64,000 bases of DNA from Bolinopsis microptera. Its lineage: Eukaryota; Ctenophora; Tentaculata; Lobata; Bolinopsidae. Below are positions 1-64,000 of the stretch, piece after piece. Both the position numbers and the translations under genes were made by a program. Position 1 is the stretch's first letter; every line of letters starts with the position of its first letter. Location: assembly GCF_026151205.1 (NCBI RefSeq), contig NC_087077.1:7121983-7185982 (forward strand), read 5' to 3'. The notes under the pieces were generated by a model that did not search any database, had not been told where the DNA came from, and was given only the letters and a program-made list of their open reading frames with translations.

Positions 1-2042
1 GCTTATACATGTCGCGGCATTTCATTAGTAAATAATATGTATTATCCGCTACGAATACAATGCCTGAATCCTGATACGTGCATAATTTTAGCCCCCCCAA
101 TTGTCGTTACATCGTTTTTAATTATCATGCTTGCGATTATATGATCGGAATAAAAATACTGCGCAATCACCTGAATGGTCTCTTCATTTTGAAGTTTTCA
201 TATCTACGTAAATGCGTATCTGTACGAATTTTCTCCATATATATACATGTATATGTATAGGGAAAATCCACACCGTGTTAAATTTGCCAGATTTGACTCG
301 TTTTGGGTATTGTCACTATTGACCTTTGGATAGTGTCCAGGATTTAGTTTGTGTTAGATTGTACAGTAGTTTAATTACGAGACAAAGCTCATCATCTGTT
401 GTCATACACTCTGACGGGACAATGCTAAATGCAGATTACTGCAGACTTATTTCATGGCTTAATAACTCGTGCAATAGTAATATAGTGTCCAGTATTAAAC
501 TTAGTATTAAACTTATATAATACAGTGGTTGGTATTAAACTTATTTTGTGTTAGAGAGGGCTTTGTGGGGGATTTTACTTTTTAACTTACTAATAAGCTC
601 ACTCTAATGACCATGCATAACTGTAACACGTGATCTGATCCACAGGTTAACTTAAATATGGTTAGATTATTCAAATATCATGCATGATATTCGAGAATTT
701 ATCGTTTTTAACGTTTATTGCGGCCTTTTTCCGTCGAAATTGAACTGAACATAAACCGATGTCAACAATGGATATTTATATCTAATATCTATTTATACCG
801 ATGATTGATATCGTGTTTTCTTTATATCATTAAAAAAAATCGTTACAGCCCACTAGTTTTGATTGTTCCAATTGTTTTCCTGCATATCTGTTAAGCGCTC
901 TTTGTGAAACTAGAGCAACAACTTATTATTAAATTGATATCTTTTTAGCAATATTTATTAACAGTTTATATAAAATGATATTCCGATATTTTTTGTTGAA
1001 TTATCATGGAACCACGATGAGTAGCACGGAATTCTTCTTTTTAATTATAACGTCCTCATTAACATTACAACTTTAAAAAAAGTAAAATTCGTCATTATTC
1101 ATGACATTTCACCGTGAGCAAAACACGTGACTGTAGAGGCTTCAACCTAAAATACATAATAACATTGAAATTTATCTGGGGTCCGGTTAGGATCAGATTT
1201 TTAAAACACTAAAAAGCTTACCGCCAGGTCATTTTTGGAGTGATATCGCTACATTGCCACATTACACTTATCTATGTTTACGTCAGTAAGGCTTATATCG
1301 AACGAATACTACTATTCGCCGAATAGTTCATATTGATAAGTTAACATATCGGCTAATCTCATATTATCTTGTTGCTATTTACTTATTTAGGCTTGAATCA
1401 TTACGATTACAAGTGACATTGCTTTTATCGAGCATTTTTGTATCGAGTTTAGTTCTGTGAGAACCACCTTATGAAGTCTCCTAGTATCCTGACGTAATAC
1501 TCAGATTACCTCCATGTAATATGGTGATTTCCACTGGTCTTTAGTGTGGATAGATGATGTGCCAGGCCATGGTGATTAATTCTGCCGTTTTATGATCTCT
1601 ATTTCGATTTACGGCAGTATAGAATGGTATTCCAACGTTCTGAACGATATACCTCAATTCATACATTTTCTGTTCTTATGGTTATAAATTCTTAATAAGA
1701 ACGCAGCCATTTTCCAATAGATTCAGACAGGTAATAGGTGTTAACTGTTTAATAATTCTAAAAGTTATCCACATTTCATCAATGCCGTGTTGATACGTCA
1801 GAAAACGTCACAAATTTTAGTAAAGCTAAATTTTAAAGTAAGGAGTCATTATTTAAATTAACCAAGCAATGATTTTAATTCATTTTTAAGTTTTTTTAGT
1901 AATTAGGATGGATTAGACCTGCTAATATACCATTCAATCTCATCAGTCTCTAATAATGAGCAATATCCATCAACCCTTTAAAAGTAAATATGAAATAATA
2001 ATAACCCTATTGATTAAGTAAGAATAACGATCCAAATTTTAC
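1..2042. other. Non-coding DNA left of the Rab-like exons
   Basis: AT-rich sequence without a convincing exon on either strand. Short open frames at 78-260 and 326-520 show no recognisable motif or splice context. If the Rab-like gene runs off the left edge, this is part of its intron 2. Confidence 0.4.
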
Positions 2043-3327
2043 CTGCTACGTCCCAGAGTTGTAATCTGACTAAGCATTTCTTGTCTCTGTGTAACACTTT
2101 TAGCGCGAAATCCACCCCTATCTGAAGAGAAACCGGCATAAAATTCACTTCTTTCACATTTAAGTTATCATGGTCATATTTCTTGACACAATCAATTGAT
2201 ACCGCACGTTCGAAGAAGATGTGATTGTATTTAGTTCTGTGAGAAATAATATCCTACACCTTTGTTATAAACCCTTATACCTTAGCCGTCATCATTTTGA
2301 ATCTATTTCTACATTCAAGAATTTATCGAAAATTATAAAATTATACAATCATGAGATTATAAAATGGCTAGACTTTTTAAAAATATATTCTACATCCATA
2401 TCGAAAATTTTGAGCATGTCAATAGAACTTTTGCTTAGCGGAAATTTTCGACAGTCACTATCAATATTTCAGGTTTTTGCATGCGTAAAAGTCCAAATTT
2501 TACAGTTTGGTTATGAGTTGAAATATCCGCCCACTAACTTACGTACTAAGTTCCAATAATCTATAAATTCTTTGAAACTGAAAGGAAAAATGAAACAGTA
2601 AACTTATGGAGCAGCTAGATCCTTACTTCCAAACTCTGCGATAACTCACTCAATAGTTACTTCATAGCAACGCATGATGGCTGATGCACGCAATGAAGTC
2701 AACTCAAAAGTCATTAGATAGGCTCCATGACTTACTTAAATTATAATATAATCGTCTTGGCGTCCTGCAAAGTGGAGCTTCTCTTATATCAAATTTGAGG
2801 TATCTCATAAACTTGTCACCTTCTTCAGATGTAACTGTTACTTGGCTTTTAGTGACAAGAGCACACATAACAGCAGTGATTTATTATGCGGCTTAATTTG
2901 AGGTCACTCATGATCTTGTCGGTGCACGATTTGGGGGCGCGGTTGAGGCGTTAACAGATCATCGACTTACTTTTATTTTCCGAACCCCTTCCCCTTAGGT
3001 TTGGCTTACGTAATATACCCAATATATGAGCGATCGCTCAAATTTATTTTTTAGCGTGTTTTATCGAAACTGATTATGCTCGTGGGTTTAAATGAAAAAT
3101 CGGGGGAAGTCGAGCATTCGGTTATTGAATCATTCGAAGTGGTATAACTTTATAACTTTCCAATTTTCATTTTAAAGATGGCATTATATTCCTGCCAGTT
3201 TTGCTCTTACCGTTGCTTTGTAGTTGTTCTCGAACTTTCTGTGAACGTATTGCGCTATAACACTGGTTTTGCCGGTCTCACATTCTCCCACTACCAGTAC
3301 CTTGAACAGGTACTCTTTCTTTTCCAT
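2043..3327 (-). CDS. Rab32/Rab38-like small GTPase, first two coding exons (partial gene)
   Basis: Two minus-strand exons join in frame. Exon 1 (3327-3211, 39 codons, ATG at 3327) reads MEKKEYLFKVLVVGE then CETGKTSVI and ends NNYKAT before a GTAAGA donor. Exon 2 (2121-2043) follows a CTCTTCAG acceptor, encodes IGVDFALKVLHRD through VRLQLWDVAG, and ends in phase 1 before GTAAAA. The FKVLV P-loop strand, GKTS, the YxAT|IGVDFALKVL switch I region and LWDxAG (start of switch II) are typical of Rab32/Rab38/Rab29-type GTPases, which act on lysosome-related organelle and mitochondrial membranes. The P-loop has Glu where almost all Rabs have Gly (GECETGKT rather than GxxGxGKT). The exon with QERFGNMTRVYY, the NKxD and SAK boxes and the C-terminal cysteines was not found between 1 and 2042 and is probably outside the window. 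Subfamily is inferred from the exon 2 motif. Confidence 0.85.
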
Positions 3328-6224
3328 AGGCCCTGGTAGATTTGTTAATTTAAGCCTCTTAAACTATTGATTTTAATTTATTGTGAGTTGATAAAAAGAC
3401 GAATTGGGTCAAAGTAAGGCACATGTAGGAATCCAAGGTGAAGTAGAGCTCTGCTCAGAACTTTACGTCGGTGGTGCTGGAGGAGGACTTTTACAACATT
3501 TATTAATTATTAATTTTTACATTTTTGTTCCAACTTAATAATCAATATTTGATTGTTAAGGGAATCTTGCATTCTCGAGTCTCCTAAATATTTCATGAAA
3601 TTTAACGAGTTGTACTCGAGAAATAATTAATAAAATGTTACTCCTGCGTGTCGCGTGTATCGTGATATTTGAGGGATTTCTAACTTAAACTACCGTCGAC
3701 TGGTGTGTGACGAGCTTTAATATTAAGTGCTTTTCAAATGCCAAATTAATTTAATCGTGGTATCAAATAATTTGTTTAGAATTTCTCCTCTATTAACCAT
3801 CGTAAGTTGTTACTGATTTTGGAATTCCTGTACCTTTGATGAGTTTACCGCGAGTAGCCATGACTTTGTGCACTGCTTAGAATTAGATCGCTATCCGTAT
3901 CACGTTCGTAATGCAGTGTTCTAATATTCAGATTCCAGTAGATATCCAATTCACAGCTTCGCTGATTTTTCGTTCCAGACAACCAATCAATGATGTACAA
4001 AACAACAACTTCTTAAAATATGAAGCGGAACACAACAGCAAATCACAGCAAGACTTGTGCTACCGCAAATTCCATCGAACTGTTCAAACACAACACACGC
4101 AAATTAGAGCATTACACAAGATAAGGCGCTAGCTGTAGAGCTGGTAGAGCACGTGCAATATTCCATTGTTACCCTGGATACCAAATACTGGCATTGTCAG
4201 CAAACCAGGTGACCTATGTCCTGCAAGCTGACTGGCGTGTTTGTATGGGCGAGATCGGCTAGCAATAAAACCCACAATGTCACAATGTGTGTTGTGGATC
4301 AAGATCACGTGACTCGATTGTTATGAGTAACACTCTATTCAGATTCTTGACCACTTCATGATGTGGCTCTGGACTTCTTAGTGCTTATACTACGGTACAT
4401 CATGGGTCACTACAGTATCTACTGCACAATATTTCCTTCTACAGAATTGGTAAAACGTACGATAACCAGTAACCAACCGTTGTTAGAGTCAAAGTTACAA
4501 ATTTACCCAAAGTTACAAATATACGCTTGAACTAGGTAACTTGGCGAAGATGTTTGCCCTTGAATAATGCCAAGTAGTTGGCGGTTCCGCTCTTTGATTA
4601 CATATTTACAAAAAGGAAAAAACCTTGATCGTAGACAGTTTTAGTATATTATGATCTGTTCATAGATTGAGCCGTTTCTCTTTCAAGTTCCTAATTTTGA
4701 CACGGTTCCCTTAAATTTGAAAATCATGTCCAATTCTTCTTCACATAATACAGATATTATGTGCTGACCGTTTATCCCCTATAATTTATGAATTATGATG
4801 CTCTATTAGAATACGCCAAAGGTCCGTTCTTAATTGCTTTAAATCTGTGAAGCACCATATTCAATATGAAGGGTCTGCTTGTGAGTTGTGACGTTACTAA
4901 ACACCATATAATTAATTAGCACCTATCACAGTCCATTATAATAACAAGACAGACCCGCAGAAGAGTTGCAGGTGACCTGCGGTAGATCCTTCAATTAAGG
5001 AAATCAAATAGTACCGGCAAAGGCTGCAGATCAATAGGTTGGAGAAATCGCTTTGATTAATGCGTATTGTACTATTCCTTATAGCTGACTAATAAATAAT
5101 TATGAGTATAATTCCTAAACAAAGGAACCTGGTGTGGTCTCCACAAATCCTGCAGAGCTATTATAGTATTAGTAAAAGTAATTAGTAGCTGTCTTTACTC
5201 GCGAGTAGTACGAGCACCAAATTAATATATCGGAGGATGCCAACTTTCAGAATAATACATATTACATATTATATAACACATTGCCTGTGTCCTGTGATTT
5301 TACAGATGATATTTGAAGCTTAACTATACCAGAATGAGGTTTCGAAAAACAAGCAAATAAAAGGTTGAAAATAGCGAGTGTTCCTACAATAAGCACCAGA
5401 GTAGACTAACAGACTCAATGCATATTGTAACTCATTCGCCCACAATTTGATATACTAGGATGCACAACTAATTATTTGCAAATTAAGCCGATCTATTAGG
5501 ATTTAAGGCAGACCATTAATTTACACTGGGGATGAGAGTTGTGCTGTGTAATAATCCTGATATTATTATGTTGTGAGATTTCTGAGAAAGCCTGCAGACA
5601 CTATGTCATCCTCGGTGACATGAAGATTTTAAGCGTTATGCATGATTTTGAAAGAAACATATCCTAAGCTTACAACTTTTAGACGTTACCTCATTTTCTA
5701 GAAGTTCTAAATTGTGGATTACCTACTCCCAGTCTGGATACAGTGCCCTAAAGCGATAAAGGGAGGAAATTGGATCAGAGCGAATCAGCTGCTTTGTGCT
5801 GTATACTGCAGTTGTTAGATTAACTGCTGGCCCATGTACTTCATTATTACTTCCCACTCTAACAGTGTGATCTGAGTCAGTAACCATCAGATAATCTTAT
5901 TTCTAATATCTTACCTGCAGGTTGGCAGCTCGTATAGACTGAAATTTAATTGACAGCCCAGACTCATGATGAAAATATGATAGTGATGTATGGTGAACCG
6001 TAGTGGCCCTTGTTTTCGACTTTTTTTAAAACAAAAGCGGGATTTTTCTTCAGATTAACGTACCGGAACGAAAGTTAACAAATCAACGGTGTTCCAAGAA
6101 AAATCGGACCTCTATTTTTGGCGGCAAAGTAAAAATGAAAACCTATCAAATTATGATCATACGTAGAGTGTAGACGATCTTGACTCTTGAGGCTAACTTC
6201 AAATAGGATAGAATTAAGATATTG

Positions 6225-6293
6225 TATCAATCATACATCGTATCAATTATACATCGTATCAATCATACATCGTATCAATCATACATCGTATCA
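6225..6293. repeat. 16-bp tandem repeat, 4 copies plus a partial copy
   Basis: The unit tatcaatcatacatcg occurs head to tail at 6225, 6241, 6257 and 6273, followed by a partial fifth copy. One copy has a single change (tatcaattat). Young simple minisatellite in intergenic DNA. Confidence 0.9.
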
Positions 6294-7369
6294 TGTTCAT
6301 AAGTCAGGGGTGTAAGATTACACTATACAAATTCAATATGATCCTGTTTGTAATTATTGGCGATTCAAGAAGAAACTAGGAAAATAAATAAAATAAGGCC
6401 TCGAGCCAACAGCCTGAGCAGTGAGCACTGACTACTGAGCTACTGAGCTAATGCCAAAGTAGCATACTGATTTGTGAAAACATTGAATTTCAGCCCGGTA
6501 CCGGGGGCATTTATGGAGGTCTTAACTATCTTCATGTGAGTTATCATGAATATCAAATATCATGAATATCGAATATGATGTCAGTTGATTAAGTCATGAA
6601 AATAGAAAGGTAGTTGGTTGTAGGATTTAAATTGTGTTAGTTGATTTCACCGGATGGCCGATTTCATCAGAACGATGATTGACCATCTCTTAACAGTATT
6701 TCAATAACTATTTAACCACCTGATACAGGATACTTTCCACAGAATGTAACTAAAGATTAAAGAATAGCAAAATACAAAAGTACAAATGTTTTATACAACA
6801 TAGTAGCTAAACGAAATCATCACACTTACGTAAGCCAATAGGAAGCAAATTGACTTTTAGGACTTTTCCCCCATTATACCAATAGGATAATATACATATA
6901 TAGTGTAGGTAGTGGAATTATAGGCTTTTAACTCTAATTCAACTCAAATTGCTGAATACTTGGAAATATGTGACTCATCTGCAGAAGGTGTGACCGGATC
7001 AGCTGTTGTGACTGCAGCTTGATTCAATAGGAAGTGTTTTCAAATAGTGAATGATATGACTGATACTGATTTGCCTAAATTATAGAGACTTTATTAATCA
7101 TGAATTTCGACTACTTTATGCATAAACAACAAACTCGGCTTGACTCTGATTAATTTTCAAAATTAAATTCGAAGAAATATCTCACATCGTTGGAGATGAT
7201 TGTGCGTTAGTCTAACTAGTTCTTGGAATAAAAGCTCCTATATCCTAATATCACTACATTCACCTTTAAAATACCAAATACTGTGCCAACTACCATATAA
7301 ATTACAAACAACAGAGCGAGTCTAGTCAACCTAATAAAAGCTATGTAAACAAATAGTGGATATAAGAAA

Positions 7370-7540
7370 ATATATAAATAAATATATAAGTAATAGGTTA
7401 ATATATAATAGGTTAATTTATAAGTAAATATAAAGGACCGATTTTAAATATAAGTAAATAAATTTAAATTTAAATATAAGTAAATCAAATATATAACATA
7501 AGTTAATATAAAGGACTAATTTTAAGATGAAAGAGACTTT
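7370..7540. repeat. AT-rich imperfect repeat tract
   Basis: Almost pure A/T sequence with recurring ataagtaaat blocks. The phrase tataaaggac followed by cgatttta or taatttta appears twice, at about 7429 and 7510, which suggests a degenerate ~80-bp duplication. Confidence 0.55.
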
Positions 7541-10500
7541 CCAAGGAATGGGCCTAGATTATTGCTCATCATTAAGGACAATTACTCTTGAATTTCGATT
7601 ACTAAGTAAATCTACTGTTTTCACAGCGATCACTAGCCTCTGATTAGATTTAATATTTAAAGGCTACTTGTAAGGCGGTTGAAAGTCTCCTCTATCTTGT
7701 CAAATGTCAAAAACTGAAAACGATTAATTCAATAATTAGAAAGAACAGTATGACACCAATCCCGCACACTGGACCAAGCTTATAAATCCAGATCCTGAGA
7801 ATTGATGACAGGCTCTGATTTTCTCGGAAAAATGGACGACTGCGGGAAGTTGTGTTTACTCTGAGCAAAATAGTTGTGGAAATTCCACCCCACACACTTG
7901 ATGCCACTAAATAACTTACATATAACTCACTTATACTCTTATTCAAGTTTCTACAATAACTATTGTGTAATTGACATATTATTACCAGATCTATTTAAAT
8001 AATAGTAAATACCGCCATAGTTCGTAGAAAAAGGGTAAAATACTGCGGTAACAACAAATGATGTGTTTGCATGACAAAAATCACATTAATAAATTACATA
8101 ATGTGTATAAAGTGTGTCTACACTTTGCAGTCTACAGGCTGATATATCTAGGACATGCGCAGTGCGCACCTGCCTCAGTATAGGGGGCGATACGTACATT
8201 TTACGGGGGCTGTACTATACGTGCTTTATTTCGGGAATTTAACGTATTATTTAATAAGTATATAGGTATTTATCTGTATCTTGCTCTGAGTTAAGTACAA
8301 ATCTGATTTACAGACAACTAAAATTGATACTTAATGATAAGTTGATAAACTGGTAGCAGTTTCGCATGAATCCAGAATGAATACAGCAATAATATTAATA
8401 AGCTAAATTTGTTTCTAAATTTTGTATACAGATGTTTTGAATTCGATCTTTTCTCTTTTCATGTTCAAATCTAGATCCTTAATTGATATATCTGATTCAA
8501 TTCCACATGAATTTAAATCGTGAACCAAAAACATTACACCACGACAAATGGGAATCAGACAAGAGAGAGAGATAGAGGTAGAGAGTGCGATATAGAGAGG
8601 GCACCTTTCTACACGCCAATAACGATACCTACAAATCGGAGATTACACCACTGTGACCAACAGTTCAAATATAGCTCCAGTACACTATCACAACATCGTC
8701 AGAGTCCCCCTCGGTCATCATGTAGCCATCATACAGACACTCTGTAAGTGGGGAGGTGGTAACCAATACTACAGAGGGTGTGTCGAAATCATCGGGGTAT
8801 TGGTTGCCTAGTTGTGTGGAGTGTTTGGTGTGATTGAGAAACATTATCAAATGAGCTGCTATCATTAAGGGGTGATCTGTAGTTTCGTCACAGACAGGTT
8901 CATGGTAGAGGTATGTTTGGGAAATCGTACCATTGTAGGGTTAAAATAGTATCTGGGAGTTAAAATAGTGAATCATACCATTTGTAGGATCTGAATCAGG
9001 ATCTTTGAAGCGATGTTTAATATCTTACTCCTGAAATAAAGGAAAGCTGATAATTTGCTGTTGGATGAGGGACGAGAGTTGTGGATAGAGTTCGGGTTAT
9101 GCTCGTATAGGTGTTGGTGTGCATTCATTTCTGGAAGTAACTAAGTATAGTGGGAACAATCCAGAAATGAAGTTTCTGAGGATCAAATGTCGTACACCAA
9201 TTAAAAAGTTACAGAAGAAATAAAGTAAAAAATGAAGTTAAGTGTGTCTTACCAATGACCCGGCAAATCAATGTAGCTCATCTTCAGCTAATGACGAGTT
9301 TATTGGTGACGCTTTACCGCGTGATTGTGATCAGTCACTGGTACTAATCGTTCTGGTATTGTGTAGTTACAATCTGCTAGTTTCCAATTTTATCTTGTTG
9401 ATATATTTTCGTTCTTGGACGGGAAAACGTCACATAATCTATAAGGCATCAAGAGGAGATTCCTTGAGTGCGAGGGGGATATGTATTATGTTTCATAAGA
9501 GGTTAATTAGAAGGAATGAGAAGTTAACTAGAAGGCGTACATGGTTGATTAGAAAGCATGCATGATGTATATATTAAGAATAATGTTGCTTTCAATGATG
9601 AATCTTAAGTTGGTCCATGAAATATTTAATTCATGTCATATTCATATACTGATTATAATATACTGATTATCTCATGATATCGCAGTTCTGTAATTGTGGT
9701 AGAGTACTGTTACTTAAGGGCCGTTAGAGCCGTACTTGCTCTTTAAGGCCGTAAAACTGAATGAGGATTTAGGATATAACTCCTCTCGAGCACGCTCTAA
9801 CCTGATCATACTTTTAAAAATCACATGGCTGAATTTATGTAATATATTCTATAGTCTGTACTCATAGAATATAGACTATTGTCTATACTCATCTAGAATG
9901 CTTTCAATACAGAATTCCGTCGTGCAAGAAATAAGTCGGTTAGCTGGTAACTACACAATAAATTCGGCCGTAATTCTTGTGACGTGCTGAATACAAATGG
10001 GATAACTTCTTATTTTTTATTAATTCTTCAGAATTTTAAACTATTGGTACTTAACACTGACTCACTATATAACTCACTATATAACTCTATGAGCAACGAA
10101 CATGTGTGCGTCACAATTCTGAAAATACACTGAAATTGCTTTTGTCATTTTACCAGATACATATTACCAGATACATTCTCATTTTAACGTCATTATATAC
10201 TCAATACTGAATATCGTGCCCGATTGCAGGTTCTCCCTTGAAATTCTGTCATCGCGATCTTTGCTCGGAGGTTCAGAACATTTTTTTTCCTAATTATTAA
10301 TATTTACATTAATCTCACTCGACACGCCTACTAATCTACTATTAGAGATGGATAGTGGTCGCCTTGAAATTCAAGCTATCAGTTGAGGATACCATTCACT
10401 AACAGAGTAACTGTCACGTGTTCACGTCTAGACCTCCCTAAAAAGGCCCTTGGTTCGTGTCTGATAATTTTCGTCTGGCACCATCGGGTTTGTCAGGCGG

Positions 10501-11669
10501 CCTAATAAGAAATAAGATATTTATGTCGATAATCGAGTCCAATCCGTTTCAGACGCTAAGGTTTACGCCTTTTTACCTGCTGAATTATTATTCAATAAGA
10601 CTTCAGTGGATTTTATATCTTAGCTAAACCTGAACGTACTGAAAAGGTCTCAGTCTCGTTTGATTCTCACAATTCTTAGAATATGTGATCAATTACTTCC
10701 ATCTCTCTTATCGTATCTTTTGTTCATCGAAGAGGTTACCAGGTAAGATCATGGGAGCTTCCATGTCTCATTAATCTACTTTGTGTTGAATTGAAGAAGT
10801 GAAGATGTTAGAAGAGCAACTCAGTGCCGACAAATAAGACTAATTTGTCAGAGTTAGAGAGTGGACTAATAAGATCATTTGTATATTGTGGTAGTATCTT
10901 GCTGTATTGTGATAGTATCTTGCTGTGTTCCCAAGAGGTTAAGGCTTTATTAAAACGTATATTTTTGTGACGCGTTCGCTCCCAAGAGTCCTATTGCAAT
11001 TGTTGTTCTAAAAGTAAAGGGTGTCATGCTGTACGTGGGTTTGGGAACCTATAGATAAATATTCAGAAGGTGTGGTACCGTCATCACAGTACCAGACTGA
11101 GGTACTCATGAAGTCTGAACAAAGAGGCACCGAATACAGATCAGGCACTGAATACCATGAATATCAATATTTTCCTAAATCCATACTGTTAATAACCTCT
11201 CCTGTGGATGTCATTAGCCTGTGAGGGTAGTTGTTCAAGAAGACTAGAAGATGTGCAGCGTGGCGAGCAATTTGAACCAATGCAGAATACTCTGTCTAAT
11301 TGATAGTTGTGTACCACATTACCACTGTTATGTTTAAATGTGTAAGAGTTAGAAATCTTCGTAATGTTCAGCTAGGTTCATAGTCTACGGTGAGTGTCAG
11401 ATCTTTTGACTTAATTGTATTTTGGCTCACTCGTGTATTGTAGTCTAAAGGTCCCGTGTATAGCTTAAAGGGTTAAACTGATCGAAACTTGTACGAGCTT
11501 TTCGTTCAGTTTAACCAACTCTGCCTGTTTAAAATTAGTGAATAGTTAATTTATTAATTTCAATTCATGAGCAACTTAGATAATATATATGTACTTAATT
11601 AATTAAGTACATACTCAAAAGTATGTTCAGCAGAAGTCGCAAATTGACACACCACAATCCCAATAAATA

Positions 11670-12214
11670 AGGCTAATAAATTTGTTTCATAATAAATTTG
11701 GTTCACAATAAATTTGGTTACAAAAATGGTGGTCACAAATTTCGCAAATCTTTGGTCTACAACAGTTTAAGTAACATTTTTCGACTTTTCGAGACCATTT
11801 TCCATTCCATTTATTTGATTTTTCCATTACATGTAGCATCGGTTTTAAGGCTAAATTCTAGAAGGGGTCGTTCACATAATTACTTCAATGAGTCCAACTA
11901 GATGCAGATACTGCCTGATGGAAAAAGGAAGTAAGATAATGTGAAAGCATGAATGGAATGAATCCACGCAGTGGATTACACGTGTAATAGTCAAAGTAGT
12001 CCAGCAGTAAATGATGAATATAATGAACGGTGATGTCATTATATTAATTATGAACAATGTAAGCTCAATAACATTCATATCATATATGCTCTACTGAAAT
12101 TTTGGTCTGCTTTTAAATTAGTCGCCGAAAAATTTAGTCTCAATAAATTTGGTTTGCAACAATTTTAGTCAAAATTTTGACTAAATTTATGGTAAACTAA
12201 ATTTGTCGTTCTTA
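11670..12214. mobile_element. Possible degenerate fold-back element
   Basis: The left part repeats ataaatttggtt about three times (11680-11725). The right part (12135-12210) has ctcaataaatttggtttgc and, in opposite orientation, gactaaatttatggta. This arrangement resembles subterminal inverted repeats of a non-autonomous DNA transposon. The repeats are short and no target-site duplication was identified, so the call is weak. Confidence 0.3.
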
Positions 12215-13009
12215 AGGTAGTTGTTGTAATTTTAAATTGAGATATGAGCAGGTTTCTGACTTAAGTTGACATCTAGTCATTCATGTTCCAGAGGTTCTTC
12301 CCTACGCTTATCGATCGGACAATGGACAATACTTGCTTTTTTCCTTCTGCAGATATAAATATTAACCAATAACTATAGGCAAGTCATGAACTTCTGAGAA
12401 GCCAATATTCTGAGAAGTCGTTATGTTTCATTCAGCGATGATATACCAGTTGAGTTAGGTTTTAAAGGCGCCTTAGAGTGCCAACTTACGAGATAATAAC
12501 TTGCTATAACCAGGAAACTTTAAAAAGGCACGTTTCATCTTATCAAATTAGCAGTTTAGTATACAGTTTACAAGAATTTTATGATAAAGACTATCATGTT
12601 TGTTTGTTTTTAGTTATTATGAGTTCTGAGCAGTGAATACCCTGCATAAATCGCTATATCCAATTTTGAAATGTTTTGACATTTTCTTTTTTAAGAGAAT
12701 TTGTGCGGATCTTCTTAATGCAAATCCAGGGTGAAGCGTCAAGGGATGGGTTTTTATCTAAGTGACAATTGACGTATGACACAAGTTTTATGGGTAATTA
12801 ATCCAATTGAACAGCTCAAGACTTCTTTGCGCTGTTGAAGAGGCTATTAAACTCAGGCAATAACTGGTGTTACTGACAGAAAGTTATAATTTGTAATAGC
12901 TATGCTAATACGGGTAACTCGTAGTAAGTAAGCTTTTATGACGGATACTCGAGGTTACAAGTTCAATTCCCAGTTTATTTCCAACCTGACTCGATCGTGT
13001 GATTGTAAT

Positions 13010-13068
13010 CTAGAGAACGGGTTGAAAAGTCACGTGATAGTCGAGTGTATAGTGATTAATCATCATCC
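13010..13068. repeat. Dispersed repeat, copy 1
   Basis: About 59 bp starting ctagagaacgggttgaaaa and ending gattaatcatcatcc. It recurs in the same orientation at 57120-57179 with only about three substitutions and a 1-nt indel. The unit includes tcacgtga. The flanks differ, so this is a small mobile or template-copied fragment. Confidence 0.85.
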
Positions 13069-13489
13069 TAATGTTCTACCGCTACTAGATGTAGATACTT
13101 TCTGTAGATGTAGTAACCCCGTAGTAACCAATAACGCACCGTATGTTGGCCGTTGGGGGCAGTCTTGTAATTCAGCCGTCTGAGCCCACGGGACGAAGAA
13201 GGTTAGGACATTGGGGAATGTTGATGACAGCTACAATTACATATTCAAGCGTCATTTTCTATCTTCCCTTTATTTTGAATCTTGGAGTTGGATGATGTCT
13301 GACAGGTTAAAAACCTAAACTCAATATGTGTTAAGAAATAGGTTACCGCATGTCGTTAGTGCATAATTCGATTAGAACTTAATATTTTAACCTCTTGTTT
13401 GGATGTAATATTTGTGGAGCAGTGTGATACCTATTATATTACCTTTTCTTTTGGTGGCAAGAGATTATTTATAATCTCAGGGAATAGTG

Positions 13490-16400
13490 ATCGTGAAGGC
13501 AGTGAAGCCAATAACCTCTCCTATTCCAATGACCATAGTGCGTGATGAAGAATCACATCCTTTTCGAGGTGCTACTATTAAGCATTGTAATCTGTCCTGG
13601 GTGACTCCAGTATAAACAGATGACGTGCAACAAAACACTATGGATCTAGACAGGCAAAGGTCGATAAAAAACCGGGTGCGAGATGCTGGCAACTTCTCCT
13701 CTCTAAAAGTTTGCTACTGAAACATTACACACAAATCAAGGACGGTGTGCTTCTACCTCTGCAAGGTCGGGTGAGACCAGGATGACGGCAACTGGGCAAA
13801 GCCTCAGGGACCCCAGTGGCCTGATGAGAAGAGTGGTTGCTCGTCATAACAACAGAGTAATTAGTCAACAGATCGCTCATGTTGACACTGACTTCAGCAA
13901 GTCCAATCCTATCAACTACAGCAAACACTCAATGTACTTTGGAACCTGGAATGTTTTATCTTTAGTCAGCTCATCTTCACAGCTTTATCAACTCAGTCAG
14001 AACATTGATCACTACAGTCTTGATATTTTGGGTATTACTGAAACTCATATGCCAGGATCTGGAAGTACACTTTTGGACAATGGTAGTCTACTTATTCATT
14101 CTGGTAGGGGAGATGGTATCAAAAGGCAAGGGGTTGGCCTATGTCTTTCCAAAAAGGTCAGGAACTCCCTGATCTCTTATGTACCTACATCAGAGCGGGT
14201 CTTAACAGCTAGGTTACACGGCAAACACCTCAACATATCTGTTGTTGTAGCCTACGCTCCGACTGACGGTGCTGATGACGGAGAGAAAGATCGTTTTTAC
14301 AACGTTTTATCAGACACGTTTGGTGAACTGCCCCGACATGATCTGAAACTGCTACTGGGTGACTTCAATGGAAAAGTTACTTCAAACAGATATAGATTCG
14401 AGGGAGTTATTGGTGGAGAATCTCTCCATAGTTCATCAAGCGACAATGGGACCAGGCTCATGGATTTCTGTGCAGCCAATCAACTTGTTATTGGTGGAAC
14501 TCTGTTCCAGCATAGAGACATCCACAAGGGTACATGGCGGTCTCCTAACGGGTTAACTGTGAATCAAATAGATCATATTTGTATTAGTGGACGATTCCAA
14601 CACTCGCTACTCGATGTTAAGGTATGTCGTGGGGCTGACATTGGTTCAGATCACTATCTTGTTCGTGGACGGCTGCAAATCAAACTGCAGTCGGTAGCTA
14701 AGATCACTGCTAAAAGGCACGATGTGCCTGCTATCGAACATTTGCGAAACTCGTCTAAGGTTCAAGAGTACAATGTGGCTCTTCAGAACCGTTTTGATTG
14801 TCTGGCTAATGAGGTCAACCTTGAGGACATGTGGGATAATTTCAAGCAGACAGTCACTGATGTCTCGATGGAAGTGCTTGGAAAGCGTCCCCGGAAGGTT
14901 AAAGAACAACACCTTTCGCAAACCTCTAAGAACTTGATAGAGCAACGGGGAATGTTCAAACGGAGGGATCCCACTTCAAACGTCAATAGATTAGCCTACT
15001 CTAAACTTAATAAATTAGTTAAGAAAAGTTGTAAAATTGACGACAACAACTGGGCTACTAAAATAGCGACTGATCTAGAGGAGGCTTCTAAGAAAGGCCA
15101 GCAAAGGGAAGTTTGGGATAAGATAAAGAAGATTTCTGGGAAAAAGAAGAAGAAAGTGGGTATGTCAGTTAGGGATAAGGATGGTCATTTTATTACAGAC
15201 CCGGACAGTCAGAAGGAAAGGTGGAAGGAGCACTTTACTGAGCTCTTAAATCCTCCACTATCGGATGCCAATCTTGATGACCTCGATGGTGTGCCCTCAC
15301 AACCGAGTTTTGACTACCTTTCTTGTTCTGATGGACCTCCTTCTAGAGATGAGATTAGTTATGCTCTAAAGAAACTGAAGAACTGCAAAAGTGCAGGGGT
15401 TGATGAGATAACTAATGAACAACTTAAGTATGGTGGAAGTGCTCTTGTTGGCCAACTAGAGCTACTGTTTAAAAAGGTATGGGAGGAAGAGGTGATCCCT
15501 GAGGATTGGCTTAAAGGTGTTATAGTGGTTATCGGAAAGAAGGGAGACACCTCATACTGCTGCAATAATAGGGGTATAACTCTTAGGGCAACGTCTTCTA
15601 AGGTTCTTCAAATGGTTCTTCTTAAGAGGCTGGATGTTGGAATGGAGTGTCTTCTTAGGGAAAATCAGTGTGGGTTCAGACGGAACCGCTCATGTATTGA
15701 TCAGATTTATTCCATCCGCACCATTATTCACAACTGCATTGAGTTTAACATTCCACTTTATGTTAATTTCATTGATTTTAAGGCAGCGTTTGATTCCATC
15801 AGAAGAGAGTTTATTTGGTCAAGCATGAGACACTATGGACTTCCTGAGAAATATGTTAGAATCTTTCAGGCATTCTTCAACGGAACCATGAGTGCTGTCA
15901 GGGTTAATGGTGAAATGTCTGATTGGTTCTCTGTTAATTCGGGCACTGGACAGGGTGATATCCAGGGCCCCCCTGTATTTAATTTTTGTCTGAACTTTGG
16001 AATCTTTTTGGCCGAGGTTCACAAGGCAATCAGTAATGGTGCTGTACTGCAAAAGGAACTAAAGGGTGCAGATGAAAAAGTTATCATGGACAGTGACTAC
16101 GCTGATGATCTGGCAGTGATGGACAATACTGAAGAAGGGCTGCAAGAGTCCACTGATCTTATAGCTTATTACACCTCTTATGCTGGGTTGAAGATCAACG
16201 CTAAAAAGACACAATGCATGGCGATCAGCAAGTGTGCGTCCCAGCGACCTTACACCGAAAGAGACAGTATAAAGCTAACAGTGGAGGGAGAACCTGTTGA
16301 ACAGGTCAGCAACTTTGTTTATCTTGGTGCCAACATCAGTGGGGATGGTACCATTGACCGAGATCTTGACATCAGGATCCAGCGTGCTAATGGTGCGTTC

Positions 16401-16960
16401 CATCAGCTTTGGAAGATATGGAACAGTCGAACTATAAGAACGCCCACCAAGATCCGTATCTACAAGGCTGCTGTTATTACTATTCTGTTATATGGAGCCG
16501 AAGTGTGGAACACAACAAAGAAGCAGATGAAACGGTTTGAGGTCTTCCATCTGACCTCCCTGAGAAGAATCTTGAAGATAAAGTGGTTCTTCCATGTCTC
16601 CAATGAAGAAGTTCTCAGGCGTGCTGGAATTAAGTCTATCGAAACTTTCATCGGTGCGGCTAGACTAAGGTGGTACGGACATGTTGTCAGAATGCCAGAG
16701 ACGCGGTTTCCCAATTTCTTACTGGATTGGAAACCAAACTATGGAAAGAGACTGAGAGGACGACCCCGCAAAGGCTGGATGGCCTGTGTACTCGAGGATG
16801 CGGCTGAATTTACAGGTGTCGATAACATCAGCAGAGATGCAGTAAAACAGTTGGCTCTAAAGCGAGTGGAATGGAGGAACATGTTACGCCGTAGAAGAGA
16901 TGTGTGTGATGCAGGCCACTCCAACGACTAGGAGGAGACCTCTTCATGTAGCATGTATGT
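13490..16960 (+). mobile_element. Full-length-looking RTE-like non-LTR retrotransposon
   Basis: A GC-richer leader (about 13490-13781), one uninterrupted ORF (13782-16931) and a very short 3' region with an ATGT-rich tail (catgtatgtatg near 16950) are the plan of RTE-superfamily elements. The exact ends were not fixed because no target-site duplication could be picked out, so the outer coordinates are approximate. A small stem (gagg-aga-cctc) sits just after the stop codon. All catalytic signatures are present, so the insertion is probably young. Confidence 0.75.
13782..16931 (+). CDS. RTE-like retrotransposon polyprotein (AP endonuclease + reverse transcriptase)
   Basis: The 1049-residue single ORF begins at an ATG in the leader. 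The N-terminal third is an APE-type endonuclease with all landmark motifs: TWNV (Asn57), ITETHM (Glu87), VAYAPTDG (about 157), GDFN (193-196), QIDHI (about 263) and SDH (289-291). The reverse transcriptase occupies about residues 500-830: NFIDFKAAFDSI (about 660), GTGQGDIQGPPVFNF and the catalytic YADD at 773-776. The C-terminus has the LRWYGHVVRMPE and GRPRKGW signature common in RTE/RTEX-type elements. The enzyme nicks target DNA and copies its own RNA from the nick (target-primed reverse transcription). There is no frameshift or stop. RTE versus RTEX cannot be settled by eye; LINE identity is near certain. Confidence 0.93.
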   Translation: MTATGQSLRDPSGLMRRVVARHNNRVISQQIAHVDTDFSKSNPINYSKHSMYFGTWNVLSLVSSSSQLYQLSQNIDHYSLDILGITETHMPGSGSTLLDNGSLLIHSGRGDGIKRQGVGLCLSKKVRNSLISYVPTSERVLTARLHGKHLNISVVVAYAPTDGADDGEKDRFYNVLSDTFGELPRHDLKLLLGDFNGKVTSNRYRFEGVIGGESLHSSSSDNGTRLMDFCAANQLVIGGTLFQHRDIHKGTWRSPNGLTVNQIDHICISGRFQHSLLDVKVCRGADIGSDHYLVRGRLQIKLQSVAKITAKRHDVPAIEHLRNSSKVQEYNVALQNRFDCLANEVNLEDMWDNFKQTVTDVSMEVLGKRPRKVKEQHLSQTSKNLIEQRGMFKRRDPTSNVNRLAYSKLNKLVKKSCKIDDNNWATKIATDLEEASKKGQQREVWDKIKKISGKKKKKVGMSVRDKDGHFITDPDSQKERWKEHFTELLNPPLSDANLDDLDGVPSQPSFDYLSCSDGPPSRDEISYALKKLKNCKSAGVDEITNEQLKYGGSALVGQLELLFKKVWEEEVIPEDWLKGVIVVIGKKGDTSYCCNNRGITLRATSSKVLQMVLLKRLDVGMECLLRENQCGFRRNRSCIDQIYSIRTIIHNCIEFNIPLYVNFIDFKAAFDSIRREFIWSSMRHYGLPEKYVRIFQAFFNGTMSAVRVNGEMSDWFSVNSGTGQGDIQGPPVFNFCLNFGIFLAEVHKAISNGAVLQKELKGADEKVIMDSDYADDLAVMDNTEEGLQESTDLIAYYTSYAGLKINAKKTQCMAISKCASQRPYTERDSIKLTVEGEPVEQVSNFVYLGANISGDGTIDRDLDIRIQRANGAFHQLWKIWNSRTIRTPTKIRIYKAAVITILLYGAEVWNTTKKQMKRFEVFHLTSLRRILKIKWFFHVSNEEVLRRAGIKSIETFIGAARLRWYGHVVRMPETRFPNFLLDWKPNYGKRLRGRPRKGWMACVLEDAAEFTGVDNISRDAVKQLALKRVEWRNMLRRRRDVCDAGHSND

Positions 16961-19018
16961 ATGTTTCTTAGCCTAATCTACGGCCTAGTTTGTTGCTCTT
17001 TTAAACTACCGCGTATGTTGAGCCAAGTTGGTGTCCACCTTACATGCTTGTTTTAGTTCCTATAATTGGGCTTGCTTACTTAAGTAAGACCCTTGAAATT
17101 TTTGAAATCATGAATCTTAGTAAAAGACCAATGACTATGAATGCTGAAACGTTGATTATTTTCATATAGTTTGTATGTCAAGAGTCGTGATACTGATCAT
17201 GATTACTGCCTATTAAAAATTACAATTAAAAAAATCATGCTCGTCCTTACAGTGCACTCGTCCTTACAGTGCACTCGTATTTTCAGAGATTAATTCATGC
17301 AACTATCAAATATTTATTTGAATTACACTCTGGTCGATAAAAATTAAAATCTATTAAAATATTCCCGATTTAATGCATGGATGATTATCAGTAATATAAT
17401 TCTTAACAATTATAATATATGTGAATACTCTTGTCTGAGATAGCTCCAAGGACCAAGGTACAACTACAAGTCTTTGATATCGGTTCGAGGGCACTTGATC
17501 TTTATAATAACATATGCATCAATTCAATCTACAATTTTTACATCCATGATTATTAATCAGTCAGCTGGATCACATAGCATATCTGGTCCTCGACACATAA
17601 CATCCATATTTAGTGCCAGCCTGGCACTGTCTGTGCCAGGTTTAATATCCGGTTTAAGGAGCTGCAATGGAATATGCAGTAGATCCTATCTTTACCGTGT
17701 CTCTAGCTGTACGGATACCCGGTACCTCCATATTCCCGGCCTCTTCTTTTACCGGCCCACATTTTTAATGAATTAGCCCGTCAGTTCGTGCAAGATCTGT
17801 GATTTATGAGAGCTCACATCGCATTTGGTGCTCATGTGAGTACATATTTAGCTGTATTCCATCGTTACACGACACAATACGTGCATATAAGGTCCCTAAT
17901 GAGGTATATGACTTGACATGTTATTTAAGAGGCTACAGATTAAATAACTCTACGTGTTTATCTATATTTAATCGGTTCGGCTTTTCTGGTCAGGGGTTCG
18001 ATTTTTCACTGTAATGACAGTTTTTACTAAGGCCTTTAGTTTAGCCATGTTTTTTAAGAAGTCCATCGATATGGCGGTACATTTTAGGATATTTGGTGTT
18101 ATTCAAAATAATTTTTTATGTCGGAGGCACCATTTGGGAGTGGCAAATTGTCTGAAATTGTGTTATAACGCAACGTTTTTGATTTTTCGTGCAAAATAAC
18201 AGTTGACAACGCGGAAAAATATATGGAAAATATTCGATCCCGCAACCGCCGCAACTAGATGTTGTCTTTAAACTGTTAAATGAATGAAACGTCATTCGCA
18301 ATGTAGCTAGGCGGGTTTTGTTTGGACACGCCAATCGTTGCGCTTCACTTCAACTGCATTGGCCGCCATTATGTCTTGAATATACCGCTAGTGCTATCCA
18401 TCTGGTGCTTGGTATTCAATACTGCCAATGCCAATATTGAATATGCTTTATATTTATGCTCCATTATGTTTTATTATGCTTTATATTATATTGTCTGCCA
18501 ACAAAACAGTCTTTCATTAATTAAACCCCAACAAAATATTCAGACCTACTCTGTCTATATCTACTTATACTTATTTATATTTGTAGTGCTCTGGTGCTCA
18601 TTCGTTGTCTGACTCCGTCTTTTGAGTCCGTCTTTCCGACTCTGCCAGCGCAGGGTTACCTTACTGTAAATTAAAGTTCTTAATCCCTCAGTACTTTATT
18701 TTCTATTATAAATATTACCACTACAATAGTATAATAAGTTTAATAAACGAATTGCTGTTTGTGAAAGGGAGCGATCCCATTGAATACACAATAAATCACG
18801 TTCTGAACTAATCCTCGACTAAGGAGCGGTAAAGTTTTAATTATACATAAACATATTCAGTTAAACGGAACGTACTATTGTTGGTTGAGGATTATTATGC
18901 TCAATTCAATATCATAACTAAAACTTCAAAGCTCTACGATAATGATTATCATATCATTATGTATGTTATGCTCATAATCATATTTTATGCTCTATTGCTC
19001 ATCGTTAAAGTTTTCTCT
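16961..19018. other. Intergenic region between two mobile elements
   Basis: No gene found. Contains a short direct duplication near 17239-17277 (ctcgtccttacagtgca twice). Between 18330 and 18760 lies a tract with an LTR-like look (TG-rich start, polyadenylation-like ataa motifs), but no partner LTR, primer-binding site or polyprotein is visible. Confidence 0.35.
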
Positions 19019-19020
19019 TA

Positions 19021-19690
19021 GTACAGTCAAATCCGTCCTAATTTAAGCCTTTGTCGGACAAAATTCGCAACAAAGCGATTTTAACGGGATATGGTCGGGA
19101 CAGGTCCCAGGAATCATTCCAGAGAGTTCCCAAAAAAAAAGACTTCAGGAAAATCCACAATTACCACTTTTCTACCACCTTTTTACCACTTTGGTTTTCC
19201 GCAAATAAGTCACGTTCTAAATATCCTAGAAGATTCTAGTTTAAAGCAGTGTGTTTAGAAAACAAAGAAGAACAACTTTCTCTTTAACAACTTTTTCAAA
19301 AATAAATTATTTAATTAATTAATTAAATAATTAAAAATTTTTCAAATATTTCAAAAATATATTTTGTTAAAAATGTTCACAATTACATTCCACGTATAAT
19401 GAACTAATTTTTATAAAACTTTTGAAAATTTTCACTTTCAATATTTTGGACTTGTAAAATTTTCGAAATTTGTAAAGAATAACCACTATTTACCACTTTT
19501 TACCACATTGAATCTCCGCTAATAAAACGACTTCTGAATCTTGTAGAAGGTTCTAGATTGAACCAGTGTGTTCAAAAAATAAAAGAGAACATCTTTTTAT
19601 CTGACAACCTTTGGATAAGATAATCAATTGATTAATTAATTAAATATTAATTAAATTTTTAAAAATTTAAAAATATAATTTTTATCAAAA
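19021..19690 (+). repeat. Left long terminal inverted repeat
   Basis: Inverted partner of about 21630-22291. The arm itself contains two diverged direct modules (about 19155-19345 and 19480-19660). Each runs from a taccac-rich start through a tccgc-aataa motif, a tagaag-ttctag motif, cagtgtgtt and an AT-rich attaattaatta tail. Confidence 0.85.
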
Positions 19691-20360
19691 ATATTTGCCG
19701 TGACGTGAAACGTAAAATGAATTTAATTGAATAACAGAACATACATCGTCACATAGATTAGAATTAGATAACAGATAAAAAGAGATCCAGATAAATGGAA
19801 TAAACGGTAAAATATCCAAATTTGTACGATACTATTATAAAGCAATGAAAGGCATTAGTTTGGTCAAATCAAACGGAACATATGCTATCAGACTTTCAAC
19901 TGACTATGGCAGGGTTAAAACAGTTTTAACGCTAGCAACGATCCCCTTTTACATAGTTCCACTCAATAATAACTAATAACTATTAAATATTAACACATCA
20001 TATCTCTCGACTTAGTATTGTGCTTAACTATATTGTTAAAATGGTTGTTTAAACAAGACTTAGCAATTTTTCAATCGCTAACTAGAGATCTTATCTCTGA
20101 TTGTCAGTTTATCGTTTGGAAGTGTAAGCTTCAGCTTTTACTTTATGTTGACTTCTCTTCTTTAATTTACCAGGCAAATGAGGAGTTAATTCCGGTGAAT
20201 AGGAGTTAAACCCCAGGTACTATTTTAACTATTTATCTTTTAAGTAAGTACACTAACTTTTAAACTATGCCCAGCAAGTTTGAAACGGATGGTTACAGTC
20301 CTATTCATTATCCTGAGGCCTCTCATACTCTGTATAAATAAACAAACCATCGTAACACAG

Positions 20361-20633
20361 GTTGGATCAACATTTAACAACCCCTGGTCACTGAACGAAA
20401 TTAAACGGCAGTACAACGGCCTGACTGATTCTGCTCAGAGTGACGTCTATTGTGTGTTATTGCAGACAGTGATCATAGACCAGTTCCAAAGATTCATATC
20501 GGCCAATGAAGATGAGTCCGTTGTAACTGAGTCAGAACCATCTTTAGTTCACGAACACAGTTTAAACAAATATCCATTCTGTAACGTAGAGATCGCACCA
20601 AATGATAAATCCTCAAATCGGATTACAGACAGG
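20361..20633 (+). CDS. Putative 91-codon exon inside the long-TIR element
   Basis: Open segment bounded by an ACACAG acceptor and a perfect GTAAGT donor, both in phase 0. It begins VGSTFNNPWSLNEIKRQY, contains VYCVLLQTVIIDQFQRFIS and ends NDKSSNRITDR. Composition and splice sites look like a real exon, but I do not recognise the family. It could belong to the element's own gene or be a host exon captured between the inverted repeats. No matching upstream or downstream exon of compatible phase was found nearby. Confidence 0.4.
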
Positions 20634-21231
20634 GTAAGTTATTGTGTGGGGGAGGGGGGAGGTGGTATAGTACACATACGTTAGGCTCTTACTAATTCGC
20701 TCGCCCAAAAATTTCTCCGACGTGACTTTTATTATTATTATTTCTCCGTAGCTTAGTGCACTAGATTCCCACTATCGGAATCGTTCTGAATAGCCGATCC
20801 TTACCAACTCCGTGGATCCGACTGGTGGTGTCTGATCCAGTGAATGAGTGGCATAGAAATCGTGCAGAAAGCCCAATTACGGTATCCTAACATCCTGTCA
20901 CGTGATTATCGATTGGGTAATCATTGATAACCCAATCAGTTTCGCTAACGAGATAAACAAATTGCTTGATAACTTCGTCATTTTCAATCCGTTTCGCGCC
21001 ATCTTTTCAGATCATATTCCGAATGTAATGGCCTATTGCAATATGTTATAGTGCAGTTTACAGCATGTTCGCAAACACGAGTACATGTTGATTATAAGAC
21101 TCAACGTATGTGTATTGACTCATGGCACCCCCACTCCCCCTAAACGTAACTTGGAGGATATTTTGATTTCTAAGTGTTATTTAACGACCACGTTGCTGCT
21201 ATAATACCGATTTGAAACATTACTTATACAG

Positions 21232-21526
21232 GGGGCAGCACTTATCGTGTTTACCATCAGCTGCAGGCGTGGGATGAGAATGACCTTATAGATCCGATAA
21301 GCTGGGGAATGGGGATGGAAGATGAACAATGGGGCGCATGTTCCAGTGACCACTCTTATGAGTACAGCTCCGAAAAAGCTCATTCAAAACATCAGTTGCA
21401 ACTGTTTTATATTTAAAGTCAGGTTGTGGCAATGCTTGTTCATGCAGAAAAGCAGGAATACATTGTGGATCAACCTGCCTCAAATGTCAGCACAATTGCA
21501 CCAATGTGCCAGCTGAGGACTCATAA
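21232..21526 (+). pseudogene. Frameshifted C-terminal remnant of a CXC-type cysteine-rich transposon protein
   Basis: After an acceptor-like ATACAG, frame 1 reads STYRVYHQLQAWDEND and ISWGM (from 21232). A second frame continues with APKKLIQNISCNCF (up to about 21405). A third frame (21416-21526) gives KSGCGNACSCRKAGIHCGS then TCLKCQHNC and a stop. Read together these form the YHQxQxW..WG – LI..I.CxC – CxCRKxGxxCxxxCxxC tail that ends many transposon-derived proteins of invertebrates and resembles a tesmin/TSO1 CXC domain. At least two frame breaks separate the parts, one from an extra 7 bp near 21409-21415, so this copy is probably not functional. Confidence 0.6.
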
Positions 21527-21629
21527 GTAAGACTCTTATCTAGTATATATGGTTATATAAAGTACTGCTTCGATTTTCCGATTAGTTTAATGAAAAGTTG
21601 TCAATTATTCGTGTTATGTAATTTTAAAA

Positions 21630-22291
21630 TATTTTGATCGAAAATAATTATTATAATTTTTGAATATTTGTTTAATAATCGATTAACTAATTAATTAATT
21701 ATTTAATCCAAAGGTTATCAGATAAAAAGATGTTCTCTTTTATGTTTTGAACACACTGGTTTAATCTAGAACCTTCTACGACATTCAGAAGTCGTTTTAT
21801 TAGCGGAGATTCAATGTGGTAAAAAGTGGTAAATAGTGGTTATTCTTTACAAATTTCGAAAATTTTACAAGTCCAAAATATTGAAAGTGAAAATTTTCAA
21901 AAGTTTTATAAAAATTAGTTCATTATACGTGGAATGTAATTGTGAACATTGTTATCAAAATATATTTTTGAAATATTTGAAAATTTTTTAATTATTTAAT
22001 TAATTAATTAAATAATTTATTTTTGAAAAAGTTGTTAAAGAGAAAGTTGTTCTTCTTTGTTTTCTAAACACACTGCTTTAAACTAAAATCTTCTAGGATA
22101 TTCAGAACGTGACTTATTTGCGGAATACCAAAGTGGTAAAAAGGTGGTAGAAAAGTGGTAATTGTGGATTTTCCTGAAGTCTTTTTTTTTGGGAATTCTC
22201 TGGAATGATTCCTGGGACCTGTCCCGAAAATATCCCGTTAAAATCGCTTTGTTGCGAATTTTGTCCGACAAAAAGACGTATTTGACTGTAC
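21630..22291 (-). repeat. Right long terminal inverted repeat
   Basis: Reverse-complement partner of 19021-19690. It carries the same two internal modules in inverted order and ends ttgactgtac next to TA. Divergence between arms is low: scattered substitutions and a few small indels. Confidence 0.85.
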
Positions 22292-23471
22292 TATCTATAA
22301 TAACGAAGTATAATGGCCAATTATATAGCGCCATCACCGTAACCGGACGCTTTGCACTTCATATGAAAATTATGAGGGCTATATTTTGTTAATTAAGTAT
22401 TTATCACTGGATCAGGTTATACTGGTGACGATATTAATTTGTATGCTACAACAGCCCTGGCCTTAGACTTCGACAATTTATTAGCTTATTCAGCAAGACA
22501 TGTTGCACTGTGTTTATTATCATGTCTAAGATTCTAATATTATAGGGTATACCCATGTCAATAGTCACCAACCATCGATTAGCAATCCGCTTGATTGAAA
22601 ACAAGCTGATCGCTAATAAAGTTATTAGGAGGATACTTAAGTCTATTTTGAACTATTTTTAATTCCCTCTAGCTCTCTATTGAGTTCTCAAATGTTAACC
22701 TATACTCTGTAGGTTTAAAACATTATTTACCGATTTAAATTTGATGGCAATTCTGACCCATAAACGGGATAAACCGTCGTGAAAGCCATTGAACGAGGAT
22801 AATATTGGGAAACCCAACGCTATTCCTACTAAATTGTGCTGAATAATATTTCCAAATCTCTAACCAGTATTATTTTAAGGTGGATGACAAGAATCACAAG
22901 ATATGTAGCTGATCTGTTCACAGCGTTCTCATGGTCTTCGATACTCGGTCCAAGTCCCGCTTTCAACCCGTAAGTATATTTCGTGTTCAGTATCATAAGA
23001 TCTTTGACATTGTGTCAGCTAATTCTCCCGGCACCTATAGTTCACTACAGGCAGGTAGGCGACGTTAAACTTCGCTTTGTATTCAGATTTAGAGCTAGAT
23101 AACGCTGCTTTATTGTATAAATGTAGCCATCGCGAACCACATTAACCCTTTCAAACACTATAAATCGCTTAGAGGATCGTGCTTTATTCTGGTACTTAGA
23201 CTTAGTCTAACCCCAATATTCCTGGTTAACTTATAACTTTAGAGCTCCTCCTTACACCCTACGGAACCTCAATAGTAAGTTCATTTATAATTCATCAGCT
23301 GGTACGAATGATCTCCTTTTCAGCCTTTTCAGCCTTATATACAGATCTTTTGTTTAGAGATAGATTCAGAATTTGGCGGGATCTTGGAGCCTTCCAGCAT
23401 TTTTTGTCAAGGAGTCAATTTTCAGCTAGCGCGTAGTGGTCTCGGCCGACACTAAGTAGTAGTACTTAGTA

Positions 23472-23578
23472 CAGTAAAACCCCGATTTACCGCACCCCGA
23501 TCGCCGATTAACCGTTCATAATACATCTTCCCTCCCCTGGCCCTGTCCCCAAAAAGTACAGTAAATCGGGGGTTTTCT
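23472..23578. mobile_element. ~107-bp pogo/Tigger-like MITE
   Basis: Left end TA then cagtaaaaccccgatttacc; right end is the near inverse, gtaaatcgggggttttctg. The CAGTAAAACCCCGATTTAC-type terminus next to TA is typical of pogo/Tigger relatives. There is no coding capacity, so it is a non-autonomous deletion derivative. Confidence 0.65.
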
Positions 23579-25986
23579 GCAATGTAGTACTTGTTAGGTT
23601 TTGAAATATAGTGGTCTGTTTCAACTGGTCTGTGTTAGTCATGCACAGTTATCTAATTTTGGCAAACGAATGAAACTGACGGATTTTGGCAAATTGCCGA
23701 GGAATTATGGTAAATTGCCGTAATTCCTCAGCCTCATTTGTAAGCTAGTCTGTTTTGGTAAATTTGCTACATTATTATTTTTCATTTCATTTCAGTCAAC
23801 GCTGATCCGAGAGAGCATCATGTAAGAAATGAATGGCAGTACTTGTTTTAATTATACATATTCATCTTTTCAATATTAATTCACTTTAAAACCCATCGTC
23901 TTGCACCTTTGAATCATATTACCGATAATGGCATATTTTAATGTGGAATTGTTTCATCTTGAGTACCGAAATAGCGTGCAGAATATGTTAAATGCACACT
24001 ATTACTAAGCTCATTTTTTGATCCACTGATATAATATCTTATATCGTGCACTTTGTTTGTCTTTTTATTTATATTTGTATAGCAATAGAATTAATATATT
24101 AATAATCGGTTGGAACCACAAAACAACATTCTTTGAATAATTTGTGGAGTGATGATATAATTTGGTGACTGATAATTACATTATTACAGATGATTAGCTG
24201 TAATAATTGTATCTGATACTACTGATAGCGACGCTAACATATTTAATATTTGATCTCAGCGATAATTTTAACACCTGATGTTAGACGATCTATTTCTTCT
24301 TTTTTTGCGTAGGTTTTTATCGTTCCTCTAGATTGCTTGGTAATGTCAAGCAGGCCTTATCAATGGAATCAACTGCCAAACGCCAGTTGATGTGAACACG
24401 TTAAATCGGAAGCTGTTTTTGATGCCGCAACAAGCAGATCTGTCCTTTGCCGTATTATTTGACGAATATATTGGTTTTTGTGTTACATTATCAATCTTCA
24501 CACTTGTTCTTTTCTATTCTCTATTGTTTGATCCTAAAGCAAGTTGATCTGATTTCGTTGTGAGCATGAGCTCAAACATGATACAGTTTAAATTGCTTAG
24601 TATCCTTCAGTTCAGCCAACTAACACGTTGACGCCAGGTTATGGTCGCAATTTGAGTTTGACATCTATGTATTATACATATATATAATATTCAACTTAAA
24701 ATTCGAAACAATGAACTTATATTCAAGAACGGAACGTTAAGATTATGATTATTTATATCTTAGTTACTATTCAAGTTACAACTCGATAATTAATATCAAT
24801 GTTTATTATATTCAAGAACTCTTCAGGATTCAGGATACGTAAAGCCTGGAATAGATCATTAAATTGTGACATTTAATTAATATTCTGTTTATTTACTGTG
24901 ACACTTAATCAATATTCTGTTTATTTATTGGCGTATACCGACGGCCTGTCCATCGACAACTTGACGAATTGTCGATATTAAATCAGGGACATATTATCGA
25001 GCCAGAAGTAACATGCTCCTCTGCATGCCTACTGGTCTGACAGTGACTTACTATTTTGTCTAACGAGTATAAATGTCGTCCAATCCAGGTCCTGATGTCC
25101 TAATTTTGTCGGAAATTGGAACAAAGTCTCGCCTAGTATGTTTATATGTAGTTTAACGGCTCTATCCCCCTCTTCGCTTGTTATCTCCTGCACTAGCTAA
25201 TCAATTTGTCCAACGTTTTCATTCTCACAATCTCTCACGAATATAACCCAATGACTGAAAATGAGTTTTATCATCGTAATAAGCTTATCAAACTGCATAA
25301 AATATTGTATATTCCGTCGCGTTTGGCCAAGTCTGGACTGTCCTACCTTCATTCGATATAACATATTCCTCATGTTATACCTGCCGCTTTATAAGCTCGG
25401 GTAGGTAATAAATATCGCAACCTAGAATTTTGACGGAACAAATCAATTTTACGGTACAAACTACAAATTGGTCTTTATCGCACCCAGTATGATAACACGT
25501 GCATAGTATCCAATATAGATGGGGCTCATGGGTGATCATGGGGGCTGAGCAATTGGATTGGATTGCAGTATCCATACTTTTCATCTTCGTGATAGTGACC
25601 CGGTACTAGTTCACGGTAATTTCACCTCATCTTAGGAATGAATGAGGTTAACTACCTTATAACAGGTATCGGACAAAGTGTTGCTGCTCGAACTGATTAG
25701 TTTTTATTTGAGGGCTTGTTCGTCTTATCTGTGCGAGGCAATGCGGGTTGTATCATTTTTCCTTTTGGCTTGAAGTTAACCCAATACCCAGCCATACTGT
25801 AACTATTCTAGGTGTGTGATGGTAATTTGTTACTGTTAGGTGTCTCTCACACCTCAACAGTCAACAGTGAAGAACTCAAGAATACGCTGCATGATTTTGG
25901 CTTCACGTCTTTCACGTCTTTCAACGTACTTTTGGTAATCTAATCCACGTTCAATCCTTCGTCCTAACTGTACCATTTAATGTAAT

Positions 25987-26160
25987 CAACCACACCCAAA
26001 ACCACAATCACACCCACAACCTCAACCACAACTCTAACCACAACCACACCCTCAACCACAACTCTAACCACAACCATAACCAGTAACCACAACCAAAACC
26101 CCAACACCAACTCCAATCCAAATCAGACACCCACCCACAACCTCAACCACAACCTGCTAT
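25987..26160. repeat. C/A-rich, guanine-poor strand-asymmetric repeat
   Basis: Irregular repetition of ccacaacc, ctcaaccacaactctaac and related blocks over about 170 bp, with almost no G on this strand. The phrase ctcaaccacaactctaacc occurs twice (about 26018 and 26052). Behaves like a degenerate minisatellite. Confidence 0.75.
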
Positions 26161-29141
26161 CCCCACTGTCAGGAGATCACCAGGTGTCGATCAGTGGATG
26201 TCTTGTAATGATAGCTGGGTAAAATACAAGGTAAATACACTAAATACTGCACTGGGCATTATCAGTGCGTATTATTACCCACCTTAAAGGCTTATTGGCC
26301 ATATTGAGCCTTCGTTCCGTGGTATGGCCTGTGCAGTTATCAGATATTAAGTTTCTGCTTACTTCGCCCCAGTTTTATCAATGACTAATAAACACCATTT
26401 ATTATTTATTATTATTATTTAAGCTCACGCCTCATGGATTGTTAACTTAGAGCTCAGCTTATTCAACTTTCCACGACTTACGGATTGTCTGTACTAGTCT
26501 TCAAATCGCCCTCTCAGTCAGAAATAATTATGTCTTTCACCACAACTTCGCTTTCCAGTTTCAACCCGAACTTGAATTCCCCATTGTTATGCGCCACAAT
26601 AGACAATTCCCTTGTTGCCCTGTTCTACGAAACCCCGCTCCAAATAGAACTGATCCACGGAGAACGGGAACAATGAGCCGTTAACAGTTTAACACTCGCC
26701 CTGGTAACACATGACACGTCTCTTGCACGTGTAATTACAGCAGGACGCAGACGGTAACCACGGTAACGACTTAATCGCATTGTTCAGAAAGCAGGGAGCT
26801 GGCTTAAATCATGGTAGCAGTGTAACTGTGCTGGGTGCTGTCTATTTGGAAGTTAGAGTGAGGGCAGGTTCTAGGACCCTGCAGGGCAAACCGTTTGCAT
26901 GAATAATTTAAATTATGGTAAGATATAAGCTCTTAATTCGTGCTTTATTATGTTTGTTTCACTGAAGCGCTAGACAACAGCTCTTTACTCTTACTTATGT
27001 TAGTGCTCGTAGCAAGTAGTATAGTAAAGTATTGAAGTTGTTTTGTCAAGTTTGATATAATTTTACTATTTCCTCAAATTCTGCATTTAATCAAATTTAG
27101 ATGCTCACTTTACTTCAGTGTATCCAAACAGCCATATAATTACGATTAAGCCAGCAACAGTAAAAGAAGTGTATTCCGTACTTTCTTCGCTCAAAGCTTC
27201 GATGCAATGGGCAGTTACTCATTTAACCCTCAATCACGGTATCCCGATTATTCGGTCGAGTCAACCGAGAGATTAGACTCGTCTCCAGACTCCATTCGAC
27301 CGTTAAAATATTGTAAAACAGGCTGTGATATCTTACAACTTTTATGTTGCGCCAGCAACAGAGGGTGTTTAAAATGGAGGAATGCTCACGCTAATGCAAT
27401 TTTTACACTGTTGCCACGTGATGTACAAACTTGCTAAAATCTCTAAAATCTTGCCGACCCTGTATAGTAAAAGAAGTTCGGTTATATATACATATATAAC
27501 TTGAATTTCAAATACCGTTTCGAATACAGTTAAGTTTTTCGTATACAGTTTAAACCACGCGTCGAGTTACTCAAGAAAACAACAATTTCAGCAACAACTG
27601 AATGTGAACCATGTTTAATTGGAGATTTTGAGAGACTGGAGAGATTGTGAGATCAAGCCGGGGAACTATTGCACGTCGAAATAGCCGACTGATATTCTTT
27701 TGCGATCTCAAGAATTTAGAAAAAGCTTAGGGTAATCTGAAATTGAATTTTTGGCACCTTAGTGAATAATCGTATTAAAATATCTATTTATGCTTTCTTA
27801 GACCAATTTTGGGATTTCAAAACAAAGCCCATTGACCCAACCTCGCGAGTTGACCTGCAACAAAGTCTTATAATTATGTTTTATGTAAGACTAAGTCCCG
27901 ACTATATAGCTATTATACAACAAAGTCACAACATTGCGTCCTGGACTAGCGTGCCAGTGTAGTGGACTAATGATGTTCACAAGTGTAGAAAAGGTTCACA
28001 CCAGACAACATAGTCAATAGTTGATACCTCCACCTCTAGTTGGTATATCTCCCTAACTATCATGGTAGTTAGTCTGTCCTGCACCCCTCCTGGGCAGTGG
28101 TAAGCTCGTGGTAATGTGTCTGTTCTAGGTGATAATTAGTTGTATTATAGGTGGCATGTCCTCAGGAACTCCTGGTATGTTGCCAGGAATCTCTGTTAAT
28201 CTTCTGATGAACCCTCTGTATCCTTCGCTGTAAAGTTTCCATTGCTTGCATTGTTTGCTGGAGCATTCGTGTGATTGTGATAAAATAGTGGTTCTGTATA
28301 ATCCGGTTACATTCTATACGGCAGATGTTTCGTCCTATTGTCGTCGCTATCAGTTTTACCGTATTTTCCACAAAGTCACACATACCTTATGTTTTACCGC
28401 ATTGTTCATATAACTTCACATAAATCACATGCCATCTACAAGTACATTCTACAGACTACAGCTGTCTATTTCACTGATTCAAGTTGAATTTATGCACTGT
28501 AGCTGTGTATAGAACTTGGCCTTGCGATTCATCTGTGAAAATGTCTTAAAATTAAAAATCCACTGTTTTCGACCTCTACTACCAAAATAAGCAGTGAAAC
28601 GACAATCACAGCGACCGGTCCGGCCAACTCCGAACCAAACAACTATTTGACTCACTTCTTAACGTCTTAAAATTATATATTAGATGCAAGGCTGTGCTAA
28701 AAAGTAAAAAGTCACTATGTAGCGGGCTTGTGAGGAAAATGGCCTAACTAACGGTTGCAATCTGGCATATAAATAAAATAAATAACGAATATTCGAATAA
28801 TCAATTAGTAATTAGTAACTCGGTAATGATATTGTTTTAATTCAACATGCTGCGAACTAATGAGGAACTACGTCACTTGTTCGTCTTGTTCTTACTTAAT
28901 GCCTGTTATTGTACCGCGGTAATTCCTATTAATTACGTAATTTTCATCGTTGGTGAGAATTCTGTAATTTGTTAGTGGTTTTTGTCTTCATGCCTGTTGA
29001 TTTTTCTTAAGTTACGCACCTCTTCAAACTGAGGCGAACTCTATAAGCATTTGACATTTTTAATTTTAGACACCTCGAAACATTGATTTATAAATTCCAA
29101 GAATAGGAACATTATAGTTACCTTCTCAAATCATTTTAATT

Positions 29142-29200
29142 AATATCATTTTGATATCATTTAGTTGATATCATTTAATTGATATCATTTAATTGATATT
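29142..29200. repeat. 14-bp tandem repeat, ~4 copies
   Basis: The unit ttgatatcatttaa repeats about four times with small changes. Each unit contains the palindrome gatatc. Confidence 0.75.
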
Positions 29201-29319
29201 GATGAATGATGAAGGTAACTAGCTATGATGATATTTTAATTTTATGACTGAGCATTAGTTTTTTATTGGTTTCCTGCTCTACTGAACTTGAAGTTGAAGT
29301 AATGAAGTAAGGATAGTCT

Positions 29320-29475
29320 TAATTGGATCAGTAAACGTTTGCTCGGTCTTCATGGTTATTTACAGCAATACTTCCATTTGGTTCATGATTCTGTAGAATA
29401 TTTTTCTCCTTAGCGTGCCGCTGACAATTAATGTTGATACCATGAAAACCGAGCAAAGGTTTAGTGATCCAATTA
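29320..29475. mobile_element. 156-bp MITE with ~37-bp inverted ends
   Basis: Left end taattggatcagtaaacgtt continuing tgctcggtcttcatgg; right end ccatgaaaaccgagcaaagg continuing tttagtgatccaatta. The two are inverse with about four mismatches. TA at both edges fits a TA target-site duplication. No coding capacity. Confidence 0.75.
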
Positions 29476-29502
29476 CAACTATTCGTAGTTCTAGCACAGT
29501 TC

Positions 29503-29574
29503 ATTTCCGACTGAAATGAAGGAGTAGGAGATATAAAGTTTATCTCTGGGTCCTTGATTTCAGTCGGAAATCTG
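29503..29574. repeat. Small hairpin element
   Basis: tttccgactgaaat and its exact inverse atttcagtcggaaa flank about 40 bp. This may be another miniature element or a stem-loop. It lies only ~30 bp from the preceding MITE. Confidence 0.6.
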
Positions 29575-30271
29575 ATGCAAACGATAAACGGAGATATTAC
29601 GGGTTGGGTAAATGAGCGGATATATACTAGATTTAATGACGTATAAAATGATGTGCTTACTGCTTATAAAGTGCTAACAACTTAAACAAATGGCGCTGTA
29701 CAAGGTCTAAAACTCTTAGTCACGTGATCACAGCTGCTGAAAGTCAGCTACAAATCTAATCTATTCGTTGATAATGAACATTCCCTTACAATCTTACATG
29801 TGCACTCGTTAATTACAACCTACTGCTTATCGCCCATTATGCTATGTAAGTTAATGTAAGTTTGTGTACCTCTACAACAAGATCACGGTTCAATAGCCTC
29901 AGATACGGAACCCAGTATGTAATTGAAACAATTATAACTAACTCACAGGTTATACCCGCGTCAAATGCGTGCGGAGGATATAATGAACCAATTATGACAT
30001 ACATTATGTTAGCTGTCTCCCTCATGAGTCTCATTATACCCTGTTACGTAGATGACTAGATGTTCTTACCTAAACGATACTTTCTCAAAAACACGTAGTT
30101 TAGAGAGATATTCTTATCCAGTTTCTTTCTCAAAGAACGTGTATAGTTTAGTGAAATATTCTCATAGATCAGAGCTCTACATTTTAACTTACCTTTAAAG
30201 TTACTCCTAACGGTCACAGAGACCGCCATTTCTAGAGACAATGTGACATCCACCACAACGTTGCTATATCA

Positions 30272-30293
30272 ACATATATATATATATATATGA
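30272..30293. repeat. TA dinucleotide microsatellite
   Basis: Uninterrupted alternating at/ta run followed by further AT-rich, TA-rich sequence to about 30330. Confidence 0.9.
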
Positions 30294-33200
30294 TATAATT
30301 ATATGTATATATGATAATATAATAGTATTGTAAAGCAGTGAACATATTGAATATGATAAAATATGATAAAATAGTTAATGTATTAGCAAACAATCGGCAA
30401 TTATGCTTATCTACGACTAGCTGCCATGTGAGCGGGCCCTAATGTTGCCGGCTTATCCCCTGTCCGGCTCCCGTATAATAAGGGACTATACAGGGCCTCC
30501 TACCTGCAGGGCACCTATTATCCTTACTGACTGGTGACAATAATGCGCTCCTTTATCATGCACCCTTGTAAATGCAATGCTCCTTATCATGCTCCTTTCT
30601 AATGCTCCTTATCATGCTCCATTATGGTGCGTCTGGTTTAATAAGTTGCAATTTTGTCTTCTGTAAGTGTAAAGCTCTCGCTTTTTTCCGTCTGCAGATT
30701 TGAAGTTGTTTGCTTATAATGTATGATCAATATCACCGTAATTTAATTGTTTTGTGAGTGAGTGTCGCATAACGGTGCATATTCTTTCAGTCCATGGCAA
30801 ATCGAGAAAAGTATCGAAATGAATTAGATCCGTTCGATATTTTTGAAAAATCGTCTGTAATCAGACAAATTGAAGCTTATATTTTGCAGTTTATACATTT
30901 CCTTCCTCGCTTTTTATTTAATAAAATGATTAAATGAAGGTAAATAGGTTAACTGCAAGTATAATTTGACATTCTGAGTTCCTTAGGATTTGTCACTTCG
31001 CTGTTACAACGCTTGAAAAAAGTACTCTATTGATGAAATATTTCCAGCTTTACTTGCTTACAAGCCCATTTCTTGTTCTTAAATCCCGATAGGTTTGAAC
31101 TTTCCGACAAACCACACCACCACCCAGCCGCGCTATATTACAGTATTACGACAACAGCTAGTCTGATATCTTCTGATCTGTTTGTCCATGATCGATTTTT
31201 AAAGCGTTCATAAAGGTTCAGATTGCCGCGTCGGTGCATGCTAATGAAGTAATAAACTGTGGAAACCGTTGTGCTAGCCATCTTCTTGGTGACCCGAAAC
31301 CCCTGAAAAGAGGTGACTTCCATTATAATAGCGAGCGTGGATCTAATTTACTCGCGTCTATCTATGTCTGATGTCACAGCAAGCCCATTAGAGATCCTAG
31401 TCTCTTTATAAGACAAGAGAAACGGCAACTTAGGACGCGAATCGCACTATATAACAAAAGCACCGTTTTGCAATGTTGTTGCTATAAAATCAATGTATCC
31501 TTGTCCGGTTGTCGGAATGCAGGGCAGGAACCCCTCCTTCAGGTTCAATAATGAATTATATGATCAATTACACTATAAATTTGATCATAGTTCTCATGAA
31601 TTTATTTATTGCAAGGTACCCAGACACCATCCATTATTGATCCTTTTTCCTTTGATCGTTTTTCCGTACAATGCCACATATAACTATATAAGTCACAATC
31701 GGCAACTTGTAAGTTGTACATGTCCGTATGGTAATCTTCATCTATACTGATAGTCTGATACATTCCACTTATGAGGCCAACTGTCCTTTGACATGCGACA
31801 TGTGTATGTATTTAGTGGGCCAGTACGTGACACGTGTAGATGACCACTTTGCCGGTATGCCTTTGCTGTTTAAACCTTGTGAAACAACGGTTGTTGTAGA
31901 TATTAGTCAAGTTTTGTTGAGTTTAAAACGTATCTTACCTTCGCAGTTTCAGGCCCTGTGACGCCAGAAAAAGTCATAAAGATTCTATTATCTTTGTTCC
32001 ATCTCCTTGCCGATCTACACTCGACCACCTAGCCATTTGGAATTGGACACTGCATGACGACACTGTATGTGGTAGTGGAAGCTTGCATTTGCAATATGCA
32101 TGAAGAAATGGAGGAATGCTCGATACACACCTGCTACACTGCTTATGAAACGAATTAGAGCAATTATTCGTTCCCAGTGTAATCTAAAATGGCTCAACTT
32201 CGATAATCGATAGTGAATACTTGATAGGCTGTAGTTGTTGAAATCCGTGCTCGACAATTGCCGTATGGAGTTAAATACCCTAAGTACTAAATAGTCGAGT
32301 TTTCGCTCTTTTATAAGTCGTACCAACCCGGTCCCGCTATTGACGGCACTGGACCGAACCTGTCATTCTTGCTTTAACTTTATAACGTTGCCTACCATTC
32401 CCATGCTGCTTCTTAATTACATTAACTCTTAATAAATGGAGAGCTACCCTCGCTCGCATTCTTCTGTCTTTTTGTAGCCGATTCCCTTTAACTTGCGATA
32501 TATTTATAGATAATTGAAATATTTTAAATTTTAATTGTAAAGTTACATACATGACATTAAAATGTTGATAATTTCCCTTAAGTTATTACAAACGCCATCG
32601 TACTCACTACTTGTCTCTAATATAGTCGTTACTTTATAGTAGTTATAGTTTTAATATGTGATATCTATATTATATTTTTAACTTGACGAAATCCCCCGGC
32701 AATAGGGACCAATTTCAGCTCGCAAATGGAGTTGAAACCTCGCGACTTTTAGCAAGATTGTAGATTGTAGAAAAAGGAAATGTTGTTTTATAGCATTCTT
32801 AGAATTTTGATTTCGGCTTTAGATTTGTTACAATTAACGTCGGAAGTAAGGAACAATTTAAAACAGAAAGATGGCGTAATTTCATCAAAGGTTAACTGCG
32901 CCGTTGCTAATAGCAACAGCAAGAGATTGCACATGCGCGAGCAAGCACAGTTTAGCAACGCGCGTTGCCATGCTTTATGATACGTCATGACTATAGCTCA
33001 TATTTACGCTCACTCTATGACTATTGTCAAATAAAATCCATAATTTCTACAGTACAAAGCTAGATGATAAAGAGAAATAAACACAATAAAAAACTGATTT
33101 TACAAATTTCCTCGAGCAAAGCTTTCGACTTGCGGGTTTCTAGTAATCATATAATATATTCCCAATATTATAATAATACTGGACAGCTGGGCTCAAATGA

Positions 33201-33373
33201 AAGTAACTTCATGTTCACCACTAAGAGTACAGCTAGCATTATAGCATTATAACGAGGTTGTGGTATCACCACTGCTGAAGTAAAATACATCGGGAGTTGG
33301 GTCCAATTTCCCACATTGTTCCTGCTAATTTAAATTAATATAGATGCTAGGATAGCTCTGTTCCAGTACTCTG

Positions 33374-34826
33374 TTATCGACCACACAGCTTGTGTGGTAT
33401 TTTAACTGGTGGGCGTTTCAAGACAGAGTTGGGATATTCTCGTAGTTCATCAGCTGTTGCTTCTTCTTCCGCAATCTCCAATGCTTGGTAGAAATCTCTT
33501 ATTCTCCCCCGTGAACTACAAGTATGGGCTCTGAAATTATGTAACTTTGTGAAGTTTACTTGAATTACAAAATAAAGTTTACATACTATAGAGTAACAGG
33601 TATCAATAGTTCATTACTTCTGTTTGTGAAATGAATTAATTAATTAATTGAATAATCAAGTGCTCTCTGTAATCCCTAATGGTTTACCTACCTCTGATTG
33701 TTGGATCCTGATAGCTTGAGTAAGTCTCTCACCCGATGTACAAAACAGAAGCCATGTTTACAGTTCTCACAGTAAACAACCTGACTAGCTTGTGGTGGCT
33801 GGGTGTTTCTTTCAGATCGTGTCTTTACTTTCATGTAGTTCATATGCACGTTAACCTGCAATAAATGATGGGATTGATTTATCATTCCTCTATAAAATAG
33901 ATACGTTAATAGAATTATTGGCCATTGATTTATCATTCCTCTATAAAATAGACACGTTAAAAGAATTATTGGCCATTAATTTATCATTCCTCTATAAAAT
34001 AGACACGTTAATAGAATTATTGGCCATTGATTTATCATTCCTCTATAAAATAGACACTATTGTAAAATAGACACTATTGTAAAATAGAATTATTGGCCAA
34101 AATGTTTTGAACCCTAAAAGGAGAAGGTCCACTACCGTACCTGGCAATCTAGTGCTGTCTTTTCAGGTGGCTGATTCCTTACTACAATCTTATGTGGTCT
34201 GTTAACTGGTGGACGTTTCAGGAAAAAATTGAGAGATTCTCGTAGTTCATCAGCTGTTGCTTCTTCTTCCCCAATCTCCAATGCTTGGTAGAAATCTGTT
34301 ATTTCCCCTCGTGAACTGCGTCTATCTGTACTAATGTTTTTTAGCTTATTAAAGATTGCACAATAACTTAAGTAAAACATGGTTCATGCATGAGATATTC
34401 ACAATTTCTTGATTTTAGCTGATATAAAATTACCTCAGATTATGTTGTGACACTTTTTGTTGACCTGAACTGAGGAAATCTCTACCATTTAAACCATTTC
34501 CGGTAGCACTTTGTTTGTAACGAAACCTCTGCTTTTGCATCTCGTAATTTACTGGTGCAGAATGAAGGTGTGGTTTCTTGTTTTGACCTCCACTCGATTT
34601 CTTGCACTCTTCGTTTATATGCAAGTTCACCTGAAGAAGATATTATTATTTTTATTACGCTCGGACTAGAAAGGGTTCAATTCACCGATAAAAACTATTT
34701 ATACAATTGAAACGTCTGAAATGTAACACTTAAATTTACATTCATCAAAGGATCCTCATCATGCCTCATCAGTATCAAATCCCCACATTCAGGACAAGAC
34801 AATTGTCTTTGGGCCCGCACCGACAT
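33374..34826 (-). CDS. C2HC/AN1-like zinc-finger protein, 5 exons, 259 aa
   Basis: Exons (minus strand): 34826-34740, 34630-34434, 34330-34141, 33855-33692, 33515-33374. All junctions are GT-AG with matching phases (0, 2, 0, 2), and the chain runs from ATG to TAA. Exons 1-2 together make CPEC (11-14), an 18-residue spacer, then HINEEC (33-38). That is the C-x2-C-x18-H-x4-C spacing of the ZFAND2-type finger and also resembles UBZ4 ubiquitin-binding fingers. Exon 4 encodes YCENCKHGFCFVHR (Cys187, 190, 195, His198), like half of an AN1 finger. Exons 3 and 5 both encode SSRG-x-I-x-DFYQALEI then EEEATADELRE: a duplicated exon. Exons 2 and 4 also begin alike (VNLHIN and VNVHMN). A TGA lies four codons upstream of the ATG in frame. 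A role in ubiquitin-linked protein quality control or DNA repair is only inferred from the fingers; I cannot name the gene. Confidence 0.7.
33872..34080. repeat. 51-bp tandem repeat (4 copies) in intron 3 of the zinc-finger gene
   Basis: The unit begins ttgatttatcattcctctat and ends agaattattggcca, at 33875, 33926, 33977 and 34028, with 1-3 changes per copy. A partial fifth block with a small internal duplication (agacactattgtaaaat twice) follows to about 34100. It fills most of the 285-bp intron. Confidence 0.9.
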
Positions 34827-35214
34827 AGCAACTGTTAACTTTCAGAGTAAAAGATTAATTAAAAATTGTATTACCGTAACCCAAAATGCAAAAGATGAAA
34901 TAGAAACAATTTGTGAATTTTTTTCTGAACATATTTTGAAATGTGGAAATTCTTTGCCTTTGTCCTACTCATTATATGAAGACTGTTGTTCCAGTACAAT
35001 ATATCAAAGGAACGTCTTCGAAATTAACATATTTACAAAATTAACATATTTACAAAATTAATTTACAATCATACTATATTATACTCTGGAGGGAGTGAAA
35101 CAGTCAAATCTCAAAAATGTAGCAAGTAAAATGCTTGTAATTTTAACTCAAACGTTAATGATACCATAGCACGGGCAGAGCACAAAGATCTACAATGCTT
35201 TACTACAGTATAAA

Positions 35215-35402
35215 TAGTCTTTTCAAACAGAAATATTATTCTCAGTTATCTTGCATACCATTTTACTATCACTACGTTTGTCATGTTTCCAGTTTTCCAT
35301 TCTTTTACTTAAAAGAATGGAAGATTCGAAACGTGACAAACGTAATGATAGTAAAATTGTATGCGCTATAACTGAGAATAATATTTCTGTTCGATGAGAC
35401 TA
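35215..35402. mobile_element. 188-bp near-perfect palindromic MITE
   Basis: Starts tagtct and ends agacta. The two halves are inverse over about 85 bp each, with matching blocks cagaaatattattctcagtt, attttactatca, acgtttgtca and ttccattctttt, meeting at ttttacttaaaa. TA at both edges suggests a TA target-site duplication. No coding capacity. Confidence 0.85.
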
Positions 35403-36028
35403 GTCATTCTGATGAATTCCGGTGAACTCTGGTGAACTCTACCATATGCATAGTTGCGTCTGATTTCAAATGATGTTTGAATATTCTAGCTGCTTTGGTA
35501 TAATTATTAAAGCCTTCAACAATGTCTTTAATCCTCATAAAATGATATACATAACGTAGAACGACATATTTGTAACAAAGGTAAGGTAACAAAGACTAAT
35601 GTAATATTTAAATTATAAGCTTGGTAAATTTCTATCTATTATATCAGAGTATGTGATTTTCCAACGTTGCAAAATACTCAACTAATATTCAAATAATAAT
35701 CTATCTAGATGTATTTATATTTATTTTGAGCTTATCAAAGGCTTATGAGCTTATTTTTACATGTATTAAACATGTTGAATAAACAGGAAAAAGGAAGTTC
35801 CTGCTGTAGATTTTGCATGTTTGCGAAATTTGTTTAAAACAGAAACATAGATCGTCATTTACTGAACTCAGGAAGCAATAGCTCTTTCAACACTACTATA
35901 TAACAAATAATTTGAGATCATGAATACGATGTAGTTACATTGAAACGTCGAGTAATCTCCTTTCCCTAATAAGAGCATTTTTACTTGTCGCAACAACCGG
36001 GATAAAGATAATTTTTACACAGAATACA

Positions 36029-36088
36029 TGTAATATTATGTTATATTATGTAATATTATGTTATATTATGTAATATTATGTTATATTA
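36029..36088. repeat. 20-bp tandem repeat, 3 copies
   Basis: The unit tgtaatattatgttatatta occurs exactly three times head to tail. Confidence 0.9.
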
Positions 36089-38021
36089 ACTATCATGTAT
36101 TAATCTGTGATTTCAAAATAATCGTAATGATGATACTGATAATTACCCTCTTGCATTTGCTAATGCTATAATTAGGCTTATCTTATGTTATAAAAGCATC
36201 ATGAGATACTGGTCACAATACAGTAATATACACACTATACATATTCAACAATATGCAGGTATTTTTTATAAGTATAACAATTATGAAATAAGTTTTACTT
36301 TACTGCAAAATTTGGAATTCTCAGACCATTTCAATCGAAACTAGTGCCTAAAATGACAAAATTAAAAGTTGCCGCGAATTTCGCGGTTCGACTTCGATTG
36401 TATTGTGTTCTCGACGGAGCAGAAATGCCGCAACTCAAGTGACGCTGTGAAAATGTTTCACTGGGGACTTTGTTGGTTTGACATACTGTACATTTCCTTT
36501 TCCCGATTTTTAACATTTTCCTTTTCAAGTTTCATTGACACAATGAGGCGGTCCTTGTCAGCTCTAAGTAACATTCGAATATTCCGGTGCACTTCTAGTA
36601 TCACACTTGTTTGTTAAATATAATTCGTGTGAGTGATCCTCCCTACTCCCAAGTATGTCCTAGAGCAACTCTCAGAGAGACAGATATCTGTCTGCCTTGC
36701 TTCATTACCTTCCTCTTGTGAGATTATCAAATACTTGTTCACTGGACCATAGAGAAATGTTGATTTTGCACTGGGTCCCAGCTCGACCTTTTATGCTAAT
36801 CAGTACCTCACTAATTACTAATAACCTCCATTGTGGAGCAAATGTAATTACGATGTTGAACAATAATTCTAGATCTACCAATATCCTTCCCACCCTCATA
36901 TTCCTAGAGCAGCTATGTGCTATGTAGAATGTTGTCTCTTTAGCTTTGACCGCTTGGTCCCCTTCCTGTACAGGGTTAGTCTACTCTGAAGTAGAGGGTG
37001 TTGTTGATTTTGATTAATAGTATTATTCACTGTGTCCCTTGTATGCTTAGTTATTAGCACCTTTATTGTTGAATAATAATGATAGTGAGTAATGATGTTA
37101 GATTTATCAATACTCTTTACTCATCCATATTTATGATCAGTTATGATCCATATGAAATTCGCTCCTTTATCCAGATACTAAACAAAAGAATCGTTCCATG
37201 TGTCATAGAAGGAGGGGGGGGGGTTAACATGGTGGAGATCCTTTGTATTTATAGACAGTATTTAAAGTCCGTTAGACCAAGCTGTCAATCTGGCAACGGT
37301 TTAGACTGACCAGATCATACTCCCAGTCGAAACTTTGGAGAACCACAAAAGAGTAATAAAAGGCGTTACTGTCGTCGCATGTTTATAAACACCCTATTGA
37401 CAGTTGTCACATCTTTGAGTGACAGGTTTCACGGGCTCCAAGCAGGTTTCCAAGACAGATCAAGTCTCAGCCGGGCGGTTTGCGACTACTTAAACCTCAC
37501 TTGTCGAACTTAACACCGTCGAAATCAAAACGGTTGCACTCAGAGTATTCTTTTAGTTGTAAATACTTTTAAACCTGCGTTCACAGTCTGGCAACAAATC
37601 ACTTGTCAGGCGTGGAAATCATACCTGTCTCTTGGGTGTAAGCACATCATTTTGCTAAATTTGCCAAGAAATTATTGAGTCAGCATACTTTTTTACCAAC
37701 TTTTTTTATTTTACAAATTGTTTACTAATTATTGTTCAGACAAATGGTGAAACGCGTTTCTTGATTAGATGGGCATTTTCTCGATACTATTTTTTTCTTT
37801 CATCTAATAATGTAGCTTTCATTAGATGATGTGACTCAAAGTAAGCTGACTAGATTAGCTTGAGTTTTAGCGTGAAGCTGTTGAACTGCTGCCATATTTC
37901 GTGGATCATTTCTCCTTTATTTCTGTAATTTGTCCGTTCATTTCAGCATGATTTCCTAGATTCTGGACTGACTGATTGCCCGCATTAATAAATGTGGGAA
38001 ATGATGGCTATATTCTGTTAC

Positions 38022-38176
38022 CTTCACAAGTATTTTTCTGAAATTCAGCGGAGGAGCTGCTGACACACTCTCTAACTTGTAGTCTGTATAAGATTGTAAC
38101 AATTTCTTTAACAAATCTATCCTGAGAGAGTGGTTACAGGGCGCGGCCGACACGAACTTGACTTCAAGTAACAAAA
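38022..38176 (-). CDS. Possible orphan exon (51 codons)
   Basis: The open segment after an ACTATAG acceptor reads LLEVKFVSAAPCNHSLRID and then LLKKLLQSYTDYKLESV, ending ILVK before GTAACA. The amphipathic helix pattern and splice signals are exon-like. No partner exon of fitting phase or known family was identified, so it may be chance or a decayed gene. Confidence 0.25.
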
Positions 38177-38424
38177 CTATAGTTGATTTGAACAGTTACA
38201 AATAAACTAGACCAGTCGAAACAGTGTTAATTTGACAGAGAGTTGACTAATCATTTTTCATGAGTACTTTAAGCCTAGCTATATCTGTCAGAATTGTAAT
38301 TGTAAAGGTCATTTTCACCTTAAATGTGAGGTTGTTTGTAATATTTATCATAATTTAAGATTATTTCGGCCAGAGTAATTTTAATCTAAATAAGCACGGC
38401 TTCATTCTCCATGCAAATTGCTTT

Positions 38425-38760
38425 TGGTAAGTTTTTCGATTAAGTGCCGGAAATTATAGTTCATATAAACGCAGTTAGTTCCATTTCCTCGATAATTACG
38501 GCACTTGTACACAGACTTTAGTTTTGGATTAAACCCCCCTTTTTCCGTCCGTTTTGTTGTGAAACACAAGAAAATATTTTATCTTGGGATGATGAGTAGA
38601 TGGAGCTGGCTGAGTCTGGAAAATGTTGCACGCGGGGTAGAGATCTTTTGGTAAATAATATTTTAGATTTCCACGAAAATAAAAAGTTCGTGATATTGAT
38701 CATCGATTAACCTGATTTCTCTTTCCTAGAATTGTGAAGCATCAAATCTTGAAGCATATA
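38425..38760. repeat. Dispersed ~300-bp duplication, copy A
   Basis: Matches 39632-39935 in the same orientation with moderate divergence. Shared blocks in order include aagtgccg-aaattatagt, cgcagttagtt, ttttg-tgaaacacaag, atgagtag-tggag, gt-gcacg-gg and ttttggtaaataat, ending gatttctctt. The start contains a small inverted repeat (aagtgccg and cggcactt). Confidence 0.7.
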
Positions 38761-39631
38761 ATCCTTCTCTAGCTCTGTAATAGTATATTTCACTAAAAAT
38801 CCCGTTTTATTAAGTTTCCCGAGATTGTTAATGCATATTGCATGACGTATCTTCCTTGTATGGATCATTGATTAATAAATTGATCGATTTGCCTCATCTG
38901 TTACCAATCTGGTATTTTATTTATTGTAGTTAAAGACTTCCTATTTTAATTAATCTGGATATATTGTTGACATGACGACATGTTGACAATAACGGCAAAG
39001 TTTACTGAAGGTTGATGAGATTCCGATGATTGGTGATTAATATGAATGTCTGATTATATTATTGATATTTGTTGCTGAGATTATTTTCAAATTTCACAGT
39101 GTCAAAATAGTAAATATAACTTTTGTGTGTTCGTTATTTTCAACGTTTTCGTGACGAGCAAATAATCTCGATGGCCACCATGCTGTTATCTCAAATAATT
39201 CGGTAAGTTTAGTGAATCTTATCAGCGCACGGCGATTAATGGTATTTGTTAAATAATGTTGTTTAAAAATGATATTTAACAATAGTTAACAAAGTACTCA
39301 AAGTGAGTATATTTAAAAATCTATCTTAGAAATTATGGCCATTTCAATTGTTAATCCCAACATTCTTTTTGAATCACCAGCATATGTAAGTTAACATGTC
39401 ACTGTATGTGTTTTAGGTTGCTATGCTATAAACAGTTCATTATTCTTCCAAAACTAATAGAATGCCATGTTTAGGTGGTTTTAAGATTGAAAAAATGACA
39501 ACATAATTTTGATACACGGATAACAGATGAAATTAGAATAAATCTTCTTTCTACAATCACTATCCTTTTTCTCATTAATTTGATCTGAATCCCTTCCTGA
39601 GACTCAGAGTAACTGGTCATTAGTCAAGAGC

Positions 39632-39935
39632 TTTTTTTCAAGTGCCGTAAATTATAGTGCACAAAAACCGCAGTTAGTTTCATAACGTTGTTCTTTCTTG
39701 AGCTTCAGTTCCTGATAAAACTCGTGTATTCTGTTCGGATTTGTTTTGAAACGCAAGGAAACAACTTATCCTGGTATCATGAGTAAGTGGAGGCGTGTGA
39801 GAAACGTTGTACACGGTGTCCAGATATTTTGGTAAATAATTTTATCTTTTGATTACTTTCCTCATTTATATGTATCTATATTCTATACAGTATACACTAT
39901 ACATTATAATAAATTTTATCCGATTTCTCTTCCAA
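39632..39935. repeat. Dispersed ~300-bp duplication, copy B
   Basis: Partner of copy A, 1.2 kb away. Frames are interrupted differently in the two copies, so shared coding function is unlikely. Probably a repeat family or an old segmental duplication. Confidence 0.7.
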
Positions 39936-40088
39936 GAATCACGAAGTTATTTAATGATATTTGTTGCAATGAACTAATTCAGGTTTAAGCTTTATCAGGA
40001 TAATCGATTTAGCTTTTCTATTTTTGGTGTTCGGTTAAACTGATCTTTACCCGACAGTCAGATACCTGGTATCTAAGGATAGTTCCCT

Positions 40089-40367
40089 CTATATAGCCCC
40101 CTGGACCCTCCTGGACCCTGAATCTGACCCTGCACGTGCTACTGCCTCCAGTCTCCGTGTCACTACCCCTGGTCCCTTGTATCTGACTTTTGTTATTTCA
40201 GTTAAAAAGACGCTGCCGGCCCCTGCAGAATCTACACTTTTAATTAGGCAGCGGACAACTTTCTGCTGACTTGAACATTGAAGCTGCAAAAAAGCCTCAC
40301 CATTTTTCTTAAGTGAAGCCTCACATAGTTGGATAAGTAATGTTTTGCCGTTATCCACTAAATTTTC
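40089..40367 (-). CDS. Possible terminal exon (92 codons plus stop)
   Basis: After a CACCCAG acceptor the minus strand is open as ENLVDNGKTLLIQLCEASL then KKNGEAFLQLQCSSQQKVV, running to a TAG. The 3' half is GC-richer than its surroundings and reads GSVFLTEITKVRYKGPG. I do not recognise the protein. It could be the last exon of a gene whose other exons lie upstream on the minus strand, but none was found with confidence. Confidence 0.3.
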   Translation of the reverse strand, partial: ENLVDNGKTLLIQLCEASLKKNGEAFLQLQCSSQQKVVRCLIKSVDSAGAGSVFLTEITKVRYKGPGVVTRRLEAVARAGSDSGSRRVQGAI

Positions 40368-40527
40368 CTGGGTGAGTAATGATTGTTAACAGTAGTGACG
40401 AGTGTCGAAACTGGACTCCACTACTTCAGCTTTCATGTCATTAACTCTGTACAAAGTCAAGATATGCATTATAGAGAGGGCTCGAATGAAAGATTGTGCA
40501 TTTTTCGATTAAAAATGGTTTTGTGAA

Positions 40528-40905
40528 CCTTACTATCTTCTTCCTTAACTCTTCCTCCTCGATTGATGTGATTATTTGCAGCTGTGAAGTGTGAATTAGT
40601 CTTAAACAGGATATCTGATATCACAGATATCACCACAGGCAGTCATTCGTCCCATCAGCATCAATGTAATGAGGTTTCAGACTCTGACAACTTTAGATTG
40701 TTTGTTCAGCGTTAGCGATTACAATAGTTCTGAGGACCTTACCATATTCTTCTCTCACTCTTCCTCCTCGATTGATGTAATTATTTGCAGCTGTGAAGTT
40801 AATCTTAAACTGGAAATCTAATATCACAGTGATCACAACAAAGACAGTCATTCGTCTCATCAACAGTCAACACCATTGTCATGTCGTGAGGTTTCGGACT
40901 CTGAT
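40528..40905. repeat. ~208-bp period tandem duplication, 2 copies
   Basis: ctcttcctcctcgattgatg then attatttgcagctgtgaag occurs at about 40549 and 40758. Both copies continue through tatcacag, gacagtcattcgtc or ggcagtcattcgtc, and gaggtttc-gactctga. Roughly 85-90% alike by eye. Confidence 0.85.
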
Positions 40906-42859
40906 ATTGTCTCTTTATTGGCCGTTCAGTCTTTGCTTAGACCCATTCAGTCTTTGCTAAGTCACGCTCCGTTCATTCGAGTGTTTTTGATCTGTTGTTT
41001 TATTGGAGATGCTTGGATGTTTATTTTTCGATATTAATTTACATCAAATTCTTGATCGAATAATTATTCAAATTTTGTGGAAATCTGTCTAATAATATAA
41101 GTTACAGTCTATTTACACCGTTCCGGATGAATATTCAAATGTACCACTACCATCAAAAGCCATCACAAAATTATTTAATAATTAAATGGTTTGATGAAAT
41201 TGTATCAAACTGAATAATCACGCTTAGAAGTTCACTAGAACTTGATTCAAAACAATGGTATAAGCCACAATTGATGCCCAAATCTCAATAAAACGATTAA
41301 ATGAATACTTGATAGACTCTTTAGCTTTCTCAAGTCAGCGCTATGAATTTAATAGTTAATTATTCGGTTACAGTATGCCACCACATGTTGACCACTGTTG
41401 CTGCATGAGAAATATTAAATATAACGCATATTGAATTATCATAATCAACAGATCGATAATGTTCAGATCGGCAGCTTCAAAATGGGGAAATTATAGGCGG
41501 GACTGGTGATCCTTATCGGTTACACTAAGAGAGGTTGAGGGTGTGTTAAAAACCGTTTTAATTTTCTATCCTGGGTGGACTATGAGTCACCAGCATGATC
41601 CATTTTCTGTTCGATATGTTATTTTAAGATGACTTCAGTGATGGGTGTGCTCGTCTTTTACCTTCGTTGTTTTTCCTAAGAAACGTCAATGAAAGACTTC
41701 ACATTAATTTTAGACTTTTATTTGTGATTCCCACCCCACCCCCTCGGCTTTGAATTACGTCATCTCTGATAGTGATTGACCCCCCACCAAGTCACTTGAC
41801 ATAACTCAGGGAAGTCTAAGTCTTTGTTATCAGTAGCTTAAATTGTGATTACTAATTTCATAATAACAGTTCCTGATTATTTACCTTACAATTATGTTCT
41901 ATAGGTGTTTATTAGGTTTGAATATGGGGTTCAATAGTTTGCTTTTCATGTCATTTTGCCAAGCTTTCTCATTCACAAAACCACAAAAATGACGTCCTTT
42001 ACAGCTCCTTCGTGTAAGTCTCTATTTAATAGTCTGATAGTCACGAGTACGCGCCCTTTATTTAACCTATTATAATATATAATATATCTTCTATAACTTT
42101 GTGAAACTTATAATATTATGTTATTTACTCCCCATTCTAAATATAACTTTTTACATAATATCATCAAATGAGGGTGTATATTACTAGGGTGCTAATTTAT
42201 TAATTTTGTGCCGTTTATTGAACACTCTTTGTTAATTTTGTTTTGATTTAGTAGCGACTCTCCAGGCTCATGGTGTATATTGTATAAAACCGTTAGTCAG
42301 GACTAAATCAACACAGGTATTACTCGTATTCTCATATTTCACAACAATCCAGCCCATAGTGTACCTGATAAAACACTCACTAAATACCTGAAGTAAATAT
42401 AGTGCTGCCGCCCCACACTAGTAAATATAGTGCTGAGTCCTTGTTTAGACCTCATCACGGACCTGGCGACTAGTAACGAACCAGTGGTGAGCGGTGACTA
42501 GTAACGAACCAGTGTGGCCGTCTTGTTACGTCTTCGTGTATATCTAACGAGTGAGAGGAGGATTTCTCGATAATTGACATTGTTTTAATTATAGTTTCTC
42601 TGATCTAATTTTAGACTTCTTAGTACTTTGACGCTCACTTTTGATAGGAGCATGGGTGGTTTGTGCTAAATGCTAATTGGTGTCCATCAAACCTCAAAGT
42701 ATCTTCTCCCTGAACATGCGGGCACAAATTAACTTGTGGACCTCTTTGAGGGTTGGTCTTTTGCGGCTGGTCGCCGGTGGAGAGCTTAATCACGCGGTAG
42801 TCTTCTTCGTACTTGTAGGCTTAGTATAGGCAAATATTAGTTCTCGTTCATGCAAATAA

Positions 42860-43574
42860 GGGGGGGGGGGGGGGGGGGGGGGGCCAACCATATTAAAGTA
42901 TATTAAAGTATATCCCCGGGTCAAAATCGGAAAAAATCCTACATTTTAATATACTTTAATATACCTACAATTAGAAGATTTATATTCTTCGTTAAGATTT
43001 ACATGATGAACTATATTTTTCACTCAGATTCGCAAGATAAGCCTGTTTTAGGACTAGTACATGAATTTCCATCCAGATTGGTCAAAAATTGGCTGAGCTA
43101 TGAGCTTTAAAAAGTATGCCCATATTTGGGCATACGCTTTTGCCCAAATTCGCTTTTGACCAAATTCGATAAAATTTCAATATTTTTTAATGAGACTAAC
43201 TCTATGTGAAAGATATAACTCAGTGTTTGTTGAATATAGTGGATACTAAGTAAAAAGACCTCCATGAACAAAATTGGGAAAATTGCACATAATATCTCGG
43301 TTCGGAATACTAGCCAAAATGACTTCATTAAAATTGAAATAACTCCATCAGTTTTCAATATTTTTTCAAGAACTTTTTGGAATAGATTAAGAATTGCATT
43401 TCAAGCTTATTTTGGGCAACAATTTTTGAAGTAGGCCTCCAAGGAGATAGGGATATTAAAGTATATTGTAGGTATATTAAAGTATATTAAAGTATATCCC
43501 CGGGTCAAAATCGGGAAAAATCCTACATTTTAATATACTTTAATATGGTTGGCCCCCCCCCCCCCCCCCCCCCC
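42860..43574. mobile_element. G-run-bounded fold-back element 1 (715 bp)
   Basis: Begins with 24 G (42860-42883) then ccaaccatattaaagtatat; ends atatggttgg then 22 C (43553-43574). The flanking AAATAA on each side (42854-42859, 43575-43580; CAAATAA if one C is counted) is the target-site duplication. Each terminus is itself a hairpin: an AT-rich stem (tattaaagtatattaaa and inverse) around a ~37-bp loop containing ccccgggtcaaaatcgg. The outer repeats are inverted but the two loops point the same way. No transposase; the interior has only a chance 83-codon frame. Superfamily unassigned. Confidence 0.85.
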
Positions 43575-43580
43575 AAATAA

Positions 43581-46500
43581 TCTTGTTCCCTTTATAGTCT
43601 TCACCTCAGTTATGTTAATGAGAAGTAAATTATTTCCATTCAGCCGTTCTACCGGTAAGTGGTACAGACTGACATTTTAAAATAAAGACTTCGGCTTAGT
43701 GTCCGACAGTGGCTGATGGAAATGTTCTTATGAATTATTAACCATTCTCCACCGATCAGTATTTGTCTTGTTTAAGTCGTTGATTATTCACCATTCAGTT
43801 CCGTAAAATAATAAATAATTCATCAATATTAATGAATGATTGATCATCAGCTATCGTTGATTTATTGGAGACCGAGCGATTATTTACGACAAAATCTTTG
43901 TCTTTTATCTCACAATAAGAATATTTAACGGTAGTTATCTCTCTCAGTAGATATGATCGGATATTTCTGGTCCAATGTTCACTCAGTTGAGGCTAGATCT
44001 CCGTTGAAATGTCTACCTCACCTTAACAGACGTGACATGAGTACATCGACTACTGACTTAACCTGCCTACAGACATAATGGTACACAGAAATTGACTACA
44101 ATATATACTATAATATTTACTCATAATTTGGTTGTGGTCTTTAATCGCTCGCTGTCGACCTCGGTGCACTTAGACAATCACCTCTTAGTCTTAAATTTAG
44201 GTATTACTATTAGGTAATTTGTCATTTTATGTAAGATCGAAACCGTCAAAATTGTAAAGATAATATCTAATCGATTAAACTAATTGTTCGGTTGGATCTG
44301 GTGTTGTCGAATAAAATCCAGCCGGTAAAATTAACAACATGGAATAGTGAAAGTGGGAGCTATTTCCACCACTATCATATTGCTGTAGGCTATTACGATG
44401 AGGTTAGTTTAGTGTGAGCTATGTTCACTGTCCTCGCCAGGGTTGGAGGCTAAGGACCCGGCCTATTTAATGGCCTGTCTCGTTATGTTATCCTTTTGTT
44501 TACTGGTTGTTAACAGTCATCAGCCGAATATATTTCCTATTTTAGTATTCCCATGGTCCCGGTTTTTAATGCGGTCGACGGAAATATTTTAAAATTGAAT
44601 TCCCGTCAGCTGTAAATAGTTGAGTTGTAAATAGTTGAGTTGGTTACATCATTCACACACTCCCAGCTCACTAGCCTTTGTCACCATTTTCAACTCTCTC
44701 ACTAACATTCTTGCACAACGGGTGTTAATCTGATCAACCTTTCTGCTGACTCTATATGTAACTCTAACCCCTTACGCCTATAGAGGACTCTATATAGTCT
44801 ACTATGTCAAATATGCACTTATAGAGTAACTCTAGTCCCTACCTAGCTACAAGTACATAATAAAAACCTATCACATCAGCTGGGCACTGCGCGTCTTTAG
44901 GAAACCTAGCCTCGTACTTGTTTTTAGAGTACCTACTTTTAAATAAATTCGACGCGACTGTGGGCTGTGCGTGTGTGGTTTGGCGACTGTCTGAAATATT
45001 TCGGTGTCAGCCGTTATTCGATACGGTTAAGTGGTCTGTTGTTCCTGACAAACTTTTAAATCTTCCGTTTCATAGTCTTGAGTAGGTAGCCCAGGAAATT
45101 TTGCTTGTTGGATTTCAGTGTGACCAGTCGCTTGCTTTGGATCTGAAATGTGATGTCGGGTAATTGGGACTCCGTAAGACAGGCTATCTACACAAAAATC
45201 GAAAATAGGTATGTTTTTAATGTTGCGTGATTTGTGTGGAAATCTTAATTAAAATTGAATGCTGCGGTTTTAATTTTCTACACAGTCACAACGAATACTC
45301 TATTTTGTGAATGATGCATGAGACAAAAAAACTGTTCCATAATTATTCATTTTTAAATTGCTTATAGTAATTTCATTAGAGTAGTTCTCTAGAAATTGTC
45401 TGCATTCGGTCGTTTCATACTTTTATATTTTCCTAGAAATTTCGGAACCATCTGATCAATTCTCTGAATAGTATAATATTAAGTACGATATTAAGTTCCA
45501 GTACCTTGGAACTGTATAATGCAATGTGCCTGACTATACGAATACAGAATAGGAGCGATATGTAATTGTATATTTCTGAAATTTTCTATTAATAGATACT
45601 TAATATAATAGTATAATATTAATACAAATGAAATTAAATACTAAGACTACGAACTTAAAGTTTCAATTTTAACCGATACAGACTAAAGGCGTGTACAAAT
45701 AAACTTTTGTGCTACTTACTGAAGATTATAAGCGGTAACAAAACAAAAGTAGCATGGTATTACTTTTATGAAACCTAAGTAGCTAAATAGGCCGTAATAT
45801 GAAAGTAAATCTTCTCCCATTAGCGTTTTAGCGGTTTTGTGGTCCTTTCGAACGACAGATCTTTTGCACAGCTGTACAGCAGGTGCAGCTCTGCAGATTT
45901 TATTGGTACATTATTTATCTGTTCTATAACTCATATACAAAGCTCACATTTTCTTTTCGTAAACCCCAATATTCTGTGAAGTTGATTAACCAGTAATTAA
46001 CACCTAATTACTCCTCACTACAAACCTATCATCATCACAAATTGAAAACGATCCATTTTACAGCGCCCCGGAAACGCTTGTTCTAGCCTATCAGTCGTAT
46101 TTCTATAACATTTCAACTATGATTAAATTGTTAATGATCATTGTAAATTGTTCTTTAACAATAGCATTCATGCTCGCCAACGTCATTTTGATTTACCGTA
46201 TTTCCATTCAATATTTGTATTTTACCTTGCTCGTTTTTATATGTACTATATAGTGTCTTGCCGCAGATTTCAGTCAACCAGGTAGATCGGGACTCTAAGG
46301 ACTAACGACCATGACTGACCTCTTCAAGTCTGATAGCTCGACTGATCCCATCAATATGATCTAAAATTACTGTATCAGCTTCTCAGTACTTGAGTGGCAG
46401 AATAATATTCACATAGTATTTATATTCGAATCTGCTCTCGTAACATCACAGCGGATTTTGATACATTATACATTATACACGATATAACCCACTTCCAGCA

Positions 46501-47048
46501 GTACCTCATCCTCATAGCACAATGTAGGTATAGTACGCCTAATATCTTCCCGCTCTGCTTCCTCTAGCTGTGATCTCCTGATAGCGAATAGAGATCTCCT
46601 GAGCGCTGTGTTCCGATCTTCTTTATCAAGCAGGAGTCGCTACTGAGTACTGGAGCGCTTTGTATCTGCTCAATTATGAGTTTCAGCAAATCTTTGTTTG
46701 AGATCGTCCCAGTATTCGTTATTAAGCAGTTCTGAATAACATATTCAATATTCATATCATTAAACTGCTTATATCATTTGAACTGCTCGCTGGTTACTGT
46801 TGTTTGGATTTATCCAGAATCATTAATAAAGATATGTCTATATGCCTAAAATTTAATTGTTTAACTTTAAGATAGTGAACTGCTGTTTTCAATTCAACGA
46901 GGCACATTGGGAGTCAACTGTACCTAACAAATATGACAACCGGCAAGTTAATGATTCGGTCCTTATATATTTCGATAAACTGATTTTTATTTTATAATCG
47001 AGTTGTTTATTCAGTACAGCAAAAGAAGGGTGATTTTGTCACTATGGT
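43581..47048. other. Intergenic DNA upstream of the CNG gene
   Basis: No supportable gene. A minus-strand frame at 46755-46564 (MNIEYVIQNCLITNTGTISN onward, 63 codons) has coding-like composition but no recognised domain. The CNG promoter and any non-coding first exon should lie in the last kilobase. A TTATTCAG acceptor-like site at 47006-47013 could join a non-coding upstream exon. Confidence 0.35.
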
Positions 47049-47052
47049 ATGA
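47044..47052 (+). promoter_or_regulatory. Minimal uORF overlapping the CNG start codon
   Basis: ATG GTA TGA begins at 47044. Its stop overlaps the main ATG (47049-47051) in an ATGA arrangement. If the transcript includes this stretch, ribosomes starting at the first ATG would make a dipeptide and terminate on top of the main start, a layout that can set reinitiation-dependent translation. Confidence 0.4.
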
Positions 47053-48100
47053 CTCAGAATGGCACCGAACCAAGTAGAAATAGCCCAGAGGATTCTCAGC
47101 CAGAACATTTAGTTCCAAATGAGAATTTAGTCGAATATGTGAGGGACGTTTATGGCAATGTGACTGTTTGCGGAGGGAAAGATACTAAATCTATGGAGGA
47201 GGGGACTTCAAAAAGTGGGATAAACAGAACACCTATGAGAGGAATTCTGAAGAGGACTAAGAGCTCAAATACTAAGGAAATAAGCGGTTTTCCCAAAGTT
47301 CAAGAAGATGGCGAATTATCGGAGAGGAAACTTGTGGACGGTGTAACCACTGTGACAAATATCCCTGGAGAAGATTTCATCAGTCCCAGAACACTTGGTG
47401 AGGTTGAACTTGATGAAGCTCAGGATAGTGCTTCACTGCAGTCGCAAGATTCAAACAATCAGCAAGCGGAGCCTGGCAGTGGTATTACTGAGGGTTCCAA
47501 TTTGAGTGGTAACAACGAACCTAAACCCAAGTCAGTTAAGAGTGTATCAGTTGCAGAGGAGTCTGTTTCAAATGGACTGAACTCACCTCATAAAATTGAG
47601 TCAACTAATGACAGTGGTGAGTCACCAGAGTGCACTACACGAAACTTACCTACTAAGGACCTAACTTGTGCATCAAGTGAAAATATTGTCGAGGAATCAT
47701 TGTCCAACTCACCGCAACAAATCTCAAAAGAACAGTTACCGTCCTCTCAAGAAAAACCATCTGACGACACGCCCGTTTTTGAAGAAATTTCAGCTGATAA
47801 ATCTTCAAAACCGGTGGATAAAACTCAAGGTACATCAGATAAATCCCAGGTTGTATCAGATAAGCCCCCTCCTTTATCTGAACGAACCAGCTCAACTGAC
47901 AAAACCTTATCTCGAGATAACTCTACTGATAAGACTGCCAGTCCACCTCGGCCCAATTCTAGTGGTAACATTGAGACGATGAGAAAGTGGCGCAGGACGG
48001 GAATGGCCGTGAAAACGTCACTAAAGTTTCAAGAAGCGGGAAAATTGGCGATGTTGAAGAAGGCTATGATAAAACTTAAGAAGGATTCTATCAAATACAT
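47049..48100 (+). CDS. CNG channel exon 1: long disordered N-terminus
   Basis: Encodes residues 1-350 plus two bases of codon 351, ending at a GTACGT donor. Rich in Ser, Thr, Glu, Asp, Asn and Pro with no globular domain. [13 protein letters not shown] (61-73) contains a GILK sequence fitting the SILK-type PP1-docking motif. Repetitive [21 protein letters not shown] runs occupy about 248-280. The end ([16 protein letters not shown] then a Lys-rich helix) is basic. The choice of GTACGT over the GTAATG 13 nt downstream is set by phase: only it restores the frame of exon 2. Confidence 0.85.
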
Positions 48101-51100
48101 GTACGTGCAGAGGGTAATGTATGATATTATTTTAAAATCTTTTAATAGCTGATTTAGCTTTAAATACGGTAACAATTGCAGTCAATATTACTGCATTGAA
48201 TACTGAGACAATCTTTATTTTTAAGAGCAGTAAATAGCTAGAAGCAAAATTCTGATCTTTGTGTTCTTCAGTATTTAAGTATTTAAATGTTGAGAGCATT
48301 ATACATGTTGTGCGTATCTATAGGTGTTATGTGCGTATCTACTAGGTGTTATGCAATTCATGGATTTCTTGGTTGCACAATTGATCGGTTTGAGATCTTT
48401 CAACATCTTTTCATCGTATACTTTGTTTTTTTTTTCGACTTTTTAACTCTTGCATAGCATCAATTGCCGAAACTCCTTTGCATCTACCTTCACAATTATA
48501 TCAATTCAATATTCTCGGCAACAGTTTCTTATTCTACTAATGCTCATCCTAAAATGTTTCATGCAAACACAAATGTGTCTAGTGCACTAATAGTAACAAC
48601 ATCCCTCCATTTCCACAGACAGGTCGCACCATTAACGGTCGTTAGCCTGCCACCTTTAGATAATGTACCCGTTTTACTTGCGGTCACCAACCGTGAAATT
48701 AGTGATAATGACCCAGTAAGACGTGGTGATACCGCAGAGCACCAGTCTTTGTTTAAAGGTCATCTCCCATTTGTTCGCCAGGGTTTATCTCCTGATTGTT
48801 ATAGAGTATCGACTATCGAGCAACTCCTTTATAAACACAGTCCTTTGTGAACTGGTGTAAAGACCACGTGCACCAGGTGCTGCAGGAGTATTTCATCATT
48901 TCCAGATAACACTATTGATTATACCGTGCTATAAGTTCCACCGTGGAGACTTCTTGTCTGGTATTTTTCGTTATGTCCGGAGGAGAAACAGTTTTTAGGA
49001 GAAACGTTGGGAGTCTGAGGAAACAAATGTCTAACACGGCTATGAAGTTGATATACGATCAGTGCAGGTAGTAAAAAATACCTGGCGTTTAAAAGATTCT
49101 GCTGATCTAACATTAATAAAACCTTCAAAGCAACACCTGTTACCCAAGATACTCCCTGTCCCTCAGAATTTTGTCTTGAGTCTGATCTGATTTGATATTC
49201 AGCCACTCACTGTTCTAATCAGTTCCACAGAACATTGGTCTACAAATATTGTATAAGTAGATTGGCCAATATAACAAATGTTTCAAACATAAGCACTGGT
49301 TCTTCAATGCTTAGACTTGTTCTTTTCGGCCTTGGCCTTGACGCCGATATTACATTTACCTCGAGTCTTAGAGGCACTGAAACCTCTTTGTTTATCCCGG
49401 CAGTCCACATCAATGGTAGTTGTAATTTGACAGGGTTACGTTAAGAATAGTAACTGGTTTGTACACATGATTGACCTATAACATGGCCAGGAGAACAATA
49501 CTCAGATACTCTAGCTTGCTTACTACTTAGCGTCAGCTCCCGGTGGTGGATTCAAATTAGGTCTCATGAATATGTCCCTATCTGTTAATATTACCATCTC
49601 GTAGTGGAGCTCGTGGCTCTACTAGATCTACTGGATCAGTTTTCTTTGTTTTGTAGTGAAGATTGATTCTCGGCTTTGTTTAAGTTTGACAAGGTTAACG
49701 GTGATTGAGTAAGTTTATTGTGGCCTAGATTTTGTAACACGTGAGCGCGAGCGCGAGCGTTTCTTTGTCTGGTTTTGCCTCACAGTTAACTTCATTCGTG
49801 TTAGACTTGTATTGAATATGAAAACGTGAGCGATTCTTGTATTTTAACATTCACCTTTCACTATCAATTTCTTTTGTTGAAATATTGAAATTGCCATTCA
49901 AACAAAATACTAATACTAAATCTTATGATATTTTAACACAATTTATTGTAATACATGCTTTACTTTACGTGGATTTCGATCCTGTAGCAGCGAAGTAACA
50001 ATTAACTAAACTTCTAGAGTTCTAGTATTGTTGCAATGACCCCTGGGAACCCATGTTTATTGTTTGTCTGCAGACATGTATCTTACTATCTTAGAAGCAT
50101 GGTTACCGATGGACCTATTCTATCTGGCAACACTATAATATTCTAGTCAAATACCTATCACTTTAAATCTCGTCCGCAGATATCCTCACTATAACTGATC
50201 TAGATATTATTTCAGTAACGCTCTAGCGAAAGATCACATTCCTGAAGATGAGGACCCGTTTATATTGCAGCACTTTAACGACAGGACTAAAAAGAAGGTG
50301 TATGTGGGGAGTAATAAACCTGGGGGCACTGGAGAGGAGCAGGGAGCTTTTGTAGTTGACCCAGCCGGGGATCTCTACTTCTTTACTCAGGTAGGTGGGG
50401 AATACAGGGAGCTTTTGTAGTTGACCCAGCCGGGGATCTCTACTTCTTTACTCAGGTAGGTGGGGAATACAGGGAGCTTTTGTAGTTGACCCAGCCGGGG
50501 ATCTCTACTTCTTTAATCAGGTAGGTGGGGAATACAGGGAGCTTTTGTAGTTGACCCAGCCGGGGATCTCTACTTCTTTACTCAGGTAGGTGGGGAATAC
50601 AGGGAGCTTTTGTAGTTGACCCAGCCGGGGATCTCTACTTCTTTACTCAGGTAGGTGGGAAATACAGGGAGCTTTTGTAGTTGACCCTGCCGGGGATCTC
50701 TACTTCTTTACTCAGGTAAGTGGGGAATACAGGGAGCTTTTGTAGTTGACCCAGCCGGGGATCTCTACTTCTTTAATCAGGTAGGTGGGGAATACAGGGA
50801 GCTTTTGTAGTTGACCCAGCCGGGGATCTCTACTTCTTTACTCAGGTAGGTGGGGAATACAGGGAGCTTTTGTAGTTGACCCAGCCGGGGATCTCTACTT
50901 CTTTACTCAGGTAGGTGGGGAATACAGGGAGCTTTTGTAGTTGACCCAGCCGGGGATCTCTACTTCTTTACTCAGGTATGTGGGGAATACAGGGAGCTTT
51001 TGTAGTTGACCCAGCCGGGGATCTCTACTTCTTTACTCAGGTAGGTGGGGAATACAGGGAGCGTTTGTAGTTGACCCTGCCGGGGATCTCTACTTCTTTA

Positions 51101-54100
51101 CTCAGGTTGGTGGGGAATACAGGGAGCTTTTGTAGTTGACCCTGCCGGGGATCTCTACTTCTTTACTCAGGTAGGTGGGGAATACAGGGAGCTTTTGTAG
51201 TTGACCCAGCCGGGGATCTCTACTTCTTTACTCAGGTAGGTGGGGAATACAGGGAGCTTTTGTAGTTGACCCTGCCGGGGATCTCTACTTCTTTACTCAG
51301 GTTGGTGGGGAATACAGGGAGCTTTTGTAGTTGACCCTGCCGGGGATCTCTACTTCTTTACTCAGTTAGGTGGGGAATACAGGGAGCTTTTGTAGTTGAC
51401 CCAGCCGGGGATCTCTACTTCTTTACTCAGGTAGGTGGGGAATACAGGGAGCTTTTGTAGTTGACCCTGCCGGGGATCTCTACTTCTTTACTCAGGTAGG
51501 TGGGGAGCAGGGAGCTTTTGTAGTTGACCCAGCCGGGGATCTCTACTTCTTTACTCAGTTAGGTGGGGAGCAGGGAGCTTTTGTAGTTGACCCAGCCGGG
51601 GATCTCTACTTCTTTACTCAGGTAGGTGGGAAATACAGGGAGCTTTTGTAGTTGACCCAGCCGGGGATCTCTACTTCTTTACTCAGGTAGGTGGGGAGCA
51701 GGGAGCTTTTGTAGTTGACCCAGCCGGGGATCTCTACTTCTTTACTCAGGTAGGTGGGGAATACAGGGAGCTTTTGTAGTTGACCCAGCCGGGGATCTCT
51801 ACTTCTTTACTCAGGTAGGTGGGGAATACAGGGAGCTTTTGTAGTTGACCCTGCCGGGGATCTCTACTTCTTTACTCAGGTAGGTGGGGAGCAGGGAGCT
51901 TTTGTAGTTGACCCAGCCGGTGATCTCTACTTCTTAACTCAGGTAGGTGGGGACTGGGGAATACAGGGAGCTTTTGTAGTTGACCCTGCCGGGGATCTCT
52001 ACTTCTTTACTCAGGTAGGAGGGGACTGGGGAATACAGGGAGCTTTTGTAGTTGACCCTGCCGGGGATCTCTACTTCTTTACTCAGGTAGGTGGGGAATA
52101 CAGGGAGCTTTTGTAGTTGACCCAGCCGGGGATCTCTACTTCTTTACTCAGGTAGGTAGGGAATACAGGGAGCTTTTGTAGTTGACCCTGCCGGGGATCT
52201 CTACTTCTTTACTCAGGTAGGTGGGGAGTACTGGTTGAGAAAAGATCTCAAAACATCATATGATTAACTGTCATAATCCACCGTATCAAAGCCTTTTCAA
52301 CTCTCTAAACTTTATTTTCTTCTCAGGCGCTGGTGACAATAGCAATGCTATACAATCTTGTCTCTTCTGTCCTCCGCCTGACTTTTAGAGAATTTGAGGA
52401 GCAAAATCAATTCGTCATCTTCACCCTCGACTCCATCTGTGATATCATCTATTTATCTGACTTTGCTGTTAAGTTTCGAAGGGGATACTTGGATGATGGC
52501 ATACTGGTTCGTTCCTTTAAATCCTAATTTCATTGTAACCAGTAAATACCTCCGATATTTAGCAGTTATTTTCCATATGATAAACATAACACTAAAGGTT
52601 CTAGAACAGAAGCTCAGCAGTCAGCTGGGTTATTTTATTCCTACAACAGTCGCTATATAATACAATAACCACACAGCCCTGAATTTAGAATCCTTCTCTT
52701 GTCAGGTAACGGACGTACAGAAGATAAAAGAAAACTATATGTCATCACAAGATTTCTCATGGGACTTAGCTGCTGTTTTACCACTTTGTATCTCTTATGG
52801 TGTTGCCATGGAGATATATCAGCATTCTTCATACTTATTTACCAGCAGTTAGTTAATGTTGACTATTTTCCATCCTTTATAGGCATCCTAGCCGCCTAGG
52901 CATTCTTGTTTTCGATGTAAAACGTAACATAAGTTCAGAATGATTCGTGATATCAATGACAAAGTCTTGTGATAAATCCTATTAACTGTTTCACTACTGT
53001 AATCTTCACAGGACCTGATGTGGAAGCTTCTATGATAAAGAACATTCTAATTGGGGAGGCGACACTCCGGTTATTCAAACTCGCTAAATTCTACTCCATG
53101 CGGAGGTAAACACTAAACAGGTTTATTATTCTGTGTACCGTATTCCTCTATAAATTAGTTTCCATTCATTTCATTTCATACTTTGACAATAAACCTCAAT
53201 TCACAATCCAATAACCCCTTCTCCGCGGCAGGTTTTTCGAGAGTTTTGGGAGCAGAACAAACAGCCCAGGTGTGATGAGAGCGTTCTGTCTGATAATGTA
53301 TCTTCTCCTCTCGATACACTGGGTAGCTTGTATCTACTATTGTGTGTCTGAGTACGAGGGGTTCGGGAGAAACAGTTGGGTGTTTCCTAAATATGAGCCA
53401 GATGATCCTAATAGTAATCTGCATAGGTTTGTTCAGTGTGACTTCCGTTTTTCAGTTTTATTTAAATCGCATAGCTCTTTAAAAGTTCTATCTAAATCTC
53501 GTTGTATCCTCGACTCAACGTACAAACACTGTCACCCACAGGAAGTATATCCACTGTTTCTACTGGGCGTTCCTTACCCTGACAACAATAGGAGGTCCTG
53601 ACCAGCCTGACACCACCCTGGAGTTCATTCTGACTTGTATAACCTTTTTGTTGGGTATCTTCATATTCGCTGCGGTGGTGGGCAATGTTGGGGATGCTAT
53701 TACCAGCATGAACGAGAGTAAAACTACTAATCAGAAACGGTTTGTTCTTTCAATTTGTGGAGTAATCACAGTTTAGGTTGAGGCTGGACTTTGTTCATAG
53801 CGTATCGTAACTAAATTTGATACTCATGTAGAACATTTTAGTTATTTAGATCCCTCAAACATTTCCAACGTTACCAGATCGGACGCTATAAAGTTGTACA
53901 TGCAGCATCACGGTGTACCTGATATATTACAGAGGAAGGTTAAGAAATGGCTTGAATACTCATGGATGAGAACTCAGGTGGGTTTATATTAATTTATATT
54001 GGTTTTTTAACTGCAGTGATTATTTGATTAACAAATTTCATGATAATTATTAATTTGAATTTTTACTCCTGATAGAAAAATTTGCATCTCCCTTCTCGCA

Positions 54101-55527
54101 AGCTGGCAAATATTTAAAAAAATATTCGCAACGTGTAGCAAAACAATTTGTATACTGTGTCGGCTAAATCATTCCGTAGTCAGTGGTGAAAAGGTCCGCT
54201 AATATCTTGACTTCAGGGGGCAGATGAGCAGAGTCTGATGGACGCTTTACCAGAACGACTAAGAGCGAGGATAGCTATTCAGATACATGTAAAGACGCTC
54301 AAAAAGGTAACATACGGGGAATTGGGTCAACACTTTTAGTGCGAGAAGTTTCGGAGCAATTTGGGATATCTTACTTGAGCTACTTTTTGCTCAGTTGAGC
54401 GAATTTCAGTAAATTTCTTCACTTTCAGGTTAAAATATTTGAGAACTGTGAGCATGGTCTGCTGTGTGAGCTGGTTTTAAAACTAAAACCACAAATTTAC
54501 TCACCGGGAGACTATATCTGCAGAATCGGGGAAATTGGTAAGTTTTTTGTAAATTTAACATCGAACTGATTCCCTATACTACATGTGAAGCAAAAATCTT
54601 AATTTCTAAACTATTTTATTTAAATTTGGTTTTCATACTGCCCTTGCACCTTGAATCACTTTTCTATTCCTTATCGCTTTCAATCTAAATTTCGTGACCT
54701 TTTAACCCTACAAAACCCCAGGCAAGGAGATGTTCATAATATCACACGGGAAAGTGGAGTGTATCATTACGACGGGTACTGGAGAGCGTAAAACAGTAGC
54801 TGTGTTAGTAGCGGGACAGAGTTTTGGAGAGATAGCTCTGCTGGGAGTGGAGGGATGTAGTCGCAGGACTGCTGATGTTAGGTATGAATGATCAGAATAA
54901 TGTTTCCTTTCAGTAAGTATCGCAATCTGATTTCATTTTCTTTGGAACACTGTTCAGACTTTCACCCATATTCTGATTATATTACCGCGACGCGACGGGT
55001 ACTACTCGCTATTAGTAAGTCTTACTGTTAGTCTTACTGTTAGTCGATCAAATCATTCGCTCTAAATGGACATCAAGAACATGGCAAACCTTATTTACAT
55101 CTATTTTACGTTGACATGGCACAATATGAAACTTTCACGTGTGTGACTCTGAAATCTTTACAGAGCGATTGGTTACTCCGAACTGCTGTCCCTGTCTAAA
55201 AAAGCTCTGACACAAGCGCTGGAAGATTACCCTGAAGCAAGAAAGCAGCTGGAACAAGAAGGGAAGAACAGGCTTGGTAAAGGAAGTAGCTCCAACAGTA
55301 ATAACGTCAAAGAGGAGTTAGAAGACCAAGTTGCAACATCCCCTCAGATAAGTGCTCTGATATCACAACTCAAAAACTTTGATAGCATGATGTGCAAAGA
55401 AAAGCTTGCCGCACTGACAGCTGAAAAGGAGGCTCTAAAACAGGAACTTAAAACAAAAACAGAAGAGCTTGAAGAGGCTCAGCGACTTATACTAGAATAC
55501 ACTGACAATAGAACGCGATTAAAGTGA
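47049..55527 (+). CDS. Cyclic nucleotide-gated (CNG) channel subunit, 12 exons, 936 aa
   Basis: Joined exons: 47049-48100, 50216-50390, 52327-52506, 52706-52799, 53012-53105, 53232-53426, 53542-53739, 53878-53977, 54217-54306, 54429-54537, 54722-54881, 55164-55527. Every junction is GT-AG and all phases agree. The product is a six-helix cation channel of the plasma membrane opened by cAMP/cGMP. Order: disordered N-terminus (1-350), pre-S1 [11 protein letters not shown]1-S4 (about 410-545), S5 (about 550-575), pore [12 protein letters not shown] (608-619), S6 with GNVG, C-linker (664-726), cyclic-nucleotide-binding domain (727-850) with [21 protein letters not shown] (797-800) and SRRTA, and a coiled coil (about 890-930). 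Binding-domain and C-linker wording are CNGA-like. The filter lacks the CNGA glutamate. A TGA in frame at 47031 supports the start. The 936-residue length exceeds CNGA subunits (~690) because of the N-terminus. Confidence 0.93.
50216..50390 (+). CDS. CNG channel exon 2: pre-S1 segment
   Basis: Encodes [18 protein letters not shown] through a Lys-rich stretch to [14 protein letters not shown], residues 351-409, ending in phase 0 at CAG|GTAGGT. The DPxGxLYY motif before S1 is conserved in CNG channels. The last 51 nt (17 codons from Gln393) are the founding copy of the 65-bp tandem array that follows. Confidence 0.9.
50340..52228. repeat. 65-bp exon-intron junction minisatellite, 29 copies
   Basis: Units start cagggagcttttgtagttga and end gggatctctacttctttactc plus AGGTAGGTGGGGAATA; first start 50340, last 52166. 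Copy 1 overlaps exon 2: 51 nt are coding and 14 nt are intron. Spacing is exactly 65 bp for the first 18 copies, then 63 bp where gagcag replaces gaatacag, and 71-73 bp where gactgggg is inserted. 27 of 29 copies keep CAG|GT; two have CAGTTAGG (after copies at 51315 and 51508). Exonic-part variants are mainly cca/cct (both Pro). Reading through the first donor hits TAG at 50418. The array makes up about 95% of the 1936-bp intron. Confidence 0.97.
52327..52506 (+). CDS. CNG channel exon 3: S1-S2
   Basis: 60 codons beginning [20 protein letters not shown] after a TTCTCAG acceptor. It covers S1 and most of S2 ([19 protein letters not shown], then [10 protein letters not shown]). The GYL-x-x-G-L/I-L ending before S3 is a CNG hallmark. 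The donor is GTTCGT, phase 0. Confidence 0.9.
52706..52799 (+). CDS. CNG channel exon 4: S3
   Basis: Encodes [14 protein letters not shown] then [16 protein letters not shown], ending in phase 1 inside a Gly codon at GTGTTG. This donor is weak but is the only one that keeps frame with exon 5; the alternative GTATCT site would create TGA. Confidence 0.8.
53012..53105 (+). CDS. CNG channel exon 5: S3-S4 loop and S4
   Basis: Encodes [20 protein letters not shown] then [10 protein letters not shown], the S4 region with basic residues spaced less regularly than in voltage sensors, as usual for CNG channels. Acceptor TTCACAG, donor GTAAAC, phases 1 and 2. Confidence 0.85.
53232..53426 (+). CDS. 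CNG channel exon 6: S4-S5 and S5
   Basis: Encodes [18 protein letters not shown], then [17 protein letters not shown] (S5, with the conserved HWxACIYY) and [12 protein letters not shown] of the S5-pore turret. It ends NSNLHR in phase 2 at GTTTGT. Confidence 0.92.
53542..53739 (+). CDS. CNG channel exon 7: pore and S6
   Basis: Encodes [22 protein letters not shown], then S6 with [19 protein letters not shown] and SMNESK. TLTTIG is the CNG filter and GNVG the S6 gate segment. Position 615 is Gly, where CNGA channels have Glu. Confidence 0.95.
53878..53977 (+). CDS. CNG channel exon 8: C-linker, first part
   Basis: Encodes [20 protein letters not shown] then [13 protein letters not shown]. The xYMxxHxVPxxLxxKVxxW pattern is the A'-C' helical region joining S6 to the ligand domain. 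Acceptor TTACCAG, phase 2 in and phase 0 out at GTGGGT. Confidence 0.92.
54217..54306 (+). CDS. CNG channel exon 9: C-linker, second part
   Basis: 30 codons: [20 protein letters not shown] then [10 protein letters not shown]. The LPxxLRAxIAIxIHxxTLKK wording is shared by CNGA-type channels. Confidence 0.93.
54429..54537 (+). CDS. CNG channel exon 10: start of the cyclic-nucleotide-binding domain
   Basis: [20 protein letters not shown] then [16 protein letters not shown]. The GLLxELVLKLxPQxxSPGDYIC motif is nearly invariant in CNGA subunits. Ends in phase 1 at GTAAGT. Confidence 0.95.
54722..54881 (+). CDS. CNG channel exon 11: core of the cyclic-nucleotide-binding domain
   Basis: [18 protein letters not shown], then [12 protein letters not shown] and [13 protein letters not shown] contacts the ribose and the RRTA arginine binds the cyclic phosphate in this family, so ligand binding should be intact. 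Confidence 0.95.
55164..55527 (+). CDS. CNG channel exon 12: C-helix and coiled-coil tail
   Basis: [20 protein letters not shown] and [15 protein letters not shown] form the end of the binding domain. A linker ([12 protein letters not shown]) follows, then a heptad-like stretch ([20 protein letters not shown] to [16 protein letters not shown]). This last part occupies the place of the CLZ coiled coil that fixes subunit stoichiometry in vertebrate CNGA channels. Stop TGA at 55525-55527. Confidence 0.93.
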
Positions 55528-55967
55528 AATATCGGGTGTTGTTTTTAATATATGATTTGAATGCGACAGATTATTCTTTACGGTTACCAGAGATCTGGTT
55601 ACTGGTACACAAATTATTTAGAAGTAATTGAACGTATCTTATTATAATACAAAATCAGAGCAAATGTAGTGTCAAGCTTTGAAAGTAGTTTGCTTCGAAA
55701 ACAGATTGAGAATAATATAAGATGAATGAATATTTATTCATTGCACTCATCAAAATCGAATGAAGGCAGTCAAAGCAAAAAGACTTAAATTTCTTCTTTG
55801 TTTAAATTATTTTTAAGTGATGAATTGCTGCTTCACTGTCTGAACATTTATATACTGCAGCAATACTTTTTAATTTTATTTCAGTTTGATTAAAGTTTTA
55901 CGAAATGAAAATTTGTAATATCAGTTGTGGCATTAGAATTTCGATAAATCAGCTGGTTTTGTTATTA

Positions 55968-55973
55968 AATAAA
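55968..55973 (+). terminator. Candidate polyadenylation signal of the CNG gene
   Basis: AATAAA, 441 nt after the stop codon, in an AT-rich 3' region. No closer canonical signal was seen. Confidence 0.5.
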
Positions 55974-57053
55974 ATGTCAAACTTGGGAAAATTTACTTTC
56001 ATTTCTTAGCTTTTAGCTAATTAGATCTAGGTCTAATAATAATATAAGTACATATTTACCCTAGGATCTGAGATCTCAGCCTACACATCTAACAGGCTCA
56101 TGGTAGTCGGGTGCCGCGCACCCGATCGTGAATCGGAGATTTTGCGAAGAGAAGGTTGTATCACGTTGTGACACCCACGGTCGTTTCACTAGGTCCTGAC
56201 GATAGGGGGGGGTGGGCCAATGGCATAAATGGAGAAAATGGAGAATTACTCATAGGTTTTTCCATTTTCTCCATAGAAATAGTCCCCATTTTATGCCATT
56301 TTATGCCATTGAAAACCTGAAAAATTTAGAATTTCGAGAAAAATTATTTAAAAAAAAGATATTTTCGGCCAATAATTTTCGGGTATCATGAAACATCGAG
56401 AAAAGTGGTTTTCAGAAAAACTTTGAAAATTGTTGAATTAGAAAATTTTCGGTACGAGTCATTTTCGATACGTACCTCTCGTATCGAGAGCTCCCGATTC
56501 CGAGCTCTTGTTGCAAAGGGGAGGCCTGCCGTCCGAGATCGCATTATCTCGAGTCCAAAATTGTGTGTCGAGGGGAAGGTGTGGACTTCGAAAAACCGAA
56601 AAAAATATTTTCGGCTTATAATGAACAAGGTAGCATGAAAAACACTTTTCTCCACGTTTCATGCTACCTTGTTCATTATAAGCCGAGAATATTTTCTAAG
56701 TCAAAATCTTTCAAAGTTTTTCTAAAAACCACTTTTCTCCACGTTTCATGCTACCCTCTTCATTATTAGCCGAAGATATTTTTTTTGGTTTTTCGGCGAG
56801 CGTGCTAAATCACTCTACAGTCGATCTTCGAGATTGTTCTAAAAGGGCTCCCGACAGTTGAAACCAACTTCAATCGATGTATTTTCGGACGCTGATTCCG
56901 AATCACCCCCCATGACATAGGGTTAAAATGCTCCCCTGACGAGATATTTGATATTGGCGAAAAATTGTCTCGATCACGTGATATGACCATATAAGGAAGT
57001 TAGTCTAATTTCTCGTTAGGGTTAGAGTTTCAGCATATGCTTTTGTTATGGAT

Positions 57054-57096
57054 TGGGTTAGGGTTAGGGTTGGAATCAGACTAGAGGGTTAGGGTT
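57054..57096. repeat. Short TTAGGG-like interstitial repeats
   Basis: gggttagggttagggttgg followed 15 bp later by agggttagggtttcg; a further cgttagggttagag lies at 57014. Only two to three units each. They sit inside fold-back element 2. Confidence 0.8.
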
Positions 57097-57119
57097 TCGA
57101 ATAGTCTTTCAGGGCCAGC

Positions 57120-57179
57120 TAGAGAACGGGTTGAAAAAGTCACGTGACAGTCGAGTGTAGAGTGATTAATCATCATCCG
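57120..57179. repeat. Dispersed repeat, copy 2
   Basis: About 60 bp, nearly identical to 13010-13068 (see copy 1), here inside fold-back element 2. Confidence 0.85.
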
Positions 57180-59182
57180 TTTTTCGGTTTATCGAAGTCT
57201 GCACGGTCCTCGATACACAAATTTGGACTCGAGGCTTCCCCTGGTAATGCGATCTCGGAAGGCAGGCCTCCCCTTTGCAGTGCGAGCTTGTTTCGACTTT
57301 CGAGGATGTAGGTCTCACTTCTCAGTGCCTATTACTCTCCCCTATTAGTATTACTCACTCCTGCTGTAGCCTGTAGAAATAACTTTACACTAGGCTTGAG
57401 TAATTATGAGTTTGCCTGAAGTGTGCCTCTACTAACCTAGTATAAGCATCTAGTAGCCTACTATGAGCTTTCATAAGCTTGTTACGCCCCTAGTAAGCGT
57501 AAATAAACATGTTAGGATGTCCAATTTAGGTGTTAAATGGTGTTAAAGATGAAATTTCGAAGACAAAATTCATGGCAGAAAATGGAGAATTACTCATAGG
57601 TTTTTCCATTTTCTCCATAGAAAAAGTCTCCATTTTATGCCATTTTATGCCATTGGCCCCCCCCCCCCTGACGATACAAGGGGAGCCGCGCACTTCGTGT
57701 GCGGCGGGTCATACAACGTATGACAAGCGCGCGTCGGTCTATTCTATTAACAATAGACTACGATCTAACGAGAGATGATCTTGCGCGATCAGATATTTGT
57801 CCATTGTTAATGGACTAGCTATAGCCTGGTGCTCGCTACTTCGTATAAGCACTCGGGCCATTAACAATAACATTTCGAGAAGACAGAAGAAAGCGTCGCG
57901 CGCTACTTCAGAGAAATTTAATTATTAGACATTGGACTTGTAGCGCGATGCACTACTGGGTCGCGCGCGCATCAAATAATGCTTCTCGCAACCACGAGAT
58001 AGATCGGTAGATCGGCGAAATGCACCACTGTGCCTCACCGAGCTGCGAAGGATTGAAATCGTGAATCAAACATTGGACGAGTAACGTCCGTTAGGCGATA
58101 TAATATGTGTTTTCTGGGGACCCCATGCTATACTGTTTTTGATACATGTTGCGTATATGTATCGTATTCGCGCGAAAAATGGCATGCAACGTATGTCAAT
58201 AATTTTCATAAACATATAGAATTTAGGAATTCAGGGCGTAGAATGTCGGGCGTCGGCTGAGTGCCGCCCAGTAATATATTCGATACTGCTCGCGCTGTAC
58301 ACTGGCGACTGTACTAGACTTAAGACTTTACAATTTTTTTCTAAGGCAAGACCGTCGACGAGTCCAACGTTGCGCGCGTCTTGGTAGGTTATTATATAAA
58401 CCTACAAGCTGATAGTGGTTATGAACACAATGAAAGCTTTGCCGGAGTCCGAACAAATTGAGCGCCACTGAGTAATTTTTAAAATGTTTGTAAGTTGTTA
58501 ACTTACAACTGTCGCGTCGTTCATTTATAAGTGGCACTGTTGATTCACGATTTCAATCCTTCGCATCTCGCCGATTTGTGGTTGCGAGATTTGTGGTTGC
58601 GAGAAGTGCATTATTGGATGCGCGGCGCGGCCCAGTAGTGCATCGCGCTACAAGTGGCGCTGCTCAGTGCACTAGAGCTAAAACACATAAAGGTTGATTT
58701 GTTGTTGTTTTTTGTTGTTGTTCTTGTATGGTGCAGAATTTAATTATGCTGCATGAAACTTAACGGATATTACTTGTTTAAATTTTTTCGAAGTCGTGCA
58801 CGCCTATGAAGTTAGTAGCTATGAAGTAGCGCGCGCCAAATTATTACCCATTAACAATATGAAGCAATTAATAACTTTATAATGAATAATAAGAAAATAA
58901 AAATGTCGTGAAAAATGTCGTGAAAAAGTCATATGATAAATCAACCATCTGGGAATCACATATTTGTTTCACCACTCACGTCGAGATACATATTTATGTG
59001 AAATTGTGCATATAATGTACAAGCGGGTACAAACCTGGAACCCATCATGCACTGTCTGATACACAATTTTGTTGTTGATAGATATCATGGCCCATTGACC
59101 ATAATTGTAAAAAGGTTATTCAAACAATATTTACGTTCTTCTATCTGCTATCTTTGTCCACAAAGCACTGAGGGTAGAACGA

Positions 59183-61915
59183 TTGGATTGGTTTACTGGT
59201 CTTGAATCACTTGCGGTAAATATTGTAATCGACTCTGTTAGGTTCAATGTTGTTTGTCTGTATCGGTCTACTTCACTTGTTGATATGAAGGACAATGCTG
59301 GCCTGTTAGGTGCTCTTGAACGTTTACCAGTTAATGCGGATGAAGAGTTGGTGATAGTTGGCGATGTGAACCTACCTCATGTTAACTGGGACAAAAGTTT
59401 AGTCGAGCGCCCACCAAACTCATGTGACAGAAGGTTGCTGATGGAATCAGAATTCTTGAATGTCTTTACCAGGAAAGGTTTGAAGTGGTATGTCACTGGG
59501 TCTTCGACACGTGTCAGGAAGGTTGGTGATACAACTCAATGCTCCTTGCTTGATCAGGTCTTCTGCAATAATGATTGTTTTGTAAATAATGTTGATATCC
59601 TTGCTCCTCTGGGTAAAAGCGATCATGTATCACTACTGGTCGAGCTGAAAGTCAAAAACAATGTCGAGTTCCTTACATCTAAGAAGAAAAGCTGGTATAA
59701 GGTGGATCAGGACTTTGTTAACACACAGTCATCAGACATCAGCTGGGGGTACTCTAGAGAAGATCTTCAGGTCGAAGAGATGTGGGAAGAATTACACCAA
59801 AAACTTAGTGTCATTTCAGATCGTGTTCCAACCACCCACCTTAAAACAACTAAAGGTGGGGAGATCTTACAGAGGTTACCCTGGGATTGCTCTAGTCTGG
59901 TTAGGAAAAGAAAGTGCAAGGACCGGGCATGGAAGGATTTTGACGAGGATCCTACGATGGTGATGTTTAACGCAGCCGAGTACGAGCAGCGGATGTACCA
60001 GAACGCTGAGATTAAGGCAAAGATCAAATATGAGAATAAAGTGACTAAATTGTTTAAGTTAAATTGTAAACCTCTTTTTAATTACCTTAAATCTAAAAGT
60101 GTTTTAAGAAAATCTGTAGAAAGACTTAAAACAGATGATGGTTCTGAGACCAAGTCTCCTTCTGAAACGGCAGAAGTGTTAGCTGATTTTTTCCAGTCAG
60201 TTTTTAAACCTGAACCTTTTGGCCCTCTGCCTCAAAATTGTTATACAGAATGTAATAATGATTACTTCTGGAGTAAATTTATGGTGCACCCTGAAAGTGT
60301 TGCCAAGATTTTGGGATCACTAGATATTAGTAAAGCTATGGGTCCTGATGGTGTTCATCCTAGACTCCTGAGGTATTTAAGTGAGAACAGTTCCTTTGTG
60401 GATGCGGTTGTGTTGCTGTTTAGTGCCTGTGCTTCTGAGCAGTATATTCCTGAGGTATGGAAAACTGCCACTGTTGTGGCCTTGCACAAAAAGGGGTCAG
60501 TACATAGTCCTAATAATTACAGGCCTGTGTCACTGACTTGTATACTATGCAAAGCCTATGAGAAGCTTCTTAGGGAGTATATTCTCGACGGTGTTGAACA
60601 GGTGCTTAGTAGCACGCAGCACGGCTTCATGAAGGGTCGGTCATGCTTATCTAACCTACTGGAGTCTATTGACGCTGTCAATGACTTGCTGGCTGAAGGT
60701 GGCTGTGCTGATATATTATACTTTGATTTCTCTAAGGCCTTTGATAGCGTACCACACCACCGTTTATTAGTTAAATTAAGAAATGTTGGTGTTCCTGAGG
60801 AGATAATTGGTATTTTAGAAAACTTTTTAGTAGGGAGGTCTATGAAAGTTAAAGTAGGAGATGAATTTTCTGAGATTAAGTATATACTTTCAGGAGTGCC
60901 CCAAGGCAGTGTTTTGGGACCATTGCTCTTTCTTTTATTTGTAAATGATCTTCCAGAAGGAATCAAAGCTATCATCAAACTTTTTGCTGATGATGTTAAA
61001 ATGATTGTTAATCCTTTTATTAATCTAACAGCTGATTTGAAGTTGCTAGAACTTTGGGAGTCTCGTTGGTGTTTAAATTTTAATGTAGATAAGTGTATGG
61101 TCATGCAAATTGGTTCTTGTAATCCTAAGAATCAGTACTTGTTTGGTGGTGTGCCTTTGAGATGTGTTGAAAGCGAGAAGGACCTTGGAGTTGTCTTTAA
61201 CACCAGCTTCAACTTTGAGGGTCATGTGAGAAAGTGCATTGCTAAAGCTAATAGTACCATTGCCTGGCTTACAAGAAATATTATATCGAGGGAGAAAAGC
61301 GTTATGCTGGGCTTGTATAAGTCTTTAGTAAAGCCTCATATAGAGTATTGTTCACAGGCATGGGCTCCAATGGCTAGGCATGGAAACTGGTCACTGATTC
61401 TTGAATTGGAAGGTGTTCAAAGATCGTTCACCCGTATGATTGATGGATTGGGACTCATGACGTACAGAGAGAGACTGGATAAGCTGAACCTCACAACCCT
61501 GCTTGAACGCAGGGTTCGTGGAGATCTCATTGAGATGTTCAAGATCCAGGAAGGCTTTGTGGGTTATGGTTCCGATTTATTTGGTCGTTCTGGTAGGACC
61601 GTTGCTGCTAGATCAAAGACTCATAGATTCACCACAAATGAGACTGATTTCTTTGCCCAAAGGGTCTTGCGCTATTGGAACAGTCTACCACCACTTGTGA
61701 AAGCTAGTGAGTCAGTTACTGGTTTCAAGAGGGGATTAGATGCCTTTCGGCTTCATGGATATCGAGCTAATAAGCTTGGTCATCACTGGGAACTTTCATA
61801 TGACATCTTTGATAGGATAGATGTGTCTGTGTCTAATGGGAATAGTTATGTAAGTTATATGAAAGATAATCCATTGGTAGCTAAGAGGAAGAAGGTTAAT
61901 ATCAAAGGTATTTAG
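59183..61915 (+). CDS. CR1/L2-like retrotransposon ORF2, N-terminally truncated
   Basis: The frame is open across 910 codons from 59183, but the codon there is TTG, not a real start; the first ATG follows at about codon 35. The remaining endonuclease part has CLYRST, VIVGDVNLPHVNW, LLDQVF and GKSDHVSL, while the N-terminal Asn and Glu catalytic motifs are missing. The reverse transcriptase is complete: YFDFSKAFDSVPHHRLL, LSGVPQGSVLGPLLF and LFADD (FADD at 601-604). The thumb and C-terminal region carry SLVKPHIEYCSQAWAP and VRGDLIEMFKI, typical of CR1/L2/Rex-like elements. No stop or frameshift occurs, so the insertion is recent, yet it cannot mobilise itself because its 5' end is lost. Confidence 0.9.
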   Translation: MDWFTGLESLAVNIVIDSVRFNVVCLYRSTSLVDMKDNAGLLGALERLPVNADEELVIVGDVNLPHVNWDKSLVERPPNSCDRRLLMESEFLNVFTRKGLKWYVTGSSTRVRKVGDTTQCSLLDQVFCNNDCFVNNVDILAPLGKSDHVSLLVELKVKNNVEFLTSKKKSWYKVDQDFVNTQSSDISWGYSREDLQVEEMWEELHQKLSVISDRVPTTHLKTTKGGEILQRLPWDCSSLVRKRKCKDRAWKDFDEDPTMVMFNAAEYEQRMYQNAEIKAKIKYENKVTKLFKLNCKPLFNYLKSKSVLRKSVERLKTDDGSETKSPSETAEVLADFFQSVFKPEPFGPLPQNCYTECNNDYFWSKFMVHPESVAKILGSLDISKAMGPDGVHPRLLRYLSENSSFVDAVVLLFSACASEQYIPEVWKTATVVALHKKGSVHSPNNYRPVSLTCILCKAYEKLLREYILDGVEQVLSSTQHGFMKGRSCLSNLLESIDAVNDLLAEGGCADILYFDFSKAFDSVPHHRLLVKLRNVGVPEEIIGILENFLVGRSMKVKVGDEFSEIKYILSGVPQGSVLGPLLFLLFVNDLPEGIKAIIKLFADDVKMIVNPFINLTADLKLLELWESRWCLNFNVDKCMVMQIGSCNPKNQYLFGGVPLRCVESEKDLGVVFNTSFNFEGHVRKCIAKANSTIAWLTRNIISREKSVMLGLYKSLVKPHIEYCSQAWAPMARHGNWSLILELEGVQRSFTRMIDGLGLMTYRERLDKLNLTTLLERRVRGDLIEMFKIQEGFVGYGSDLFGRSGRTVAARSKTHRFTTNETDFFAQRVLRYWNSLPPLVKASESVTGFKRGLDAFRLHGYRANKLGHHWELSYDIFDRIDVSVSNGNSYVSYMKDNPLVAKRKKVNIKGI

Positions 61916-61989
61916 TTAAATTTTTTAAAAGTTTGTAATTATATGGTTTCAAACGTAAAGTGTTCATTTTCTATGAATTTCTTTTTGAG

Positions 61990-62005
61990 ATGCCCAGAGA
62001 GGCAT
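61990..62005 (+). other. 3' stem-loop of the CR1/L2-like element
   Basis: ATGCC-cagaga-GGCAT, a 5-bp stem with 6-nt loop just upstream of the ATGTT repeats. This is the position and size of the 3' hairpin recognised by the reverse transcriptase in L2-type LINEs. Confidence 0.55.
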
Positions 62006-62312
62006 TATTTATAATGTTATGTTATGTTATGTTCTAAATCAAAGAGCACAAAGAACTTTGTGGATGTATAATTTGAACTTGGACCCACAAGGCCAATGTG
62101 AAGGGTGAATTTGGAATGTTTCTGCCAATATTTAAGTTGGGAAATTTATTAAATTTTTGAAGGTTTCATTTTGTATAGGGTCATTGTGATATCGTGTGTA
62201 TATTACATTAATTATTGGCAGAGCACAATCATAAATCATGAGCAATAATTCTTGTCTATCCTGCGTAGCTTTTCTCCACAGGGATCAGGATGAAAGAGAC
62301 ACTGGATACTTG

Positions 62313-62392
62313 TATCCTTGTATCCTTGTATCCTTGTATCCTTGTATCCTTGTATCCTTGTATCCTTGTATCCTTGTATCCTTGTATCCTTG
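62313..62392. repeat. 8-bp tandem repeat, 10 exact copies
   Basis: The unit tatccttg occurs ten times without a mismatch. A degenerate unit (gatacttg) precedes it. Apparent coding (LYPCILVS repeats) is a by-product of the repeat. Confidence 0.95.
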
Positions 62393-63467
62393 TACACATA
62401 ATATAACAATTACCCATTTATAAAAATTCAATATAAATTCAATAGAAAACTAAATAAAATTTATAAACACCCTTTAAGTAGTATAAGTAAGCCAGTTTAA
62501 AGAACTGGCTCCAAATTTATATCTAATTCTGCTATTTTTACTACACTACTACTTTTGGATATAAGATGGTCCATGCCTTCTTCACCTTCCCACGTACAGC
62601 TCTTACTACTAGTACACTCCTCATTGTATCTATACCAAACACCAAATAATATCATGAAATTAATTTGTGTTAATGTGGCAAAAAAGTCAACTAGTGACCA
62701 TGTTCTTCTCCAGACACAGATCGTAGCTGGGGTTCAGTGTTGTCCTGTACTGTTTAACTATAACTACTGCATGGTATCTCAAGGGTATGTTACTTGCCTG
62801 TAGGCAACGTTACGCCACTGGTTGCACACTCCGGGCATCTTGGTCTGGGCAATCCTCATGGTCGCCCATGTAGAAACAGAAGCTAGACTGCTCTAAGAGC
62901 TTATATACAGCCAAGGCATTTTGAGATGAGTAAAGTCATGGTACTAATAGCAAGCAATACTATCGATTTCACTAAAGCTTTACTGCATGGAAGGACCCGC
63001 CATAAGTTTAAGCCATTAAACATCAAGCCATGTTTTCCAGATCCGAGGCATCCATTGATAGATGGGTTCTGATGTGCCCAATAAAAATATAGTGCTTGTA
63101 ATTGGTTTACACTGGACTTGTATTCGGTAGTTTGCACTATTATCATCATCATCAGAACTTATCACTTAAACTTGTTTTCCTAAATAGTTGTGTTGAAGGT
63201 ACGTAGGGGAGAAGACCTATATTTGGTGATGAAGTCTTTGGTCTGGCGATCAAGGCTTCTCTGCTTTCCGTCTACTTGTGTACTGTTGGGGGTATAGAAC
63301 TCAGAGAGGGACATGGACAGGTTAGTGTATATTACTCACAGCTTAAGGGTCAAAGAAAGATGACATGACGGTGTGTGATTAGAGTGAGTAGGAAGGCAAG
63401 TTTGAGAGTTTGTTCGGAGAATGAAGGTCTCTGTTTTCTTTTAATTGGTGTAGAGCGTATGCTGCAT

Positions 63468-63560
63468 TAGGGTTTGCAACCGATATTATCGCCGATAAAA
63501 TTATCGGCCATAATTTGTGAAAAATTCATTATCGGTTGTCAGCGATAATTTCTAACTGAT
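63468..63560. mobile_element. Possible hAT-type transposon terminus
   Basis: tagggtttgcaaccgatatt then atcgccgataaaattatcgg, followed by the inverse-type attatcggttgtcagcgata. Start TAGGGTTxGCAACCGATA with nested ATCGGC/GCCGAT palindromes resembles ends of some hAT elements. The other end is not in the window, so this is tentative. Confidence 0.35.
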
Positions 63561-64000
63561 AAATCAAACATTTTTCTTCTAAAATTATTTCCAAAAGGTT
63601 CGATATTCCTTAAAATCTCAAATTAAGCGTTATTGGACCTCTACACTCTACAGCTTACTAGCTAATTCTAGCTACCTTACTCGGGATTATTACGACGGGT
63701 TTATTAACGACCGGTTAAAATATGGTTCGGGAAAAATATGGCGAAATTGCTCAAAACCCACCACATTTTCCCGGTCGCCATTTTACCGGTGTCCAACCTT
63801 TCAATTTTAGATTCAAAAATGTTGTCTCAGATGTAAATTTCCTTATTAGAGATAAGCAGGTTCAGAAATTTTCGCATTGCTAAAACTTGTGAAACAAGTC
63901 GAATTATCAATAATTGTTGAAAGTAGACTCTAGCAAATTCGTTGTTTTGAATTAGCATTACATGTTTACGTGTATCAAATAACCATTATGACTCAATTTG

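Follow-up and report, generated by a model that had tools for sequence, protein, structure and literature searches.

Intron 2 of a CNG-type cyclic-nucleotide-gated channel gene consists almost entirely of a minisatellite whose unit joins the final 51 nt of exon 2 to the first nucleotides of the intron, and 27 of its 29 units look like candidate dual-specific, recursive-type splice sites, predicted to serve both as donors and as acceptors. The array lies in a 64,000-nucleotide stretch of genomic DNA (the window; Table 1), and the splice-junction minisatellite was confirmed, chance being no serious explanation for it. We interpret it as an array of the “mirage” type that is kept working by exon definition together with dual-specific units, a reading in which we place as much belief as doubt.

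Table 1. Positions in the window of the channel gene, its second intron and the repeat (the slash marks a splice junction)
Feature	Position	Strand	Basis or remark
CNG-type channel gene, coding part	47049..55527	+	modelled: 12 exons, 952 residues
Exon 2, 175 nt, end ...DLYFFTQ/ in phase 0	50216..50390	+	CNGA homology and paralogue L013
Tandem array, 29 units, mostly 65 bp	50340..52231	+	Tandem Repeats Finder; split into units
Exon end read as 3' splice site, ATCTCTACTTCTTTACTCAG/G	50371..50391	+	acceptor score 9.15; in every unit, few changes
Copy 1, authentic 5' splice site CAG/GTAGGT	50388..50396	+	donor score 10.33
Intron 2, 1,936 nt	50391..52326	+	gene model
In-frame TAG, reached by read-through from any later donor	50418..50420	+	frame computation
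Best branch-point-like heptamer of the unit, AGTTGAC (copy 2)	50419..50425	+	A about 32 nt before CAG
Copy 16, donor lost (CAG/TTAGGT)	51363..51371	+	unit comparison
Copy 19, donor lost (CAG/TTAGGT)	51556..51564	+	unit comparison
Copy 29, last donor of the array	52214..52222	+	unique intron sequence after; exon 3 acceptor 110 nt on
3' splice site of exon 3, TTTATTTTCTTCTCAG/G	52307..52327	+	acceptor score 12.5, at least as high as 55 of 56 real acceptors
Exon 3	52327..52506	+	gene model; paralogue comparison

The channel gene and its repeated splice junction

In the gene model, an open reading frame runs across 12 exons, and the 11 introns are all GT-AG; exon 1 and intron 1 are less certain than the rest. 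Its product carries the Pfam domains Ion_trans and cNMP_binding and, among PDB structures, is closest to CNGA chains (best E 5.9e-118), which places it among the CNG channels. The end of exon 2 at 50390, as proposed in an earlier, sequence-only reading of this DNA, is fixed by homology: the alignment to CNGA2/CNGA1 is gapless across FFTQ/ALVT, and the paralogue L013 has the same junction, with a single-copy, phase-0 intron of 176 nt. Introns 3-11 measure 115-282 nt and intron 1 measures 2,115 nt. A tRNA search of the window, using bacterial settings, returned none.

Tandem Repeats Finder reported a period of 65, 29.0 copies and 95% matches, and splitting at CAGGGAGC gave 29 units, comprising 22 intervals of 65 bp, four of 63 bp (copies 18, 19, 21 and 24), two of 72 bp (copies 25 and 26) and the last unit. 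The 29 tandem copies counted in the sequence-only reading are thereby borne out, while its unit of 51 nt of exon plus 14 nt of intron describes most units but not the four of 63 bp and two of 72 bp, in which the intronic part is 12 or 21 nt. Similarly, its span of 50340-52326 begins correctly but ends with the intron rather than with the array, which stops at 52231. CAG/GT is intact in 27 of the 29 units, as had been claimed in describing the donor as amplified with its exon, and reads CAG/TT in copies 16 and 19. Intron 2 is made up of 28 unit steps (1,826 nt) followed by 110 nt of unique sequence that ends in a separate acceptor, so that the array occupies 95.1% of it, in agreement with the earlier estimate of about 95%.

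Over the shared 61-nt core, pairwise identity between units averages 97.6% (minimum 91.8%). The copies differ in length and at 11 of 62 core sites, which are divided between the exon part (5 of 51) and the part of the intron compared (6 of 11; Fisher P 0.0023), with four of the five exon changes at third codon positions. Coding constraint on the copies was considered; the pattern fits exchange with copy 1, but the numbers are small and we do not build on them. Similarity at a lag of three copies (P 0.007, one of eight lags) is as expected from block duplication. The RNA structures of one and two units were no more stable than those of shuffles (z 0.77 and 0.90, respectively). A pattern search of the assembly containing the window, allowing up to two mismatches, found 29 sites, all in the array (the reversed control pattern found none), and so no second place for the unit, whose uniqueness had been put forward for checking. 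The copy number of 29 comes from a single assembly, and the matches listed included no second haplotype covering exons 2-3.

Donor and acceptor signals of the unit

Splice-site matrices were built from 56 introns of this genome, and a second set of 27 introns was held out. The copy-1 donor scored 10.33, at least as high as 51 of the 56 real donors and 23 of the 27 held-out ones. Read as a 3' splice site, the same exon end scored 9.15, a value that equals or exceeds those of 45 of the 56 real acceptors and 15 of the 27 held-out ones, and that none of 206 exonic AG decoys reached. The junction, TCTCTACTTCTTTACTCAG/GTAGGT (9.15 / 10.33), thus places a pyrimidine tract and CAG directly before a donor, the arrangement of a recursive (zero-length exon) site.

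Among the 51 AGGT sites of the array, 27 (the number of intact CAG/GT junctions) pass the lower quartile of real sites for the donor as well as for the acceptor score, and 21 combine a donor score of at least 10 with an acceptor score of at least 9. By the same measures, 21 of the 412 AGGT sites elsewhere in the window, counted on both strands, passed the lax cut-off (lower quartile on both scores) and none passed the strict one (10/9). The array therefore presents tandem AGGT sites with donor-grade and acceptor-grade signals, as does an array of the UBC type. The sequence-only reading, which saw competing donors only, had missed the acceptor-like exon end.

An acceptor-like exon end needs no special selection, since 13% of the synonymous encodings of DLYFFTQ, weighted by the codon use of the gene, score as high (22% if the last codon is CAG). 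The branch-point candidate of the unit appears mediocre: AGTTGAC scored at least as high as only 12 of the 56 real introns (shuffle P 0.062), and its distance to the AG exceeds the median of about 24 nt. Further, the 65-nt unit is shorter than the shortest intron in both samples (minimum 110 and 130 nt, excluding two alignments of 56 and 84 nt from a badly aligned part of the paralogue), and splicing steps would therefore probably skip at least two units. The AG at the start of the unit (AATACAG/GG), which would delimit a 48-nt in-frame exon per unit, was rejected as an acceptor, its scores (-5.8 to -1.5) falling under all 56 real acceptors.

Proposed origin and tolerance of the array

We propose that the end of exon 2 and its donor were duplicated into intron 2, and that unequal exchange or slippage probably enlarged the array afterwards. 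Creation of a new intron within a continuous exon (the Rogers type) was rejected, as L013 carries an intron at this site, also in phase 0; because the paralogue shares it, the intron was lengthened, not created, and probably pre-existed. The short ancestral intron (about 100 bp) suggested earlier is supported by the 110 nt that remain past the last donor and by the 176 nt of the L013 intron.

To judge from protein homology, normal mRNA would join the copy-1 donor to exon 3, and exon definition of exon 2 between long introns would favor this first donor. In one-step splicing, only donor 1 yields the 952-residue product, while direct use of each of the 26 later intact donors leads to a stop at codon 419, the same TAG that the sequence-only reading had predicted for read-through from a later donor. 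Its claim that only the first donor gives a full-length product holds for one-step splicing but not if the transcript can re-splice, a limit that follows from the good acceptor score of the exon end. As this end happens to resemble a 3' splice site so well, each intact unit would be dual-specific: joining donor i to the end of the exon segment in copy j would take out whole units and leave an identical exon end and donor behind. After a first splice from a late donor, the transcript could be spliced again, this time between donor 1 and the exon end that has come to adjoin exon 3, which would yield the correct mRNA.

Since unit-to-unit splicing would leave the exon end unchanged, the choice of a wrong donor could be put right; an array that is potentially self-erasing in RNA would have a copy number nearly invisible to selection, free to drift up. 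In its general form, this proposal is of a self-erasing intron, in which repeated dual-site splicing in most orders leads to one mRNA, and of acceptor-like exon ends as open to minisatellite invasion where others are not; we advance it tentatively, and believe it clearly likelier to fail than to hold. In a toy simulation, uniform donor choice with no unit acceptors gave 4% correct product, and dual sites with repeated splicing gave, by assumption, 56-96%; when steps skipped at least two units, one unit was left in 36-41% of transcripts.

Dual-site ability may be the reason that the gene tolerates the array. A single further exon-end copy was found among 84 other introns (57, near-duplicates included, plus 27), in the Rab2-like gene L047, whose exon end is one of two acceptor-grade ends among 82 other exon ends (post hoc P 0.024; with the CNG gene, 0.0009). 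Both copied exon ends among the 83 scored are thus acceptor-grade. The P of 0.0009 becomes 0.0018 if another paralogue exon end, which scored 9.01 and lacks exon-end copies, is counted as acceptor-grade. L047 supports the idea of tolerance only in part, because its copy has no AG/GT of its own. The L078 exon end is acceptor-grade (10.9) but without exon-end copies, and the exon-2 end of the paralogue, which has no array, scored 7.25.

The main competing explanation, which we consider quite possible though short of an even chance, is that exon definition picks the first donor, that the 26 other intact donors are silent decoys, and that the acceptor-likeness is an unused coincidence of coding for DLYFFTQ, as the synonymous recoding (P 0.13) would permit. 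Exon definition by itself could be enough, as the 175-nt exon ending at donor 1 lies between two long introns (2,115 and 1,936 nt), a setting in which upstream donors were preferred among near-equal donors in human cells, and amphioxus mirages are reported to leave splicing undisturbed. However, the acceptor signals of intact units match real ones, and the second exon-end copy (L047) also lies at an acceptor-grade exon end. An array acting as a switch, in which channel expression is set by the share of transcripts that use later donors and stop prematurely, perhaps with copy number adjusting that share, would suit the single stop reached from all 26 later intact donors; yet there is no pointer to regulation, the copies drift and two donors are lost, the paralogue has no array, and no tissue or feedback regulation was found for the dual-site splicing of human UBC, so that we judge it improbable. 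Inflation of a short array by the assembler is more improbable still: there is a single assembly, which, if it is that of Bolinopsis microptera, was built from long reads with wtdbg and polished with short reads, a procedure that can miscount repeats, but the variation among copies in core sites and length, the lag-3 similarity and the finding of no second place for the unit in the assembly argue against it.

Relation to known systems and significance

Mirages were reportedly described in amphioxus by Canestro et al. in 2002. Such exon-intron-boundary minisatellites occur in amphioxus Adh3, BflGb6, BflGb9, troponin C and PGBD5, at both 5' and 3' boundaries and with length instability, and the Adh3, globin and troponin C genes are reported to give normal mRNA (PMC3087553, PMC3902484); the earlier statement that no such case had been described is thereby overturned. 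The units described here likewise span an exon-intron boundary fixed by homology, with 51 nt from the exon and 12-21 nt from the intron, but they belong to another animal and to a CNG gene, they number 29 near-identical donor-side units rather than the 2-7 of the amphioxus globin and PGBD5 cases, and the intact ones also score as acceptors, a property that the cited portions of the amphioxus accounts do not test.

In human UBC, tandem dual-specific sites are spliced. As there, tandem AGGT sites fit as 5' or 3' splice sites, and whole units would be spliced out; however, UBC units are coding, in frame, 228 nt and isoform-making, and their dual use is shown, whereas the units here are mostly 65 bp, out of frame and within a pre-existing intron with its own acceptor, and their dual use is predicted only. 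Tandem duplication of AGGT segments as a source of new introns is represented by the Rogers model, ATP2A1 and fission yeast 24-nt repeats (PMC4974935, PMC3629103), and, as in the Rogers model, a duplicated AGGT-bearing exon segment supplies ready GT and AG ends. Recursive splice sites, also known at distal exon ends, similarly combine a pyrimidine tract and CAG/GT at one point (PMC10156609); the sites here differ in amounting to 27 copies in one 1.9-kb intron, with use predicted only. Searches of open-licence PMC papers showed, among the records and passages covered, no case combining a mirage with dual-specific sites, which is no proof of absence.

Boundary minisatellites were thus already known; what looks new is that nearly every copy seems usable as the start and as the end of an intron. 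The mirage phenomenon is extended to an animal that is probably not a chordate, and whose genome holds a further, though partial, example (L047). The array also constitutes a natural experiment on splice-site choice, with 27 near-identical donors following one another roughly every 65 nt within a single intron and a one-step intact protein from the first only, for which exon-proximal and intron-proximal rules of donor choice make opposite predictions. If the dual sites are used, the array would show how a minisatellite can spread harmlessly through a splice junction, and would provide a simple sequence test for junctions open to invasion.

Structure and probable growth of the exon-end array

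The protein encoded by the gene carries the Pfam domains Ion_trans and cNMP_binding and has CNGA2, CNGA1 and CNGA3 as its best PDB matches; it is, as judged from its sequence, a CNG channel. A purpose-written spliced-alignment program returned the same ten introns for exons 2-12, although, because the query was the model's own protein, this agreement shows consistency rather than independence; intron 1 is our own placement and is less certain. The end of exon 2 is well supported by comparison with relatives: the junction FFTQ|ALVT aligns without gaps to CNGA2 and CNGA1, and L013, a paralogue from the same scaffold, carries a 176-nt phase-0 intron at the identical place. As that intron has a single exon-end copy (FVVDPTGDLYYAWQ|G) and no array, the comparison indicates that intron 2 is common to both genes and that the array is an addition. 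Two more distant channel relatives (36% identity) are single long open frames, without these introns over the matched part.

Splitting the array at CAGGGAGC yielded 29 units with a period of 65, each consisting of the final 51 nt of exon 2 and a short intron piece, which bears out the description given by the sequence-only reading. Intervals between units are 65 bp (22 cases), 63 bp (four) or 72 bp (two). The same reading had counted CAG|GT in 27 of the 29 copies, and so did we (CAGGTAGGT in 22, CAGGTTGGT in two, and CAGGTAAGT, CAGGTATGT and CAGGTAGGA in one each), copies 16 and 19 having CAG|TT. A BLAST check on whether the unit is unique to this gene had been proposed; in our assembly search it matched nothing outside the array, a missing match here not being strict proof of absence.

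Among the sites compared, 5 of 51 vary between units in the exon part and 6 of 11 in the intron part. Units three apart are more similar than in shuffled order (P 0.007 at lag 3, with eight lags tested), as block duplication predicts. Ahead of the first unit the exon flank closes with ...GAGGAG, and past the last donor the intron continues as GTAGGTGGGGAGTACTGG; the GGAG common to both may be where the 63-bp junction arose. Units of 63 and 72 bp preserve the reading frame, leaving an open frame across units 24-27 that would encode peptide repeats if ever retained. Elsewhere in the window, two long, LINE-like open frames that carry endonuclease and reverse-transcriptase domains flank the gene, one per side, and two further tandem arrays occur.

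Features located in this analysis
Feature	Location	Strand	Description
CNG channel gene	window 47049-55527	+	12 modelled exons, 11 GT-AG introns; single open frame, 952 residues
Tandem array	window 50340-52231	+	29.0 copies, period 65, 95% matches
Region with exon-end copy, Rab2-like gene L047	L047 positions 983-1057 (C8:11914400-11919700)	minus (as read)	copy of 37 nt, perfect
Open frame, units 24-27	window 51784-52116		
LINE-like open frames	window 13707-16931; 59111-61915		
Tandem array	window 33873-34057		51 bp x 3.6
Tandem array	window 62309-62394		CTTGTATC x 10.8
Degenerate tandem repeat, L047 intron	L047 ~1722-2978	reverse complement	~1.2 kb, CCT/CAG-rich
Distant channel relatives	C1:2631662-2633038; C2:6537449-6538834		
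Ras/Rab-like cluster	C1:12425539-12459122		dense, same orientation

Units as candidate dual-specific splice sites

Splice sites were scored against 56 introns of the genome, 38 from small-GTPase genes (46 aligned in 24 loci, of which 39 passed a flank-identity filter and one exact duplicate was removed), 10 from the CNG gene, which has 11, and 8 from the paralogue, in which 11 were aligned; the three excluded aligned poorly, two of them being 56 and 84 nt. Exact duplicates were removed and near-identical paralogues kept, and real sites were scored leave-one-out. The unit donor (10.33) equals or exceeds 51 of the 56 real donors. Scored as an acceptor (9.15), the exon end equals or exceeds 45 of the 56 real acceptors; none of the gene's 206 other exonic AGs scores as well, and 15 of the 3,396 other plus-strand AGs in the window do. 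In a second sample of 27 further non-redundant introns (41 aligned in 17 loci, 32 passing the filter), the corresponding counts were 23 of 27 donors and 15 of 27 acceptors. Given these scores in both samples, each intact unit looks like a dual-specific or recursive-type site, a predicted 5' and 3' splice site at one point. With strict cut-offs (donor 10, acceptor 9), 21 of the array's 51 AGGT sites qualified versus 0 of 412 elsewhere in the window on both strands; with the lower quartile on both scores, 27 of 51 versus 21 of 412.

Three observations count against this reading: (i) a score matching that of the exon end is reached by 13% of the synonymous ways to encode DLYFFTQ, so the pyrimidine tract may follow simply from the protein; (ii) the unit's best branch-point candidate is mediocre (at least equal to 12 of 56 real introns; shuffle P 0.062); and (iii) 65 nt is shorter than the shortest intron in either sample (110 nt among the 56, 130 nt among the 27).

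A second exon-end copy

An exon-end copy at the intron start was found in one more of 84 other introns (57, near-duplicates included, plus 27), the second aligned intron of the Rab2-like gene L047. It begins 6 nt inside a 3,791-nt intron and has no AG|GT of its own, as if a donor farther downstream had been lost; its score of 37 compares with a best of 13 among 580 mismatched pairs. Tandem Repeats Finder, run on 116 boundaries of 58 introns, picked the same two places. The acceptor score of the L047 exon end is 9.68, and among 82 ends other than that of CNG exon 2 (54 from the first set, 27 from the second and the paralogue's exon 2) only it and that of a further locus, L078 (10.9), which has no exon-end copy, reach 9.15. 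The chance that two copied ends would both be acceptor-grade comes to 0.0009 (0.024 if the focal gene is left out), the threshold being post hoc and the numbers small; counting one further end, at 9.01, as acceptor-grade raises 0.0009 to 0.0018. The same Rab2-like intron also holds a degenerate tandem repeat, and many frames in a separate Ras/Rab-like cluster are intronless across the whole domain.

Predicted splicing and known systems

If any of the 26 intact donors beyond the first is used directly, TAG 50418 is predicted to come into frame at codon 419, the outcome that had been anticipated. The accompanying claim that only donor 1 gives the full-length protein stands for direct splicing; it would fail if a late-donor product were spliced again at the predicted dual sites. 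A study of human data reports that the choice between near-equal donors depends on intron length: long introns on both sides favour the upstream donor, a short downstream intron the downstream one. When no strength filter was applied, the downstream donor was used more in every class (PMC9225289). Here introns 1 and 2 are long (2,115 and 1,936 nt; introns 3-11, 115-282 nt; last array donor to exon 3 acceptor, 110 nt) and the donors differ little in strength, a setting in which exon definition would favour donor 1. A second safeguard would come from dual sites: a splice between any two units would recreate an identical junction, and a late-donor product would keep an acceptor at the new exon 2/exon 3 joint. 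A toy model that lacked unit acceptors gave 4% correct product when choice was uniform and 1% when short introns were favoured; adding unit acceptors raised this to 56-96%. Such rescue is a possibility, not a fact.

We cannot uphold the earlier statement that no such case had been described, since amphioxus "mirages", minisatellite-like duplications of exon-intron boundaries that include donor-side cases, are already published, with normal mRNA reported (PMC3087553, PMC3902484). Tandem dual-specific sites in human UBC are spliced, and the authors of that study argue that repeats do less harm when they carry sites of this kind, since splicing can remove them (PMC10809524); introns can also arise from tandem duplication of AGGT segments (PMC4974935, PMC3629103). 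No published case that combines a mirage with dual-specific sites was found in searches of one open-licence library. The CNG array appears to join features of the amphioxus and UBC systems, as a large donor-side mirage with dual-specific-looking units; use of its tandem sites is predicted, and that of the UBC sites is shown.
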